NCBI GenBank assembly: GCA_008330645.1 | Contig: VLTN01000086.1 | Coordinates: 33,568-97,567, forward strand | Direction of reading: 5' to 3' | Length of the DNA: 64,000 bases | Source of the DNA: Cafeteria roenbergensis | Taxonomy: Eukaryota; Sar; Bigyra; Bicosoecida; Cafeteriaceae | In this document: piece after piece, positions 1 to 64,000 of the stretch | Numbering within the stretch: the stretch's first letter is position 1 | Layout: every line of letters begins with the position of its first letter | Translations under genes and position numbers: made by a program | The notes under the pieces: generated by a model | Told to the model about the DNA's origin: nothing | Database searches by the model: none | The model's input: only the letters and a program-made list of their open reading frames with translations

Positions 1-63
1 CTCCGCACGCACTGGCTCGCAGCCAGGCGAATCTTGAGCCGGGTCAGCTGGGCCCACGATGGG

Positions 64-3000
64 ATGGCTCTTCCGGAGGAAGGGTCGGCTCTACCGACCC
101 TGGGCGAGCGGTTTCCCCTCGGAGGCGACGGCGACGACGACCACGTCGAAGACGAGGATGCCATCGGCCGCGTGACGCGGTTTCGCGGCGCAGGCGAAAC
201 GAAGAGCGGCAGAGCCGGTTCGAAGTGGACCAGCACAGGTGTGGGGCCGGTGGGAAGGAGCCGCGGTTTCGCGGCAGTCAAGGGCCGAGCTGGTGCAGGG
301 ACGTCGGCAGCTGCGTCGCGTGGCCAGGGCGGGCTGCCGTTGACTGGCCGCAGCGACGGCAGTGCCAGTCTCGGCGATCCCCGGAGTGACAGAGCCGGCT
401 CGTCAACCGGCAGGGCCAGCTCCCGGGGGAGCGGGCGGGTCAGCAGCCGGTCCAAGACCAGCGACCTTGCCTCCCGGTCATCGCGGCAGAGCGTGCGACT
501 GGCGGACGATGTGCCTCAGATGGACGCTGGACGGCCGTTTTCGTACGACTGGTCGCAGCTGGCCGTGGTTGGACCCCAGCCGTGGGCTCTGGAGCTGGCG
601 CGGTTGCGCGCTGATGCAGCACAGCGTGCGAAGTGGGGCCGCCCTGCAGAGCGCTACCGCGTCTGGCCAGAGCCTGGCCACCGTGGGGCCACGGCCAGAG
701 CCGGCAAGATTTTGGCTGTGGCGCGGCGCGGCGACGTCGGCACATCGCGCTGGATGGCAGGGGCAGCGTCGCTGGAGTCGCTGGTCCTGGCCGCAGGCAC
801 GAGACTGGACGGAGCGGAGGCTGCCTCCGAGTGGCGGGCGCGCCTGGCAGCAGCCGAAGCCGCCGCTGACGCATCCGGCGGCCGGGGTCCGTCGACGTCC
901 GCAGCCAGGTCAGCCGCCGGCCGGGCCCAGTGGGGCTCGTCGTCGGCTTGGGCGGCGGGCGGCAGCATGTGGGACGTGGCCCGGGGTGACGGGGCCAGCG
1001 CGGCTGGCGGGGTCACGCAGGCGCTGCGACGCGCGGCAGGGGCAGGAGGCGCACCGGCTCTCGTTGGGCTGCCGCTCTCACTTCAGTCGGCGCAGTCCGC
1101 GGCAGAGCTGGACGCGCTTCGCAGCGGCTTTGCGAGTCTTCGCCGGCGGAGGGCCGCTGAGGCAGCGGCGGCGGCGGCGGCCGCAGCAGCAGCTGCTGGT
1201 CGGGGCGGAGCCGGGACGTCGGCGGGGCAACCGGCTGAGGACGACGAGCTCGCGACGACGTTCCGCCGCGACCGCAACCCGATGGCTCCCTGGGCCGTGG
1301 AGCAGCCCAGCGGAGGGCCGGAGCAGACGGCCCACGCCGCGGCCGACCCCTCGGCCAGCGGCGTGGGGGCGGACCTGCGGCCGGCTCTGCCGGCGCACGG
1401 GCGGGACATCGGGCTGCGCGGGCCCATGCACCAGGACATGCTCAGCCTCGACTTCGGCCACCGGCGGCCGCTCCCCGTCGTGGACTTTCGAGGGTTTGGC
1501 GCGTCGCTCACCGATCCCTTGCTGCGGAGCTTGATGCGAATGGGGAGCGGAGTTTCTGCGGGACCGTCCCGGGCCCCGAGCCTGATGACGTCACCGTCGG
1601 TCAAGGCCTTGCGCTCGCTGTCGGTCAGGGGGTGTCGGTCGTTGACGTCCGAGTCGCTGCTGCCGCTGGTACTGGCGAGCCCGTCGCTAACCTCGCTCGA
1701 CGTCTCTGGCTGCCTTGGGCTCGGCGCAACGTTCTTCCGAGGACTCATGGCCGACTGGTTCTTCGAGACGCGCCGAGACGCGCTTCACCACGCGCTGGGA
1801 CAGATTCGGGCGGGAAAGGCCCAGCAGGCGGCCCTGCGCGGGGAGATCACCACAGCCCTGCAAGACGTCGACTCGTCGGCGATCGATGAAGAGCTCCTCC
1901 TGGCAGAGGACCAGGGCCTGCTCGGAGACGCCGGCGAAACCGCCGGTGGCGGGGTCGGTGGAAGTGGTCGCGACGCCCGATCGTCCACTGCAGCAGGGAG
2001 GCGGTCGGGTGCGGCGCAGTCAGGCAGAGCCACTGGCAGAGCCACTTCGAAGTCCTCTTCTGGGCTTGGGCTTGGCGCACCGAGCCCTGCAGGTGAGCGG
2101 CGCTCGCGGCTGGAGCTGTTTGGCACTGCCGGCTCTGCGCTGCCGGCCAACGCGCGGCCAACGCGGCTGCGACACGTGCTCCGACGGCTAGACGTGTCGC
2201 GGTGCCCCGGAGTCACGCGCGCCGTGGTGCGGAGCTGGCCGTCGCGGCTGCTGTCCCTCGAGTGGCTCTGCTTGCGAGGTGCGGGCGAGGGCGGCGGGAG
2301 CGACGCGGTGAGAGACGCGGCGCTGGACCAAATTGCCTCTCGCCCCGGCGGGTTCGCGCGGCTGACGTCGCTTGATATAGGCAACTGTTCCGCCGTGAGC
2401 GACGAGGGCGTGGTCGGCTTGCTCAGCGCGACGGCCGGGGCGCTGCAGGAGCTGAACTTGGCAGGGTGTCGCCAGCTGACGGCACTGGCCCTCACCGGGC
2501 TGCCGGCTGGCCAGCGGGAGGGTTCCGGCGAAGCGGCCCCGTCCGCTGGGCGGTCGACGGGCGCAGGCGGAGTGCAGGGCGGAGAGGGCAGCCGCCCTGG
2601 CGAGCAAGGCAGCGCCGGCGACGGCGTCGGCGCCAGCGTCAAGAGCCGGTCCAGCGTCCGCCAACCAGCATCGGCGAGGCCCTCTGGCGGGAGTCACGGC
2701 GGAGAGGCGCAAGGCAGCAAGACTGCAAGCGACAAGCTGCGGGGCTCCGCTTCGCGCGGCTCGCTCAAGGGCAGGCGTGGCGCCTCCTCGTCGCTGGCGT
2801 CGACGGCCGCCTCGACAGACTCCTTGGACATGATGGCCACCCGGATGACGTCAGCATCGGACGGGCCAGCTGCCGAGGACCCTGCGCCCATGAGCGACGC
2901 GGAGAGCGAGGGCGGCGGTCCACGCTCCGCCGCCGGTGGGGTGACTGGCCCTCACGCAGCCGAGGTCGATGACGATCCAACCGACACGACAGAGGCCGGC

Positions 3001-6000
3001 GGAAAGCTTGTCCGGGGTCCTCGGACCGGCTTTCGGAAGGACTACGCGAGCATTCGCGACACGATGCGTGCGCGGCGCAGGAGCCCGTCTCTCACTGAGG
3101 GAAAGTTGCTCGGAATCGATGCCGACAAGCAGCTGGCACTCTCTGCTGCAGAGCCGGAGATGGGCAGAGCTGCGAAGGAAGGGGCAGAGCGAGAGCGAGC
3201 GGTTGCAGCAGCGATGGGCGAGCCAACATCGTCGGCGATGCTGACGGGGCCTCGGGTCAGGGCCCCCTCCGTCGCCATCGTGAAGGTGGACCTGTCAGAC
3301 ACGCTGCTGGGCGACTCCGCTCTTGGGCTCATCGCAGGCGCTTGCCCTCAGTTGACCGCTCTGACGCTGCGTCGCTGCCGCCGCATCGGCGCATCAGGGC
3401 TCGGCTCAATCTTCCGCCGCTGCCACCGGTTGACGTCGCTGGATGTGACAGACTCCCAGCAGCTGAACGACGCCGCCATATCGGCTCTCGTGGCAGCCTG
3501 CACTCCAACGGATCTTCGGCAGGGCAGAGCCACGTTCCTCGCGGCGGCTGCCAGCCTTCGGTCAACCTCCGAGGTTGACTGGATGCAGAGCCAGGGGTTC
3601 GCCTGCCCGCTGTCCGCGCTGACGCTCACCGGCTGCCACCGCATCACCGACGACGGCGTCGCCGCGCTGGCCAGGCGATTCGGAGCGTCGCTCCAAGCGC
3701 TGCATCTCTCAGGGTGCAGGGCGGTCGGAGACGCGTCGCTCAGTGCGCTAGCAGAGCACTGTTTCGGCCTCCAGGAGCTCTCCCTGGCCGGAAGACTCAA
3801 CGTGCAGCTGCCTGCCGTGAAACCGCCGGGCAACGCCGTCGCCGGCACAGACGCCACCAGCCACGCAATGCTGATCCGCCGCACGGTGGACGACGATGGC
3901 AACGACATCGCGTCAGACGACGACGGCGACCAAGGTGACCTTGCCGGTGGCGACGACGCCGAAGCGTGGTCGTCCGGAGACGAAGCCACACAGCGAGCTC
4001 TGGCGGCGCTGGACGACGGGGACGACGTGGTGGCTGCCGCCGCTGCCGCCACCGCGGGCGGCGCCGACCGCCGCCGGCTGGCCCGGCTCCGGGGGGGTCC
4101 CAAGCAGCACCACAAGACGATGTTTGGCCGCCCCAGGGTCACCGGGGCGGGGCTGCGACGCCTCTTCGAGTCGGTCGCGCTGCGGGCGTCGCTCCAACGG
4201 CTGGACCTGCGTGGTCTGGTGCAGCTCAAGGACGCTGACGTGGCGCTGATGTTCCCTCTGGAAGCGGAGCGAGAGCGGGAGCGACGCTTGGACCGAGCCA
4301 AGCGGCGCAGACGCCGGCGGCGGAAGCAAAAGCGCCGAATGCGCTGGCTCCAGCAGCACAGCCGCGAGCACCAGCCTCAGCAGCAAGAGCCAGGCACAGG
4401 CGACAGCTTCGACACCGATCGGAGTGGCGACGAAGCGGACGGGGACGGCAAGCGCGACGGCGCGCGGAGGCAGCGGCAGGGGGCGTTGCCGGGCCGTCGC
4501 GGGACCAGCAAGGCGCTATCACGTCGCACAGGCGCCCAGGCGCGACACCGCGCGTCGGCCAGAGCCACATCGAAGGGACTCGGGGTCAGCTCAGCAGGCG
4601 ACGCAGCGGGATCTGCCCCAGCAGCCGTCGCAGCCGCCGGTGCGGCGTCGGCGTGGCCAGGCGCGGACGCGGCCAGAGGCCCGGGCGACGGCAGCAGCGG
4701 CTCCGACGGCTCGGGGGACAGCGACTCCTCGAGCGGTGTGTCGGACAACACCCTCCAGGAGCGCCCCGACCGCGTGGCCCCCGGCTACTTCGACAACCCC
4801 TCCGACCGGCGCATCCTTCGCGGGGGCGGCGGCGGCCTCGACGGCATCAGCACCGACATCTTCGGCAGAGCCACTTCCGACTTTGTCGTCGGAGACGCCG
4901 ACGGAACGATCGACGGCGCTGGCACGTACGGGGGCATCGACGCCGAGGTGGCCAGTCTGGCAGGATCGAGCGACGCGGAGCGCCGCCGGGAGGAAGAGCT
5001 GAACATCGCCTACGCGTCGCCCGCAGGTCTGCAGTCTCTCAACCTGCGCGGCACCCGAGTCGGCAGAGCCGCGGTGCAGCGGCTCACCTCGTGGCTGGTA
5101 GAGCAGCGGCAGCTCACACGGCGGGCGGCTGCGAGCGCTGGGTTGCTGCCCGACGGCCTGGCTGCGGACGGCGGGCCAGACAGCGGCTGGGAGGGCTGGG
5201 GCGACCAGGCCCACACCCTCGCGCCGGCAGGGCCGCTCTCTTCAGCGTTCGGCGACGGGGACGCCTCGGGCGAGCCAGCCCTGCCGGCAGCTGCTGCGGT
5301 GGCCGGGGCTCTGCCGACCAGCTCTGCCTTGGCGAATCCACGCACCGGCTTGCCGCGCGACGGCCCCACCGCGGGCGTTCGAGGCGCTGCGCCGCGGCTG
5401 CGCATCGGCCGCCGACGCACTGCCGTCGCGGCCGTGGAGGTGCCCCCGTTCACGCCTGCGCTGCGCCGGCTCCTCCTCAGCAACTGCGCCGACCTTGACG
5501 ACGCGGCACTGGCGGAGTTCGGCAGGGCGGCCCCGTACCTGGAGTCGCTGACGATCGACGGCAGCGTGCTTGTGACCACGGCGGGCGTCGCTGCTGTTGC
5601 CGCCGTGTGCCCCAACCTGCGCTTGCTGAGCCTGTGCCGGGTCAGCCTGGTGACGGACGACGCCGTGGCTGCGCTCGCGCGCGACTGCCCGCTGATGGAG
5701 CGGCTTCGGGTGAAGGACTGCCCGGACATCACTCAGGGCGGCTTGCTGCGGGCGGCCCGGCTGCTGCCGCGGGTGTGGCTCGGCCTCGAGTCGTCGCTCC
5801 AGCTCGGGCAGTCGCACGTCGCCCAAGTGTCGGTCGCCGACCAGTCAGAGGGCCAAGAGGCCTCCGGGACCGCCCAACTGGCCATTCCAGCCCCGGCCTC
5901 CGGGAATCGGCGCAGTGACCACCTTGCGGCGGTCAAGAGTGGCAGGTCCGTTGCGCCGGAGCAGTCGCTGCTGGCCGTCACGGCGTCCATCGAGCCGTCC

Positions 6001-9000
6001 GTCGCGACGGGGCGGTCGGCCGGAGACGCTGCCGATGCGACGGGGGGACGGCGGGCGGTTGCCGTCAAGGCATTTCCGGGACACTTCCCGGAGTACCCGC
6101 GGGACACGGCGACGCCATCGGTGCTGTGGTCGGCGCGCACGGCCGGAGCCAAGGGCGGGCTGTCGTCCCGAAGCTCCGGGGCCGGCCGAGACACGTCTCG
6201 CAGCTTCGCCACCCCACCGACCTTGGCTGCGCAGCGTGGCGCCGACGGCGAGGGCCGGTCCGGGGCGGTGGATGCGGTTCTGGCTCTGCCACGGGCTTGG
6301 GACGAGCCAGGCAGCGGTCGATCGGACGCCGAGGTGGGCGACGTCGGCACCTTGGGACGGCTGAAGCGCGGCGCGCTGTCGCCTCTTGCTCACGGCGCGA
6401 CAGTTGGTGGCCGGGGCAGGTCGCTGCATCGCGAGGACGGGGCCCCCGCGGAGCCAATGCAGCGCGGAGGAAGTGCCCCGGCTCTGCCTCGCGTCTCTCA
6501 CCGCGGGACCGGCGCAGCCGAGTCACACCGCCATCGCAAGCGTGTCAAGGACACATCAGGCACGGCGCAGCTTCGCAAGGCCAGCACGTTGCTGGCGGCG
6601 GCGCTGGGCAAGCTGGCAGGGTTCGTGGAGCAGCGGGAGGCGGCGAAGGGCTCCGCGGCAGCAGCTGCCGTCGCAAACGCCGTGGCCGACAGCGAGCTGG
6701 CGCGGAGCCGCAGGGCGCAGTCCCGGCCGGGGGCCTCAGCCCCTGGGTCGGCGATGGTGGCGTCTCCGCTGAAGCAGAGCCACTGGCCCGCGCCCGACGC
6801 CCAACGAGCTGCTTCCGGCAGAGCCACCACACCGCAGCCACGCTCCACGGTGCGTGCGGAGCCGCCAGAGACGTCAGAGGCAGCGGCGACTGCCGCAGCT
6901 GGGTTTGTGGCTGGGACGGAGTCGGGGCGCACCGGGCGCGAAACCGCCGGAAGTGGCCAGCATGCGCAGCAGGGGGCACTGCCAGTGCTGCCCATGCCCC
7001 AGGCTCAGCCTCGCACTGCCCCGTCCGGCCGATCATCCGGACGTCCCGGGCGGGTCAGGTCCCAGTCAGCGGGGCCGGTGCGTCGCTCCCTCTCGCCGGC
7101 CCCGGCGGAGGCGGGGTCTGCCGCAGGCAAGGACGGCTCTGCCGATGCGGAGGACAGCGGCCCCGCAGACGCGTCGCGCGGCGCAGGCGATCTGGGCCCA
7201 GCCGCCGAGGCCGGCAGCTCTGCCAAGCAGTGGCTGGTCGGGGAGTCTGCGGACGGGGACGGCCCCGGTGGGGCCGGCTCTGCCCGGGGCGTGTCCGCGG
7301 CTGCGGGCGGGGCGGCCCTGGATGCTTGGGACGACTCTGAGACCGGCCGATTGCTGCGCCGCTCAGCCGCCTCTGCCATCGTCGCCGCGTCAATGCTGCC
7401 CTCGGCGGAGGGCCTTGGGCCGTCCGCGCTTGCTGCGGTGTCGTGCGAGGTGGGTCTGACCCCCGCTCTGCCGCTGGTGCTTCGCACGGTTTCGCGTCGC
7501 GCGGAGGAGATGCGCGCGGCTGCGGTGCTGCAGCACAACCTCCGCCAGTACAGGCGGCGCTGCATGGTGCTGCGGGCGCAGCGGGCGGTGACCACCGCCG
7601 TCGCCGAGCGGCTCCGGGCGGGGGCCGTCGCGATGCAGCGGCTCTGGCGGCAGTACTCGGCGCGCCTGCAAGTGCGCCGCCTGCTTGCAGAGCGGGTCAC
7701 GACCCTGTCACGGCACCGCATGGCGTCGTGGAAGCTGATCCAGCGCTGGTGGCGCGGCTGCGTGGGGCGGGAGGAGGCGAGGCGGCACCGCTTGGCGCGG
7801 CTGCTGAGGCGCTTCCACGCCTGGAGGCGGCTCGTGCGCGCCTTCAACGTGGCGGCGGCCGAGAGGCCGGCTGACTGCGCCGTCACGATCCAATCGGCCT
7901 GGCGCATGCACGTCGCCAAGACGTCCGCCGCCGTCCGCCGCCGAGCCGCGACGTCCATCGGCAGAGCTTCATGCAGAGCCGTGTTCCGGCGGCGACTGGT
8001 CGCGGCTCTGCCGGCCGTCCGCCGCGTGGCGCTGGCGCGGCTGGCCGTCGCCCGCTTCGGCCAGTGCCGTTGGCGCGGGTTCGCCTACGGCCGTCGCGTG
8101 GCGGCGGAGCTCCGAGAGCGCCGTCGCGCTGGCGCAGCTGCTCTGCAGACGTGCTTCCGCGGCTTCGCCAGCCGGAGGAACGCAAGAGCGATGCGCCGAC
8201 GGACGCTGCTCGGAGCAACGCTGCTCGGCGCCGCCGCCCGGGGCCTGTTGGTTCGCGCTCGGCTCTGCCGGCACTTCGTAGCCACTCGGTTTATCGAGAC
8301 GCCGCCGATCATGACCAGCCTGGGGCCCCCCGACAGCGAGGCAGCGGGCCCTCCGCCAGCCGACCACGGCGCCGCCCGAGACCGGGAGCGACCAGCGGCA
8401 TCGCCGCCCGCTGGCGCACGCTCTGGCGAGCATGCGAACGCGAGTGCGGATGCGGATGCGGATGCGGATGCGGATGCGGAAGCTGCTGGTGGCGACGCCG
8501 CAGGGGCGGCCGTGGCAGCGGTGGCGCCAGTGTGGCCCTTCCCAGCGCGCGCGCGGTGCGTGTGGCAGCGCCGGCTGGCGGAGCGTGTGCTGGAGAGGCG
8601 CAGGGTGGCGGCCGCAGCGACCCGGCGCATCTTGCGTCAGTGGCGCGTGTTCCGGTTCCGGCGGCTGCTCTGGCACCGTCACTTTGGCCGTCTGGTGGAG
8701 CGCAAGCGGGTGAACGACGCGGCGTCTCTCATCCAGCGTCAGTGGAAGACCCACGTGGGCAGAGCCATCGTCCGCGAGGGACGCCGACGCGCTCGCCTGG
8801 CGCGGCTGGTCGCAGCGCATGCGCGTGGCTTCATGACCCGGCGGCGCCTGCGGCGTGAGCGGCAGGAAGCACTGCAGGCTGAGGCGGCTGAGCGGGCGGC
8901 GGCGAAGCACCCGTGGCTGCGGGGCTGGGTGCGGAACGTCGAGTGCGGAGCCGCCGTCAAGATCCGCCGGTGGTGGCGAGCCATCATCGGGCCGCACCTG

Positions 9001-11379
9001 GCGCTGCGGCGGTGGCGGGTGAAGCGCGACGCGGCGGCCAGAGTGCTGCAGCGAGCGTTCCAGGCGTTCTCCTGGCGGAGAATGTTCCGCTCCGCAGCGA
9101 CCCGTCGGGCCGATGCGGTTTCGCGGCTCTGCCGGTGGTGGCGGAACAACCGCACGATGCGCCTGTGGCGCGCGCTGTTCCGGAACAAGGCGGCTCTCAA
9201 GGCCCTGGCGCGGCGGCGCGAGCGCTCGGCGCACCGGGTGACGGAGCGCCTCGAGACGCGCTGGGCGCTCGACCTGAAGCGCCAGCACGAGGTGGCCAGG
9301 ATCATGCAGCGGCTCTACCGGGCCCGCTCCTCGGAGCGCAACTCGCCCACGTGGCAGGCGCGGCGGCGGCTCTTCGAGGAGCTGCAGTACGCTCCGCGGC
9401 AGCGGCGGGTGTTCCTGGCGGCGGCCGAGTCCCAGGAGCTGGTGCCGTTCAAGTCCGCGCGCGCCTATCTCCCGGCCGTGCGGGGCGACCTGGTCGACAG
9501 GGCCCGCCGGCGGCTGCGCGTGGACGTGCGCGTGCTCGCTCGGCGGATCGTGGAGGGCACCCGGGCGGAGGCGGAGGAGGCTTCGAGCGAGACGGCGCTG
9601 GCCATCAGCGGCGGCGGCGGGGCAGTCGAGCGACTCCGCGCCGCTCTGGCGGGGGCCCGATCGGGCGGCGGCGGCGAGCACATGGCGTCCCTGATGCGGG
9701 TCAGCGAGGAGGAGCGTCGCCTGATGGAGGTCGTTCGGGCGGCCGGCCAGGGGGGCTGGGGCCTGGGGCCGTTCGCGGGCATGAAGGCCTTTGGAGGCGC
9801 CGTTCTGGCCGTCACCGGCGGCCTCGGAACCAGGCGGCGAAAGCAGCGGGCCGCGGCGAGGCCGCCGCTCCAGCCGCCCTCGTCGTCCGCGCGCTCCGGC
9901 AGAGCCGCTGTCCGGACGGTGGCCAGGCCCTGGTCGACGCAGGCAGCGGCGGGGCTGACCTCCAGGGCGGAGCACCACCACCGGCAGCACCCCGACCAGG
10001 ACGCCGACGTCCTCGACGAGGCAGAGGAGGAGGAGGAGGAGGACGGGGACGACGACGCCGATGACGACGCGGATGACGACGAGCTGCGGCTCGACGACGA
10101 GGGACCGGCAGAGCCGCGAAACCGCGGCGCGGCCTGGGGACGGCGGCGGCGTCGTGGCCTGGGCGAACCCGAGAGGCTCGGCGGCGGGATCGAGGGGGCC
10201 CTGGTGGGGCCCCGCATGCCCCAGCAGGGGGACCTGCCCAAGGACAGCCTGCCGCTCGCAGGCCCCGGAGATGCGCGGCGGCCGGACACACGGGCCGACG
10301 CGGAGGCCTCGGTGCAGGAGGCGGCGGCGCGAAACCGCGCCCAGGCGGCGGTGAAGCGCCGGGCCAGGGCGCGGCTGCGAGCGCGGCTGGTGGGGCTCAG
10401 CGTCGGCGCCGAGGCGAACGCTCTGGCGGTGCGCCTCCTCAACGCGTACGAGCTGGGCAGGGCGGAGATGGTGCTGCGCCGGCGGGCGCTGGCGCTGGGG
10501 TGGCGCACCCCCGCGATGCGGAAGCGAGACAAGGCCACCTCCAAGGCGGCCCGCAGACAGGGTCCAGCCGGGTCAGGCGCGGAGGCCGGAGCGGACGCGC
10601 TGGCGGCCGCGTCACTCGCGGCGGGCAGCGCCGTGCCGGCCGGCGGGTCGGCCTCGTCGTCGTCGTCGGCGACGTCGTCCGTGGCGGCGTCGGCCGCGTC
10701 GGCGCTCCGGGCTGCCTCCAAAGCGGGGTACGTCGAGTCGCGCCGGGACAGCAAGGCGGCTGACTGGGAGGCAGACGCCCTCACGCGCGTGTGGATGGGG
10801 GGCAAGCGACCCGGGGGCCTGTTCCCGGCGCTGGAGGCGGAGGCGCGGCTGGTGCAGGCGAGCCTGGGGCTGGCCAACGCGAAGAACATCCGCGGGGCCC
10901 CGGGCCCGTTCGGGGTGGAGGGCTGGCACTTTGCACGCGCCGTCAGCGTCCGGCCCGACGAGGCAGAGTTGACCGTCGCGGACATTCGCACGCGCAAGCG
11001 CATTCGCGACCTGGACTGGGAACGCGCGGCGGGGTACCACTACGCCGCCATGGCGAGGGAGGAGCTGGCCAAGACGCGCCGCGAGGAGGCCAACTTGAAG
11101 CGGGACATCGACGCCATGCAGCGGCGGTCGGCGGACATGGAAGACGCTCTCTCGCGCTTTCGCGCAGTCACGGACGAGCTGGCGGCGGACGTCACGGAGC
11201 ACGAGGCGCAGGCGCGGAGGAACGAGGAGGCGCAAGAGCGCGTGCTCAGGGAGGTGGAGGCCGTGCGGGCGGAGGCGTGGGCGGCGCGCGAGGAGGGAGG
11301 AGGGGTCATCGGCGCGGACGAGCTGCTCGCGCTGATGCGCAGGCTGACGGCCGCCGCAGGCATGGAGGAGGGGATCTGA
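64..11379 (+). CDS. Giant leucine-rich-repeat and IQ-motif protein with C-terminal coiled coil
   Basis: About 3771 residues. The frame is open to the left edge; an earlier in-frame TTG at 34 is not a credible eukaryotic start, so I use the first ATG (64), but an upstream exon is possible. Cysteine-type (AMN1/FBXL-like) LRRs lie in blocks near residues 513-559, 701-812, 1070-1243 and 1799-1909, with motifs such as LTSLDVSGC and LQELNLAGC. Residues about 2480-3090 carry a series of basic IQ-like helices (AVTIQSAWRMHVAK, ASLIQRQWKTHVGRA, AALQTCFRGFASRR), expected to bind calmodulin or EF-hand light chains. An Asp/Glu tract follows (about 3314-3349), then a coiled coil (about 3658-3746). Long Ser/Gly/Ala-rich linkers separate the blocks. 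LRR plus IQ suggests a scaffold, perhaps ciliary or centrosomal; that role is inferred. No F-box is visible. It converges on the TPR gene downstream. Confidence 0.85.
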   Translation: MALPEEGSALPTLGERFPLGGDGDDDHVEDEDAIGRVTRFRGAGETKSGRAGSKWTSTGVGPVGRSRGFAAVKGRAGAGTSAAASRGQGGLPLTGRSDGSASLGDPRSDRAGSSTGRASSRGSGRVSSRSKTSDLASRSSRQSVRLADDVPQMDAGRPFSYDWSQLAVVGPQPWALELARLRADAAQRAKWGRPAERYRVWPEPGHRGATARAGKILAVARRGDVGTSRWMAGAASLESLVLAAGTRLDGAEAASEWRARLAAAEAAADASGGRGPSTSAARSAAGRAQWGSSSAWAAGGSMWDVARGDGASAAGGVTQALRRAAGAGGAPALVGLPLSLQSAQSAAELDALRSGFASLRRRRAAEAAAAAAAAAAAAGRGGAGTSAGQPAEDDELATTFRRDRNPMAPWAVEQPSGGPEQTAHAAADPSASGVGADLRPALPAHGRDIGLRGPMHQDMLSLDFGHRRPLPVVDFRGFGASLTDPLLRSLMRMGSGVSAGPSRAPSLMTSPSVKALRSLSVRGCRSLTSESLLPLVLASPSLTSLDVSGCLGLGATFFRGLMADWFFETRRDALHHALGQIRAGKAQQAALRGEITTALQDVDSSAIDEELLLAEDQGLLGDAGETAGGGVGGSGRDARSSTAAGRRSGAAQSGRATGRATSKSSSGLGLGAPSPAGERRSRLELFGTAGSALPANARPTRLRHVLRRLDVSRCPGVTRAVVRSWPSRLLSLEWLCLRGAGEGGGSDAVRDAALDQIASRPGGFARLTSLDIGNCSAVSDEGVVGLLSATAGALQELNLAGCRQLTALALTGLPAGQREGSGEAAPSAGRSTGAGGVQGGEGSRPGEQGSAGDGVGASVKSRSSVRQPASARPSGGSHGGEAQGSKTASDKLRGSASRGSLKGRRGASSSLASTAASTDSLDMMATRMTSASDGPAAEDPAPMSDAESEGGGPRSAAGGVTGPHAAEVDDDPTDTTEAGGKLVRGPRTGFRKDYASIRDTMRARRRSPSLTEGKLLGIDADKQLALSAAEPEMGRAAKEGAERERAVAAAMGEPTSSAMLTGPRVRAPSVAIVKVDLSDTLLGDSALGLIAGACPQLTALTLRRCRRIGASGLGSIFRRCHRLTSLDVTDSQQLNDAAISALVAACTPTDLRQGRATFLAAAASLRSTSEVDWMQSQGFACPLSALTLTGCHRITDDGVAALARRFGASLQALHLSGCRAVGDASLSALAEHCFGLQELSLAGRLNVQLPAVKPPGNAVAGTDATSHAMLIRRTVDDDGNDIASDDDGDQGDLAGGDDAEAWSSGDEATQRALAALDDGDDVVAAAAAATAGGADRRRLARLRGGPKQHHKTMFGRPRVTGAGLRRLFESVALRASLQRLDLRGLVQLKDADVALMFPLEAERERERRLDRAKRRRRRRRKQKRRMRWLQQHSREHQPQQQEPGTGDSFDTDRSGDEADGDGKRDGARRQRQGALPGRRGTSKALSRRTGAQARHRASARATSKGLGVSSAGDAAGSAPAAVAAAGAASAWPGADAARGPGDGSSGSDGSGDSDSSSGVSDNTLQERPDRVAPGYFDNPSDRRILRGGGGGLDGISTDIFGRATSDFVVGDADGTIDGAGTYGGIDAEVASLAGSSDAERRREEELNIAYASPAGLQSLNLRGTRVGRAAVQRLTSWLVEQRQLTRRAAASAGLLPDGLAADGGPDSGWEGWGDQAHTLAPAGPLSSAFGDGDASGEPALPAAAAVAGALPTSSALANPRTGLPRDGPTAGVRGAAPRLRIGRRRTAVAAVEVPPFTPALRRLLLSNCADLDDAALAEFGRAAPYLESLTIDGSVLVTTAGVAAVAAVCPNLRLLSLCRVSLVTDDAVAALARDCPLMERLRVKDCPDITQGGLLRAARLLPRVWLGLESSLQLGQSHVAQVSVADQSEGQEASGTAQLAIPAPASGNRRSDHLAAVKSGRSVAPEQSLLAVTASIEPSVATGRSAGDAADATGGRRAVAVKAFPGHFPEYPRDTATPSVLWSARTAGAKGGLSSRSSGAGRDTSRSFATPPTLAAQRGADGEGRSGAVDAVLALPRAWDEPGSGRSDAEVGDVGTLGRLKRGALSPLAHGATVGGRGRSLHREDGAPAEPMQRGGSAPALPRVSHRGTGAAESHRHRKRVKDTSGTAQLRKASTLLAAALGKLAGFVEQREAAKGSAAAAAVANAVADSELARSRRAQSRPGASAPGSAMVASPLKQSHWPAPDAQRAASGRATTPQPRSTVRAEPPETSEAAATAAAGFVAGTESGRTGRETAGSGQHAQQGALPVLPMPQAQPRTAPSGRSSGRPGRVRSQSAGPVRRSLSPAPAEAGSAAGKDGSADAEDSGPADASRGAGDLGPAAEAGSSAKQWLVGESADGDGPGGAGSARGVSAAAGGAALDAWDDSETGRLLRRSAASAIVAASMLPSAEGLGPSALAAVSCEVGLTPALPLVLRTVSRRAEEMRAAAVLQHNLRQYRRRCMVLRAQRAVTTAVAERLRAGAVAMQRLWRQYSARLQVRRLLAERVTTLSRHRMASWKLIQRWWRGCVGREEARRHRLARLLRRFHAWRRLVRAFNVAAAERPADCAVTIQSAWRMHVAKTSAAVRRRAATSIGRASCRAVFRRRLVAALPAVRRVALARLAVARFGQCRWRGFAYGRRVAAELRERRRAGAAALQTCFRGFASRRNARAMRRRTLLGATLLGAAARGLLVRARLCRHFVATRFIETPPIMTSLGPPDSEAAGPPPADHGAARDRERPAASPPAGARSGEHANASADADADADADAEAAGGDAAGAAVAAVAPVWPFPARARCVWQRRLAERVLERRRVAAAATRRILRQWRVFRFRRLLWHRHFGRLVERKRVNDAASLIQRQWKTHVGRAIVREGRRRARLARLVAAHARGFMTRRRLRRERQEALQAEAAERAAAKHPWLRGWVRNVECGAAVKIRRWWRAIIGPHLALRRWRVKRDAAARVLQRAFQAFSWRRMFRSAATRRADAVSRLCRWWRNNRTMRLWRALFRNKAALKALARRRERSAHRVTERLETRWALDLKRQHEVARIMQRLYRARSSERNSPTWQARRRLFEELQYAPRQRRVFLAAAESQELVPFKSARAYLPAVRGDLVDRARRRLRVDVRVLARRIVEGTRAEAEEASSETALAISGGGGAVERLRAALAGARSGGGGEHMASLMRVSEEERRLMEVVRAAGQGGWGLGPFAGMKAFGGAVLAVTGGLGTRRRKQRAAARPPLQPPSSSARSGRAAVRTVARPWSTQAAAGLTSRAEHHHRQHPDQDADVLDEAEEEEEEDGDDDADDDADDDELRLDDEGPAEPRNRGAAWGRRRRRGLGEPERLGGGIEGALVGPRMPQQGDLPKDSLPLAGPGDARRPDTRADAEASVQEAAARNRAQAAVKRRARARLRARLVGLSVGAEANALAVRLLNAYELGRAEMVLRRRALALGWRTPAMRKRDKATSKAARRQGPAGSGAEAGADALAAASLAAGSAVPAGGSASSSSSATSSVAASAASALRAASKAGYVESRRDSKAADWEADALTRVWMGGKRPGGLFPALEAEARLVQASLGLANAKNIRGAPGPFGVEGWHFARAVSVRPDEAELTVADIRTRKRIRDLDWERAAGYHYAAMAREELAKTRREEANLKRDIDAMQRRSADMEDALSRFRAVTDELAADVTEHEAQARRNEEAQERVLREVEAVRAEAWAAREEGGGVIGADELLALMRRLTAAAGMEEGI
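8446..8480 (+). repeat. Hexanucleotide (GCGGAT)n microsatellite in CDS
   Basis: About six copies of GCGGAT, codon-aligned, encode an alternating Ala-Asp run between two IQ-like helices of the LRR/IQ protein. It is length-unstable in principle but always in frame. Confidence 0.9.
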
Positions 11380-11936
11380 CCGCACTGCGTGTCGGCAGCG
11401 CGGCCGCCCTGCAGTGTCAGCGCGATTCGGCGATGTGCAGGCTTGGCATCGCGGAGCTGGTCGGCGCTTGCAGGGCATGTGCGCGCGCAGCGAGGCCGAG
11501 TGTGACGCTGGCCTTCTCGGTGCAGGGAAGGCGTGGTCGCACTGGCGCAAGCAGGCAGGTTCTGTGGGCGTGCGCAAGGCTTGCTTGTGTGTGCACCGCG
11601 TCGTTGTTTGGAGCGAGTGCGACTGTGCAGGCATTCCACAGTGCGTGGCTTGCTGTGTCCACCCCCGCTTGGGCCAGAGCCGCCAGCCGCGTGTTCGTTT
11701 GCTTGTTTTCTCAGCTGAGCCAGTTCCGTGGCCCCAATTGAACGACGAATGGATCGCGAGTGCGGCACCTGAGGCGGCAGGGGGGAGGGTCCCAGTGAAT
11801 CTGTTGAGAGGAGCAACTGTGCAGCAACCACAAGTCGTGTTGTTCCGACTCGGTCTGACACTTCGCCACGGAGCGGCCAGCCCGCAAGCTGAGCTTTGCT
11901 CGCACAGATGAATCGGGGGCGTGGAAGGAGCACGAG
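11380..11936. other. Convergent intergenic region
   Basis: Lies between the stops of the LRR/IQ gene (+) and the first CLU/TPR gene (-). Base composition is more balanced than in the flanking coding sequence. Only short overlapping open frames occur and none looks like protein. It presumably holds both 3' UTRs and polyadenylation signals; I cannot place these. Confidence 0.6.
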
Positions 11937-14900
11937 CTACTGCAAGCAAGCCCCAATCAGTCGGCGCACTTGCGCGAAGTGGGGGTGATGTTCGCCCAAG
12001 GACCTCGCAAAGATGCCAGAACACCTGGTGAGCAGTTCCAGGGCGACCTCATTCTCGCCCTTGAGCAGCCGACACTGCGCCATCGTGTACACCGTGTTCG
12101 CGAAGCTCGGGTGCTCCTCGCCAAGCGAGGAGGCTTGGATGGCCCCGCACCGCTCCAGCAGATCCAGTGCCGCGTCGTACTCACTCATTTGCAGCCGACA
12201 TTGCGCCATCGCGTACAGCGTGCCTGCAAAGTCTGGGTGATCCTCGCCCACCGACGAGGCCTGGATGGCCCTGCAGCTCTCCAGCAGAGTCAGCGCTGCG
12301 TTGTACTCCCCCTTGGCACGCCGACACTGCGCCATTGTGGACACCGCGCCCGCGAAGTCTGGGTGCTCCTCGCCCACCGACAAGGCGTAGATGTCCCGGC
12401 AGCGCTTCAGCAGCTCAAGTGCCGCGTCATACTCGCCCTTGTGCTGCCTACATTGTGCCATTGTGAACAGCGTGCGGGCAAAGTCTGGGTGCTTCTTGCC
12501 CACCAACAAAGTGCTGGCTTCCGCGCACCTCTCCAGCAGATCCAGCGCCGCATCGTACTCGCCAATCTGAAGCCGACACTGCGCCATCGTGTACAGCGTG
12601 CTCACGAAACTAGGGTGATCCTCGCCAAGCGACGAGGCTTGGATGGCCCCGCACCGCTCCAGAAGCTCCTGTGCTGCGTCGCACTCGCCCATTTGCAGCC
12701 GACATTGCGCCATTGCGTACAGCGTACCTGCGAAGCTCGGGTGCTCCTCGCCCAGCGACAAGGACTGACAGTCCCTGCAGTGTTCCAGCAGATCCAGCGC
12801 CACATTGTACTCGCCCAAAGCACGCCGGCACTGCGCCATCGTGTACAGCGTGCCGCCGAGGTTCGGGTGCTCCTCGCCCACCGAGGAGGTGTAGATGTCT
12901 CTGCACCGCTCCAGCAGATCCAGTGCTGCGTCGTACTCGCCCTTCTGCTCACGACACTGCGCCATCGTGTACAGCGTACTTGCAAAGTTTGGGTGCACCT
13001 TGCCAACCGACGAGGCGTAGATGTCCCTGCACCGCTCCAGCAGCTCAAGCGCCGCGTCGTACTCGCCCCTGTGCTGCCAGCACTGCGCCATCGTGAACAC
13101 CGCGCTTGCAAACCTCGGGTGATCCTCGCCAACTGACGACGCGTACATGTCCCTGCAGCGCTCCAGGACCTCCAGCGCCGCATCACACTCGCCTCGATGC
13201 AAAAGCCGAACCCCGCATGCGTGCAGCCTCAGACCAAAAGCGTGGCTCGCGTCAGCATCCTCACGACAGCTTGCTGCCACCAACAAGCACAACACCTCCA
13301 GCGCCCCGAACGAAGACGCCCGCGCGCAAGTCTCCGACAGCGAGTGCACTGCGCCGCCTCGACGGTGCCGCCACGCCTCGCTGCACAGCCGCTCGCCCAG
13401 CCTCAAGCCGCGCAGCTGTGACGCGATCATGCGCTCCGCCAGTCCCGCTGAGTCGCCCCCGAACGACAGCGCAGCGCCTCGCCGCTCGCTCTGCGCGCCG
13501 GACCCAGACACCTTCACGCGCCGCCCACACCCCCGCTGCATGGCCGCCCACGCCTGCGCGACGGTACTCCCAGCTGCGGCTGCTTCCTGGCCTACCAGTA
13601 CCGCCGTCACCAGCGGCACGCCGCGCCCCCTGGCCGCCACACCACGAGCCACGCAGCACGCCAGCAGCCAGTCCGCATCCGCATCGGCGCCCCCGGCAGC
13701 TCCCTCTGACACCAGACACTCCAGCGCCGCTGCACCGCTCGACCCGGGACTCGGCAGGCTGCCGCACGCCGCAGCGGCGCGAAGCACCGGTCGAGGAAGC
13801 CCCATACCGCCGGGCTCCCCTGCTCGGTCCAGCATCGCGCCCAGCACCCGCCACGCGTGCCGCAGCCCCAGCCCGCGGGTATGAAGGCCGGCTTTGACCG
13901 CTCGCCGCACCCACGCCACGTCGTCGCCCTGCCCCGCTCGCCAGCACTCGATCAGACGCTCCTGCACCGCATCCGCCGCCCGGGCCACGTTGTCGGCGCC
14001 CAGCAACACGCCGCCCGCCGCCACAAGTCTGCCCTTCGCAAGGCCCGCGGCATCCCCGCCACTGGCCATCACGGCGTCCGGTGACACCGGCTCCGCCCCT
14101 GCCTCCCGCAGCACGGCTGCCGCCTCGGGTCGGAACAGCGCCGTCAAGTGCTGTGCCCGCCAGTACTGCCTGGGCCGCGGCAGGAGCACTCGGATCGCCC
14201 CGTCGCTCGACTGCATCACCGCCACCCCGCAGCACGACGCCAGCGGGCCCAGCTCAACCGCGCTCCACACCGGAGCCGTGGCGCCAGTCAGGAGCCCAGC
14301 CTCCCGAGCGGCCAGTGTGGCCAAGGCAGCGTCAGTCGAGCCGCCCTCCGGCAGCCCCACCACTCGCAGCACTGGTGAGGACGAGGACGAGGTCCAGCCA
14401 TCCAAAGCTGCCCTGCCACCTTCACCATCAGCGCCAGACGGGGCCCTCAGAGCAGCGGCCCACACGACCGCAACCTGGCCACCCGCCGCCGCACCGCCGC
14501 CCGTCACGTCGGGGATGCACAGCCGGTGCGTGTCCAGCAGCACCACCTCGCCCCACGGCAGCGCGTGCAGCTCCACGTCGAACGGCAGACGACTCGGCAC
14601 CCCACCGGCATCTCTGGCCACAGTGGCGCTGTGCTCCGCGTGCACCGGCCGCAGCGGGTCCAGCACCACGCCGTGCTCCGCCTCCACCTGCGCGCACACC
14701 CCTGAGCTCTCGGCCGCATGCCGGCCCGCCCCCACGCTCTCCAGCAGCGCGTCCGTGGCCGGGCCCAGCCGCGGGAAGCCGTCCGGGTCCCTGTCGCCCC
14801 GCACCCTCCGGTACTCGTGCCGGGTGAACAAACCTGAGATGGGAGCCTTCAGACTCGGGGCCAGGTGCAGCCCCGCCGCCAGCTCCTCCGCCACGCCGTC

Positions 14901-15695
14901 CAGCTCCGCGCACACGTGTGCCGTCCTCCCGCCGTCACCCGATCCCACCCGCAGCGTGTCGCCGCCGACCGCGTGCCGCGAGAAGCCCTGCACGCGGTAC
15001 ACCCGCTCCGGCCGACCAGCCGCGTCGCGCACCGTCACGTCCACGCACGACGCCAGCGGTACCGTCAGCAGCCGCGCCGCGTCCGCCTCGTGGAGGTGCG
15101 TGAGCATGGCCAGCTCGTGCTTGGCCGCCTTGTCCGCCATCACAGAGGAGCCCTTGTAGATGCCCACCGTGTCCTCGGCGATCTTGAAGAAGGCCCCCCT
15201 GCTGGGGTCGGCCACCTTGACGCCCCCCGCGAAGCCTACGTCCACCACTCGGAGACTCTCGCCACCCCGCAAGCGGCCCACGCACTCCTGCGTGATGACC
15301 TGAAGCGGCCTGTCGTCGCCGCTGCGCCTGCGCTGCTTGGCGTCGTGGAAGGCCCGGGCGATGGCGTCGGCGGCGCCCTCGGTGATGCGCTGGAAGGCCT
15401 GCCTCACACCCGCCAGCTCCTCCAGGCGCTCCAGGTGGTCGTGGGCGGTGAGCGTGGGCTTGTTGCGGAGGCGCGCGGCCTTGTCGCCCACGGTCTCGGG
15501 GCGAGCTGCGCCGGCTGCGGCCGGATGTTCAGCTCGGTGCGGCATGCCCGCTCCGCGAGGCGCAGCGCCAGGGGCTGTGCTGGCTTGCGCGGCATGGCCA
15601 GGGGCGAGGACAGTTTGCTGAAGCACAGCTGCATATTGGCCCGCTCCCGCAGCGCCGGCTTCCGGGGCCGTGAACGCCCCTGCCGCAGGGAACAT
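11937..15695 (-). CDS. CLU-like domain plus kinesin-light-chain-type TPR protein, paralogue A
   Basis: About 1252 residues from the ATG at 15695; the frame extends upstream to a GTG, but paralogue comparison shows that part is untranslated leader. The N-terminal half resembles the CLU (clustered mitochondria) domain: FFKIAEDTVGIYKGSS, a TLRVGSGDGGRT stretch, VVLLDTHRLCIPDV (compare the family's D-F-A-R-x-F-P-P-E), a later LFRPEAA...PVSPDA stretch and LHTRGLGLRHAWRVLG. Residues about 835-1251 are ten 42-residue TPRs of KLC type (core GEYDAALDLLERCRDIYASS). CLU proteins also end in KLC-type TPRs, which supports the assignment. Known CLU proteins affect mitochondrial distribution and bind mRNA for nuclear-encoded mitochondrial proteins; a shared role here is inference. 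The CLU match is divergent and by eye only. Confidence 0.75.
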   Translation of the reverse strand: MFPAAGAFTAPEAGAAGAGQYAAVLQQTVLAPGHAAQASTAPGAAPRGAGMPHRAEHPAAAGAARPETVGDKAARLRNKPTLTAHDHLERLEELAGVRQAFQRITEGAADAIARAFHDAKQRRRSGDDRPLQVITQECVGRLRGGESLRVVDVGFAGGVKVADPSRGAFFKIAEDTVGIYKGSSVMADKAAKHELAMLTHLHEADAARLLTVPLASCVDVTVRDAAGRPERVYRVQGFSRHAVGGDTLRVGSGDGGRTAHVCAELDGVAEELAAGLHLAPSLKAPISGLFTRHEYRRVRGDRDPDGFPRLGPATDALLESVGAGRHAAESSGVCAQVEAEHGVVLDPLRPVHAEHSATVARDAGGVPSRLPFDVELHALPWGEVVLLDTHRLCIPDVTGGGAAAGGQVAVVWAAALRAPSGADGEGGRAALDGWTSSSSSPVLRVVGLPEGGSTDAALATLAAREAGLLTGATAPVWSAVELGPLASCCGVAVMQSSDGAIRVLLPRPRQYWRAQHLTALFRPEAAAVLREAGAEPVSPDAVMASGGDAAGLAKGRLVAAGGVLLGADNVARAADAVQERLIECWRAGQGDDVAWVRRAVKAGLHTRGLGLRHAWRVLGAMLDRAGEPGGMGLPRPVLRAAAACGSLPSPGSSGAAALECLVSEGAAGGADADADWLLACCVARGVAARGRGVPLVTAVLVGQEAAAAGSTVAQAWAAMQRGCGRRVKVSGSGAQSERRGAALSFGGDSAGLAERMIASQLRGLRLGERLCSEAWRHRRGGAVHSLSETCARASSFGALEVLCLLVAASCREDADASHAFGLRLHACGVRLLHRGECDAALEVLERCRDMYASSVGEDHPRFASAVFTMAQCWQHRGEYDAALELLERCRDIYASSVGKVHPNFASTLYTMAQCREQKGEYDAALDLLERCRDIYTSSVGEEHPNLGGTLYTMAQCRRALGEYNVALDLLEHCRDCQSLSLGEEHPSFAGTLYAMAQCRLQMGECDAAQELLERCGAIQASSLGEDHPSFVSTLYTMAQCRLQIGEYDAALDLLERCAEASTLLVGKKHPDFARTLFTMAQCRQHKGEYDAALELLKRCRDIYALSVGEEHPDFAGAVSTMAQCRRAKGEYNAALTLLESCRAIQASSVGEDHPDFAGTLYAMAQCRLQMSEYDAALDLLERCGAIQASSLGEEHPSFANTVYTMAQCRLLKGENEVALELLTRCSGIFARSLGEHHPHFAQVRRLIGACLQ
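11940..13199 (-). repeat. Ten tandem 126-bp TPR-encoding units (paralogue A)
   Basis: Each unit encodes 42 residues with the pattern GEY-DAAL-LLERC-...-GEEHP-F--TLYTMAQCR. Copies vary more than in paralogue B: units with C or N for Y, and a lone AEAST segment in unit 6. The last unit is capped by RLIGACLQ before the stop. Confidence 0.9.
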
Positions 15696-16780
15696 GCCGC
15701 TTTCAGTCAAAGCGGTTCTGCACTCTTCATCTGTGCTGCGGTGGGCCACTGCGAGGGAGCGGGCGGGCGGCCAAAGCGAGCGGGCGCAAACAAACTGAGC
15801 TTGGCAGCCAGCACGCGCCCCGCTGACATCCTGTTCTCCAGTCACAACGCGCGCCCCCAAAGCTGCACGAACGGCTCGCAACACCTGGCGCCTCCCTCAC
15901 TTGGACCTCAGGTGCGGGTCGGCCCGGCGAAAGTGTGAGTGTTGTTTTCCGGGCAGGTGGGTAAGCTTGTTGTTGGGCTTGACTGTGGCGTGAACTCACG
16001 AGCTGTGTCTCGCTGTCTTGAGTTGACTCTGCCGGGCCCCGAAGCCGCCGAAGTGCTCGCCCGCCGCTAGACTGGTGGAGGGCAGCGCTCTTCAGTCGCC
16101 CTCCCCTGGCTCCGCCGCCCTGAGCTGCCTGCCGCGTCCCTGTCCTGCTCCAAAGCGCCCAACGAATTGGCCGCAGAGCTCGTAGATGTGTTCGGCGCCA
16201 GCAGATGCGCCCCTTGCCCACCTTCAGGCCGTGATGCTTCCGCGGACCCAGCCCTGCCGCCGTGCGAGTAGGCAGGAGGATATCATTGCTGCCTGACGAG
16301 AAGCGCGGGGGCAAGGGGGCCGGTCCACCACCGCTCCGACGCTCGCACCAGAACCCCAACAGGGCACACACAAGACAACATGAGCTCCATTGTGCCCTTC
16401 CTCGTCACGACCACGGGACGCAGGGGACCGGCAGCGGAAGTGGAGCGTTTGCGGTGAGCAGGGACGGCTGAGTGGCAACTCGTGGCAGCGTGATGGGTGT
16501 GATCTGGGATTGGGCTTGGGATTGCGGGTTTCGCGCGGTTTGTGATTCATCGGTGATGGATTTTGCTGGATTGGGTTTTGATGAGTCTGCGAATCGAGTG
16601 TCCGGCCCAAACTGTGGTTAACGTCAACAAATGTGCGGGCAAGACTCTCCATCGGGTGGCACAGAAACGAAGACCACGGACCCCATATGCCGCACCGATT
16701 CAAAGTATTGAGCAACCTCGTACCGCCGCCCGCACGCGATTCCCCAACGTCCCGGCAGGGTCGACACGGGCGAAATCCAG
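15696..16780. other. Intergenic region between the tandem CLU/TPR paralogues
   Basis: Holds the leader and promoter of paralogue A and the 3' UTR of paralogue B. About 325 bases upstream of the A start are recognisably homologous to the same part of B, so the duplicated unit included its promoter. The stretch 16495-16610 is conspicuously T/G-rich for this window, with repeated GGGATTG/GGGCTTG words. No convincing gene was found. Confidence 0.6.
15749..15900 (-). other. Putative 5'-leader intron of paralogue A
   Basis: On the minus strand, CCAA|GTGAGG at 15900 and a pyrimidine-rich CTCCCTCGCAG ending at 15749 could bound a 152-base intron upstream of the start. The same donor and acceptor positions are kept in paralogue B (151 bases), while the sequence between has frame-breaking indels. 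No transcript evidence is available. Confidence 0.35.
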
Positions 16781-19700
16781 CTACTGCAAGCAAGCTTCAA
16801 TCTCTTGACGTGCAGCCAGGAAGTGTGGGTGCCGTTCACCCAATGACCTCGCAAAGATCACAGAGCACCGAGTTAGCAGACCCAGCGCCGCATCGTTCTC
16901 CCCCTTGTCACGCCGACACTGCGCCATCGTGTACAGCGTGCTCGCGAAGCTCGGGTGCTCCTCGCCCACCGACGAGGCTTGGATGTCCCTGCACCGCTCC
17001 AGCATATCCAGCGCCGTATCAATCTCCCCCTTTTCCTGCCAGCACAGCGCCATCGTGTACAGCGTGCTCGCGAAGCTCGGGTGCTCCTCGCCCAGCGACA
17101 AGGCGAAGATGTCCCTGCACCGCTCCAGCAGACCCAGCGCCGCATCGTACTCCCCCTTGTTGCGCCGACACTGCGCCATCGTGTACAGCGTGTTCGCGAA
17201 GTGCAGGTGCTCCTCGCCCACCGACGAGGCCTGGATGTCCCTGCACCGCTCCAGCAAACCCAGCGCCGCATCGTACTCCCCCTTGAGCATCCGGCACTGC
17301 GCCATAGTGTACAGCGTGCTCGCGAAGCTCGGGTGCTCCTCGCCCACCGACGAGGCTTGGATGTCCCTGCACCGCTCCAGCAGATCCAGCGCCGCGTCGT
17401 ACTTCCCTGTGGCCTGCCGACACTGCGCCATCGTGTACAGCGTGTTCGCGAAGTGCAGGTGCTCCTCGCCCACCGACGAGGCGAAGGTGTCCCTGCACCG
17501 CTCCAGCAAACCCAGCGCCGCATCGTACTCCCCCTTGTCCTGTCGACACTGCGCCATTGTGTTCAGGGTGCCCGCGAAGCTCGGGTGCTCCTCGCCCACC
17601 GACGAGGCGTAGATGTCCCTGCACCGCTCCAGCAGACCCAGCGCCGCATCGTACTCCCCCTTGTCCTGTCGACACTGCGCCATCGTGTACAGCGTGTTCG
17701 CGAAGTGCAGGTGCTCCTCGCCCACCGACGAGGCGTAGATGTCCCTGCACCGCTCCAGCAGACCCAGCGCCGCATCGTACTCCCCCTTGAGCATCTGGCA
17801 CTGCGCCATTGTGTTCAGGGTGCCCGCGAAGCTCGGGTGCTCCTCGCCCAGCGACGAGGCCTGGATGTCCCTGCACCGCTCCAGCAGACCCAGCGCCGCA
17901 TCGTACTCCCCCTTGTTACGCTGACACTGCGCCATCGTGGATAGCGTACTCGCGAAGCTCGGGTGCCCCTCGCCCACCGACGAGGCCTGGACGTCCCTGC
18001 ACCGCTCCAGCAGACCCAGCGCCGCATCGTACTCGCCCTTGTCGAGCCGACACTGTGCCATCGTGTACAGCGTGCCCGCGTAGCTCGGGTGCTCCTCGCC
18101 CAGCGACGAGGCGAAGATGTCCCTGCACCGCTCCAGCAGACCCAGCGCCGCATCGTACTCCCCCTTGAGCATCCGGCACTGCGCCATTGTGTTCAGGGTG
18201 CCTGCGAAGCTCGGGTGCTCCTCGCCCAGCGACGAGGCGTAGATGTCCCTGCACCGCTCCAGCAGATCCAGCGCCGCATCATACTGCCCCTTGTGCACCT
18301 GACACTGCGCCATCGTGTACAGCGTGTGAGCGAAGCTCGGGTGCTCCTCGCCCACCGACGAGTCGAAGATGTCCCTGCACCGCTCCAGCAGACCCAGCGC
18401 CGCATCGTACTCCCCCTTGTCACGCCGACACTGCGCCATCGTGAACAGCGTGTTCGCGAAGCTCGGGTGCTCCTCGCCCACCGACGAGGCGAAAATGCCC
18501 CTGCACCGTTCCAGCAGATCCAGCGCCGCGTCGTACTCGCCTCGACCCAGCAGGCGGAATGCACACGCCTGAAGCCTCGTCCCCAGAGCTTTGTTATCAC
18601 CAGCGTCCGCGCACCAGCCCGCGGCCACCAGCAAGCACAACACCTCCAGTGCCCCGAACGAAGACGCCCGCGCGCAAGTCTCCGACAGCGAGTGCACTGC
18701 GCCGTCTCGACGGTGCCGCCACCCCTCGCCGCACAGCCGCTCGCCCAGCCGCAAACCGCGCAGCTGCGACGCGATCATGATCTCTGCCAGTCCCGCTGAG
18801 TCGTCTCCGAACGACAGCGCAGCGCCTCGCCGCTCGCTCTGTGCGCCGGACCCAGACACCTTCACGCGCCGCCCACATCCCCGCTGCAGGGCTGCCCATG
18901 CCTGCGCGACGGCACTCCCAGCTGCGGCCGCTGCCTGGCCCACCAGCGCCGCCGTCGCCAGCGGCACGCCGCGCCGCCTGGCCGCAACACCACGAGCCAC
19001 GCAGCATGCCAGCAGCCAGTCCGCATCCGCAACGGAACAACCGGCAGCGCCCTCTGACGCCAGACACTCCAGCGCCGCTGCACCGCTCGACCCGGGGCTC
19101 GGCAGGCTGCCGCACGCCGCAGCGGCGCGCAGCACCGATGGACGGAGCCCCACACTACCAGGCTCCCCTGCTCGGTCCAGCATCGCGCCCAGCACCCGCC
19201 ACGCGTGCCGCAAACCCAGCCCGCGGGTATGAAGGCCGGCTTTGACCGCTCGCCGCACCCACGCCACGTCGTCGCCCTGCCCCGCTCGCCAGCACTCGAT
19301 CAGACGCTCCTGCACCGCATCCGCCGCCCGGCCCACGTTGTCGGCGCCCAGCAACACGCCGCTAGCCGCCACAAGCCGGCCCATCGCGCGACCCTCCTCA
19401 TCCGCACCACCTGCCATCACGGCGTCCGGTGACACCGGCTCCACCCCTGCCTCCCGCAGCACGGCCGCCGCCTCGGGTCGGAACAGCGCCGTCAGGCGCT
19501 CCGCGCGCCAGTACTGCTCGGGCCGCGGCAGGAGCACTCGGATCGCCCCGTCGCTCGACTGCAGCACCGCCACCCCGCAGCACGACGCCAGCGGGCCCAG
19601 CTCAACCGCGTTCCACACCGGAGCCGTGGCACCGGTCAGGAGCCCAGCCTCCCGAGCGGCCAGTGTGGCCAAGGTAGCGTCAGTCGAGCCGCCCTCCGGC

Positions 19701-21082
19701 AGCCCCACCACTCGCAGCACTGGTGAGGACGAGGACGAGGTCCAGCCATCCAAAGCTGCCCTGCCTTCTTCACCGTCGGCGCCAGACGGGGCCCTCAGAG
19801 CAGCGGCCCACACGACCGCAACCTGGCCGCCCGCCGCCGCACCGCCGGTCACGTCGGGGATGCACAGCCGGTGCGTGTCCAGCAGCACCACCTCGCCCCA
19901 CGGCAGCGCGTGCAGCTCCACGTCGAACGGCAGACGACTCGGCACCCCACCGGCATCTCTGGCCACAGTGGCGCTGTGCTCCGCGTGCACCGGCCGCAGC
20001 GGGTCCAGCACCACGCCGTGCTCCGCCTCCACCTGCGCGCACACCCCCGAGCTCTCGGCCGCATGCCGCCCCGCCCCCACGCTCTCCAGCAGCGCGTCCG
20101 TGGCCGGGCCCAACCACGAGAAGCCGTCCGGGTCTCTGTCGCCCCGCACCCTCCGGTACTCGTGCCGTGTGAACACTTTCTTGATGGGAAGAAGGCAGCT
20201 CTCTGACAGGTGCAGCCCCGCCGCAAGCTCCTCCGCCACGCCGTCCAGCTCTGCACACACGTGTGTCGTCCTCCCGCCGTCGCCCGATCCCACCCGCAGC
20301 GTGTCACGGCCGACCGCGTGGCGAGAGAAGCCCTGCACGCGGTACACCCGCTCCGGCCGACCAGCCGCGTCGCGCACCGTCACGTCCACGCACGACGCCA
20401 GCGGCACCGTCAGCAGCCGCGCCGCGTCCGCCTCGTGGAGGTGCGTGAGCATGGCCAGCTCGTGCTTGGCCGCCTTGCCCGCCATCACCGAGGAGCCCCC
20501 GTAGATGCCCACGGTGTCCTCGGCGATCTTGAAGAAGGCCCCCCTGCTGGGGTCGGCCACCTTGACGCCCCCCGCGAAGCCTACGTCCACCACTCGGAGA
20601 CTCTCGCCGCCCCGCAAGCGGCCCACGCATTCCTGCGTGATCGCCTGGAGCGGCCTGTCGTCGCCGCTGCGCCTGCGCTGCTTGGCGTCGTGGAAGGCCC
20701 GGGCAATGGCGTCAGCGGCGCCCTCGGTGATGCGCTGGAAGGCCCGTCTCACACGCGCCAGCTCCTCCAGCCGCTCCAGGTGGTCGTGGGCGGTGAGCGT
20801 GGGCTTGTTGCGGAGGCGCGCGGCCTTGTCTCCCACGGTCTCGGGGCGAGCCGCACCGGCTGCGGCCGGCTGTTCAACCTGGGGCGGCACGTTGGACTTG
20901 GGAGCCGCGGCGACAGGTGCTGCGCTCCCATGCGCAGCATGGCCAGGTACGAGGTCGGCGTTGCGCTCCGGCTCAGGAGTTGCGTATATGCTCGTTTCCG
21001 CAGCGCCGGCTTCCGCGGCCGCGACCGCCCCTGCCGCGGGGGACGTGCCACCTTGAGTCGAACCAGTTGTGCACTCCGTCAT
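16781..21082 (-). CDS. CLU-like domain plus kinesin-light-chain-type TPR protein, paralogue B
   Basis: About 1433 residues from the ATG at 21082 (MTECTTGSTQ). A tandem copy of the preceding gene: long stretches of the CLU-like half are identical in protein (for example KAARLRNKPTLTAHDHLERL), while the middle differs by scattered substitutions. Residues about 846-1432 hold fourteen 42-residue TPRs, four more than paralogue A, and the copies are far more alike. The end ACLQ-stop and the flanking bases match paralogue A. Likely role as for paralogue A: a TPR superhelix for binding cargo or partners on a CLU-like scaffold (inferred). The start ATG exists in A too, but a one-base deletion there puts it out of frame. 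Confidence 0.77.
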   Translation of the reverse strand: MTECTTGSTQGGTSPAAGAVAAAEAGAAETSIYATPEPERNADLVPGHAAHGSAAPVAAAPKSNVPPQVEQPAAAGAARPETVGDKAARLRNKPTLTAHDHLERLEELARVRRAFQRITEGAADAIARAFHDAKQRRRSGDDRPLQAITQECVGRLRGGESLRVVDVGFAGGVKVADPSRGAFFKIAEDTVGIYGGSSVMAGKAAKHELAMLTHLHEADAARLLTVPLASCVDVTVRDAAGRPERVYRVQGFSRHAVGRDTLRVGSGDGGRTTHVCAELDGVAEELAAGLHLSESCLLPIKKVFTRHEYRRVRGDRDPDGFSWLGPATDALLESVGAGRHAAESSGVCAQVEAEHGVVLDPLRPVHAEHSATVARDAGGVPSRLPFDVELHALPWGEVVLLDTHRLCIPDVTGGAAAGGQVAVVWAAALRAPSGADGEEGRAALDGWTSSSSSPVLRVVGLPEGGSTDATLATLAAREAGLLTGATAPVWNAVELGPLASCCGVAVLQSSDGAIRVLLPRPEQYWRAERLTALFRPEAAAVLREAGVEPVSPDAVMAGGADEEGRAMGRLVAASGVLLGADNVGRAADAVQERLIECWRAGQGDDVAWVRRAVKAGLHTRGLGLRHAWRVLGAMLDRAGEPGSVGLRPSVLRAAAACGSLPSPGSSGAAALECLASEGAAGCSVADADWLLACCVARGVAARRRGVPLATAALVGQAAAAAGSAVAQAWAALQRGCGRRVKVSGSGAQSERRGAALSFGDDSAGLAEIMIASQLRGLRLGERLCGEGWRHRRDGAVHSLSETCARASSFGALEVLCLLVAAGWCADAGDNKALGTRLQACAFRLLGRGEYDAALDLLERCRGIFASSVGEEHPSFANTLFTMAQCRRDKGEYDAALGLLERCRDIFDSSVGEEHPSFAHTLYTMAQCQVHKGQYDAALDLLERCRDIYASSLGEEHPSFAGTLNTMAQCRMLKGEYDAALGLLERCRDIFASSLGEEHPSYAGTLYTMAQCRLDKGEYDAALGLLERCRDVQASSVGEGHPSFASTLSTMAQCQRNKGEYDAALGLLERCRDIQASSLGEEHPSFAGTLNTMAQCQMLKGEYDAALGLLERCRDIYASSVGEEHLHFANTLYTMAQCRQDKGEYDAALGLLERCRDIYASSVGEEHPSFAGTLNTMAQCRQDKGEYDAALGLLERCRDTFASSVGEEHLHFANTLYTMAQCRQATGKYDAALDLLERCRDIQASSVGEEHPSFASTLYTMAQCRMLKGEYDAALGLLERCRDIQASSVGEEHLHFANTLYTMAQCRRNKGEYDAALGLLERCRDIFALSLGEEHPSFASTLYTMALCWQEKGEIDTALDMLERCRDIQASSVGEEHPSFASTLYTMAQCRRDKGENDAALGLLTRCSVIFARSLGERHPHFLAARQEIEACLQ
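16784..18547 (-). repeat. Fourteen tandem 126-bp TPR-encoding units (paralogue B)
   Basis: Nearly identical 126-bp units. Units 6-11 alternate between EEHPSFA and EEHLHFA versions, giving a 252-bp higher-order repeat. That pattern indicates recent unequal exchange or conversion of two-unit blocks. Confidence 0.9.
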
Positions 21083-21100
21083 CTGTGCAGCGGTTGGCCA

Positions 21101-21251
21101 CTGCGAGGCAGAGAGCGGGCGGCCAAGGCGAGCGGGCGCAAAAAAAACAGCTTGGCAGCCAGTACCCGCCCCGCCGAGAGCCTGTTCTCCAGTCACATCG
21201 CGCGCCCCCAAGGCTGCACAAACGGCTCGCAACACCTGGTGCCCCCCTCAC
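21101..21251 (-). other. Putative 5'-leader intron of paralogue B
   Basis: Minus-strand CCAA|GTGAGG at 21251 and CTCTCTGCCTCGCAG ending at 21101 bound 151 bases. The next exon would read TGGCCAACCGCTGCACAG and then the ATG. The equivalent sites are conserved in paralogue A. Confidence 0.35.
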
Positions 21252-21708
21252 TTGGTCTTCGGGCACGGGTCGGGACGGCGAGCGCGCGAGTGTTGTTTTC
21301 TGAGCCACGACAAAGATCGCATTTGGGCTTGACTATGTTTCGAACTCACCAGCTCCGATTCACAGTCTTGCACGGCCCCAGCACACGGAAGCATGCACAA
21401 AACGCCCAGCCTCTCCCCGCCCGCACCCCACTTGCCGCCGCCCCAACGGAGAGTCGGCATGTGTATTCCCTCTTCAACAAAACGGAACCAATGACTTCTT
21501 CAGCACGATGTCGACGGGGGCCTCCTCCGTTTTACAATTCGAAGCATGTTTGACCAGAAGCAAAGATCTTCTGGCTGCAACATGAGACCGGCGAGCTGAG
21601 ACGGCACACCCGCTTGTTGGACTCTGCGATTGCTGCGGAGCATCACGCGCACACAGAGGTGTCGCGAAAAGCTTGACCAGAGCTCACGGGCCGGTTGTTG
21701 GTTCTCGC
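21252..21708. promoter_or_regulatory. Divergent promoter region
   Basis: Separates CLU/TPR paralogue B (-) from the coiled-coil gene (+). It is noticeably AT-richer than coding sequence (for example 21300-21360 and 21480-21570). I see no recognisable TATA or initiator motif; the promoter role rests on position. Confidence 0.45.
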
Positions 21709-24700
21709 ATGGCCGCTCTGACGGCAAGCCGCGCGCGGCTGAGTGCGCTGCTGGGCTTTCTGGACAGCGATGAGCTCGCAGGCCGCTCCAGGGGCCGCTT
21801 CGGAGGGCCAGCCTCGGAGGTCGCAGCCAGTACGTCACTCTTTGGCTTGGCAACGGCAAATGCTGCGGCCAGTGGGCGCGCCGACCAGGAGGCGCGCGCG
21901 GAGGTCGTGGCCAGCCTTGAGGCGGCGCTGGCAAAGGCTCGCAGCGAGGCAGCTCGAGCCCGGGCCGACGCGGCAGTTGCGGCACGCGCCTCGGAGGAAG
22001 AGCTTGCGTCTTTGCGAAAGGGCCTTGCCTCGGCAGAAGCGCGTGCCGCAGAGGCGAGCCGCCAGGCCGAAGCGGACCGGGAGAAGGCAAAGGCCGCGCT
22101 TGCCGCTGCGACCGAGCGCGCTGCCGCGGCTGAGGAGACTGCAGCCGCTGCTGAGGAGCGCGCGTCTGTGCTCGCGCGGGAAACCGAGGCAGCTGCCGCG
22201 GAGGCGTCGGCGTCTGCGGCGGCGGCAGCGGCAGCAGCCGAAGCGTCGCTGCGTGCGGCGCGTGAGGAAGCGGCGAAACAAGTGGCCGAAGCCAAGGCCG
22301 CCGGGGAGCGGGCCCTGGCCGAGGCCAAGGAGGAGGCCGAGAAGGCGGCCGCGGCGGCAGCGACGGCTGCGGCGGCCGATGCCTCCAAGGCGGCTGCGGA
22401 CGCCGTGGCGGAAGCGGTGGCCGCGGCGCGGGCCGAGGCCGCAGCGGAGGCGGAAGCTGCCGCAGCAGCGGCTGCGGCCAAGGCGGCCGAGGAGGCGCGG
22501 GCCGAGGGACTAACGGCGGCAGAGGCTGCCTCGGCGGAGGCCAAGGCGGCTGCTGCCACGGCGGCAGAGGAGGCTGCCGCCGCCGCGACCGCCGCGGCCT
22601 CGGAGCGTCTGGCCGCGGCCGAGGCAGCCTCTGCCGCTCGCATCGCAGAGCTGGAAGCCAAGCTCGGCTCTGCCAGCAGCGAGGCCGCGTCTCTCACTGA
22701 GCAAGTGGCATCGCTCACACGCAAAGCCGCGGAGGCCAAGGAGGAGGCGGAGGAGGCGGAGGCGGCGAGGCGCCGGGCGGAGGCGGAGGCGGCGGCGGCG
22801 GCCGAGGTGGCGTCCGCAGCGGGGGCGGAGGGGGAGGAGGCCTCTGCGGCCGCCGCGGCGGCCACCGCCGCCGCCTCTGCTGCTGCTGCTGCTGCCAGGA
22901 AGGGCGAGGCGGAGGCGAGGCGGGAGGCAAAGGAGCGACTCCGCGTCGCTCGCGAGGCTGAGGCTGAGGCGGCAGCAGCTCGCGCCCGCTCTGAGAAGGC
23001 CGAGGCTGAGGCGGTGGCGGAGGCTGCTGCTGCGGCGAGGCGAGCGGAGGCGGCAGAGACGTCGGCGGAGGCAGCGACCGCCAAGCTTGCGGCGGCCGAA
23101 GAGGAGCTCAAGTCAGTTCGGAGAGACGCTGAAGCGGCCGCCAAAGAGGCGGCGAAACAATTGTCCGATGCCAAGGAGCGTGGCAAGCGGGCGGCCGAGG
23201 AGGCGCGAGCGGAGGCTGAGGCGGCAGCCGCGAAGCGGGAGGCAGCCGCCGAGGCGGCGGCGCGTGCCGCGGCCGAAGCCCTGGCCAAGAGCGCACGTGC
23301 GGAGGCGGAGGCGGAGTTTGAGAAGCAACTCGCTGCTGCCGTTGCCGAAGCAGCCGACGAGGCTGCAGCAGTGGCCAGGGCGGCGGCCGAGGCGGAGGCG
23401 GCGGAGGCAGCGACAGCGGCGGCGGAGGCGGCGGAGGCGGCGCTGAGAGACGCTGTGGCCGAGGCCGAGGCGGCTGCAGCAGCGGCCGCGACTGCGTCTG
23501 CAAAGGCGGAGGCCGAAGCTGAGGTGGCGGCGGCGCGAGGCTCTGCCGTGGCCAAGGCGGAGGAGGCCGCAGCGGCGGAGGCGGCGGAGGCGGCGGAGGC
23601 GGCAGAGGCGCGGCTGCGAGCGGCCGTGGAGGAGGCGGCTGCAACCGCTCGGGCCAAGGCGGAGGAGGAGGCGGCGGCGGCAGCGGCGGCGGCCAAGGCC
23701 GAAACCGAAGCTGCTGCTGCCGCGTCAGTGGCGGCTCTCGAGGCAGCCCGGGCCGAGGCGGCGGCGGCTCTGGAGCGTGCTGAGAAGGCGGAGGCCGACG
23801 CTGCGGGCGGAAAGCAGCGCAGGCGCAGGGAGGAGGCCGATGCTCGCAGGGCGGCATCAGAGGCTCGCGCGGCCACGGCCGACGCGCAGGCGGCGAGGGA
23901 CGCGGCAGAGGCGGCCCGCGCCGACGCGGAGGAGCAGCTGGCAGCGTCACGGGAGGCGCTGGAGCGGGCCAAGGCCGACGCAGCGACGCTCGCGTCGGAG
24001 AAGCGTTCCGCCGACGAGGCGCTGGCTGCGGCTCAGGCAGAGCTATCCGCCGTGTCGGCAGAGCTCAAGGCCGCGAAGGAGGCGCTGGACGCGGCGGAGG
24101 CGGCGAGGAAGGAGGCCGTGGCCGCGGAGGAGGCAGCGACTAAGCGGGCGGCAGAGGCAGAGGCGGCGGCGGCGGAGGCGGCGGAGGCGGCGGGCAGCAA
24201 GGTGGAGGCCGCCGAGGCGGCTTCGGCCGAGGCCACGGCTGCTGCGGAGGCGCGGGCGGCGGCTGCTGACGAAGCCGCCAAGGCGGCGGAGGGGGCGAGA
24301 CAGGCCGCGGAGGAGCGCCTCGAAGCCGCGGTCTCTGACAAGGAGGCCGCTGAGAGGGCAGCGGCAGACGCCGAGGAGCGGGCTGCCGAGGCGGTGCGGC
24401 GGGCGGAGGCAGCCGAGGCCGCAAGGGAGGCGGCGGAAGCCTCGGCCGGGGCAAAGGCGGAGGCGGCGGCCGCTGCGGCGGCGGAGGCTGCGGCTGCCAC
24501 TGCGCGGTCGGAGGGCGAGGCGGCCGGCAGAGCCGCGGGGGAGGCGGCGGGCAGGAGTGCCGCCGAGGCGGCTGCACGCGCAGCCATGGCCTCGGCGGAA
24601 CAAGAGGCCGCTGCCGCGCGCGAAACCGCACGGGAGGCGGCCAAGGCCGGAGTGGCCGTGCGGAGCAACCTCACCCGAAAGCTCCGCACCCTGGCAGCCG

Positions 24701-25590
24701 AGTTCAAGGCGATGCAGCGGAAGCACGAGACGGAGCAGCAGCGGCGCGTGGAGGCGGAGGCGGCGGCGGAGGAGGCGAGGGCGGAGGCGGACAGCAAGGT
24801 GGCGGCGGCCCACGGAGCCCAGACCAGGCTTGAGGCGTCGCTGAAGCAGGCGCGCGTGGCTGCCGACGACGACGCCGCCCAGCTGCGCCTGAGACGGGAA
24901 CGGGCCGAGGCGGCAGAGGCAGCGGCCGCGGCGGCCGAGGTGCGCGCGGCACGCGCCGAGGCATCGGCGGCCAAACTTATCGCCGAAAAGGAGGAGGAGG
25001 AGCGGCAGGCGGCGGAGTGGGAGTCGCTTGAGGCCCCGGCCAAGGGGCAGGCGCCCCCCATGCCCCCCGGCGCGGAGGCGACGGTGATGGGAGAGTGGGC
25101 GGCCCAGGTGGCCACCAACGACGACGACAAGCGCGCCCTGCAGAAGTGGCTCAGCAGAGCCGCCAAGGCCACGCGGAAGGAGGCGCAGACGCTGGCGGTG
25201 CGGCGGGTGCAGCGCGTGGACGAGTCTCAGGCTGAGAACTTCCGCCTCCTGATCATGCCAAGCCTGGCCGATTCGGGGCGGCGCGACGTGCGCGTGTACG
25301 CGTGGTGGAAGCGCGAGAAGCGCATCATTGCCAAGCTGCGCCTCGCCACCGTGGTGCTGCCGGAGGGGGTGCCGGAGGACGACGAGCGGGCCTGGGCCGA
25401 GGCGGCGGAGGAGGCCCGCGCGCGGGTGGTTGGCACGGCCGCGGAGGCGAGAGGCGCCGCTGCCATGCGCCGGGCCGGTGGCGGTGCGGCCGCGGCGGCT
25501 GCCTTCGCGCGGTCGGGCACGCCTGACAGCCCCAAGCCGCGCAGAGGAGAGTACCAGCCGGCGTCGTCGAAGCCCCGCAAGCCCGTGTAG
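21709..25590 (+). CDS. Ala/Glu-rich long coiled-coil protein
   Basis: About 1293 residues from the ATG at 21709; a TTG at 21673 in frame is rejected as start. After a short N-terminus (MAALTASRARLSALLGFLDS), residues about 60-1110 are almost entirely Ala/Glu/Lys/Arg heptad-like helix, predicting an extended coiled coil or single alpha helix. The C-terminal 180 residues differ: a Pro-rich linker (APPMPPGAE), a Trp-containing segment (WLSRAAKATRKEA; VRVYAWWKREKRIIAKLRL) that looks folded, then a basic disordered tail. I do not recognise the C-terminal module. A structural filament or ciliary/basal-body role is plausible but unproven. Composition makes the opposite strand open too; those frames are shadows. 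It converges with the next coiled-coil gene. Confidence 0.8.
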   Translation: MAALTASRARLSALLGFLDSDELAGRSRGRFGGPASEVAASTSLFGLATANAAASGRADQEARAEVVASLEAALAKARSEAARARADAAVAARASEEELASLRKGLASAEARAAEASRQAEADREKAKAALAAATERAAAAEETAAAAEERASVLARETEAAAAEASASAAAAAAAAEASLRAAREEAAKQVAEAKAAGERALAEAKEEAEKAAAAAATAAAADASKAAADAVAEAVAAARAEAAAEAEAAAAAAAAKAAEEARAEGLTAAEAASAEAKAAAATAAEEAAAAATAAASERLAAAEAASAARIAELEAKLGSASSEAASLTEQVASLTRKAAEAKEEAEEAEAARRRAEAEAAAAAEVASAAGAEGEEASAAAAAATAAASAAAAAARKGEAEARREAKERLRVAREAEAEAAAARARSEKAEAEAVAEAAAAARRAEAAETSAEAATAKLAAAEEELKSVRRDAEAAAKEAAKQLSDAKERGKRAAEEARAEAEAAAAKREAAAEAAARAAAEALAKSARAEAEAEFEKQLAAAVAEAADEAAAVARAAAEAEAAEAATAAAEAAEAALRDAVAEAEAAAAAAATASAKAEAEAEVAAARGSAVAKAEEAAAAEAAEAAEAAEARLRAAVEEAAATARAKAEEEAAAAAAAAKAETEAAAAASVAALEAARAEAAAALERAEKAEADAAGGKQRRRREEADARRAASEARAATADAQAARDAAEAARADAEEQLAASREALERAKADAATLASEKRSADEALAAAQAELSAVSAELKAAKEALDAAEAARKEAVAAEEAATKRAAEAEAAAAEAAEAAGSKVEAAEAASAEATAAAEARAAAADEAAKAAEGARQAAEERLEAAVSDKEAAERAAADAEERAAEAVRRAEAAEAAREAAEASAGAKAEAAAAAAAEAAAATARSEGEAAGRAAGEAAGRSAAEAAARAAMASAEQEAAAARETAREAAKAGVAVRSNLTRKLRTLAAEFKAMQRKHETEQQRRVEAEAAAEEARAEADSKVAAAHGAQTRLEASLKQARVAADDDAAQLRLRRERAEAAEAAAAAAEVRAARAEASAAKLIAEKEEEERQAAEWESLEAPAKGQAPPMPPGAEATVMGEWAAQVATNDDDKRALQKWLSRAAKATRKEAQTLAVRRVQRVDESQAENFRLLIMPSLADSGRRDVRVYAWWKREKRIIAKLRLATVVLPEGVPEDDERAWAEAAEEARARVVGTAAEARGAAAMRRAGGGAAAAAAFARSGTPDSPKPRRGEYQPASSKPRKPV

Positions 25591-26064
25591 AGAGCTCGCA
25601 ACGGCCCCAGCGCTCGCCGCGCCGCACGCTGAGGCGCACTGCACCTCGAGGGAGCGCGGGCGCGGGTGCTGGCTTTGGGTGCGAGCGCGTGTGCGGTTTC
25701 CACCCCCCTTGGGGCGCGTGTGTTTGGCCACGCACGCCCCGGCGGCCTCGCTCTGCAACCACCCGCATCAATTCGCTATTCACAACAGAGAAGCCGCTTC
25801 CCCAGTTCAGCGCACGCGCTGCTGGGGCCAGCGAGCGCCGGCCGCTCTGGCGGGGTCCGGTTGTGAGCGTCGTTGTAACATGCAACCGCGGTGATTCTCG
25901 CCCACGCAAACCTGGGGCGCGGCGCGGAACGGCACACACTGCGCACCGCACCCAGCGCCAAGATCTTCGCTCCAGCCACCAAAAGGCACGCATAGCACTC
26001 CGCCCCAGCCACCAAAAGACACGCATACTCTCTCGCTGGGACCCTGGCCCGGCGGCCGCGTCGC
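25591..26064. other. Convergent intergenic region
   Basis: Lies between the stops of the two coiled-coil genes and presumably contains both 3' UTRs. Apart from a short tandem duplication at 25972-26027, nothing recognisable is present. Confidence 0.55.
25972..26027. repeat. Imperfect 33-bp tandem duplication
   Basis: CCAGCCACCAAAAGGCACGC at 25972 recurs 33 bases later as CCAGCCACCAAAAGACACGC, both followed by ATA. It sits in the 3' flank of the minus-strand coiled-coil gene. Confidence 0.85.
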
Positions 26065-29000
26065 TCACTCGTCGCTCCCGATGGCCGCAAACCGCCCCTG
26101 CACCCGCCGCAGGCGCTCCTGCAGCCGCCTGGTGGCGGGGCTGGGCCCTGCGCGGGCCGGCTGGCCGGTGGGGCCGGCTCCTCCGGCTGATGCTGCCGAT
26201 GCGCCGGCTGGGCGCGTGGCGTCGCTTGCAGGTGCGCCTGCATCTGAGGCGCCCCCTGCAAGCGATTCGCGCCCCTCATCACCGACTGCGTCGGCGCTGG
26301 AGGCAGCGAATCGCTGTCGACCGGCAGATGGGCCAGCCTCGCCCCCGACGCCTCCGCCGTCTCGGCCTGGCAACGCATCGTCGTCCGCCCCTGCGAAGCT
26401 GACGTCATCCAAGAGGCTTGCTGACGGGCGCACTGGGCCCCGGGAGCGGCCGCCCCGAGACCCCGCAGTGGCTGCAGCGGCAGCGGTCTCGGCGGGGGCA
26501 GCCTGGCCCGCGCGGGATGGGCCGTGCGATGCGGGCGATCCTGCCATCGATCCTTCCTGCTGCGGGGCCCTGTCGACGTCAATGCGGATGCTCCCCGTGC
26601 GGCTGATAGCGACCCGCGACCTGGACGCGTTGCTCGCGAACGAGGCTTCGAAGTCACGGCGGCCGTGGCCGTCGTCCACCTCGTCATCGTCGCCGTCGCC
26701 GTCGCCGCCGTCGCCGTCAGCGCCGCCAGCGTTGCGGCGGCCTCCGAGCGCGCCTGTTCCGGCGTCGCGGCCACCGCCGCCAGCACCGTGGTCGTGGTCC
26801 TGGCGAGCGTACCTTCGAGGGCGATCCGCCGGCATTGCAGAGGCGCCCGGAACCGGCCGCGCCCAATCTGCCTCCAGCCGAGACGACTGGCCCGCCGACT
26901 GGCGGGTCACCGCAGCCTCGCCGCCACGCCGCCGTGACCACGCCACACCGGTGCCCGCCGCACCGGTTCCGTATCCAGCTGTCCGCCGGTCAAACGTGTC
27001 TCCGCCAGCGCCGTACCCGGTGCCAGCCATGTCCTGATCCCGGAGAATCGAGGGCCCGTCCCAGGCCGAAGAAAAACTGCTCCCGGCGCCTCGGTAGAGC
27101 CCCTCCCCGGCACCTGCCGCACCGGCCGCACCGGCCGCACCGGCCGCACCGGCGGCGGAGAAACTCGCACCGGCGCCAGCTGCGTAGCCGCCGTGAACGC
27201 TGTGCGCGCCCCCCGCCATGGACGACGCCAGAGCGGCCGCCGTGGCCGTCCGCTCCTCCTCCGCCGCCGCTAGCCGCCGCTGCAGCCGGCGCGCCTCCGC
27301 CTTGGCCTCTGCCGCCTCGCCTTCCAGCCTCGCTCTGTCCTCCTCCAGAGCGATGCGCGTCGCTCGGTCGTCGGCGCCGGCCTCGTCCTCCACACGCACC
27401 CGCGCCCGCAGCTTGGCGGCTTCCGTCTCCGCCTCGCGGATACGCCGGTTCGCGCTCGCCGCCTCCGCCTCCGCCTCCGCTGCCCGCGCCTCAGCGCGCC
27501 GCACTCGCGCTGAAGCGGCTTCACAGCGCTCCGCCTCAGCGCGCGCCTCGTCTGCGGCAGCCCTGGCCGCCGCCTCCGCCTCGGCCGCCCGGCGCTCCGC
27601 CTCAGCGAGCGCTGTGCGCAGCTCTGCCACCTGCTGCTGCAGCTCGCTCACGTCACCAGCAGCGGCTCTGTCGGCCTCGCCAGCTCCCGCCCGAGCCGCT
27701 TCAAGGTCTGAGCGAAGTCGCTCGGCCTCCGCTTCGGCTCTGCTGGCTCTGCCCTCGCTATCAGCTGACGCCTTTCTTGCGTCCGACGCCTCCTTCTCGG
27801 CGGCAGCGGCCTCGCGCGAGGCGTCGGCCAAGCGGCGGCGCGTGTCGGAGAGGGTGCGCTCCAGCCGCTGGCACAGGCGCCGCTCGCGCTCAGCCTCTGC
27901 CTGCGCCACTGCAACCGCCTCCTCCGTGGTCGCGGCGCCCCGCACCTCGCGCTCAGCTGCCAGGCGTGAGGCGGCCGCTCGCGCGTCGGCCCGGGCCGAT
28001 TCCGCCTCCGCCTCCGCCTCCGCGGCCGCGGACGTGGCCTCTTTGGCCTCCACTCGAGCCGCCTCCGCCTCGGCGGAGAGCTCTGCGAGCCGCTCCGTGG
28101 CCGCCTCCGCCTCGGCCTCGGCCGCCCCCAGCCGCCGGCGGAGAGTGCTGGCGGCCTCCTCTGCAACGGCTCTATGGCTCTGCGCCGCGGCGAGGGCCCC
28201 GCGCAGCTCTGCCACTTCGGCCTCTGCTGCGGCCAAAGCCGCGGCTCTGCCGGCGCGTGTGGATTGCGCGGCCGCCAGCGCGTCGAGGCGCGGCCGGAGC
28301 CTGTTGACGTCCTCTCTGAGCGACTCCGCGTCTCTCATCGCGCGCTCCGCCTTGGAGCGGCTCGCGAGCTCCGCCGCTGCCAGGAACCGCGCGGCCGACC
28401 GCAGCGCCGCAGATGCCTGGGGCACCGTCGCCTGCTCCGGCAGAGACCGCGGTGGCGGGTCCAAGGCAGCGCCAGCGCCAGCGCCAGCGGTTGACGTCCT
28501 TGCTCGTCCCGAAGCGGCGGCTCTGCCAGATCGACCCTTTGAGGGCGGCGGACGGCGCCCTCCGGTGCTGAGTCCGCCGCCGCCGGTGCCGAAGCGGCTG
28601 CCCCCTCCGTCACCACCGTCATCGGTGAAACCGCCGCTGTCCCCGCTGGCGTCGCTGGCGTCGCTGTCGCCGTCGGCAGCGTCGAAGCGGCGGCTTCCGC
28701 CGCCGCCACCACCACCACCACCACCACCGGATCCGCGACCGCCACCACCGTGACTGCGACCGCGGCTCCCGCTACCGCCACCAGCTTGCAGCTCCGCCGC
28801 CACGTCGTCGGGCACAGAGGCGGCAGCCGCGACCGCCTCCCGAGCGGCAGCCGCCACGGCCTCGCGCGCCCGCTCCGCATCGGCCGTCAGTGCCAGCACC
28901 GATCGCTGGACGACCCCCCGCTCCTCCTCCAGCGCCGCCTTTGCCGATTTGAGCGTCTCAATGACAGCGTTCTGCTCCTCGCACGTGCCCAGCAGCGCCT

Positions 29001-32000
29001 CCAGGTCCCGCTGCAGAGCCGCAGCCTTGCTCCTGGCGGCGGAGGCCGCTTCGCCCGCCTGCCTGGCGCCCCGGGCCGCCTCAGCCTCCGCCAGTTGCAG
29101 TCGTTCCCCGAGTTGCTCGGCTCTGCCCGCCGCCTCCTCGGCCTCGCTCTGGGCCTGCGAGAGCGCCTCGGCGGTTTCACGCTCCGCGGTTTCGGCCTCG
29201 CGTTGCGCCGCCTCGGCCGACCGGATGCGATCGATGAGCATCCGCCGCTCCGTCGATCGCGCGTCGGCCTCCTCCGCCGCTGCGGCCTTCTCTGCAGACA
29301 GCGACGCTTCGGCCTGCTCTGCCCGCGACGTCGTGTCGTGGAGCTTGGCACGAAGCGCCCTCACTTCGCTGCGGGCCTCCGAGAGCTCTGCCTCGGCGGT
29401 TGCTGCCAGCTGCTCGGCCTGCTCTGCCCGGTGCAGGGCGCTGGATCGGTCGCTGGCGGCTGCTTCCGCCTCCGCGCGCGCCTGCGCCTGATCCTTCCGG
29501 GCGGTTTCGCACAGGCTCTTGGCTTCGTCGCGCTCCAGCTCTGCCTGCTCTGCCCTACCGGTGGCCTCGTTGGCCTCGGCGGAACGTTCCTCCGCCACCT
29601 CCTCCGCCACCCTTCGTGCGGCCGCGGCCTCGGCCCGTGCCGACGCGACGGTGTCCTCGGCCTCCTGGGCGCGGTTTCGCGCCTCTTCAAGGTCCAGGCG
29701 GAGGGAGTGGATCTCCTCGTGGAGGAGCCGGCGCTGCGACCTGCGGTCGTCCTCCTCCGCCTCGACGGTCAGCCCCGCGTCGCGAAGTGCCCTCGCCGTC
29801 AGGCAGAGCCACCTGGCAGAGCGGCGCAGCGCGGCGGCGGCGCAGGGGGCCCCTGCCGTCACGGCTTCGCTGCGCCCCAGCTTCACCAGCCGCTTGGCTC
29901 TGACCAGCGCCAGCTCTGCCGCTGCCTCGGCCAGCGCGGCGTTGTCAGCTGACCCGCGCTCACGGCCGGCTCTGCCTCCTCCTCCCCCCCCAGCAGCAGC
30001 AGCTGTGGCCGCTGCCGCCAGGACGAAGGCCTCGTCCGCGTCGACTTCGCCGTCGGCGCTGGCGTCATCCCGCCCGCCGTGGCCGTGGCCGTGGCCGTGG
30101 CCGTGGCCGCGGCCGCCATAGCCGCCACCGCTCCCCGCGCCGTCGCCGTCGTCGTCGTCATCGTAGAGGTCATCGTCGTCACCGCCGCTGCCAGCCCCGG
30201 CCGCCGAATCGGCGTCCCCGCCACTACGCTCGCCACGCCCCGCCGACTCCGCCTCGTCGTCGTCGAATCGTGATCGGCCGGCGGCTGTCGCGTCGCCGAG
30301 GGACCCACCCCACCCGCTCCTCCTCTGGTGGCTCTGCCCGCGGCCGCGGCCTGTCGCACGCTCCTGCCTCCGGCTCTGCCGCGTCGCCCCACGCCTCCCA
30401 GCGCCACCGTGCCGGCGGTTTCGCGGCTTTGCCACGACTGCGAGTCCGGCGCGTCGCTCCTCCGCCGCCTCCGTGGCTTCGGCTCTGCCGATTGCCTCTT
30501 CGAGCTCTGCCTCCGCCTGCTCTGCCAGGGTCCTGGCCTCGCGCAGAGCCGCGACCTCCACTTCGAGAGCTCCCGCCCTGGCCCTGAGTGACCCCGCCTC
30601 CGCGTCCACCCCCGCCTTGCCGCCGACCGCTGCCTCCGCGCGGCGCCGCTCGGCCTCCGCCGCCGCCCTGGCCGCCTGTAGCTCCGACTTGGCAACCTCC
30701 GTCTCCGCCTCCGCCTGGGCGGCTCTGCCCGCAGCCTGCTGCAGAGCCGCGTCGAGGTCAGCTGACCGCGCCTCCGCCTCCTTCGCGCGGGCAGTGGCTT
30801 CGTCCCGCTCCGCCTCTGACGAGTCCAGCGCCAGCTCCGTCGCGCGAAGCTTCCTCAGAGCCTCCTCCTCGGCCTGTCGCGCCGCCGACGCCTGCTCGCG
30901 CGCGGCCTCGGCCTCCGCGCGCTGCTGCCGCATGGCTGCCAGCAGCTGTGACTTCACTTCCTCGGAGTCAGACGCCGCCCCTCCGGCCCCGGCCGCCGCC
31001 GCCTGCGCGGCCGCCGCCGCCTCCTCCGCCCGCTCCGCCCGCTTCAGCTGCCTGTCAGCTGCCTGCCGGGCGGCGTCGGCCTCTTCCCGCGCCGCCTCCG
31101 CTGCCGCCTCCGCGGCCGTCACGCGCTCCTGCGCCTCTGCGGCGTAGTCGACCAGCGCCTCCTTCTCCTGTCGCAGCCGGGCCAGCGCGGTCGCCGTCGA
31201 TGGCGACGACGGCGACGACGATGACGACGACGACGCCGTGTGGGCGCCGCCCCCGCCGGTACGGCCCGCCGACGAGGCGGCCGCCTCCGCCGCCTCCGCC
31301 CTGGCGTGTGCCTCTCTGAGCCTGCCCTGCAGAGCCCTGACCTCCGCCGCCAGCCGGCCGCTCTCCACGCGCGCCGCGGCCTCCTCCGGCGACGCCCCGC
31401 CCTCCTCCGCCCTGGCCCTCACGGCCTCCTCCAGCACCGCAATGTACGCCCGGGCGCTCTCGCCGGCCGCCTCCTCCTCCCGCAGCTGCGCCTCCAGCGC
31501 TCCAGCGCGGCCATGGCCCCCAGACGCGCCGCCGCCGCCACGGCCGCCTCGGCTGGGGCTGCTTCCCGAGCCGCGGTTCCGCCGCTTTGCGCGCCGCAGC
31601 TCGGCATCGACGGACGCCGCCCGCGCCTGCGCGGCATCAGCCACCGATCGCAGCTGCGTCAGTTCCCTGTCGCGCGCGGCGAGGCGCCGCCGCAGCTCGC
31701 GGATCTGCCGAGTTCCGTCAGCGCCGCCGCCACCGCTACCAGCTGTGCCATCAGGGGCTGGGGTTCCCATGTGCGCTCTGGTCACGGGCAGCGGGTGGCC
31801 CGGGCAGAGCTCGAGAATGCGCTCCTCCGCCAGCCTGCCGTACGCTGCCGCATCGTCCAGCCGGCGGCGCAGGTCGGCGAGTTCCCGGGCCTGGGAGGCG
31901 ATTTTGGCGGCAAACGCGGCCGTGTCCGGGCCCGAGCCGGCGCTGGTGCCGGCCGGCGGCGAGCGGGGCGGCTGGCGCCTCTGGTGCCGCTGCGGCCTCC

Positions 32001-32502
32001 CGTCGCCAGAGCGGACACCGGCACGGCCGGTGTGCTCGCCGTCTGCGGCAGCGGGGAGACGGGAAGGAGCGCGCACAAGGACGGAGGCTGGTGGAGGGGC
32101 GAGCGCTGACTCCGCGCGTGGCGACGACCGCGGCGCCGTGAGGCACCCCCCCCCCCCCCCCAGCGTGGCGACCACGGCAAGTCTCGAGAGGAAAGCCTTT
32201 GTCGGGAGAGGCAACGCGGGCTGGGCGCGGCCGTCGCAGACGCAACGGGGCTGGAGGGGCGGTGGCGCCGCAGGCAGGCAACTGCCACGCTGCTGAAGCG
32301 GCCCGCGCAAGGCTTGCAGCGTGAGCCCGGCCACGGCTGGGCAGACCGCAACGGCCAGCAAGCAACGGGGGATGGGCCCGAGGACCCGGGAGCGGGAGTG
32401 CGCCAGCGAAGGCTGACCCAGCGGCGGGCCTGTGGCGTGGTCGTCGGCTGCTGCAACGACGGCGGCTGCCGCTGTGCACCCACGGCGCGCGAGGGGGTCC
32501 AC
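26065..32502 (-). CDS. Giant coiled-coil protein, N-terminus unresolved
   Basis: The frame is open for 2145 codons, but its first codon is GTG and the first ATG (31770) lies inside an obvious coiled coil (TAAFAAKIASQARELADLRR is upstream of it). The true N-terminus is therefore upstream, through an intron or the poly-C tract at 32146-32161. Residues about 200-1700 are Ala/Glu/Arg heptads, interrupted by Gly/Asp-rich linkers (a DDDDLYDDDDDGDGAG tract, a HGHGHGHGHG run). The C-terminal 450 residues are Gly/Ala/Ser-rich and disordered, ending in a short helix RLQERLRRVQGRFAAIGSDE. No enzymatic domain. It resembles large centrosomal or ciliary coiled-coil proteins in general style only. Confidence 0.75.
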   Translation of the reverse strand: MDPLARRGCTAAAAVVAAADDHATGPPLGQPSLAHSRSRVLGPIPRCLLAVAVCPAVAGLTLQALRGPLQQRGSCLPAAPPPLQPRCVCDGRAQPALPLPTKAFLSRLAVVATLGGGGGCLTAPRSSPRAESALAPPPASVLVRAPSRLPAAADGEHTGRAGVRSGDGRPQRHQRRQPPRSPPAGTSAGSGPDTAAFAAKIASQARELADLRRRLDDAAAYGRLAEERILELCPGHPLPVTRAHMGTPAPDGTAGSGGGGADGTRQIRELRRRLAARDRELTQLRSVADAAQARAASVDAELRRAKRRNRGSGSSPSRGGRGGGGASGGHGRAGALEAQLREEEAAGESARAYIAVLEEAVRARAEEGGASPEEAAARVESGRLAAEVRALQGRLREAHARAEAAEAAASSAGRTGGGGAHTASSSSSSSPSSPSTATALARLRQEKEALVDYAAEAQERVTAAEAAAEAAREEADAARQAADRQLKRAERAEEAAAAAQAAAAGAGGAASDSEEVKSQLLAAMRQQRAEAEAAREQASAARQAEEEALRKLRATELALDSSEAERDEATARAKEAEARSADLDAALQQAAGRAAQAEAETEVAKSELQAARAAAEAERRRAEAAVGGKAGVDAEAGSLRARAGALEVEVAALREARTLAEQAEAELEEAIGRAEATEAAEERRAGLAVVAKPRNRRHGGAGRRGATRQSRRQERATGRGRGQSHQRRSGWGGSLGDATAAGRSRFDDDEAESAGRGERSGGDADSAAGAGSGGDDDDLYDDDDDGDGAGSGGGYGGRGHGHGHGHGHGGRDDASADGEVDADEAFVLAAAATAAAAGGGGGGRAGRERGSADNAALAEAAAELALVRAKRLVKLGRSEAVTAGAPCAAAALRRSARWLCLTARALRDAGLTVEAEEDDRRSQRRLLHEEIHSLRLDLEEARNRAQEAEDTVASARAEAAAARRVAEEVAEERSAEANEATGRAEQAELERDEAKSLCETARKDQAQARAEAEAAASDRSSALHRAEQAEQLAATAEAELSEARSEVRALRAKLHDTTSRAEQAEASLSAEKAAAAEEADARSTERRMLIDRIRSAEAAQREAETAERETAEALSQAQSEAEEAAGRAEQLGERLQLAEAEAARGARQAGEAASAARSKAAALQRDLEALLGTCEEQNAVIETLKSAKAALEEERGVVQRSVLALTADAERAREAVAAAAREAVAAAASVPDDVAAELQAGGGSGSRGRSHGGGGRGSGGGGGGGGGGGSRRFDAADGDSDASDASGDSGGFTDDGGDGGGSRFGTGGGGLSTGGRRPPPSKGRSGRAAASGRARTSTAGAGAGAALDPPPRSLPEQATVPQASAALRSAARFLAAAELASRSKAERAMRDAESLREDVNRLRPRLDALAAAQSTRAGRAAALAAAEAEVAELRGALAAAQSHRAVAEEAASTLRRRLGAAEAEAEAATERLAELSAEAEAARVEAKEATSAAAEAEAEAESARADARAAASRLAAEREVRGAATTEEAVAVAQAEAERERRLCQRLERTLSDTRRRLADASREAAAAEKEASDARKASADSEGRASRAEAEAERLRSDLEAARAGAGEADRAAAGDVSELQQQVAELRTALAEAERRAAEAEAAARAAADEARAEAERCEAASARVRRAEARAAEAEAEAASANRRIREAETEAAKLRARVRVEDEAGADDRATRIALEEDRARLEGEAAEAKAEARRLQRRLAAAEEERTATAAALASSMAGGAHSVHGGYAAGAGASFSAAGAAGAAGAAGAAGAGEGLYRGAGSSFSSAWDGPSILRDQDMAGTGYGAGGDTFDRRTAGYGTGAAGTGVAWSRRRGGEAAVTRQSAGQSSRLEADWARPVPGASAMPADRPRRYARQDHDHGAGGGGRDAGTGALGGRRNAGGADGDGGDGDGDDDEVDDGHGRRDFEASFASNASRSRVAISRTGSIRIDVDRAPQQEGSMAGSPASHGPSRAGQAAPAETAAAAATAGSRGGRSRGPVRPSASLLDDVSFAGADDDALPGRDGGGVGGEAGPSAGRQRFAASSADAVGDEGRESLAGGASDAGAPASDATRPAGASAASAGGAGPTGQPARAGPSPATRRLQERLRRVQGRFAAIGSDE
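27118..27155 (-). repeat. 9-bp GCACCGGCC tandem repeat in CDS
   Basis: About four copies, encoding a Gly-Ala-Ala run in the disordered C-terminal region of the giant coiled-coil protein. Confidence 0.85.
30078..30110 (-). repeat. GTGGCC hexanucleotide repeat encoding (His-Gly)n
   Basis: Five-plus copies of GTGGCC on the plus strand read as alternating His-Gly on the coding strand, inside a Gly/Asp-rich linker of the giant coiled-coil protein. Confidence 0.85.
32146..32161. repeat. 16-base poly-C homopolymer
   Basis: Sixteen consecutive C (16 G on the coding strand) near the 5' end of the minus-strand coiled-coil gene. The downstream coding frame has no ATG above this tract. One more G would join it to a frame that starts with an ATG at 32651. 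Confidence 0.9.
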
Positions 32503-32651
32503 GGCACGAAAGGCGGGCGCGCATCGCAGCTGGGGTGCATCTCACGATGTCGGCTGCCGCCCCGGGCGTGCGGGGCGGCGCCGTAGTCAGCCCGAGGGGG
32601 GCTCGGCTCCATCTCGAACCCGTCGGCGGGGCTGAGCAGGCCTGAGTCCAT
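32162..32651 (-). other. Candidate 5' coding segment of the giant coiled-coil gene
   Basis: An ATG at 32651 opens a frame (MDSGLLSPADGFEMEPSPPR) that runs to the poly-G tract. It would continue into the coiled coil if the homopolymer had 17 rather than 16 bases. The predicted peptide is Ser/Pro/Arg-rich and low-complexity, so coding is uncertain; a spliced first exon is the alternative. Confidence 0.3.
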
Positions 32652-32998
32652 GCAGGGCCGGGGCCAAGCGCGAGAGCGCCGCGCAGCCTGCCGTGCACTG
32701 GAGCCGAAGCGCCTCCAGTGGGCCCGAGATGGGGCGGCTCTCTGCGCGGCGGCACGGCTCGCCTGGCAGAGGCGCGGGGCGGGCGCGGGGACCGGCGTCG
32801 GAGGCGCGCTTGCCTCTGTCGACGGGTTGCAAACGGTCGTCAAGGGCTCTGCCGGTGCGACCATCGATTCCGCCGCGGGCGGCGGCTGCACCGAGGCGCA
32901 CGGGGCGCGCGCACAGCGGCGCAGCGGGGTAGGCGGCCCGCGAAGCTAGGCTTCCCCTCCCAAGAGGCGCCTGGCAGCACGGACTGCCGGCCCGCACG
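32652..32998. promoter_or_regulatory. Divergent promoter region between coiled-coil and kinesin genes
   Basis: A gap of at most about 350 bases (500 if the coiled-coil gene starts lower) between divergent starts. GC-rich, with no recognisable core-promoter element. The call rests on position only. Confidence 0.35.
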
Positions 32999-35900
32999 AT
33001 GGACCGCGACGCTTTGCGGCGGCAGGCGCGGTCGCGACATGGCAGCGGCAGCGGCGCGGCAACACCGCCCTCCCCGCCCATTCGGGTGACACGCTACGCC
33101 CCGGACGGCAACCAATCGACCTCGCGGCGCAGCCCTCGTCCAGGGTCGCCCGCCGGCCCCGTCGTCGCTGCGTCGCCGGCCAATGCAGAGGCATCCGGGC
33201 TCGCGCGACCGATGCGCCGCCGGCTCGCATCGGCAGCGCTGCGCGAGTCGTCCAGCGAGTCTTACGGCTCCGCGGCCTCTGCGGGCGCGCCAGCGCTTGA
33301 GAGCGACAGCCGGCCGCCCCGCGCGGGCGCGCCCTTGGCAGCCGGGCGCCTTGGGGCGCAGGCGCTTTCGCGGCCGGTTCTGCGGGTTGCGCCGCCTGCG
33401 TCCCCGCGCACCGGGCCCCACGCGTCTCCCGCCCGTTGGGACGACGGCGGCCGTCGCCACCGGTCTGCTTCCGACGCGCGCGCTCCCCTTGGTGCCCCTG
33501 ACGGCGCGCCCGACGGCCGCGGCGGCGGCGGCCGCAGTCGCGTGGCGTCCGCGAGCGCTGCGACGGAACTGGCTCGCGCTGCCGCCCACGAGCCGGACAG
33601 GATGCGCGTCCGCGCCCCAAAGAGCCCCTCTTCCGTCGGATCGTCTGCGGGCCGCGGTGACGGCCGCGCGAGCAACCCCGCGCGCCGGGGCATGAGCTCG
33701 CCGGCGCAGCGCCGGGACGCGGACGATTTTCAGCGCGTGGCGGTGTTTCTGCGCATCCGCCCTCTCCTGGCCCCCGAGCTCCAGGCAGGCGTCAAGGCCG
33801 CGAACTGGCAGTACAATGCGTCGTCCGTGCTGGTGGATGACGGGCTGAGCCGGCGCCAGCACGACTTTGACGGCGTGTTTGGACCCGGCGCCGCAAACAC
33901 GAGCGTGTACGAGCGGCTTGCGGCCCCAGTCGTGCGGCGCGTGCTGGCCGGGTACAACGGCACCGTGTTTGCGTACGGGCAGACGGGCTCGGGCAAGACC
34001 CACAGCATGCTGGGCCCCACGCACGCCATGGGCGAGGCGGCGGCCGAGGCGGCGCGCGCGGGCGACGGCCGCCTTCCCGACTCAGCAGGGGTCATTCCGC
34101 GCGCGCTGGCTGACGTGTTCAGGGCAGTGGCCGCCTCGCGCCGCCGCGAGTACCTGCTGCGGGTGTCGTATATGGAGGTGTATTTGGAGGAGATTAACGA
34201 CCTTCTGCGAGACGTGCCAGGAACTAGGCCGGAGTTTGACGCCAAGGGCTCTTCAACGCCGAGACCATCCACGCCCCGCGCAGCGGCACAGGGCCTCGCA
34301 GCCGCCGGCAGCGGCAGCAGCGGCGGAGGAGGCGGCAGCGGCGGCGGCGGCGGCAGCAGCAGCGAGAGGGAGCTGGCCTCTGGCGCGGCTGGCGGAAGTG
34401 GCTCTGCCGTTGGTGGCTCTGCCGGCCGAAACCTGAAAATTGTGGCCGACGACTCGGCCCGCGGGTGCGAGATCGAGGGGCTCCGCGAGGAGGTGGTGAC
34501 GAGCCTGGCGGCGGCACTGCGGCTAGTGCGCCGGGGGGAGTCGGTCCGGCACTACGGAAGCCACAGCATGAACAGCGCCTCTAGCCGGAGCCACACCGTC
34601 TTCCGCCTCACGGTGGAGTCCAGGCCCATCGCCGCAGCAGCGTGGCGCAGCGGCGGCTCTGCCGGCGGCTCTGCCGGTGGCGAAGGCTGGAGTGACGACG
34701 ACGGCGGCGACGCCAGGCCGCCCGGTCAGCTGGACATCACCGACGCATCAGCCGCCGGTCAAGACGATCAAGGGGGCTGGCGGCGGATCGGCCCGGCCGC
34801 CGGCCCCGCCGCAGGCGTGCGTGTCTCCGTGCTCAACCTGGTGGACCTGGCAGGATCCGAGCGGCAGGAGCACACTGGCGCCACGGGGGCGCGCCTGAAG
34901 GAGGGGGCGGCGATCAACAAGAGCCTCTCGTCGCTGACGCTGGTGCTCTCCCGGCTCGCCAAGCAGGCGCGACGAGAGCAGCGCAGGGCGATGGCCGGCG
35001 GCTCTGCCGGCAGAGCGCTTCGGAGGGGGGGCAGTGGCGGCTCCGTGCACGCGGGGTCCGTTTTGGCAAGTGACCTCAGCGACGCGAGCGAGGCTCGCTC
35101 CGCCTTCACAGCCGACGACGACGACGACGACGTCGACGACGACGTCGACGCCGGGGGCGCGGACGGCCCTCTGGACGGTGTCCCGACCAGCCGCGACGGC
35201 GTGGGCGCTCCGGGTGGCAGCGGCCGCGGAGGGGCCGGCCGTCGCGACGCCGGCAGCGTTGACACGCGCGAGGGCGACGATGACGACGACGACGACGACG
35301 ACGACGTATCCAGCGTCGGCGCCGCCTCCGACGTCGCATCGCTTCGGGCCGGCAGAGCCGGTCACGCCGGCATCGCCGGAGGTCGGCACCGCGCCGATTC
35401 GGGCTCAGGGCTCCGCTCCCCTGGCGGAAGCGGTTTCGCCGGTGGAGCGATGCGCCGAGCACGAAGTGCGTCGCTCATGATACCGGGAACATCCGCCCGT
35501 GGCTCTGCCGCTCACTTCCTGGCGCCATCGAACGCCTCCAGCAGAGCCGGCGGCGGCTCCGGCGCCGCTGCCGGCGGCCACTCCGCCAGTCGCTGGGGCG
35601 CGCTGAGGGCTGCTGTGAAGAGCGGCGCGGCTGCGGCCAGCGGACACAGACCCAGCCTCCTCGACGTCGTCAGGGCAGAGCGCGCGCGCAGAGCCGGCAG
35701 AGCCGGTGGCCACAACCACACCTCTTCTGCCGCCGCGGCAGAGCACATCCCATTCAGGTCGTCGAAGCTCACGCGGATCCTCCGGCAGAGCCTGGGGGGG
35801 TCCTCGTGCACGGCGGTACTTTGCGCCGTGAATCCCTCCGAGCAGCACAGGCATGAGAGCGCCTCCACGCTCAAGTTCGGCTCGCGGTGCAAGCTCATCA

Positions 35901-37024
35901 AGACGGCGGCGAAGCGGAGTGGCGCGGGAAACTCCGCAGACGGCGCAGCCGCGGGCGGGGCTGATGGGCAGCTGATTGCCCGCTACAAGCAGCGCATCGC
36001 TCAGCTTCGCGAGCAGGTCAAGACCCTGTCGCGCGCATCTCCCCAGACGCCAGACGCAGCGGCAGCGGCAGCGGCAGCGGCAGCAGAAGCGGCGGTGGCC
36101 GGATTTGTGTCTGGCCCGACGGACGCAGAACTGCGGCTGTCGGAGGCGCGGGCTTCGACGATCGAACATCAACGCAGGGCGGAGTCACTCGCCAAAACAG
36201 TCAGGACGTTGCGGCAAATTCTGCTGACAGGGGCCCCGTCACAGGACCCTGCCGATGCCGACTTGGCAGAGCCAGGATCCTTCCAGGTCCTTCCGGCTCC
36301 CGCCATGCCGGTGCTGCCCCGGCCCGCATCTCGCGCCTCGTTCGGCGGGCCCGCCGGCACGCCTGGGTCTCTGAGGGCGGCAGGCGACCGCGAGGACCCC
36401 GCCTCCGGTGACAGGCCCCCCGAGGGCCCCGGGGAGTCGCTGCAGGCGTTTGGGTTTGGGTCACCCGACCCCAGCCCTGGAGGCCAGCTCGCCCCGCCGC
36501 GACGCACGCCAGCAGACGGCTCTGCCAAACATGGCTCTGCCGAGCAGGGCTCTGCAGGAGACAAGCAACCCGGCCGCTCCGGTGACTCTTCGCCTTGGGC
36601 AGGCAGCAGCAGCTTGAGCGACGCCAACAGCTCTGCCATCTTCCTGCCGGCTGGTGACGCCTCTCAGCCGAGTCGCTCCAAGAGGCGCCACCCGCCGCGC
36701 GCGCCTCCCCGGCGCCGGCCTGATGACGGGGGGAAAAAACCTCCTGTTGCTTCGGGCAGAGCCTCTGCGGAGCAGAGCTCCAGCACTTCGGGGTCTGACT
36801 CTGACTCTGACACTGACTCTGCGTCGCTCAGTGACAGCGCGTCTGACGCCGCAGCAGCGCGACCAGCCCGCCGCGTCGCTCGCACCTCAGGCCCACGCAT
36901 CGTTTGGCCGGGGGCCAGCGCTGCTGCCTCTGCTGCTGGTGGTTCTGCTGGTGCTGGTGCTGCTGGTACTGCTTCTGCTGCTCTTGGAACGGAGGCCGAG
37001 GCCAGCTCCGCAGATCGTGCCACA

Positions 37025-37055
<31 letters not shown>

Positions 37056-40000
37056 CTGCCGCTACAAACGCGGCAGCACAGGACGCCGCCGCCGCGGCCG
37101 GCCGCTGGGTGCGCCAGAACGTCAGGGCATCGTCACGGAGGCGTCGCGTTTCCATCAGCGGTCCATCAAATGGGCTGTCACGGACCCCTCAACGCTCCAT
37201 CACCACGCTCCTGCCCACGGCGGCGGAGCCAGTGTGCCCGCTGCGTCTCCGAGCCTTTGAACTGGGCAGCAGCGGTCGGGCGCTGGGGCCCGCTCAGCCG
37301 TCGCGCGGCGCTTCCACTGGCTCGGCCTGCGGCGCCGATGCTGCGACCGCCGCTGCAGCAGCCGCCAGCTCGCAGGCCCGCGCAGGAAGTGGCGGTTTCG
37401 CCGCACATCCTGGCGGTTTCGCGGCCATGAGCGGTCTGTCGGCGCATGCGGCGGCGGTTGCGCTGCAGGCGGCAGCCTCAGGCGACGACCCTGCCGCAGC
37501 GGCGGAGGCAGCGACCGCCTATGAGGCGGCTGCGCTCAAGTGCCTGGCAGAGCCACGCGCGGCAGGACCGTTCGCGCATCGCTCGCTCCCGATGAGCGAC
37601 GCTGCGGCTGCGGCTGCAACGACTGCTGCTGCTGCTGCTGGTGGGACCGCTGGCGGCGCCGGCTCGAGCGGCCAGCCGTCTGCCGGGGTCTGGGGCGTGG
37701 TGGATCTTCCCGGCGTGCTGGCGGTTGCCGCGCGAGGCGGCCCCGCTGCCGCCGCGGCAATGGCCGTTCTGGGCGATGTGGCGACGCGACACGACACGCT
37801 GCGTCGCATGATTGACGGCGTAGTTGCGTCGTCCCGCAGGCGGGCGGAACAATATTCTGCCGAAACGACGGCACTGCTTCGTCGAGCGGAGGACGCCGAG
37901 ACCGCTGCGGCAGAGGCCAATCGCGCACGTGAAACCGCATTGGCAGAGCTGCAGGAGGAGCGGGAGCGACTTGAGGCCAGGATGGATGCGGCATCCGCGG
38001 CGGCAGCAGCGGCTGAGCGAACGGTACAACAGACCAAGGCTGCCGCCGGCGCCGAGGCCGCCACGAGGGAAGCGGCGGAGAAACGTTGCGCCGACGCCGA
38101 GGCAGCGCGCGAGGCCGCAGCAGCTGCCGCCTCCGAGGCGCGAGCCGACGCCTCGTCCTGGCGACGACAAGCGGCGGACAAGCGACGCGAGCTCAAGGCC
38201 GTGACATCCGAGCGCGACGCCGCGCTGGCGGAGGCGGCCTCAGCGCGGAAGGCGGAGGGGGCGGCGCTGCGGCGGGCAGAGGCCGCCGAGGCTTTGGCGG
38301 TCGAGGCGGAGGCAGCGGCGGCCGCGGCGGAAACAGCGGCTGCCGCCAAGGTTGCAGCTGCAGAGGCAGCTGCGGCATCGGCGAAACAAGCTGCCGAAGC
38401 CAGCAGTGACGCGTTGCGCAAGTTGCAAGAGGAATCGTCCGTTGCAGAGGAGGAGCAACGCCGCGTCGCTCAGTCCAAGGCGCTGGCTGCGGAGGATGCA
38501 GAGGCCAGAGCAACGCGGCGCGAGGAGGAGGCGGCGAAACGTGAGGCCGAAGCCGAGGCTCTCCAGCAGGAGTGCGAGGCGACAACCCTCGAAGCCGAGG
38601 AACGCGCGGACGCGGCAGAGACGGCTCTGCAGGCAGCCAAGGAGGCGGCCGCGGAGGCGGCAGCCGAGGCCGAGGAGGCGCGGCTGCATGCACAGGATGC
38701 GGAGAAACGGGCTGCGGATGCGGAGTTTGGCCGCCAAAGCGCCCAGGCCGAGCTGGAGAGCGCGCGTCTGGAAGCAGAGCTTGCGATCGACGAAGCGCGA
38801 CGCGTCTCGGAGCAGTTGGCGCGGTACAACGCGGCCGCTCGAATTCAAGCGGAGGCGAGGCGCCTGACGGCCAAACGAATCGCCGAACGCGCGGCAGAGG
38901 CCGCCGACGCGGAGGACGAGGCCAGGGCTGCGACAGCAGCTGCACAGGCCGCTGCCGCGACGGCTCGCGAGGCGGCGGCTGCCGCCGAGGCCACCCGGGC
39001 CGCCACGGACGCGCGGCGTGAGGCCCTTTGCTCGGCGGAGGAGGCGGCGGCCGCGGCCACCAGAGCCGTGCAGGCGCGCGAAAGCCGCCTTGACCAACGC
39101 GAAACCGCGCTGGCTGCGCGGGAGGCTGCCATTGCGACGCGTGAGGCGGCTGCGGAGGCCGCGGAGGCCGCGGCTCAGCGGGCCGGGGCGCGGGCGGAGG
39201 CCGAGATGCGTGCCGCAGCTGAGGCGCGCGCGGCCGTCGAGCTCGCCAGGTCGGCGGTTTCGGCGCGAGAGCGATCGATGAGCGACGTCGAGGCGCGGCA
39301 GCGCGAGAGCCGGTCGGCGGTTTCGCTCGCTGCCGTTGCTGTGTCAATCGAGGAGGCAGCGTTGCGGCAACAGGCGTCCAGGGTCGCTCCGGCGTTGCGA
39401 TACGCGGACGACGCGACTCGAGACGCGGAGGCGGAGGTTGAGCGACTCGCGGCCTGGGAGGCGGAGCTCGCAGCGCGAGAGGCGGCAGTTCGACGCCGCG
39501 AAACCGTGATGCCGCCCCGCCACCCCTACGCGACCGCAGCTGCGGGGCAACCCTCTCGGGCGGACTCCCACACCGCTGCTGCCACGACGGCTGCTGCTGA
39601 TGATGATGATGATGATGCCGGCGCTATCGCTGGCGTTGGCCCTGCAAAGGCTTCGGCGCCCGGCCTGGCGGCCAGCTACATGCACGCTTCGCATGTCCCA
39701 GAGGGGGGAGCCGTCGCGGTTTCGCGAGTGGCTACCCCCTCGGCGGTTTCGTCGTCCGCGGTTCAGGCGCTGCCGCCGCCGACGCCCGCCTCGGCAATGC
39801 AGCCCGGACCGTCGAGCCGTCGAGCGAACCCAGGGCAGGGTTCGGCCAGTTCATCAGCCGCCGGCTCTGCCGTGGTCAAAGTGTCGAGTGACTCCGCCTT
39901 GGCTGCAGCTCTGCTTTCGTCCTGGGCAGGGCAAGGCAGAGCTGGGGCGCTGCCGCACGCTTCGAAACCCGGTGGGCGAGCACCAGCATCAAGACCTCGT

Positions 40001-42622
40001 CACAACTCCGTCACAAAGCCATCGTCCTCGTCCTCGTCCCTGCGTCACATCGCTGGCTCGCTGTCCCCAGTGTCGCGCTCGGTGTCGCCGAGCCTTGGCC
40101 GACAGCACCGCGGCCGCGACCGTGGCCGCGACGACAGCAGCAGCGGCGGGCATGACCGTGACAGCGCCCGTGACAGCGCCCGTGACAGCGCCCGTGACAG
40201 CGGCAGCGACCGAGACATGCACCGCGGCCGGGAGCGCGATGGGAGGCGTTCTCGGGGGCGGGACCATCACTCAGCAGCCAGCCTCGCAAGCGATCTTGGC
40301 CGAGACCTGCGCTTCGGCAGGGCCCCGCCGGCGAAACATTTGGCCGGACCGGCTCCCCCGGCCGTGCCCTCTCGGCTCGCCGTACTGGTTGACCCGCCGA
40401 TGACGCCGCCCAATCGACACGGCCGTCTCTCCGGCAGAGCTCCTCGAAGCGGCTCTGCCGTCGCGTCACAGAGCCCAGCCCAATTCACTGCAGGCAGGAG
40501 TCGCTCAAGAAGGAGTCGCCCACGAAGGAGCGTTTCGCGGTCCCGGTCTGCATCTCGGGGCCCCCGGGGCCACCGCTCCAGGTCTGTGTCGCACTCGTCA
40601 GCAGGTTGGCGACAGCGCTCGCAGGGCTCTCACAACCGACGCGCCGGCTCTAGGCACGCCCCCACCTCGTCCGAACCACCTCCACCACCAGCTGCTGCCG
40701 CCGCTGCCACTGTTGATACTGATGCTGATGCTGATGCTGATGCAGCCATGCCCGGCAGCCAAGGGCAGTTGCAAACCCCTGGCAGAGCCACGGAACAGTC
40801 CCTGGACGGGGCAGAGCCCCAAGCGCAGGGCCATCCAGCCGGCAGCCCGGCCCCAAGGCGAAACCGCTCCGCAAGGGGTCGCTCAGGGTACGCGCCCGGC
40901 AGAGCCGCTCCCAGCGGAAGGGGGGCAGGGACGCGGGGCGCGGCCGCGCCTGGGGCTCTGCGCACTGGGAAGAAAGACTCGGCGCGCGGAAGCGGGGAAG
41001 TGACTTCAGGCAACAGCCGCTCTGTCGCTGCTGGCAGAGCCTCCAGTGGCGCTGCCGGGGATGCTGACGCTGCTGACGCTAGTGGCGGTGCTGCTCCAGC
41101 AGGGGGCGGCAGCGGGTACTTCGAGCTGCTCCGCCGGGCTCGGGAGCGCGGCACGCGTGAGGCCGCCGTCGCTGCGGCATCACGAGCAAGTCGAGGCCGT
41201 GTCATGGGCAAGTCAGGTGCCAGTCCCAGACCTCGGCCCAGGGCAGAGGTTGGCCAGGCCGAGGGCAGCGGCAGTGACGATGGCGGTGCTGGTGGTGGTG
41301 CTGGTGGCGGTGGTCTTGGTGGTGGCCATGGTGAACGCGCTGGTGCATCTGACGACAAGCCCACGTCACGGGATGGTCAGGCAAGCAGCAACGGTGCATC
41401 TGCCGCGGGTCGCCCGCTCGAGCGCCGTCATCAGCCGAGTGGCGGCGTCGACCGCCATTCCCGCCAGCAGCGGCGCCCGGGTACAGACCCGCGTGGTGCC
41501 GTCGACGGCACCGTGCGTGCCGCGGCTCCTGATTCTGCGCCGACTGGTTCGGGCGGCGCAGAGGCCGCGCAGTCGCCTTCAACCGAACCTGGTCCCCATC
41601 CCATCATGCGCCAGTCAGCTCCGCGTCAGCTGTCTTCCCTGGAGCAGCTGGCACTGGCGTCTCCAGGCGGCGTTCGTCGATCGTCGCCCCCCCAGCGCCC
41701 CCGGCGCGTCGCTCAGCACGGCACGACGCCCCCTCTGCCTCCGCCGCCGCACTCCCGCCCGGCGGCCTCGGCCACGGCCCCTGCTCCGGCGCCGGTGGTG
41801 TCGGCCAGTGCTGGAGCCGATGCTGCTGGGGCGGCGGCTACTACTGCCGCGGCGGTTGCTGAGTGGGCCGATCCTTCTCGGCACGAGCAGGCGTTGGGCG
41901 CGACGAGGCAGGATCGGGCTCTGCCGGCTCTGCCGGCCGGGCCCGCCGCTGACTCGGGCGGACTGCCCAGCCATGCAGCGGCTGTGGCGAAGCCGCGCGA
42001 CCATGGAACGGAACCGCTTGCGGCAGAGCCCTCCACAATCGAGCCTGCTTTCCGAGCGCCCCGGGCGGGGCGTTCGTCAAGCCCAACCGGTCTGTCGTCG
42101 GCCGGCGGGCTGGGGAGCGCGGGGTCGCCTGACAGCGGGTCCGGCGACGCTGGCGCTGCGCTGTTGGCGGCAGCCGCAGCCGCCATAGCCGAGGCCGCGG
42201 CTGTGACGGGAGGTGACGTGCGACACCGCGTCGCCGGCGCTGACGCCCCCGATGAGCAGGAGGAGGAGGAGGAGGGCGAGGACGAGGGCGAGGACGAGCC
42301 GCACAGCCTCGTCCACGGCGGTGCTGCGGGCGCGACGGAGGCTGAGGGGGTGACTACTGGGCCCGCTCTGCTGTTCAGCGGTCCTCACCCCGCCCGCGCA
42401 TTCGGCATCGGGACTGGCCCCGCCACCGACAAGCCCGACAGCGCCGCCCACGCCGGTGAGAGTGAGCGGGGCAGCGGCCACCACCGAGGGGGCGGCGCCA
42501 GAGGACGCGCGGAGTTCGACCTGGCCTCGCCCATGCAGTTGCCCCCGACCCCCCGAATGACAAGCCCCACGGCCTGGTTCGCCGCCCCCAAGAGCCGCGC
42601 CGGCGCGGCCCCTCGGGAGTGA
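32999..42622 (+). CDS. Giant kinesin with internal motor, loop-12 insertion and RS-rich tail
   Basis: 3207 residues from a clear ATG. A disordered 240-residue leader precedes the motor (about 244-970): VAVFLRIRPLL, P-loop GQTGSGKT (327-334), switch I NSASSRSH (525-532), switch II NLVDLAGSE (613-621), and RSSKLTRIL in place of RDSKLT. All nucleotide-binding motifs are intact, so it should be an active microtubule ATPase. Between helix alpha-4 (INKSLSSLTLVLSRLA) and EHIPFRSSKLT lie about 270 extra low-complexity residues with Asp tracts, at the microtubule-facing loop 12. Coiled coil follows at about 987-1075 and 1610-2170 (likely dimerisation), then an Arg/Asp- and RS-dipeptide-rich region (about 2361-2425 and 2499-2554) and a disordered tail. 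I cannot assign a kinesin class. The PHPT1-like gene follows closely on the same strand. Confidence 0.92.
35276..35305 (+). repeat. GAC/GAT run encoding ten Asp
   Basis: Ten codon-aligned Asp triplets in the loop-12 insertion of the kinesin. A second acidic tract lies about 160 bases upstream. Confidence 0.9.
40157..40204 (+). repeat. 12-bp CGTGACAGCGCC tandem repeat
   Basis: Three perfect and one imperfect copy, encoding the (ARDS)n part of the Arg/Ser/Asp-rich region of the kinesin tail. Confidence 0.9.
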
Positions 42623-42811
42623 CAGGTGGGCGAACGTTGCACAATGGCAAAGCAGCGACACCCGCTGCTAGGCTTGCTTTGGGCGTGTCCGAGAGTCTCG
42701 CCCCGCACCAGTGGCAGCGATTGTTTGCCGGTCGGCAATATTGTGTTTTGTTGGCTCCGAGGCGCTGAGGCCTGCACTCGCACGCACACACTCGCGCTGC
42801 TTGACAGGCGG

Positions 42812-43523
42812 ATGCAAGCCAGCTGGCAGTCTGAAGCAAGGGACACAGAGGCGTCCTCGCTCGCGGCTTCGGCTGCCCTGTCCGGCACGGGCGCTGCAAT
42901 GGGCGCATCTGCGTCGTCGGCGGCGCCGGCGCCTGCTAGCGCGGCCCCGTCTGCCGCTGCGCCGGCCAGCGCGCTCAGCAGGGTCCCAGATGTGGACCTC
43001 GACGCGGACGGGACGTTCAAGTACGTGATGCTGACGCTTTCGGACCCAGCGACGGGCGAGAGCAAGTCGCTTGTTCGCGGGTGAGTGTTTTGCTGCAGCA
43101 TTCGGCGCGGGAGCTGCCCTTAACCGGGGCGAAACCAGACTTGCCGGAGGGCCTGATGTTTGCCCCGAGGCAAGGTGTCTCGCCCTCTTGCGGCGAGGCG
43201 CTCGCAGCTCGACACCAATTGGCCCAAGCCGCGTTCGACCTGGCCCCAACTCTGGCCGCAGCTACAAGTTTGCCGAGTATCACGTTGACGTGGCGGACCA
43301 CACGCGGGCGGAGCTCGACGAGGACAAGGCCACTGCGGGCCTGAAGCTTTCCGTATCAGGGGGCGGCCGCATCCGGCGAGAGGCCGCGTCGAAGCGGCTC
43401 GTGGTGTACGGGTACTCCATGCAGTTCGGGCGGGCGGACCACGACGCGGCTGCGAAGCTCATCCGGAAGGCGATTCCGGACTACGCGCCCGACGCAATCA
43501 CCTGGAATAATGAGGGGTACTGA
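42812..43523 (+). CDS. PHPT1: PHPT1-like protein histidine phosphatase (Janus/Ocnus family), two exons
   Basis: Exons 42812-43080 and 43262-43523, joined across a GTGAGT...CAG intron, give about 176 residues. Exon 1 ends with VPDVDLDADGTFKYVMLTL and ...SLVRG; exon 2 begins YKFAEYHVDV and contains GGGRIRRE, VYGYSMQFG and the terminal WNNEGY. These follow the animal PHPT1 order (IPDVDIDSDG, YKWAEYHAD, GGGRISH, VYGYS, terminal DGY); the His in EYH is the family's catalytic histidine. The expected activity is removal of phosphate from phosphohistidine in proteins, in the cytosol. An Ala/Ser-rich leader of about 57 residues precedes the domain; the ATG at 42899 would shorten it to 28. Starts further upstream (ATG 42644) leave almost no promoter. 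The gene sits 189 bases after the kinesin stop on the same strand. Confidence 0.93.
43081..43261 (+). other. Spliceosomal intron (phase 2) of PHPT1-like gene
   Basis: 181 bases with donor CGG|GTGAGT and acceptor TGGCCGCAG|CTAC. Removing it restores the conserved RG-YK junction of the family exactly; reading through it gives an immediate stop. CCTTAAC at about 43118 is a possible branch site. Confidence 0.93.
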
Positions 43524-43783
43524 TAGAGCCGTCCCGTGTGTGCCGTGCTCACGGTTCAAGGGAGGGTGGAAGCAGCAGCTGCGTGCGCAGCCGCGGCCAA
43601 ATCGGCTTTCGAGCCGGCGCGCGCGTGGTGACGCCAGGGCTGGGGGAGGCAGGCCAGCGGCGAGGACGAGCACAAATAGGCCCCGAACGCCAGCACAACA
43701 TGCCCCACGAGCACACGCAATCGAGCGCATCCTGACCACGCCTTTCAAGGTGTCCTCCCACGCAGAGTCGGCGCGGCAGGCTG

Positions 43784-44329
43784 CTACGGTTGCGATCCGG
43801 CTTGCAGCTGCAACACGAAAACCGCCAGCCCGCCGGCGGCGGAGGCGACAGCGGCGGCCCCCAGCTCCGCGGCCAGCCCGCATGCCGTGCCCGTCCGCAA
43901 GTTGTGCCGCAGGAGCAGCGCGTACGAGCAGGCCGCCAGCGCGGCCAGCAGCACCAGCGACGAGGTTGCGCTTGCCAGTTGCCCCGGCGAGGCCAGCTCC
44001 GTGACCGGCGCGAAGCGCGCGCCCCCCTCGAGCAGCGGCATCGAAGCCTGCCTGCCGGTTCGGTGGAAGGGCGCTGCGCCTGTCTGTGCCGGTGTCAAGG
44101 GCGGCGGGGGAGTGGCGACTGGCCCAGCCTCGCTCGCCGCTCTGCAGTCCTGTGCGGCCGACTCCGGCCGGCCGACGCGGAACAGCGGCCAGTTCACCAC
44201 AGCCGGCCCGCCGAACTCAAGCAGGACCTCGCGCCGCAGACTCCAGCGATGATGGGTGGCACCGAGCCCTCCCTGCCGATCGGGTTCTCGGTCCCGAGCC
44301 TGCCCGCCCCAGGTGTGAGGCTGCTCCAT
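43784..44329 (-). CDS. Possible small two-TM membrane protein
   Basis: 181 residues from the ATG at 44329; the frame continues upstream to 44806 without a better start. The N-terminal half has an aliphatic/aromatic segment (EVLLEFGGPAVVNWPLFRVG) and a Pro-rich linker. The C-terminal 70 residues hold two hydrophobic helices (SSLVLLAALAACSYALLL; LGAAAVASAAGGLAVFVLQL) joined by a short basic loop (RHNLRTG), ending AGSQP. I do not recognise the family. A donor-like CCAAG|GTGAGC at 44655 and an acceptor-like CCCGCGCAG just before the ATG suggest a spliced leader or an upstream exon. It converges on PHPT1 and lies downstream of the FHA kinesin on the same strand. Confidence 0.42.
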   Translation of the reverse strand: MEQPHTWGGQARDREPDRQGGLGATHHRWSLRREVLLEFGGPAVVNWPLFRVGRPESAAQDCRAASEAGPVATPPPPLTPAQTGAAPFHRTGRQASMPLLEGGARFAPVTELASPGQLASATSSLVLLAALAACSYALLLRHNLRTGTACGLAAELGAAAVASAAGGLAVFVLQLQAGSQP

Positions 44330-45275
44330 CGCTGCGCGGGAACTGAAGCTCGTAAAACAGCTGCTCTCACATGGCCGCAAGCGCGCCTCCAGCTCCCATC
44401 GCGGCCCGAATCTCGCAGCCCCGGCACGATTGCGCGGCCTACAACGACGTGCCTGCCACTGTTTGCTCGCCGGGCCGCCCCGCAGGTGGCCGCTTGGACC
44501 GTTCAAGTCGATGACGCGGCCGCCGACAGCTTGTTGCGGGAAGTCGGCGCCAGGCGGCCGAGTCAGCCCTTCCTCGTGGCGGCGGTCCACCCTGCCGCCG
44601 TCTGCATTGCCGAGGTCCGCGAGCTGTCGAAGGCCGGGCTCGGGTGGGCGCTCACCTTGGCCCCCAGGGCTTTTTTGCACTCGTGAGGATGTGGCGTCAG
44701 AGACTTGCACTTGCACTGGCGCTGCTTTCAACCAGTCGCTCGTTGCTTCAAGTCGGCTTGCAAGTCGCACATCAACTGCAGCTTGCCTTGCAGGTTTGGC
44801 CAGCAACGCCGGCCTTTGCTCCCCGCTCCTCCGCTCGTGTTGCCCGCAGTGGCAAGCCCTCGCATGGCTCTTTCATGAAGGACGAGCCGCTCTGGCCCTC
44901 GGCCGCCGGGCACTCGCGCGCCGAGTGGCAACACTCTGGAACGCCAATCCAGTCGGCCGCGGACGAGGGCCAGAGCACCACAGGTTCCACCGCGAGCGCG
45001 TGAGCTGCCCCCCACACCTCCCTTGGCGCTCGGTACGTGGTACATCGCTGATTCGTTTTCTGTGGCCCCTCTTCTGTCATGCATTTTTGCTGCGCCTCGT
45101 GGCAGCTGCTCGAGAGGCGTGTTGTTTCGCTCCGCCGTTTGGTTGTCGCTTCGCTTGCGTCCTGGTGCCCCGCGCTCAAAGCCGTGAATCACTGCCTGAG
45201 CCAGTGCATGAAAACTGCGCCCCGGGCCGGCTGGGCGCGCGTTGCGCTCACACACAAGCACTCGGGGTGAAACCA
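44330..45275. other. Intergenic region, possible upstream exon of the two-TM gene
   Basis: Between the two-TM gene and the end of the FHA kinesin. Several frames are open on both strands, but none shows a domain, a convincing start or the Ala-rich bias of real genes here. It probably contains the kinesin 3' UTR and the small gene's promoter and leader. Confidence 0.4.
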
Positions 45276-48200
45276 TCACGCCTCCCCGCTTGCAGGCCCA
45301 AGCACCTGTTCAATCAGGTCATCGGCGTGGACTGTTGCAAGCAGCCGAGCGGTCCACTCGTCGTGGTCCTCGCCGCCGGCGTCGCTGTCGGCCAACGCCG
45401 GGCGCCGCCCTCGCTGGGGCGGCGAAACAGCCAGAGTGGCGCGCGCCTCGGCAGACATCCGAGCTGCACTCTCCAGCTTGAGGAGCTCCAGCAGTCGCGA
45501 GTTTTCCGCAAGCAATGCCGACACGCCAGCCTTGAGCCGCCCCGCCTCGGCAGCACTGCTGCTGCTGCTCGCGCTGCTCGCAAGCACACGCCCGCTCCCC
45601 CAGCCCGAGGCCGCTGCGCGGCCCACCTGCAGCTCCCCGCCGCCCCCAGCCCACGCATCCGGTCTTGCTCCTCGACCTTCGCCCGCGTCGCCATGCATCG
45701 CGCCCTGAAGCATGCCGGGTCGTGCGCCGCGCTGGCTATCGCCAAACTCGTCGAACTCGTCCTCGTCAGGCTCGCGCAGTGCCGCATCGTCGGGAGCCAC
45801 CGTGAGCCCCACGCCGGACGCAGCACTTCTGCCACTGCCAGCACCGCGTTGGAAAGCGACGCCAAAGTCAGCCGAATCCGCAACGCCGCTGCCCGGCCCA
45901 CCCATGCCAGGCTGCTGACCGGCGAGCGCTGCGTCCCCACGCATCAGCGCTGCGAGTGCGGCTGCCGCCCCCTGAGACAGCGACCTGCCCTCCCCGCTGC
46001 GAACAGCATGGGCAACCGCATCGCCTGCCGTGCCCGCAGCGCGCCCCGCCAAGCCAGGCGGCGAAACGCGCTCCAGAGCGCCGTCTCGGCGCGCCGCCGC
46101 AGCAGCAACTGAATCCTCATCAGTCGGAGACACCCCGCCAGACAGCCAAGCTCCCGCCGACGCGGAGGCGCCCCCTGCTGCAGCCGCCGCTGGCGCCTCC
46201 GCCCCGCCTCGACCTTGGCACTCCGGCTCCTGCCAGCCCAGCTGCTGGTGCTGCTGCTGGTGCTGCTGCTGGTGCTGCTGCTGGTGCTGCTGCCGGTGCT
46301 GCTGCCGGTGCTGCTGCTGCTGCTGCCGGGAGCCACCACCCTCAGTCGTGCCTGTGCCATGCAACACCAAGGCCGACTCGACCCCGGGTGATCGAGCCAA
46401 GGGCGGGCTCGCAGCCACGGGCGGGGGACCGTCCCCGTCAGCCTCGCCCTCTAGCCCCGCGCTCTCATGCTCAGCGCCGGAGCCGTCGCCGAGCGCCTCC
46501 AGAACGGTGGGGTCTGGCAGAGCGATCCGGAACCCCGCCTCTGCCAACAGCGCCAGCACGCGGCGCGAAACCACAGGCGAAACCGCCGGAACCGCATCCG
46601 CAACACCGCCCGCCGGGCCGCTGCGTGCCCCGAAACCGCCGTGCCTGCCGTGCCTGAGAGCAAAGGGCGCGGCTCCCCCCGACGCGGCCCCAGCATCTGC
46701 TGCCGCCTGCCTGAGAGACTCCACCAGTGACCCCAGCAGCGACTCCGCCGTGGCTGCCGCGGACGCCGTTCCGGTGCCGACCGTGACCGCCTCAGCCTGC
46801 GCCTGCGCCGCTGCCGCCGCTGCCGCCGCTGCCGCCGCAGCAACGCAACCGCCGCCTCCGGACCCGCCTGCGTCTGAGGCAGCCTGAGCGCGAATCCACC
46901 CCGGCAGAGCCAGTCCGAACCGATCCCCGGCCCAGTCCGCCGCAATCCTTCCGGCAAGGCCATCTCCGCACCAGTTCACACACCGGAAGGTTCGCGTCGC
47001 GGCCGTTTGCAGCAGCGAATCGCGACGTCGCTCTGCCGCCGAGAGAGCCGTTGAACGGCCCAGTCCCGCCGCGCGCGACGACGATGCCGATCCAGGCAGG
47101 GCCATCGGGTCGCTCGACGCGGCTCTGTCGACCCACTCTCTGGGCTCTGCCGCTGCCGAAACCGCCCGGGGATCAAAGGCCACGGCGACCCGCACCTCCA
47201 GCCCGCCGCCGCCGAGCAGCGCGGCGAAGAGCGACCCGTCAGAGGGCCCGAGGGGGCCCGCGTGTTCGCCCGAGGCCCCGGCAGAGCCAGCCCCACCAGG
47301 CCCACGGTCGTCGCACACTGCAGCACCAGGCGCGGCACCGCCTGCCGCCGGTGCATCGCGGCCGCTGCGTGCCCTGAGGGGCGACGTCACCCCGAGAGAG
47401 AGCTCTGCCTCAGCGTAGAGCGCCTGCCCCAGCAGAGCCAGCACTCGACTGAGGGAGGCGCAAGAACGGGCGGCGCGCTCCAGCGCTGACTGCATTGCAG
47501 CGGTGTGGCCGGCCCTGGTTGGACTGCTCGCCGGGACGAGGGCGCGAGGCGGGGACGCCGCCCCTTCCGTGGGCTGCCCGCTGCCGCTGCCGCTGCCACT
47601 GCCACTGCCGCTGCCGCTGCCGCTGCCGCTGCCGCTGCCGATGCCGCTGCCGATGCCGCTGCCGATGCCTGCCTCTGCTGCCACGACCCCGCGCGGCGAC
47701 GGCGCAACGGACTGCTCCTCCGGTGACTCGCTCGAGACGCTTTCCCGACGGGACGGTGACGCAGAGATGACTGTCCCAACGGCCACGCGACCCTGCGAAA
47801 CGCCGCCAGTGCCATCAGTGCCAGCACCGGCAGCGCCGGCAAAGTTTCTGGCCGGTGACACCGCGAACTGGCCGCGGCGCCTCACGCCCACAACGCCGCC
47901 AGGACCACCGCTCTGCCGACTAGACGTCGGCGCCGGAGCCAGCAGCACCTCCGCCCCGCCAGCGGCAGCGCCTGTGCCAGCGGCGGCGGCGGCGCCAGCG
48001 CCTGCGCTAGGCAGCCCTCCAGCCAGCGGCTCCCCGTTGAGAGCGACCACATGCCCACGCCGCCCACCCGGCAACGGGGATGACTGCAGCGCCGCCTCCG
48101 TAAGCAGAGCCGTGAGAGACTTGGCAGCATGCGAAACCGCGCCCACTTCGAAGTCGCTCTCCCCAGAGTCTCCGGAAGTGCGTGCCGTTGCGCCGCCACC

Positions 48201-51200
48201 TCCGTCATCAGCTGACACGCCATCAGCTGACACGCCATCAGCTGACACGCCACCAGTTGCCACCGCAACGACCAGCTGCTCCGACCGATACGCGTCGCCG
48301 CTTGCAGCATCGGGCCGATCCGTGCCGAGTGACAGCCGCGCGTCCGCCCGGGGCCCTGTCTCGGGCCCCTCCCCCCCATGGACCACCACTCGGAAGCGCA
48401 GCGTCGATCCCAGAGAGAGTACGTCGCCGGACCGCAGCGGGATGTCGCTGCTGATGGGGACGGGGAGCGCGGAGTTGCTCATTGACGCGTCGCTCGGGGC
48501 GTCCCGGGCAAGCCGCCCGTTGAGCCGCACCTCTGCTCCGGGCCCCACTCGCATGCGCAACGAGAACCCAGGGGCAGAGCCGTGACTCGGCAGTGACTGG
48601 ACTGCGATGGCGCAGTGACGCGGCAAAACGTCGGCTGCGAACACCACCACCCTATGCGGCACAGCCGCTGCGCAAGCAGCACCAGTGCCAGCGCCTGTGC
48701 CTGTGCCGGCCGCGTCATCCTCCCCGTCCCCGACCACGGTGACGCCCTCCCTCAGCGGATAGTGCAGCAGCCCCGCCGACGACGGATCCGCGTCGCCCTC
48801 CCATACAAGCAGCGGCCACTGCCGCCGCAGCCGAGACGGGCGCGTCGCCGCTGCCGCGGCGGGCGAACTGGCGACGTCGCGACGGTTGGCTGACACCGGC
48901 GGGTGACGCGGCGAGACCGGTGTGATAGGCTTGGCAGAGCCACGGAGGCGCCGGTGCGGCGATCGCGGAAGCGAACGGGCGGCTTCCGGGCCAGAGGCGG
49001 ATAATTGTTTTGCCGCAAACTCCGCGCCGACGGCGGCATCGCCTGCCTCAGCAGCATCCATCTGATGCGTGCCAGACTCGCTGATGACGTCGTGGCGACG
49101 GGGTGTCGCAGGCGAGTGGCTGTCGCTATCGGAGCTGCTGTCCTCCTCGACATCAAGGCCTAGTCTTGCGAACATCACCTTTCTGGCACTTCGCAGCTCC
49201 TCTGTCCGGCGACGAGCCAAGGCCCAAGGCTCTGAAGCCGCGGCCGCGTCCTCCTCCGCCGCAGTCGCAGCGAGCAGCCTTGCCTGCGTGAGGGGGCCCT
49301 CGCGGCGCCACTCCGGCGCCGACGGGTCAAATGCAGCCGAAACCGCTGCGGCAGACGCGCCAAAGCCCCCCGCCTCCGCATCTGCCTCCGCCTCCGCCTC
49401 CGCCTCCGCCTCGGCTTCGGCGGCTGCCTCAGCAGAGCCAAACGTTGTGTCGGCGCCAGGGGAGTCCCACACTTCGTCATCGGCAGAGCTGTATCCAGCA
49501 GAGCCGGCTTCACCGCCGCCGACGTCGCTGCCGTCATCGTCAGCGCCGGAAAAGCCGCCTCGCCAGACGGCTGGCTGAGTGCCGGCATCGGCCGCGCCGT
49601 ACTGAAGAGCTCTGCCGATGCCAGACGACTCGGGGGTGACTGGGCCGAGATCGTCGGCCCCAGCGCCGGGAGACAGCAGTCGCAGCGACGGGTCAGTGAC
49701 GCCGCCCCCGCCACCGCCACCTGCGCCGCCGCGGGCACTGCCGCGAGCACCGCCTCGCCGCGAGTCATGGGCTCTGCCGCCGCTGTCTGCGTCACTGCCG
49801 GCTGCTCTGGCGGCTCTGCCGACGATTCTGGCTTCGCCGAGTCGGCGGGCTTTCTGGACCATCATCTTGGCCCGACGCATGGCACGCCGTGCCGCTCTGG
49901 GGCTGGCTCTGGCGACCTGCTCACGCAGCTGACGCACTTGCTCTGCCACGTCAACGCCCGCGACGTCACCCGATGACTGGTTGATGACAGGCCTGGTCAC
50001 GACGTGTCTCGCCCTGTCAGCGAAGCGAAGCGTGCTCAGCGTCGAGCGGCGGTCAGCCGGGCTCGGGCTGAGGGTGGTAACCACCGTGCAGCGGGCGTTT
50101 CCGCCGAGGCAGTCACGCAGCAGCATGGTCAGGGCAGAGCCGCGCCACGGTATGAACACCCCGGCGCTGCCACTATCGGGACCGTTTCCGTTGCCGGCGG
50201 TGGAACGTTTTGCCGAGTCCGCAAGCAACGCCAGGCAGCGGCTGAGCTGAAAGAGCGATTTGTTGATCGACCCCGCCTCCCGAAGCCTCGCGCGCGTTGC
50301 TCCGGCGGCAGAGCCAGCGATGGCGGCAGCCCCGCCGGCCGCGCCGCCTCCTCCGCCGCCGAGCGCCGCCCCACCGGCTCGACGCGCGGCCGGCCCTGGC
50401 CCGGCAGAGCTGGCCTCCTCTGCCGCGGCGACGTCGCCCGCGCTCTCGCAGCCCGCCAAGTCCACCAGCCGCAGCAGCGCCGTGCGGCGGAGTTGCTCGC
50501 CAGTCGCGAGGCTGATGCTGGTCTGAGTCACTCGAAGCATCAGGACGGCGTGCGACCTCGACGAAGTGGCATTGCGTTGCGTGGCCGCAACAGCTCGAAG
50601 GCGGGATCCGTCATCGATCAGTGCCATCACCTCGTCCGCTGACGTCACCGCGTGCCACGAAAGTCCTCGAACGGTCACGCCCCCGTCGGGAGTCTCGCAA
50701 ATACGAAGTGACATGTCAGCTCTGCCGGTAGCCTGGCCCCGCCGACCAGCCGAGGCGCGCCTGTGCCCGCCCCAGGGCGTACGAGGGCCACCCGCCGGGC
50801 GCTGGCTGCCTGCCCGCTGGCCGCGCGGGCCGGTTTGCTCTGCCGGCGCCAGGAGATCGCTCACCACCTCGTTGTAGATCTCCACCATTGCAAAGTCGAC
50901 GCGCACGCCGGTGAAGAGCCGCGATCGATGAACGGAGCGCGAAACCGCGGGGCCTTCGCTGGAGGCCGGGGCCTGTCCGCTGTTGGATTCACGCAGCGCC
51001 GCGGGCGGCGCGAGGGTCTCGGCCTCTGCCGCCAGATCGTCCGGCAGAGCCGGGTTGGCGGCGTGGCATCGATCGACCAAATCGAAGAGGGTCCGGCAGA
51101 GCCGTGGCGCAATGCCGTCGTGCTCAGAGGCACCGAGCGCTGCCCCGAACTCGCTGCCGCTGCCGCCACCACCACCGCCGCCCCGCCCGGGTGAGGAGCT

Positions 51201-51357
51201 GCTTGGCTGAATCCCATGCATTCCCCTCGGCGGCCCCAGCAGCGTGTGGGTCTTCCCGCTCCCCGTCTGCCCGTAGGCTAGCACGGCGCTGTTCAGGCCG
51301 CGCCAGGCATCCCGTAGGCAGGGCACGCCCACGGCCGCGAACACGTCAGCCTGCGAC

Positions 51358-51397
<40 letters not shown>

Positions 51398-53486
51398 ATG
51401 GAGCCGCTGACGAATCCAGGCAGCCATCCACCTCGAACGGTCGCGACGTCGCAACGCTATGATCGACCCCTGACGGCGCATGGGCAGCCGTGGACCCTTC
51501 CAACGCAGACGCGGACGTCGACGCATCGGTTGACGTCGCTTTCAGTGAGTCATGCCCGTGATTGCGCGTCGCTCCACCGCTCGCCGGTTCCGCACATCCC
51601 GCTCCGGCAGAGCCCGTTCCAGCAGAGCCCACTCCAGCAGTTTGAAGAGCCCCCTGCTCGATCAGAGAGACGGTCCGTCGGTCCGGGTCAGCACGAAGGA
51701 TTGACGTGTAGCCGGCAGCGGTTTCACGGGCCGTCAGTGGACGAATGCGAGCAAACACGCGAAGCGCGTTGCGATGACGCGCCCGTGATGCTGCAGGGGC
51801 GGCAGAGGTCAGGCGAGCACCAGATTGGCCCGCGGCGGTGTCGCCTTGAACATCGCGCGTCGGTGCTTCAACACTGCCGCGGCAGGGCTGCAAGCCGCCT
51901 CCGCCGGCCGCCGCCCCCGGCCGTGGCATTGCCTCCGCTTCGCTGGCTCCGCCGGCACGGGTGATGGTGGTCCTCGCTGCTGGCGAGCTCCACTTCACTG
52001 TTGGACTCAACCCGTGAAACCGCAGAGCGGCAGCTCCTGGCGTCGGCGCCGCCCCCCAGCCAGCCGGCGCGGCCTGCGACGGGGACGTGTGTGAACAGCC
52101 AACCGCCTGCCCGTGATCGCGCGGAGTTTGCGGCGAGCTCCAGGGCCCGCCTCCCTGGCCCGGCGTAACCACCCCTTGCAAGGCGTCAGAGGGCTCTCCA
52201 GCGGCCGGCGAGGCTTGCCGAGAGTGCCCAGAGTGCTCGGGCAGAGGCGAAACCGCCTGCACGTGGCGGCCGAACGGGGCCGAAACCGCCCCAATCCAAT
52301 CTGATTCAGGCCGAGGCGCCGCCAACGGACGCTCAGAAGCGTAGCAATCGCCGCCGACGCCGCCGCCGCCAATGCCGCCGCCACCGCCGATTCCGCCGCC
52401 GTATGCACCCCTGGAGCGACCACCAGCGCGGACGTCGTCGCTGGCTTGTGCGTCCAGAGCTGGCGGGGCGGGGCGCCGGTCACGGGCTCGCGGCGGCTCT
52501 GCCGGCTCGAGGTGGCTGCCAGCCACTGACCGTGGAGGGCTCGTCCCGAGCGGGGGAGTCGATGGCAGAGCCGGCTCTGCCATCCTTGGAATCGGCTCTG
52601 CCTCAGGCTTGGCTCGCGGAGCTGGAGCTGGAACTGGCGCCGGAATAGGAGGTCCCTGGCCACCAATGGCGGGGGCGGAGGCGGAGGCGGGGGCGGGGGT
52701 AGGGGCGGGGGTGTGCGAGTCATCACGCCGCATCGCCCTGTCATCACGGCCGGACGACTGCCTCTGGTGCCGACCACCCGAACCTTGCAAATCACGGTGG
52801 CGCGGCTGCAGGTGACTGGCCCCACCGCCACCGCCACCACCACCGCCACCACCGCCGCCGCCACCGCCGCTCCTCGCCTCTGCTCCCGCCGGACGATGAG
52901 CGTGATGCTGCCCGCTCTGGAGTTGACCCTGCGTCGTCACCGATCGTGCCAGCAGCGCCCGCAGATCCCTTCTGTTTGCACTGGCTGCCTGGGCCAGCAA
53001 GGCTCTGTCCGCGCCCACGTCGGTGAGGAGCGCGATTGCCAGGCGGCGGAAGAACTGGCTGTCGGCCTCGGCCTCGGCCAGTGACGTGGGGATCGGCTTT
53101 CGGTCAGAAGCGATGCGCTGGCGGGCGTTGAACCTGCGAACCAGCTCCTTGACGCGTCGCAGCAAGGCTGCCTGAGCAGCGAGGGAGAGGGGAGAAGGTG
53201 GAGGCGAGGCTGTGCTGGCAGTACGAGGCGCCCGCGCTTGCGGTCGTTCCTGTGCCGGAGTCGCGCCCGTTGCGGCGCCAGGCAAGGCCGGTGGTCCCAC
53301 GCCCCGCCCTGGGTCCACCCGGGCTTTGGAGCGGACCGAGTGCATGCCCTCGTCAGCGGGCCCTGCGGTGGTGCGTGGCATTCGGTGGGTTGGACAGAAA
53401 ATCGGCGCGGCCAGGAGCGGGGCACACTCGCATTTCGTACAAGTCCGAAAGGGCCCAGTTGTCGCAAAACAGGAGTTGTGCCGCAT
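45276..53486 (-). CDS. Giant kinesin with downstream FHA-like domain (kinesin-3-like)
   Basis: 2736 residues from the ATG at 53486; an ATG at 53381 is also possible. A disordered N-terminus of about 570 residues precedes the motor (about 572-1165): LRVFARIRPL, P-loop GQTGSGKT (739-746), NATSSRSH, LVDLAGCES and INKSL. The usual RDSKLT is RGSALT (FIPWRGSALTMLL). About 50 Gly/Ala residues are inserted just after switch II (loop 11). Residues about 1552-1702 look like a divergent FHA domain: PRHCAI, VRLNGR, then LRSGDVLSLGSTLRFRVVV. Motor plus FHA is typical of kinesin-3 (Unc104/KIF1), where FHA helps motor dimerisation and cargo choice, although here it lies unusually far from the motor. The tail is low-complexity (poly-Gln/His, Gly-Ser runs) and ends in a short coiled coil. 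Phosphothreonine binding cannot be judged by eye. Confidence 0.9.
46241..46327 (-). repeat. CTG/GTG triplet repeat encoding Gln/His tract
   Basis: CTGCTGCTGGTG-type repeats on the plus strand read as (QQQH)n on the coding strand in the kinesin tail. A CAG-type triplet tract, likely variable in length. Confidence 0.9.
47575..47670 (-). repeat. GCTGCC/GATGCC hexanucleotide repeat encoding Gly-Ser/Gly-Ile run
   Basis: About fifteen hexanucleotide units with single-base variants, encoding GIGSGIGSGSGSGS-type sequence in a linker downstream of the FHA-like domain of the kinesin. Confidence 0.9.
48206..48250 (-). repeat. Three perfect 15-bp repeats CATCAGCTGACACGC
   Basis: Encode VSADG repeated in the kinesin, just after the FHA-like domain. 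The copies are identical at the DNA level, indicating a recent expansion. Confidence 0.92.
51359..51396 (-). repeat. CCG triplet run encoding poly-Gly in the kinesin motor
   Basis: A pure (GCC)n run gives about twelve Gly within the motor, before the conserved region that leads to the P-loop. A similar poly-Gly run lies near 52825-52868 in the N-terminal region. Confidence 0.85.
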
Positions 53487-53902
53487 AGGTTTCGATCAAG
53501 TATGCCCTTCTGAAAGCTCCAGTCGGCCAATGGGCCAGAGAAGCGTTGAGGCTGCCGTGCGGGCCGGGCCAGTCCCCGTTACGGCAGCTCTTGCGCGCTG
53601 GCGGCATGCTCACCTGCAGCCCGCCCTCGCGCGGCCTGGCTGTCGCGTTTGCGCCGAAAAGACGCAAGCCGCCGGGCAGGTGAGTCCATGCCGCCCGCCT
53701 GTTTGTGGCGACGCACCAGGGTGGCCCTGGAAAAGATGCACAAAGCCAGCCAAAGCCCGTTAGTCATCGATGGCAAGTACGACAACAAAGGCTCTGCTCC
53801 GAATCGCAGCCACCGAAAGACGCCTCAGCCGTGGCACGGGAGGCGCACTGGCGCGAGGGTCAAGGTTGCAAGGCCCAGCGTCCGAGTTGGGGCCTTGCAG
53901 GG
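53487..53902. promoter_or_regulatory. Divergent promoter region
   Basis: 416 bases between the FHA kinesin (-) and the unknown plus-strand gene. Composition is more balanced than coding sequence, with several A-rich words. No core-promoter motif recognised; called by position. Confidence 0.4.
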
Positions 53903-55156
53903 ATGGACGGCCCCGATCAGCGGCGCCTCCTTGAGACAAATCATGGGGCCGTCGCAGTTGCTGCGCCCGACGCTGCCACCGCCCCGTCCCCCCCAGACTT
54001 AAGCAGCACACTCAGCAGCAGCAATGAGCGTGGCCGTTCCACGCTGGCTCCCTCCCCTCAGCACGTCGCCCTCGGTTGTCCCTCCAATGCATCGCCTTGC
54101 CCAGCTGCGACGGACAGGGCTCCTCCACTTGCAGGCAGCGAGCCTCAGCCGGGCCTGGCGCTCCCGGTGCCTGCTGAAGCAGACGACGTACTTCGCGACT
54201 GCACTGCGTTCGGGCGTGCTGTCGCCGGCGCTCTGCGCGGGGAGGTTCTGGCGGGGACTCTGAGCAAAGACTTGGCCCGGTGGGCGCTGATCACGCTTTG
54301 CGCCGCGGTCAGGAGGCGCGCCTGGCAGGCTGCCGGCGGGGAGCACGCTGCCATTGCTGCGGCACGCGTGCGTTCGGCTGCCCGGGACGCCTCTCACGAG
54401 GCCAGCAGGGCGCGAAGCCGCATGGGAGAAGGAAGCCAGCCGGCGGGCAGGACGCTGCCAGGCGGTCGCAAACTCACGGCTCGGGGGCGGGCGGCGCACG
54501 TGGGTGCCGCCCGGATGATCATGGTGCCCGCGGGGCCATGCACCGAGGACGACACCGGCGACAGCGCAGCCCACGCCGGCTCGACAGGCGCGAGCCACTC
54601 TGGCGCACGGCCCCGGAAACGGCCCCGGGTGGCTGAATCGACGCAGTGGAGACCCCGGGTGCTGCCTACGAACGAAGACGTGATCCGAGTCTGGGCGTCC
54701 GGCGACCTGCCAGAGGACGGGCCAGCATGCCTTTCCCTGCCCACGAAGCTCGCCGCATCGCGAGCAGCCCACCGAGCCGCGGACGCGGTTGCCAGGAGGA
54801 TTCAGGACAACTGGCACCGTCGCCACGGCAGGGGGGCAAGCTTCGACGAAGCCGGGCAAGCTTTCAGCGAAGCCACGTCGGGGGCCGTGCCTCTGGCCGC
54901 ACCATCGCTCCGACGGCAAGCCCGTCCGCCCGGTGTTCTGCGGCTAAGTGCCGATGCCGACTTTGCAGCCGCGCCTCGGGCGATTTCAGGGCAAGCAGCT
55001 GTCGCAAAGCATACTGCCGGGCCGGCAATCGAAGCCGGGCTCCTCCTCTCAGGCAAGAACGTGACTCTCGCGGGCCAAAACCTGGGTTTGGCCAACTGCC
55101 GGCCAGCGCCACCACCGCCTCTGCGGCGGTGGCCTTCGGTTTCGTTGTCCGAATAG
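53903..55156 (+). CDS. Unknown basic protein, possibly nuclear
   Basis: About 417 residues from the first in-frame ATG (MDGPDQRRLL); the frame is open upstream to a GTG at 53705. A Ser/Pro-rich N-terminus leads to a helical segment (DVLRDCTAFGRAVAGALRGE, then SKDLARWALITLCAAVRRRA). A basic cluster RPRKRPR could be a nuclear localisation signal. It is followed by VLPTNEDVIRVWASGDLPED and an Ala/Arg helix with a KLAASRAAHRAADAVARRIQ core. The C-terminus is low-complexity. I do not recognise any family. The opposite strand is also open (53999-54919), but its peptide is less protein-like and lacks helical patterning. It converges on the REJ gene 200 bases downstream. Confidence 0.5.
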   Translation: MDGPDQRRLLETNHGAVAVAAPDAATAPSPPDLSSTLSSSNERGRSTLAPSPQHVALGCPSNASPCPAATDRAPPLAGSEPQPGLALPVPAEADDVLRDCTAFGRAVAGALRGEVLAGTLSKDLARWALITLCAAVRRRAWQAAGGEHAAIAAARVRSAARDASHEASRARSRMGEGSQPAGRTLPGGRKLTARGRAAHVGAARMIMVPAGPCTEDDTGDSAAHAGSTGASHSGARPRKRPRVAESTQWRPRVLPTNEDVIRVWASGDLPEDGPACLSLPTKLAASRAAHRAADAVARRIQDNWHRRHGRGASFDEAGQAFSEATSGAVPLAAPSLRRQARPPGVLRLSADADFAAAPRAISGQAAVAKHTAGPAIEAGLLLSGKNVTLAGQNLGLANCRPAPPPPLRRWPSVSLSE

Positions 55157-56589
55157 GTGCTTGCGAGTTTGAGCGCCAGAGAGGCGAAAGTTGGGCAACG
55201 CTCGGCACATTCGCATCACCTTGGCAAATGTGCGCGACCGGGACTGTGTGCAGCGTGTTTCTTTCGCTACAGATGCAGCCGCAACTGGTATCTAAGTTCG
55301 TGGGAGGCCGCGAAGGCAAGGCTGGGGCGCACCAACATGTGGCTGTCACTGTCTGTCTCACACACGCGCCGTTGCAGGCGGCCGGGAAGGAGACTGGGTT
55401 CGGGCAAATCTGCCGCGGAGCCACAGCGCGGCAGCCATAAGCAGCATGGCTGCGATGGCAAGTCCTGCAAGCGCGAAGGCGGCTGACTTGTCTGGCTGCT
55501 TGCTGAGCGCATGGCCGCCCCCGACGCCGGGCGACGGTGTGGCAACAGCAATGGCCAGGGTCTGGACTTCAGAGAGCGTGACCGATCCAGAAATGACCTG
55601 GGAGAGCAGCGGCTGCGAAGCAAGCACCCGCGCAAGGCTGCCGTCAACGAAAGCCATCTGAAGCGACTCAGTGATGACTGCTGCGGCCACCGAGGAGTCG
55701 GCAGCATGAGCGTCCCCTGCCAGCACCGCGAACCGAATGACAACCGTGCCGCTTGTTGCTTGAGACACACCCAGGATGGTGACCGACTCTGCAGTCAGTG
55801 CTGCCGATGACGCCAACACGCGGAGAGAACCGGTCTTGGACCCGCTTGCGGCAATGGCCAAGGCTTCCCGGAGCTCCGTCAAGTGCGCTGGTGAGGCCAT
55901 CAACTGATCGGCTGACAGAGACGACTTGAAGGACAAACTTCCAACGACCCTGCGGAGAGCAGGCCCAGGAATGGGCGACGGGGACGACGTCTGGGTAGGG
56001 GTGGACGTCGGGTCAGCAGACGCGGATGCCGACGGCGAGCTTGACGGGGACGATGTGACCGATGGCGTGGGGGTTGACGTCGTCGTCGGAGTTGTTGAAG
56101 CCGAGGGGGAAGGTGTGAGAGACGGCGAAGGCGTTGACGACGCCGAAGGCGATGTCGACGGCGAGGCAGAGGCTGTCGGCGAGGACGTCGACGGAGCGGA
56201 CGCAGACGCTGTGGGGCTGGGAGTAGCGCTGGGGCTGGGGCTGGGCGCCACGACGCTGAGGGAGGCAGCGATGTTGGTCACGGAGGCGGCCTTGGCCGTG
56301 GCGGCCGATGAGTATCGCGAGGAGGTGGTCAGCGTGGCGGACACCGAGGCGTTCACGCGCAGGCCGCTGACAACGTCCTCCACTGAGGCCGACGGGTCGA
56401 CGGCGAACACCTCGAGCACCACCGACTCGGCAGCGCCGCCCATCACCAGCGTGTAGCGCGCGCGCGAGGAGCCGTCGCCCACGGGCGCCACCACGGAGTA
56501 CAGCTTGCCGGCGGTGGCCGCGGCGGACGTGGCCGGGCGGCCCGCCTCCGCAGCGATGCCGCCAGCCACGCGCAGTCCGAAGCCGCCGG

Positions 56590-56612
56590 CCGGGCGGGGA
56601 GACGCTGCCAAC
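56590..56612 (-). other. Frame change 1 in the REJ gene
   Basis: The upstream frame ends sensibly at DVDIDVTGTVGSVSP. The sensible downstream frame is PRPAGGFGLRVAGG. One surplus base within CTCCCCGCCCGGCC on the coding strand explains the shift. The alternative reading after this point becomes Arg/His-rich nonsense. Confidence 0.75.
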
Positions 56613-59600
56613 GGTGCCGGTGACGTCGATGTCCACGTCCACTGCCACGATCTTGCCGATGGCGATGCCGGAGGGCAGGGCCACGCGGATGGCGCCGTCC
56701 CGGCCGCCGTTGCGCTCCAGGTCCCGCACGGAGGTCACGGTGAGGGACACCGCCTCCAGCGCGGCCACGTTGAGCGCAGTGGTAGACACGCCGGTGGCGA
56801 GCGTGCTGGTGCGCAGGGCCGAGTAGCTGGCGTCGCCCGCCGCCGAGACGACGAAGCGGGCCGAGAAGGTGGTGAGGCCGCGGTCGGCCATGAGGGCCTG
56901 GCCGTTGGGCGTCAGGGTCACCTGCACGGTGGAGGCGGTGCTCCAGCTGGCGGCCGAGAAGACAGCGGCGAGGCTGCCGTCGATGGCGACAACGCTCGAG
57001 GAGGTGGACCCGATGGCGGCCACCGAGGTGCAGGCGGCGCTGGCGCACTCGGCGGGCAGGCCGGTGAAGACGAGGCCCACCGTGACGGGCGCCTGCGGCT
57101 GCGAGTCGAGCACGATGCTGAAGTTGGCCGACGCCGCGGGACTGGAGCCGACAGCCTCGGTGCGCCCCGTGCGGGTCACGGTCACGCCCGCGACGTCGTC
57201 GTCGGTGACCGACACGGACACGGTGCCCACAGTCGCGGCGTTGCGGAACGCGAGGTCGTCCGAGGCGGAGCTGGCGTCGACGGAGAAGCGCAGCGACCCG
57301 CTCAGGTCGGCGGCGGCGTGGTCCACGCGGTTGGCGGCCCGCACCAGGAAGAGCGGCTTGGCCGAGGCGAAGTTGGTTGGCTTGAACCGGAACGCGGCGC
57401 CGGTGGTGCCGGTGACGGTCACGTCCGAGGGCAGGGCGACCTCCTTGGCGAAGAGCTCGGCGGCGCCGGACGACAGCAGCGTGGTGGCGGGCGAGGCCGC
57501 GCCCAGGCGGAGCGTGAAGGCGGCGGCGGGCTTGGACGCCACGCTTGCCTCGATCACGCGGAAGGAGGCGGCGCCGATGCCCTGCGCCACTGCGGCGCCG
57601 AACACGGACGCGATGCGGTCGAAGGCCGCGCCGCTGTAGCTGTTGTCCTCGGTCAGGGTCAGCGCGGGCGCCGGCTGGCCGGTCGCGATGGTCAGTGCGG
57701 AGCCCGCCTCAGCGCCGGTGGCGCCGGCAGCGAAGCGCGCCGTGACGTCCGTGTACGTGATGGCCGCGGTCTCGGACTGGCTGAAGGACACGGGCAGCGC
57801 GTTGGTGTAGTAGACGGTGCCGTTGGCCTTGAAGGGGCCCGCGGTGGAGCTGACGGTGATGGGCAGCGACACGGCGAAGGGCTGCTCCGGGAAGGGCAGC
57901 GGCGAGTCCACGTTGGCGGCCGTGACGCGGACGTTCTGTGCCACGTTCCAGTTGGCGCTGGTGAACACGAGCTCGGCAGTGGCCACGGAGAGCGGGGCCG
58001 GGCTGGTCGGGATGAAGAGGGCGGCGGCCGCGCTGTTGTTGCGGGCCCAGGCGGGCAGGAGCACCGCGGGGCGGACCACGACCGTGGCGGAGCCGGGGCT
58101 CACGCTGAGGCGCACGGTGGCGACGGTGGCCGTGAAGCCCTCGCTGACGGACGTGGACTGGGCCGTCACCTGCAGGGCGGCCGCGGCGGGGTCGGTGATG
58201 GACACCAGCACGGGGCCGGCCAGCACCAGGCCGTTGTAGGCAGCGTCGGTCGACACGGCCTCCACGGTGGCGGCGAAGACGGCCTCGGTCTGGCTGGCCG
58301 TGAGGGTGCCTGCGTTGATGCGCACCACGCCGCCGGTGGCGAACTGGGCGGGCTGCACGGTCACGTTGACCACGGCCGAGAGGGCGGCCTTGGCGGAGGC
58401 GGACACGGCGTTGCTGTCAGCGGCCATGCCCGAGGTCAGGCGCACGCGCAGCGTCACCGGCGCCGAGGGGCGCGAGAGCAGGCCCACGCTGAAGGACAGG
58501 GAGCCGGTGCTGGTCGACAGGGCGGCCTCCTTGGTGATGCCGGCGGCGAGGCCGGTGCGCTGGCTGGTGGCCGGGGTCGGCGAGACCGCGAAGAGCTTGA
58601 GGCCGGAGGCGTCGTTGTCCTCCACGAAGGCGGTCATGGTGCGCACCCACGGGGTGGCGGCCGAGTAGGTCGGGGCCACGCCGGCGTGGTCGGCGGCAAG
58701 CGGCGGCGGCACCAGGGCGGTGAGCGCCGCGGTGTGGTCGGCGGCGCTGGTGATGGACGGGAGCGAGATGGTCGCGGTCACGCGGGCCGGCACGCGGGTG
58801 CCGCGGGCCACGTTGTCGTCCACGACGGTGCAGGTCACGGTCTTGGACGCGACGGTGTCCTCGGAGCCGAAGTCGGCCACGGCGTTGGCGCACGACAGCG
58901 GGCTGGCCGAGGCGTCGTTGACGTAGGGCAGGGCGGCGAGCTGCACGCGGATGGTGCCGCGGGGCATGCGCACGCGGTTGCGAACCTCCACGCGGAACGA
59001 GAGCGACGCGGTGCCCTCTTTGATGCCGTTCACGCGCGCCATGGAGCTGTTGAACGCGCCCTCAGCGCCGGCGGTCGGGGTGATGGACACGCGGATGGCG
59101 TCGTCGTCCACGGCGAGCATGCCAAAGGACCACGAGCCGCGCCCTGCCTTGGGCAGCGTGCGCTGGCAGGACTTGCCGTCGGTGGACGCCACGGCGCAGC
59201 GGCCGGTGGCGTCGTAGCGGAGGTCGTCGGCAGAGGCGGCGCGCACGGACACCGGCACGAGGGCGATGCGGCGGCGCGACTGGGAGTTGGAGGCGACGGG
59301 CGCGTCCTGCGCGGCCTTGAGCGCGGCGTTGAGGGCCACGGACGAGGCGCCCACGGAGAGGCGGGCGGCCACGGCCTTGGCCGCGAGGCTGATGCGCGTC
59401 TTGTTGGTGGGCGTCGAGAAGGCGAGCTTCAGCGCCTCGTCCGACGCGGTGGCCAGGGTCGGGTTGGCGGCGGCCACGGCGATGCTGTCGACGATCTCGG
59501 CGCCCACGGTGGCGCCGAGCACGCGGCGGAGGGCGGCGGTCAGGCCCGCGCGGGTGGCGCTGGCGGCGTTGAGGCGGGCCTCGATGGCCGCGGACAGGGT

Positions 59601-59684
59601 CGGCGGGGCGAGCATCAGCTCGGCCACGGAGTCCTGGGCGGCGGTCATGGCCACGCCCACGCCGTTGGAGCCGGTGAACGCGCA

Positions 59685-59715
59685 CCAGAGGCGCCGCCCA
59701 CAACGATGGAGGAGC
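59685..59715 (-). other. Frame change 2 in the REJ gene
   Basis: Upstream SDVDAGSSIVVGG must connect to downstream LWCAFTGSNGVGVAMTAAQ. One base is missing near GGGCGGCGCCTC. No splice-like borders are seen. Confidence 0.7.
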
Positions 59716-61674
59716 CGGCATCCACGTCGGAGCCGGTGGCGCGGTTCACGAAGCGGGTGGACGACATGCCGATGCCGGCGTCGCACACGTAGCCCTCGCC
59801 GCAATCGGCGTTGGTCGAGCACGGGTACGCCTGCGGCCAGTAGGTCACGGGCGAGGCGGCCGCCACGCCAGCCACCGATGTGGCAGCGTCCACGGCGCGC
59901 TTGCCGCGCATCGCCTCCGGGACGGCGGCGGGCAGGCTCTGGCCGGCGTCCGCTGCGGCGGCCATGGCGGCGTCGACCCCCACGAGGGCGGCGGAGAACT
60001 CCAGCAGGCCCGACGTGGAGCCCACGCAGAGGCCGTTGCCCGTGTTGCTGGCGAGCGTCAGGGTGACGGCGCCGCGCGGCTGGGCCGTGAGCTCGAGGCC
60101 GACGCGGGCAGAGGTGGCGGCGGCAGCCACCACGCCGGACAGCGCCGCAGAGTCAGCCTCGGCCACCTGGGCGCCCTCGAGGAGCGCGGGCTGCGCCGGC
60201 GCGACGACCACCGCGGCGGACGCGGCGTTGGTGGCGGAGCGCAGGCGGAGGCCGGCGGCGGTGTCGAGCGCCACGGACATGGCCTGGCCCGGGCGCACCG
60301 TGCGCAGGAAGGACTCCACGCGGCACGTGCTGCTGCCGGATGCGGGCACCAGCGGCTGCCCGAGGGCGGCCAGGAAGGGCGTGGCGGCGCCGGCGCGCGT
60401 GGCGGCGGACGAGGTGGACGCGAAGGCGCCGGCCACGGTCACGGAGCCGGCGGAGACGGCGGCGGTGGTGGGTGCCGAGAGCGTTGCTCCGCTGGACAGG
60501 CGGCCGGCGGCAGCTGCGGTGGCGTTGCTGACGAACAGCGCGGCGGTGCGCTGCGCCGACACCACGGACGAGCTGATGGTGGCCGATGCAGAGCCGGCGA
60601 GCGTGAAGGAGGCGGTGCCGCGGGCCATGGTGGCGAGCGACGCGCAGGCCACGGGCACGTCGGACTCGTACACGGCGGCGAAGCGGGTCTTGTTGGCCGC
60701 CGTGTCGGCGCTGGCGTCGCCGCCGCTGATGGCAGCGGTGGCCACGGCGGCGGAGGAGCCGGAAACAAGCACGAGGGCGCCGAGCGGCTCCACCATGCGG
60801 TCGAGGCGGTCCACCAGCAGCGACGAGAAGGCCAGGCCGGAGGCGCGGCCGGACACGGCGGGCAGGGCGGCCGATGCCGGGAGGGTGACCTGACCGGCGA
60901 TGCTGAGGCGGCGGGCGGCGTCCGCGTCCTGGGCCTCGGAGGACGTGCCGGCGGCGGGCAGGCCGCTGAAGCGCGCGTCGGCGGTGGCCCAGGCGGAGGC
61001 GTTGGCAAACATGGGGTGGGCAGTGTCCACGCCGGTCACCAGGGCGCCGATGGCCTGGGAGCCCGCAGCGTCGACGATGGCGCCGGTAGACAAGCTGGCG
61101 AGGCGCGCCGAGCCGGTCACGGACAGGCGGCCCACGATGGAGCTGGTGATGGCGGCGCCGAAGCGGTCCACAGCGCCAGCGACGCGCGTGACGTTGCCGA
61201 GCTGCAGGATGTTCTTGGCCGCGCCCACAGCGCTGGCGCGCGCGCGGGCGGCGAAGGAGGAGGTGAAGCTGAGGGCTCCCACGGGCTTGGCGGTGGCGGT
61301 GTCCGAGAGATGCCAGAGGTAGCCGCGGTAGAGCGCCTCCAGGGCCACGCGGTAGTCGGCCTGGGCGGCGGGCACGGCGGCCACAAGGCGGGCCGATGCG
61401 CGAGCCATGACGTCGAGCACGGTCACGGCCGGCGCGTTGGCGCTGGTGGTGGACGCGAAGATGGACAGCGTCGTGTTCACGCGCGTGAGGTAGACGCGCG
61501 CGTCGTGGGGGGACATGGCGGACACCTGCTGCTGGCTCGAGGCCAGGTCGAGGGCGCGGGTCACGTCGGCAGCGAGGCTGGTCAGGTCCGAGGACAGCGT
61601 GGCGCTCTGGCCCTGCTGCAGCGCGCGGTCCAGCAGGGCGCGGATGGAGGCCGCCACGCTCTGGGTGGTCTCGA

Positions 61675-61700
61675 GCGCGCGGGGCCGCGGCGCGAAGGCT
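61675..61700 (-). other. Frame change 3 in the REJ gene
   Basis: Upstream SSRRSLRAAAPR connects to downstream PRALETTQSVAASIRALL after one surplus base in the CCGCGGCCCCGCGC stretch of the coding strand. Confidence 0.7.
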
Positions 61701-64000
61701 GCGGCGGGAGGAGGCGCGCAGAGCCGGGCTGGACTTGCCCTCGGTCAGCTGAGCGAGCACGCGAGAGAGAGGGGCCGACGCACCGCCTGTCACAGAGGAG
61801 ACAGCTCCGGCACCCGCTAGGGTCTGCCTGTAGTCGCCATCGCCGGCCAGGTTCTGCATGCTGGCGAGCAGGTCTGCCTGGGTGCCGGTGTAGGCACCCA
61901 CCGTGAGGCTGGTCCACGCGTATCCGCGGGTGAAGAAGCTGGTCTCCACCTCCACGATGATGACCACGTCGCCCGCGGGCATCACCTGCGTGGTCAGCGA
62001 TGAGGTCGAGGCGGGCACCTCGGCGAACACGGAAGCGCCCTCGAGCGACTTGACTGCCTGGGCAAACGCGGAGGTCTCGTCCTCGGACAGCCAAGAGGCG
62101 GCCACGTCAGCGGGCGCCGTCGCGCGGCTGAGGATGTAGAAGGTGAAGGACTCGATGTTGCTGGCGCCCCACCCGCCGGTGCTCACGACGTAGGGCGAGA
62201 ACGCAGTGGCGGCGCTGGCGTCCGCGGCCTCCACCTCCACGTAGCCGCCAGCGGGCTCCGGCGCGGTCATGAAGGAGGTGCACGCCTTGCGCGAGCCGGT
62301 GGCGTCCGTGGCCGTGACGCAGAACTCGTAGGTGGACGACGGGAGCAGCGTGTCGCCGCGCACGATGAGCGTGGAGGACAGCGGGCTGGAGGCGAAGAGC
62401 TCGTCGGCCATGTCCGGGTCGGTGAAGGCGCCGGCCGGCAGCGGGGGGCCGCCCTCCTGCGTCCACTGCAGCTCGAGCGAGCCCTCGTCCAGGGAGCTCA
62501 CTACCGCATCGAGGAACACGGAGTCCTGCTCGCTCACCACGGACAGCTGTCCGCCGAGGATGCCGGCGTCGTCGATGGTCTCCGGCTCCTGCACCAGCAC
62601 CTCGGGGCCCGCTCCGGACACCGCCTGCACGGTCTGGGTGGACACGCTGGAGCGCGAGCCCTTGGTGTAGGTCACGGTGAAGCGGTACGTGTAGCCGGCC
62701 GAGAGAGACAGGGCCGGGAGCGTGACGGCGCCCACGGTGGCGGCGCCCACAGTGGTGCCTGCGGGGCCGCAGTCAGCAACGGCGGCCAGGCCGGCGGCGC
62801 TGTTGGCAGCCGAATCGGGCTGGCACGACCAGGAGAAGGTGGCCGCCACGCCCGAGAGCGCAGACGGGTCTGAGGAGGCCGAGGCGTCGAGGGTGAGCGC
62901 CACGTCCACGGGGGCCTGCTTGAAGGAGCCGCCAGCGATGCTGGAGCGCAGGGCGTCGAGCTGGGGCGCGACCTCGATGTCGGCCGAGGCCACGGCAGCG
63001 GGGTTGCTGATGAGCTGGGCGAAGACGCGCACAGTGTACTTGAGGCCCGGGCGTGAGCGCCTTGCCGGGCACACGATGAAGGGCAGCGGCGAGGTGTCGA
63101 ACTGGCGCGCGCTGGCGCCGGGCGGGGCACGAGACGGCCGCCGCTTTGGGTGGCGGCGTCCGCTGACGCATCGAAGGAGGTGAACAGGCTGCCGCCGCCG
63201 AGCAGCTGGGACGGCACGTCGGTGGCCATGGGCGAGGGCGGAGGCGTCGAAGAAGAAGAAGCGCATGGTGGCGGAGCCGCCGTTGAAGTTGGTCACGGTC
63301 ACCTGAGGGTCACGGTGTACCCGTCGGTGATGGCGGATGCGTTGGCGAGGGCGATGTCGCGCAGGACACGGCCGAGTCCCCGGCATTGCGGGGCGTCGAG
63401 CACCGTCTTGAGGCCAGCGGCATGCGCGGCCGCAGTGGACGTCTGGCGCGAGTCGCGGTGTTGACCACGGACACGATGCTCCACTGGCACGGAGCGGGCG
63501 GTTCCCGCCGCCAGCCTCGCGGACGGATGACGGTGAGCTTGTCGCAGCGGCCGATGGTGCGGGAGCCGGCCAATGTCAGCAACCGGCAAAATGCCGTTCG
63601 CTGCAGCCGCCACGTGACGACGCCGGCATATGGAGCTTGAGGGCGGGCGGCGCTCGATGCCATGACCTTGCCGGGCCACCAGCGCGATGGAGTGGCTCGG
63701 GCAGCACGGTGGCGCGCGACCGAAGCGCACTGCAGCTTGCGGCGCGACTGCCACTGGCACGAGCTGCCGGCGCCGAAGAGCGTGGCGACGGCGCTGCGGC
63801 GGGCGGCGATGGCAGGCACACTGCACTGGGTCGCAGTGTCTGCCAGGGCGGCCACCGGGCTGAGGAGCTCCGAGCAAGCGAAGGCGCCTCCTGCGCTGCC
63901 GCCAGCGTTGGTGTCGCGGTCGAAGGTGAGGGTCAGGGGAGGTGAGCTCGTTGTCGAACTGGGCCGACGACAGCACCGGCGGTGCCGTGAAGGCGTCCTC

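What the first reader, a model, noticed from the sequence alone, without database searches (positions are those of the whole stretch)
9115..10125. The two words fuse into one 19-bp element present in both orientations in one gene
9115-9133 reads GCGGTTTCGCGGCTCTGCC, and 10107-10125 is its exact reverse complement, in a different reading frame (VSRLCR versus PAEPRNR). A one-mismatch copy lies near 30413. The single words often share a third flank: GGCAGAGCC followed by ACTTC at 2035 and 4864, and GAAGTGG preceding either word at about 34394 and 37384. This modular build suggests one longer ancestral or functional element with degenerate fragments, such as a tiny mobile repeat or a composite binding site.
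Basis: seen in the sequence. Interest (0 to 1): 0.82.

Follow-up and report, generated by a model that had tools for sequence, protein, structure and literature searches.

The report
Recurring DNA words hidden in genes
In this GC-rich eukaryote a few 9 to 14 letter DNA words recur hundreds to thousands of times and, where sampled, lie mostly inside long coding frames of some genes, in either orientation and any reading frame, where they go with unusual codon choice; the reported 19-letter element is two such words side by side and does not look like a mobile repeat.

Summary
The 19-mer and its reverse complement are where reported, but the composite is rare: 5 exact copies in 36.3 Mb. Its parts matter more. 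GGCAGAGCC (B) has 10,998 copies against 994 reversed controls; GCGGTTTCGC (C) 2,499 against 249. Both occur on both strands and in all frames and go with unusual codon choice: 148 B in word-rich ORFs against 9.8 after synonymous shuffling. Some ORFs carry them, others do not (window: 68 of 72 B in four ORFs, none in five others). One-mismatch forms are enriched mainly at the ends, two-mismatch forms not at all; one pair of diverged copies differs at words only by small changes. That argues against decayed mobile repeats. C and B prefer a 2-bp spacing (13 of 73 close pairs, 2.0 at other gaps); GAAGTGGCTCTGCC has 155 copies against 0. Best reading: intragenic, duon-like recognition sites read on double-stranded DNA. 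Factor, function and species are unknown; selection is not shown.

The parts
9115..9133 (+). 19-mer C+B composite (GCGGTTTC-GC-GGCTCTGCC), reads AVSRLCR in the long ORF
10107..10125 (-). second exact 19-mer, reverse orientation, reads PAEPRNR in the same ORF
30415..30433 (+). one-mismatch 19-mer copy in a different ORF
2035..2048 (+). A-B composite GGCAGAGCCACTTC (155 copies genome-wide, 0 reversed controls)
4864..4877 (+). A-B composite GGCAGAGCCACTTC
34395..34408 (-). A-B composite, in a stretch of a kinesin motor region not aligned to solved kinesins
37386..37401 (+). GAAGTG directly followed by word C
1..11379 (+). word-rich ORF (3792 aa, leucine-rich repeats); 19 B and 9 GCGGTTTC
26065..32502 (-). 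word-rich ORF (2145 aa, no Pfam family); 10 B and 6 GCGGTTTC (counted on the stop-to-stop frame)
32999..42622 (+). word-rich ORF, kinesin (3207 aa); 23 B and 10 GCGGTTTC (counted on the stop-to-stop frame)
45276..53486 (-). word-rich ORF, kinesin (2736 aa); 16 B and 10 GCGGTTTC (counted on the stop-to-stop frame)
21673..25590 (+). intermediate ORF; 3 B and 1 GCGGTTTC
11937..15884 (-). contrast ORF without words, TPR/nephrocystin-3-like
16781..21235 (-). contrast ORF without words, TPR/nephrocystin-3-like
53705..55156 (+). contrast ORF without words (483 aa, no Pfam family)
56013..59822 (-). contrast ORF without words, no Pfam family
60153..63386 (-). contrast ORF without words, REJ domain

Best explanation
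The 19-mer is two members of a genome-wide set of short DNA words lying next to each other in a preferred arrangement. The words are best read as recognition sites for sequence-specific factors that bind double-stranded DNA inside the coding regions of a subset of genes (duon-like sites). Shown, in the sampled sequence: rather sharp motifs (B is about YGGCAGAGCC/T, C about GCGGTTTCRC); both strands and all frames; concentration in some long ORFs; codon choice that goes with the word; B and C in the same ORFs; preferred C-N2-B and A-B arrangements genome-wide; differences by small changes at one compared locus. Inferred: that a protein reads them, that selection rather than a mutational drive keeps them, and that their role is to mark or regulate those gene bodies.
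For: Genome counts against the reversed pattern: B 10,998/994, C 2,499/249, GAAGTGGCTCTGCC (contains B) 155/0, GATCCTTCC 925/44, GCGTCGCTCA 1,294/281; the two strands are similar in each. Synonymous shuffles of 16 word-rich ORFs (86 kb): B 148 against 9.8 (largest of 100: 18), C 42 against 1.4, GATCCTTCC 14 against 0.46. With ORF class set by the other words, AGA encodes the Arg of Gly-Arg-Ala in 44 of 82 against 7 of 72, and TCT the Ser of Gly-Ser-Ala in 56 of 102 against 16 of 88. Split-half test on 43 ORFs: second-half density 1.88/kb (11 ORFs with first half at least 1/kb) against 0.26/kb (21 ORFs with first half 0), rho 0.55. B per kb: 1.72 in rich ORFs, 0.10 in poor ORFs, 0.15 in non-ORF DNA. 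Substitutions at core positions of B (4-8) total 84 against 92 expected and of C (5-8) 14 against 15; two-mismatch ratio 1.01 for both (sums mine). B and C densities correlate across 65 ORFs, rho 0.49.
Against: No binding, chromatin or expression data here. Regulatory sites are usually sought near promoters (general knowledge), whereas these are spread through ORFs (226 words in 13 ORFs; only 9 each in the first and last tenth) and scarce in non-ORF DNA. In the one pair of diverged copies, words are no more conserved than other 9-mers (26 of 31 shared in the well-aligned part; 86% of all 9-mers identical), so purifying selection is not shown. No common function of the rich ORFs was found. Word-poor ORFs also show a mild excess (B 13 against 4.9, C 3 against 0.5, TGACGTCA 5 against 1.2), so the split is not absolute. 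A mutational or repair bias like that proposed for HIP1 could give much of the same pattern.
Confidence: 0.5

Rival explanations
1. A non-selective molecular drive (biased repair, gene conversion or context mutation) creates and keeps the words, as proposed for HIP1 in cyanobacteria; they need no function.
For: Deviations from B and C are enriched mainly at end positions (B positions 1 and 9: 138 against 29, sums mine), as the HIP1 paper reports for HIP1. Words differ between two copies by small changes and are not more conserved than other 9-mers. Density rises with low complexity (rho 0.46) and Ala content (rho 0.61) over 43 ORFs.
Against: At least four distinct words are enriched (B, C, GATCCTTCC, GCGTCGCTCA), though the last is weaker and phase-biased, so one repair enzyme seems too little. 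Two window ORFs with similar low-complexity share (0.55 and 0.56) have 3.16 words per kb and none. Non-ORF DNA in loci with rich ORFs is not richer than elsewhere (8 words in 31.7 kb against 15 in 58.3 kb).
Confidence: 0.22
2. Self-recognition or recombination sites (Chi-like, uptake-sequence-like): the words direct pairing, repair or exchange to certain gene bodies.
For: Copy number and strand symmetry recall uptake sequences, and B and C vary together along contig C1 (rho 0.44 in 61 bins of 20 kb, from the places printed).
Against: Concentration in some ORFs and low density in non-ORF DNA are not expected of a general recombination signal; several words rather than one.
Confidence: 0.13
3. 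One reading: degenerate copies of a tiny mobile repeat, the 19-mer being closest to the ancestor.
For: Preferred C-N2-B and A-B arrangements; the same composite in both orientations; one-mismatch forms exceed expectation overall (B 249 against 140, C 52 against 22).
Against: That excess lies mainly at the end positions and vanishes at two mismatches (1.01); flanks of the two 19-mers unrelated; flanks of 187 B copies close to random beyond one base on each side; one compared pair of diverged copies shows no inserted word; the words are far commoner than the composite.
Confidence: 0.04
4. RNA- or protein-level signal: codon-pair preference, peptide motif or RNA hairpin.
For: Words lie in ORFs; both are small inverted repeats (CGGC-AGA-GCCG; GCG-GTTT-CGC); GCGGTTTC is sense-biased in rich ORFs (38 sense, 18 antisense); phase 0 is the commonest phase of B.
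Against: All six frame-orientation classes of both words occur in rich ORFs; B is 62 sense and 72 antisense there; of 64 possible loops in CGGCnnnGCCG only AGA/TCT stands out (59 each, next 18).
Confidence: 0.06

Closest known systems
Duons, exonic transcription-factor sites (PMC6790085, passages seen; it cites Stergachis et al. 2013, not read)
   Same: Short DNA-level sites inside exons, proposed to influence both regulation and codons; gene bodies bound as well as promoters
   Different: Here the evidence is sequence statistics alone; a few words dominate, at 2-3 per kb in the richest ORFs, with little in non-ORF DNA
HIP1 (GCGATCGC) of cyanobacteria (PMC4390886, passages seen)
   Same: Highly iterated short word; one-base deviations lie mainly at the first and last positions
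   Different: HIP1 is a perfect palindrome linked to DNA methyltransferases in bacteria; here several non-palindromic words in a eukaryote, concentrated in some ORFs
DNA uptake sequences (PMC1939737, abstract and outline seen)
   Same: Short words, over-represented genome-wide, also within genes (PMC2346458, search listing only)
   Different: Bacterial transformation signal; that abstract describes gradual over-representation by similarity, whereas here two-mismatch forms are at expectation (1.01)
Periodic An/Tn clusters of C. elegans (PMC7725773, search listing only)
   Same: A DNA-level signal that does not act through the protein (from the listing and recall)
   Different: Listed there as non-coding DNA with periodic A/T runs; here GC-rich words inside ORFs, no periodicity evident

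Membership tests
Duon (exonic factor-binding site) | Lies in protein-coding sequence | tested here: met
   71 of 72 B in the window lie in mechanical ORFs of at least 400 aa; no transcript data
Duon (exonic factor-binding site) | Goes with codon choice independent of peptide | tested here: met
   Synonymous shuffles and independent class test
Duon (exonic factor-binding site) | Bound by a factor in vivo | not testable with these tools
   No footprint or ChIP data
Duon (exonic factor-binding site) | Reduced substitution at synonymous sites | tested here: inconclusive
   One pair of diverged copies: 26 shared and 5 differing words in the aligned part, about the 9-mer background; synonymous sites not separated
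HIP1-type highly iterated palindrome | Perfect palindrome | tested here: not met
   B has an AGA/TCT centre and C a GTTT/AAAC centre (sequence itself)
HIP1-type highly iterated palindrome | Whole-genome over-representation | tested here: met
HIP1-type highly iterated palindrome | Associated DNA methyltransferase | not tested
   No methyltransferase search or methylation data
Small mobile repeat (MITE-like) | Copies share longer sequence or flanks | tested here: not met
   (see full report)
Small mobile repeat (MITE-like) | Presence or absence by insertion between copies of a locus | tested here: inconclusive
   None among 5 differing words in one diverged pair; a sixth lay where the copies do not align; a second pair could not be fetched
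Small mobile repeat (MITE-like) | Trail of degenerate copies | tested here: not met
   One-mismatch excess mainly at end positions, two-mismatch ratio 1.01
DNA uptake sequence | Natural transformation with biased uptake | not testable with these tools
   Eukaryote; no assay

The most novel reading that the evidence does not exclude
A gene-body identity code: a lexicon of at least four DNA words and their fixed combinations, written into coding exons of a class of genes at 2-3 words per kb in the richest, read on the double helix by dedicated factors to mark those genes (for transcriptional licensing or a gene-body chromatin state), while other genes in the same region stay unmarked.
Probability: 0.15. 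Interest if true: 0.88.

Novelty: new variant of a known kind. Interest (0 to 1): 0.62.

Why it matters
Whether DNA-level signals really shape codon choice in exons has been questioned for duons (a passage of PMC6790085 cites such a proposal). Here the effect in one genome is large (about 15-fold over synonymous expectation for B in word-rich ORFs), involves few well-defined words, and differs strongly between ORFs, so one binding assay could test it directly.

Tried and rejected
Hidden introns: four B copies (34400, 34415, 34655, 34667) fall in two stretches of the first kinesin motor that do not align to solved kinesins, but the stretches keep the frame in low-complexity protein (Gly/Ser/Ala runs), and ORFs of 6-11 kb stay open, so introns seemed unlikely; no transcript evidence.

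Generic hairpins: of the 64 loops in CGGCnnnGCCG only AGA/TCT stands out (59 each, next 18).

Codon bias or peptide repeats alone. GCGTCGCTCA-like words are phase-biased, so for them a peptide share is possible.

Housekeeping against other genes as the basis of the split: looked plausible, but word-poor ORFs also hold PP4R3, GH47 and DHHC domains, so dropped. Pfam was run on all 15 rich ORFs plus L032, 31 of 41 poor ORFs and 3 of 9 intermediate ORFs. Membrane segments and GC3 showed no correlation at P below 0.05.

Periodicity: none evident in pair distances up to 400 bp. Viral origin: 0 matches to GCGGTTTCRCGGCTCTGCC in viral contigs, where records of this genome may be left out. Literature: none of the four strings of B and C was found as a whole word in the library searched; the listings, judged by title and start of abstract, held nothing on such words in protists. 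The species is unknown; Diacronema lutheri (PMC8379373, passages) has GC 73.25%, near the window's, but an assembly of 43.5 Mb in 103 contigs, so it is not this one.

Limits of the counts: the ORF set is mechanical (65 stop-to-stop ORFs of at least 400 aa whose second codon position has the lowest GC), without annotation. Rich (at least 1.15 words/kb, 15) and poor (at most 0.6, 41) were defined by word density, so rich-poor contrasts are partly circular; two searches were made to avoid that. The 9 intermediate ORFs were left out of rich-poor contrasts. L025, L026 and L029 were chosen as word-dense and L027, L028 and L030 as sparse stretches of contig C1. L032, fetched because it holds word pairs, was added to the rich set. 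L001-L005 were not counted. The map used the 100 plus-strand B places printed and 45 of the C places printed, up to 1.22 Mb of C1.
Full report
What was claimed and whether it is there. All of this is in the sequence, except that the near copy is at 30415. Seven matches with up to 3 mismatches occur where shuffles give 0.15.

The parts matter more than the whole. The window is a 64-kb piece of contig C86 of a 36.3 Mb assembly in 167 contigs, with kinesin, TPR and REJ domains, hence taken as eukaryotic. The 19-mer has five exact copies in the genome and none of its reversed control. Its right half, GGCTCTGCC, is the reverse complement of GGCAGAGCC (B), with 10,998 copies against 994 reversed controls. 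Its left half, GCGGTTTCGC (C), has 2,499 against 249. Strands are nearly equal. After a filter against simple repeats, B and then C headed the lists of enriched 8- to 10-letter words in 314 kb of window plus 25 sampled loci.

They act at the level of DNA. In the window B occurs in all six classes of orientation and phase, exact C in five and GCGGTTTC in six; in rich ORFs both words occur in all six. Shuffling synonymous codons within each ORF, which keeps the protein and codon usage, gives 9.8 B in 86 kb of word-rich ORFs where 148 are seen (largest of 100 shuffles 18), and 1.4 C where 42 are seen; in 126 kb of poor ORFs the figures are 4.9 and 13 for B, 0.5 and 3 for C, a mild excess. When ORFs are classed by the other words only, Arg in Gly-Arg-Ala is AGA in 44 of 82 cases in word-bearing ORFs but in 7 of 72 in the rest; Ser in Gly-Ser-Ala is TCT in 56 of 102 against 16 of 88.

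They belong to some genes. In the window 68 of 72 B lie in four ORFs, 3 in an intermediate ORF, 1 in 6.8 kb outside ORFs and none in 17.4 kb of five other ORFs. Over 65 ORFs counts are strongly overdispersed (chi-square 283, 64 df). In a split-half test on 43 ORFs the second half has 1.88 words per kb if the first half has at least 1 per kb (11 ORFs) and 0.26 if the first half has none (21 ORFs). B and C go together (rho 0.49 over 65 ORFs; rho 0.44 in 20-kb bins of contig C1). Words are spread along 13 rich ORFs except for fewer in the first and last tenths (9 and 9 of 226). No functional theme was seen: rich ORFs include kinesin, myosin, XRN, SHQ1 and RabGAP domains; poor ones include TPR, REJ, polycystin, PP4R3, GH47 and DHHC domains (10 of 41 poor ORFs were not scanned). 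Density rises with Ala content and low complexity, and four B copies of the first kinesin lie in stretches not aligned to solved kinesins, so weak protein constraint explains part of the pattern; but the codon test at identical tripeptides shows it does not explain all.

They are fairly sharp motifs. B is preceded (C 115, T 32 of 187) and followed (G 101, A 50 of 187) by preferred bases; beyond that flanks are close to random. Against synonymous shuffles, one-mismatch forms of B total 249 against 140 and of C 52 against 22, but the excess is mainly at the ends: B positions 1 and 9 give 138 against 29, positions 2-3 27 against 18, positions 4-8 84 against 92; C positions 1, 9 and 10 give 31 against 4, positions 2-4 7 against 3, positions 5-8 14 against 15. 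Two-mismatch forms are at 1.01 of expectation for both (sums by position are mine). A decaying repeat should leave more near copies.

The composites. GCGGTTTC followed by reverse-complement B within 0-30 bp occurs 73 times (reversed control 1), 13 of them at gap 2, the spacing of the 19-mer, against 2.0 on average at the other gaps; the opposite orientation gives 60 pairs (control 3) with a weaker maximum of 7 at gap 6. So the modular build is real but concerns a small share of copies. Other words behave similarly: GATCCTTCC (925 against 44 in the genome; 14 against 0.46 in rich and 3 against 0.54 in poor ORFs), and, more weakly, GCGTCGCTCA (1,294 against 281). TGACGTCA, which resembles a CRE/bZIP site (recalled), is enriched in rich ORFs (11 against 1.2) but also in poor ones (5 against 1.2).

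Not a mobile element, as far as tested. A search of the genome with 3.4 kb around the two 19-mers gave 45 matches: the window itself, one 170-bp stretch elsewhere in the query, and short matches mostly at an acidic tract just before the second 19-mer; one of these (C70, 76% identical) runs on across the second 19-mer, but C70 holds no exact 19-mer. Nothing matched around the first. Two diverged copies of one locus (C139 and C51; 91 substitutions and 45 gap columns in 6,174 well-aligned columns) share 26 words there and differ at five; each difference is one or two substitutions or a 1-bp length change, none an inserted word. A sixth differing word lies where the copies do not align and was dropped. 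It is not known whether these are alleles or paralogs, and some length differences could be assembly errors. A second pair could not be fetched.

Mechanism. The evidence fits recognition sites read on double-stranded DNA inside gene bodies. That a protein reads them is inferred. Selection is not shown: in the one pair compared, words are about as conserved as other 9-mers (84% against 86%). A HIP1-like drive is the main rival. Among known kinds the nearest is the duon, an exonic factor-binding site.

Verdict. The reported 19-mer is real, but its interest is as a pointer to a genome-wide set of intragenic DNA words that differ strongly between genes.

Noticed in passing
51831-51917 (-): ARAGORN calls a tRNA-Gly(GCC) inside the kinesin ORF on the same strand; perhaps spurious in GC-rich coding DNA.
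   Followed up: no
11937-21235: Two neighbouring TPR/nephrocystin-3-like ORFs; the window shares repeats with L018, which holds a similar ORF. None of the three carries B or GCGGTTTC.
   Followed up: partly
about 34217-34441 and 34628-34811; about 50708-51203 and 50306-50429: Both kinesin motor regions hold long stretches, partly low-complexity, that phmmer leaves unaligned to solved kinesins.
   Followed up: partly
10015-10083: Acidic (GAC/GAG) tract with dozens of similar stretches across the genome.
   Followed up: no
L031, L032; contigs C139, C152 and C51: C139 resembles part of C51 and C152 may too (same composite), perhaps alternative haplotypes; the L031 copy of the 6.5-kb ORF is not open throughout.
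   Followed up: partly
G000 C62:73597 and C62:81129: The same 42-bp C-to-B stretch occurs twice 7.5 kb apart, suggesting a local duplication.
   Followed up: no
contig C1, about 360-600 kb and 840-1040 kb: Long stretches with few copies of either word alternate with richer stretches, by the places printed.
   Followed up: partly
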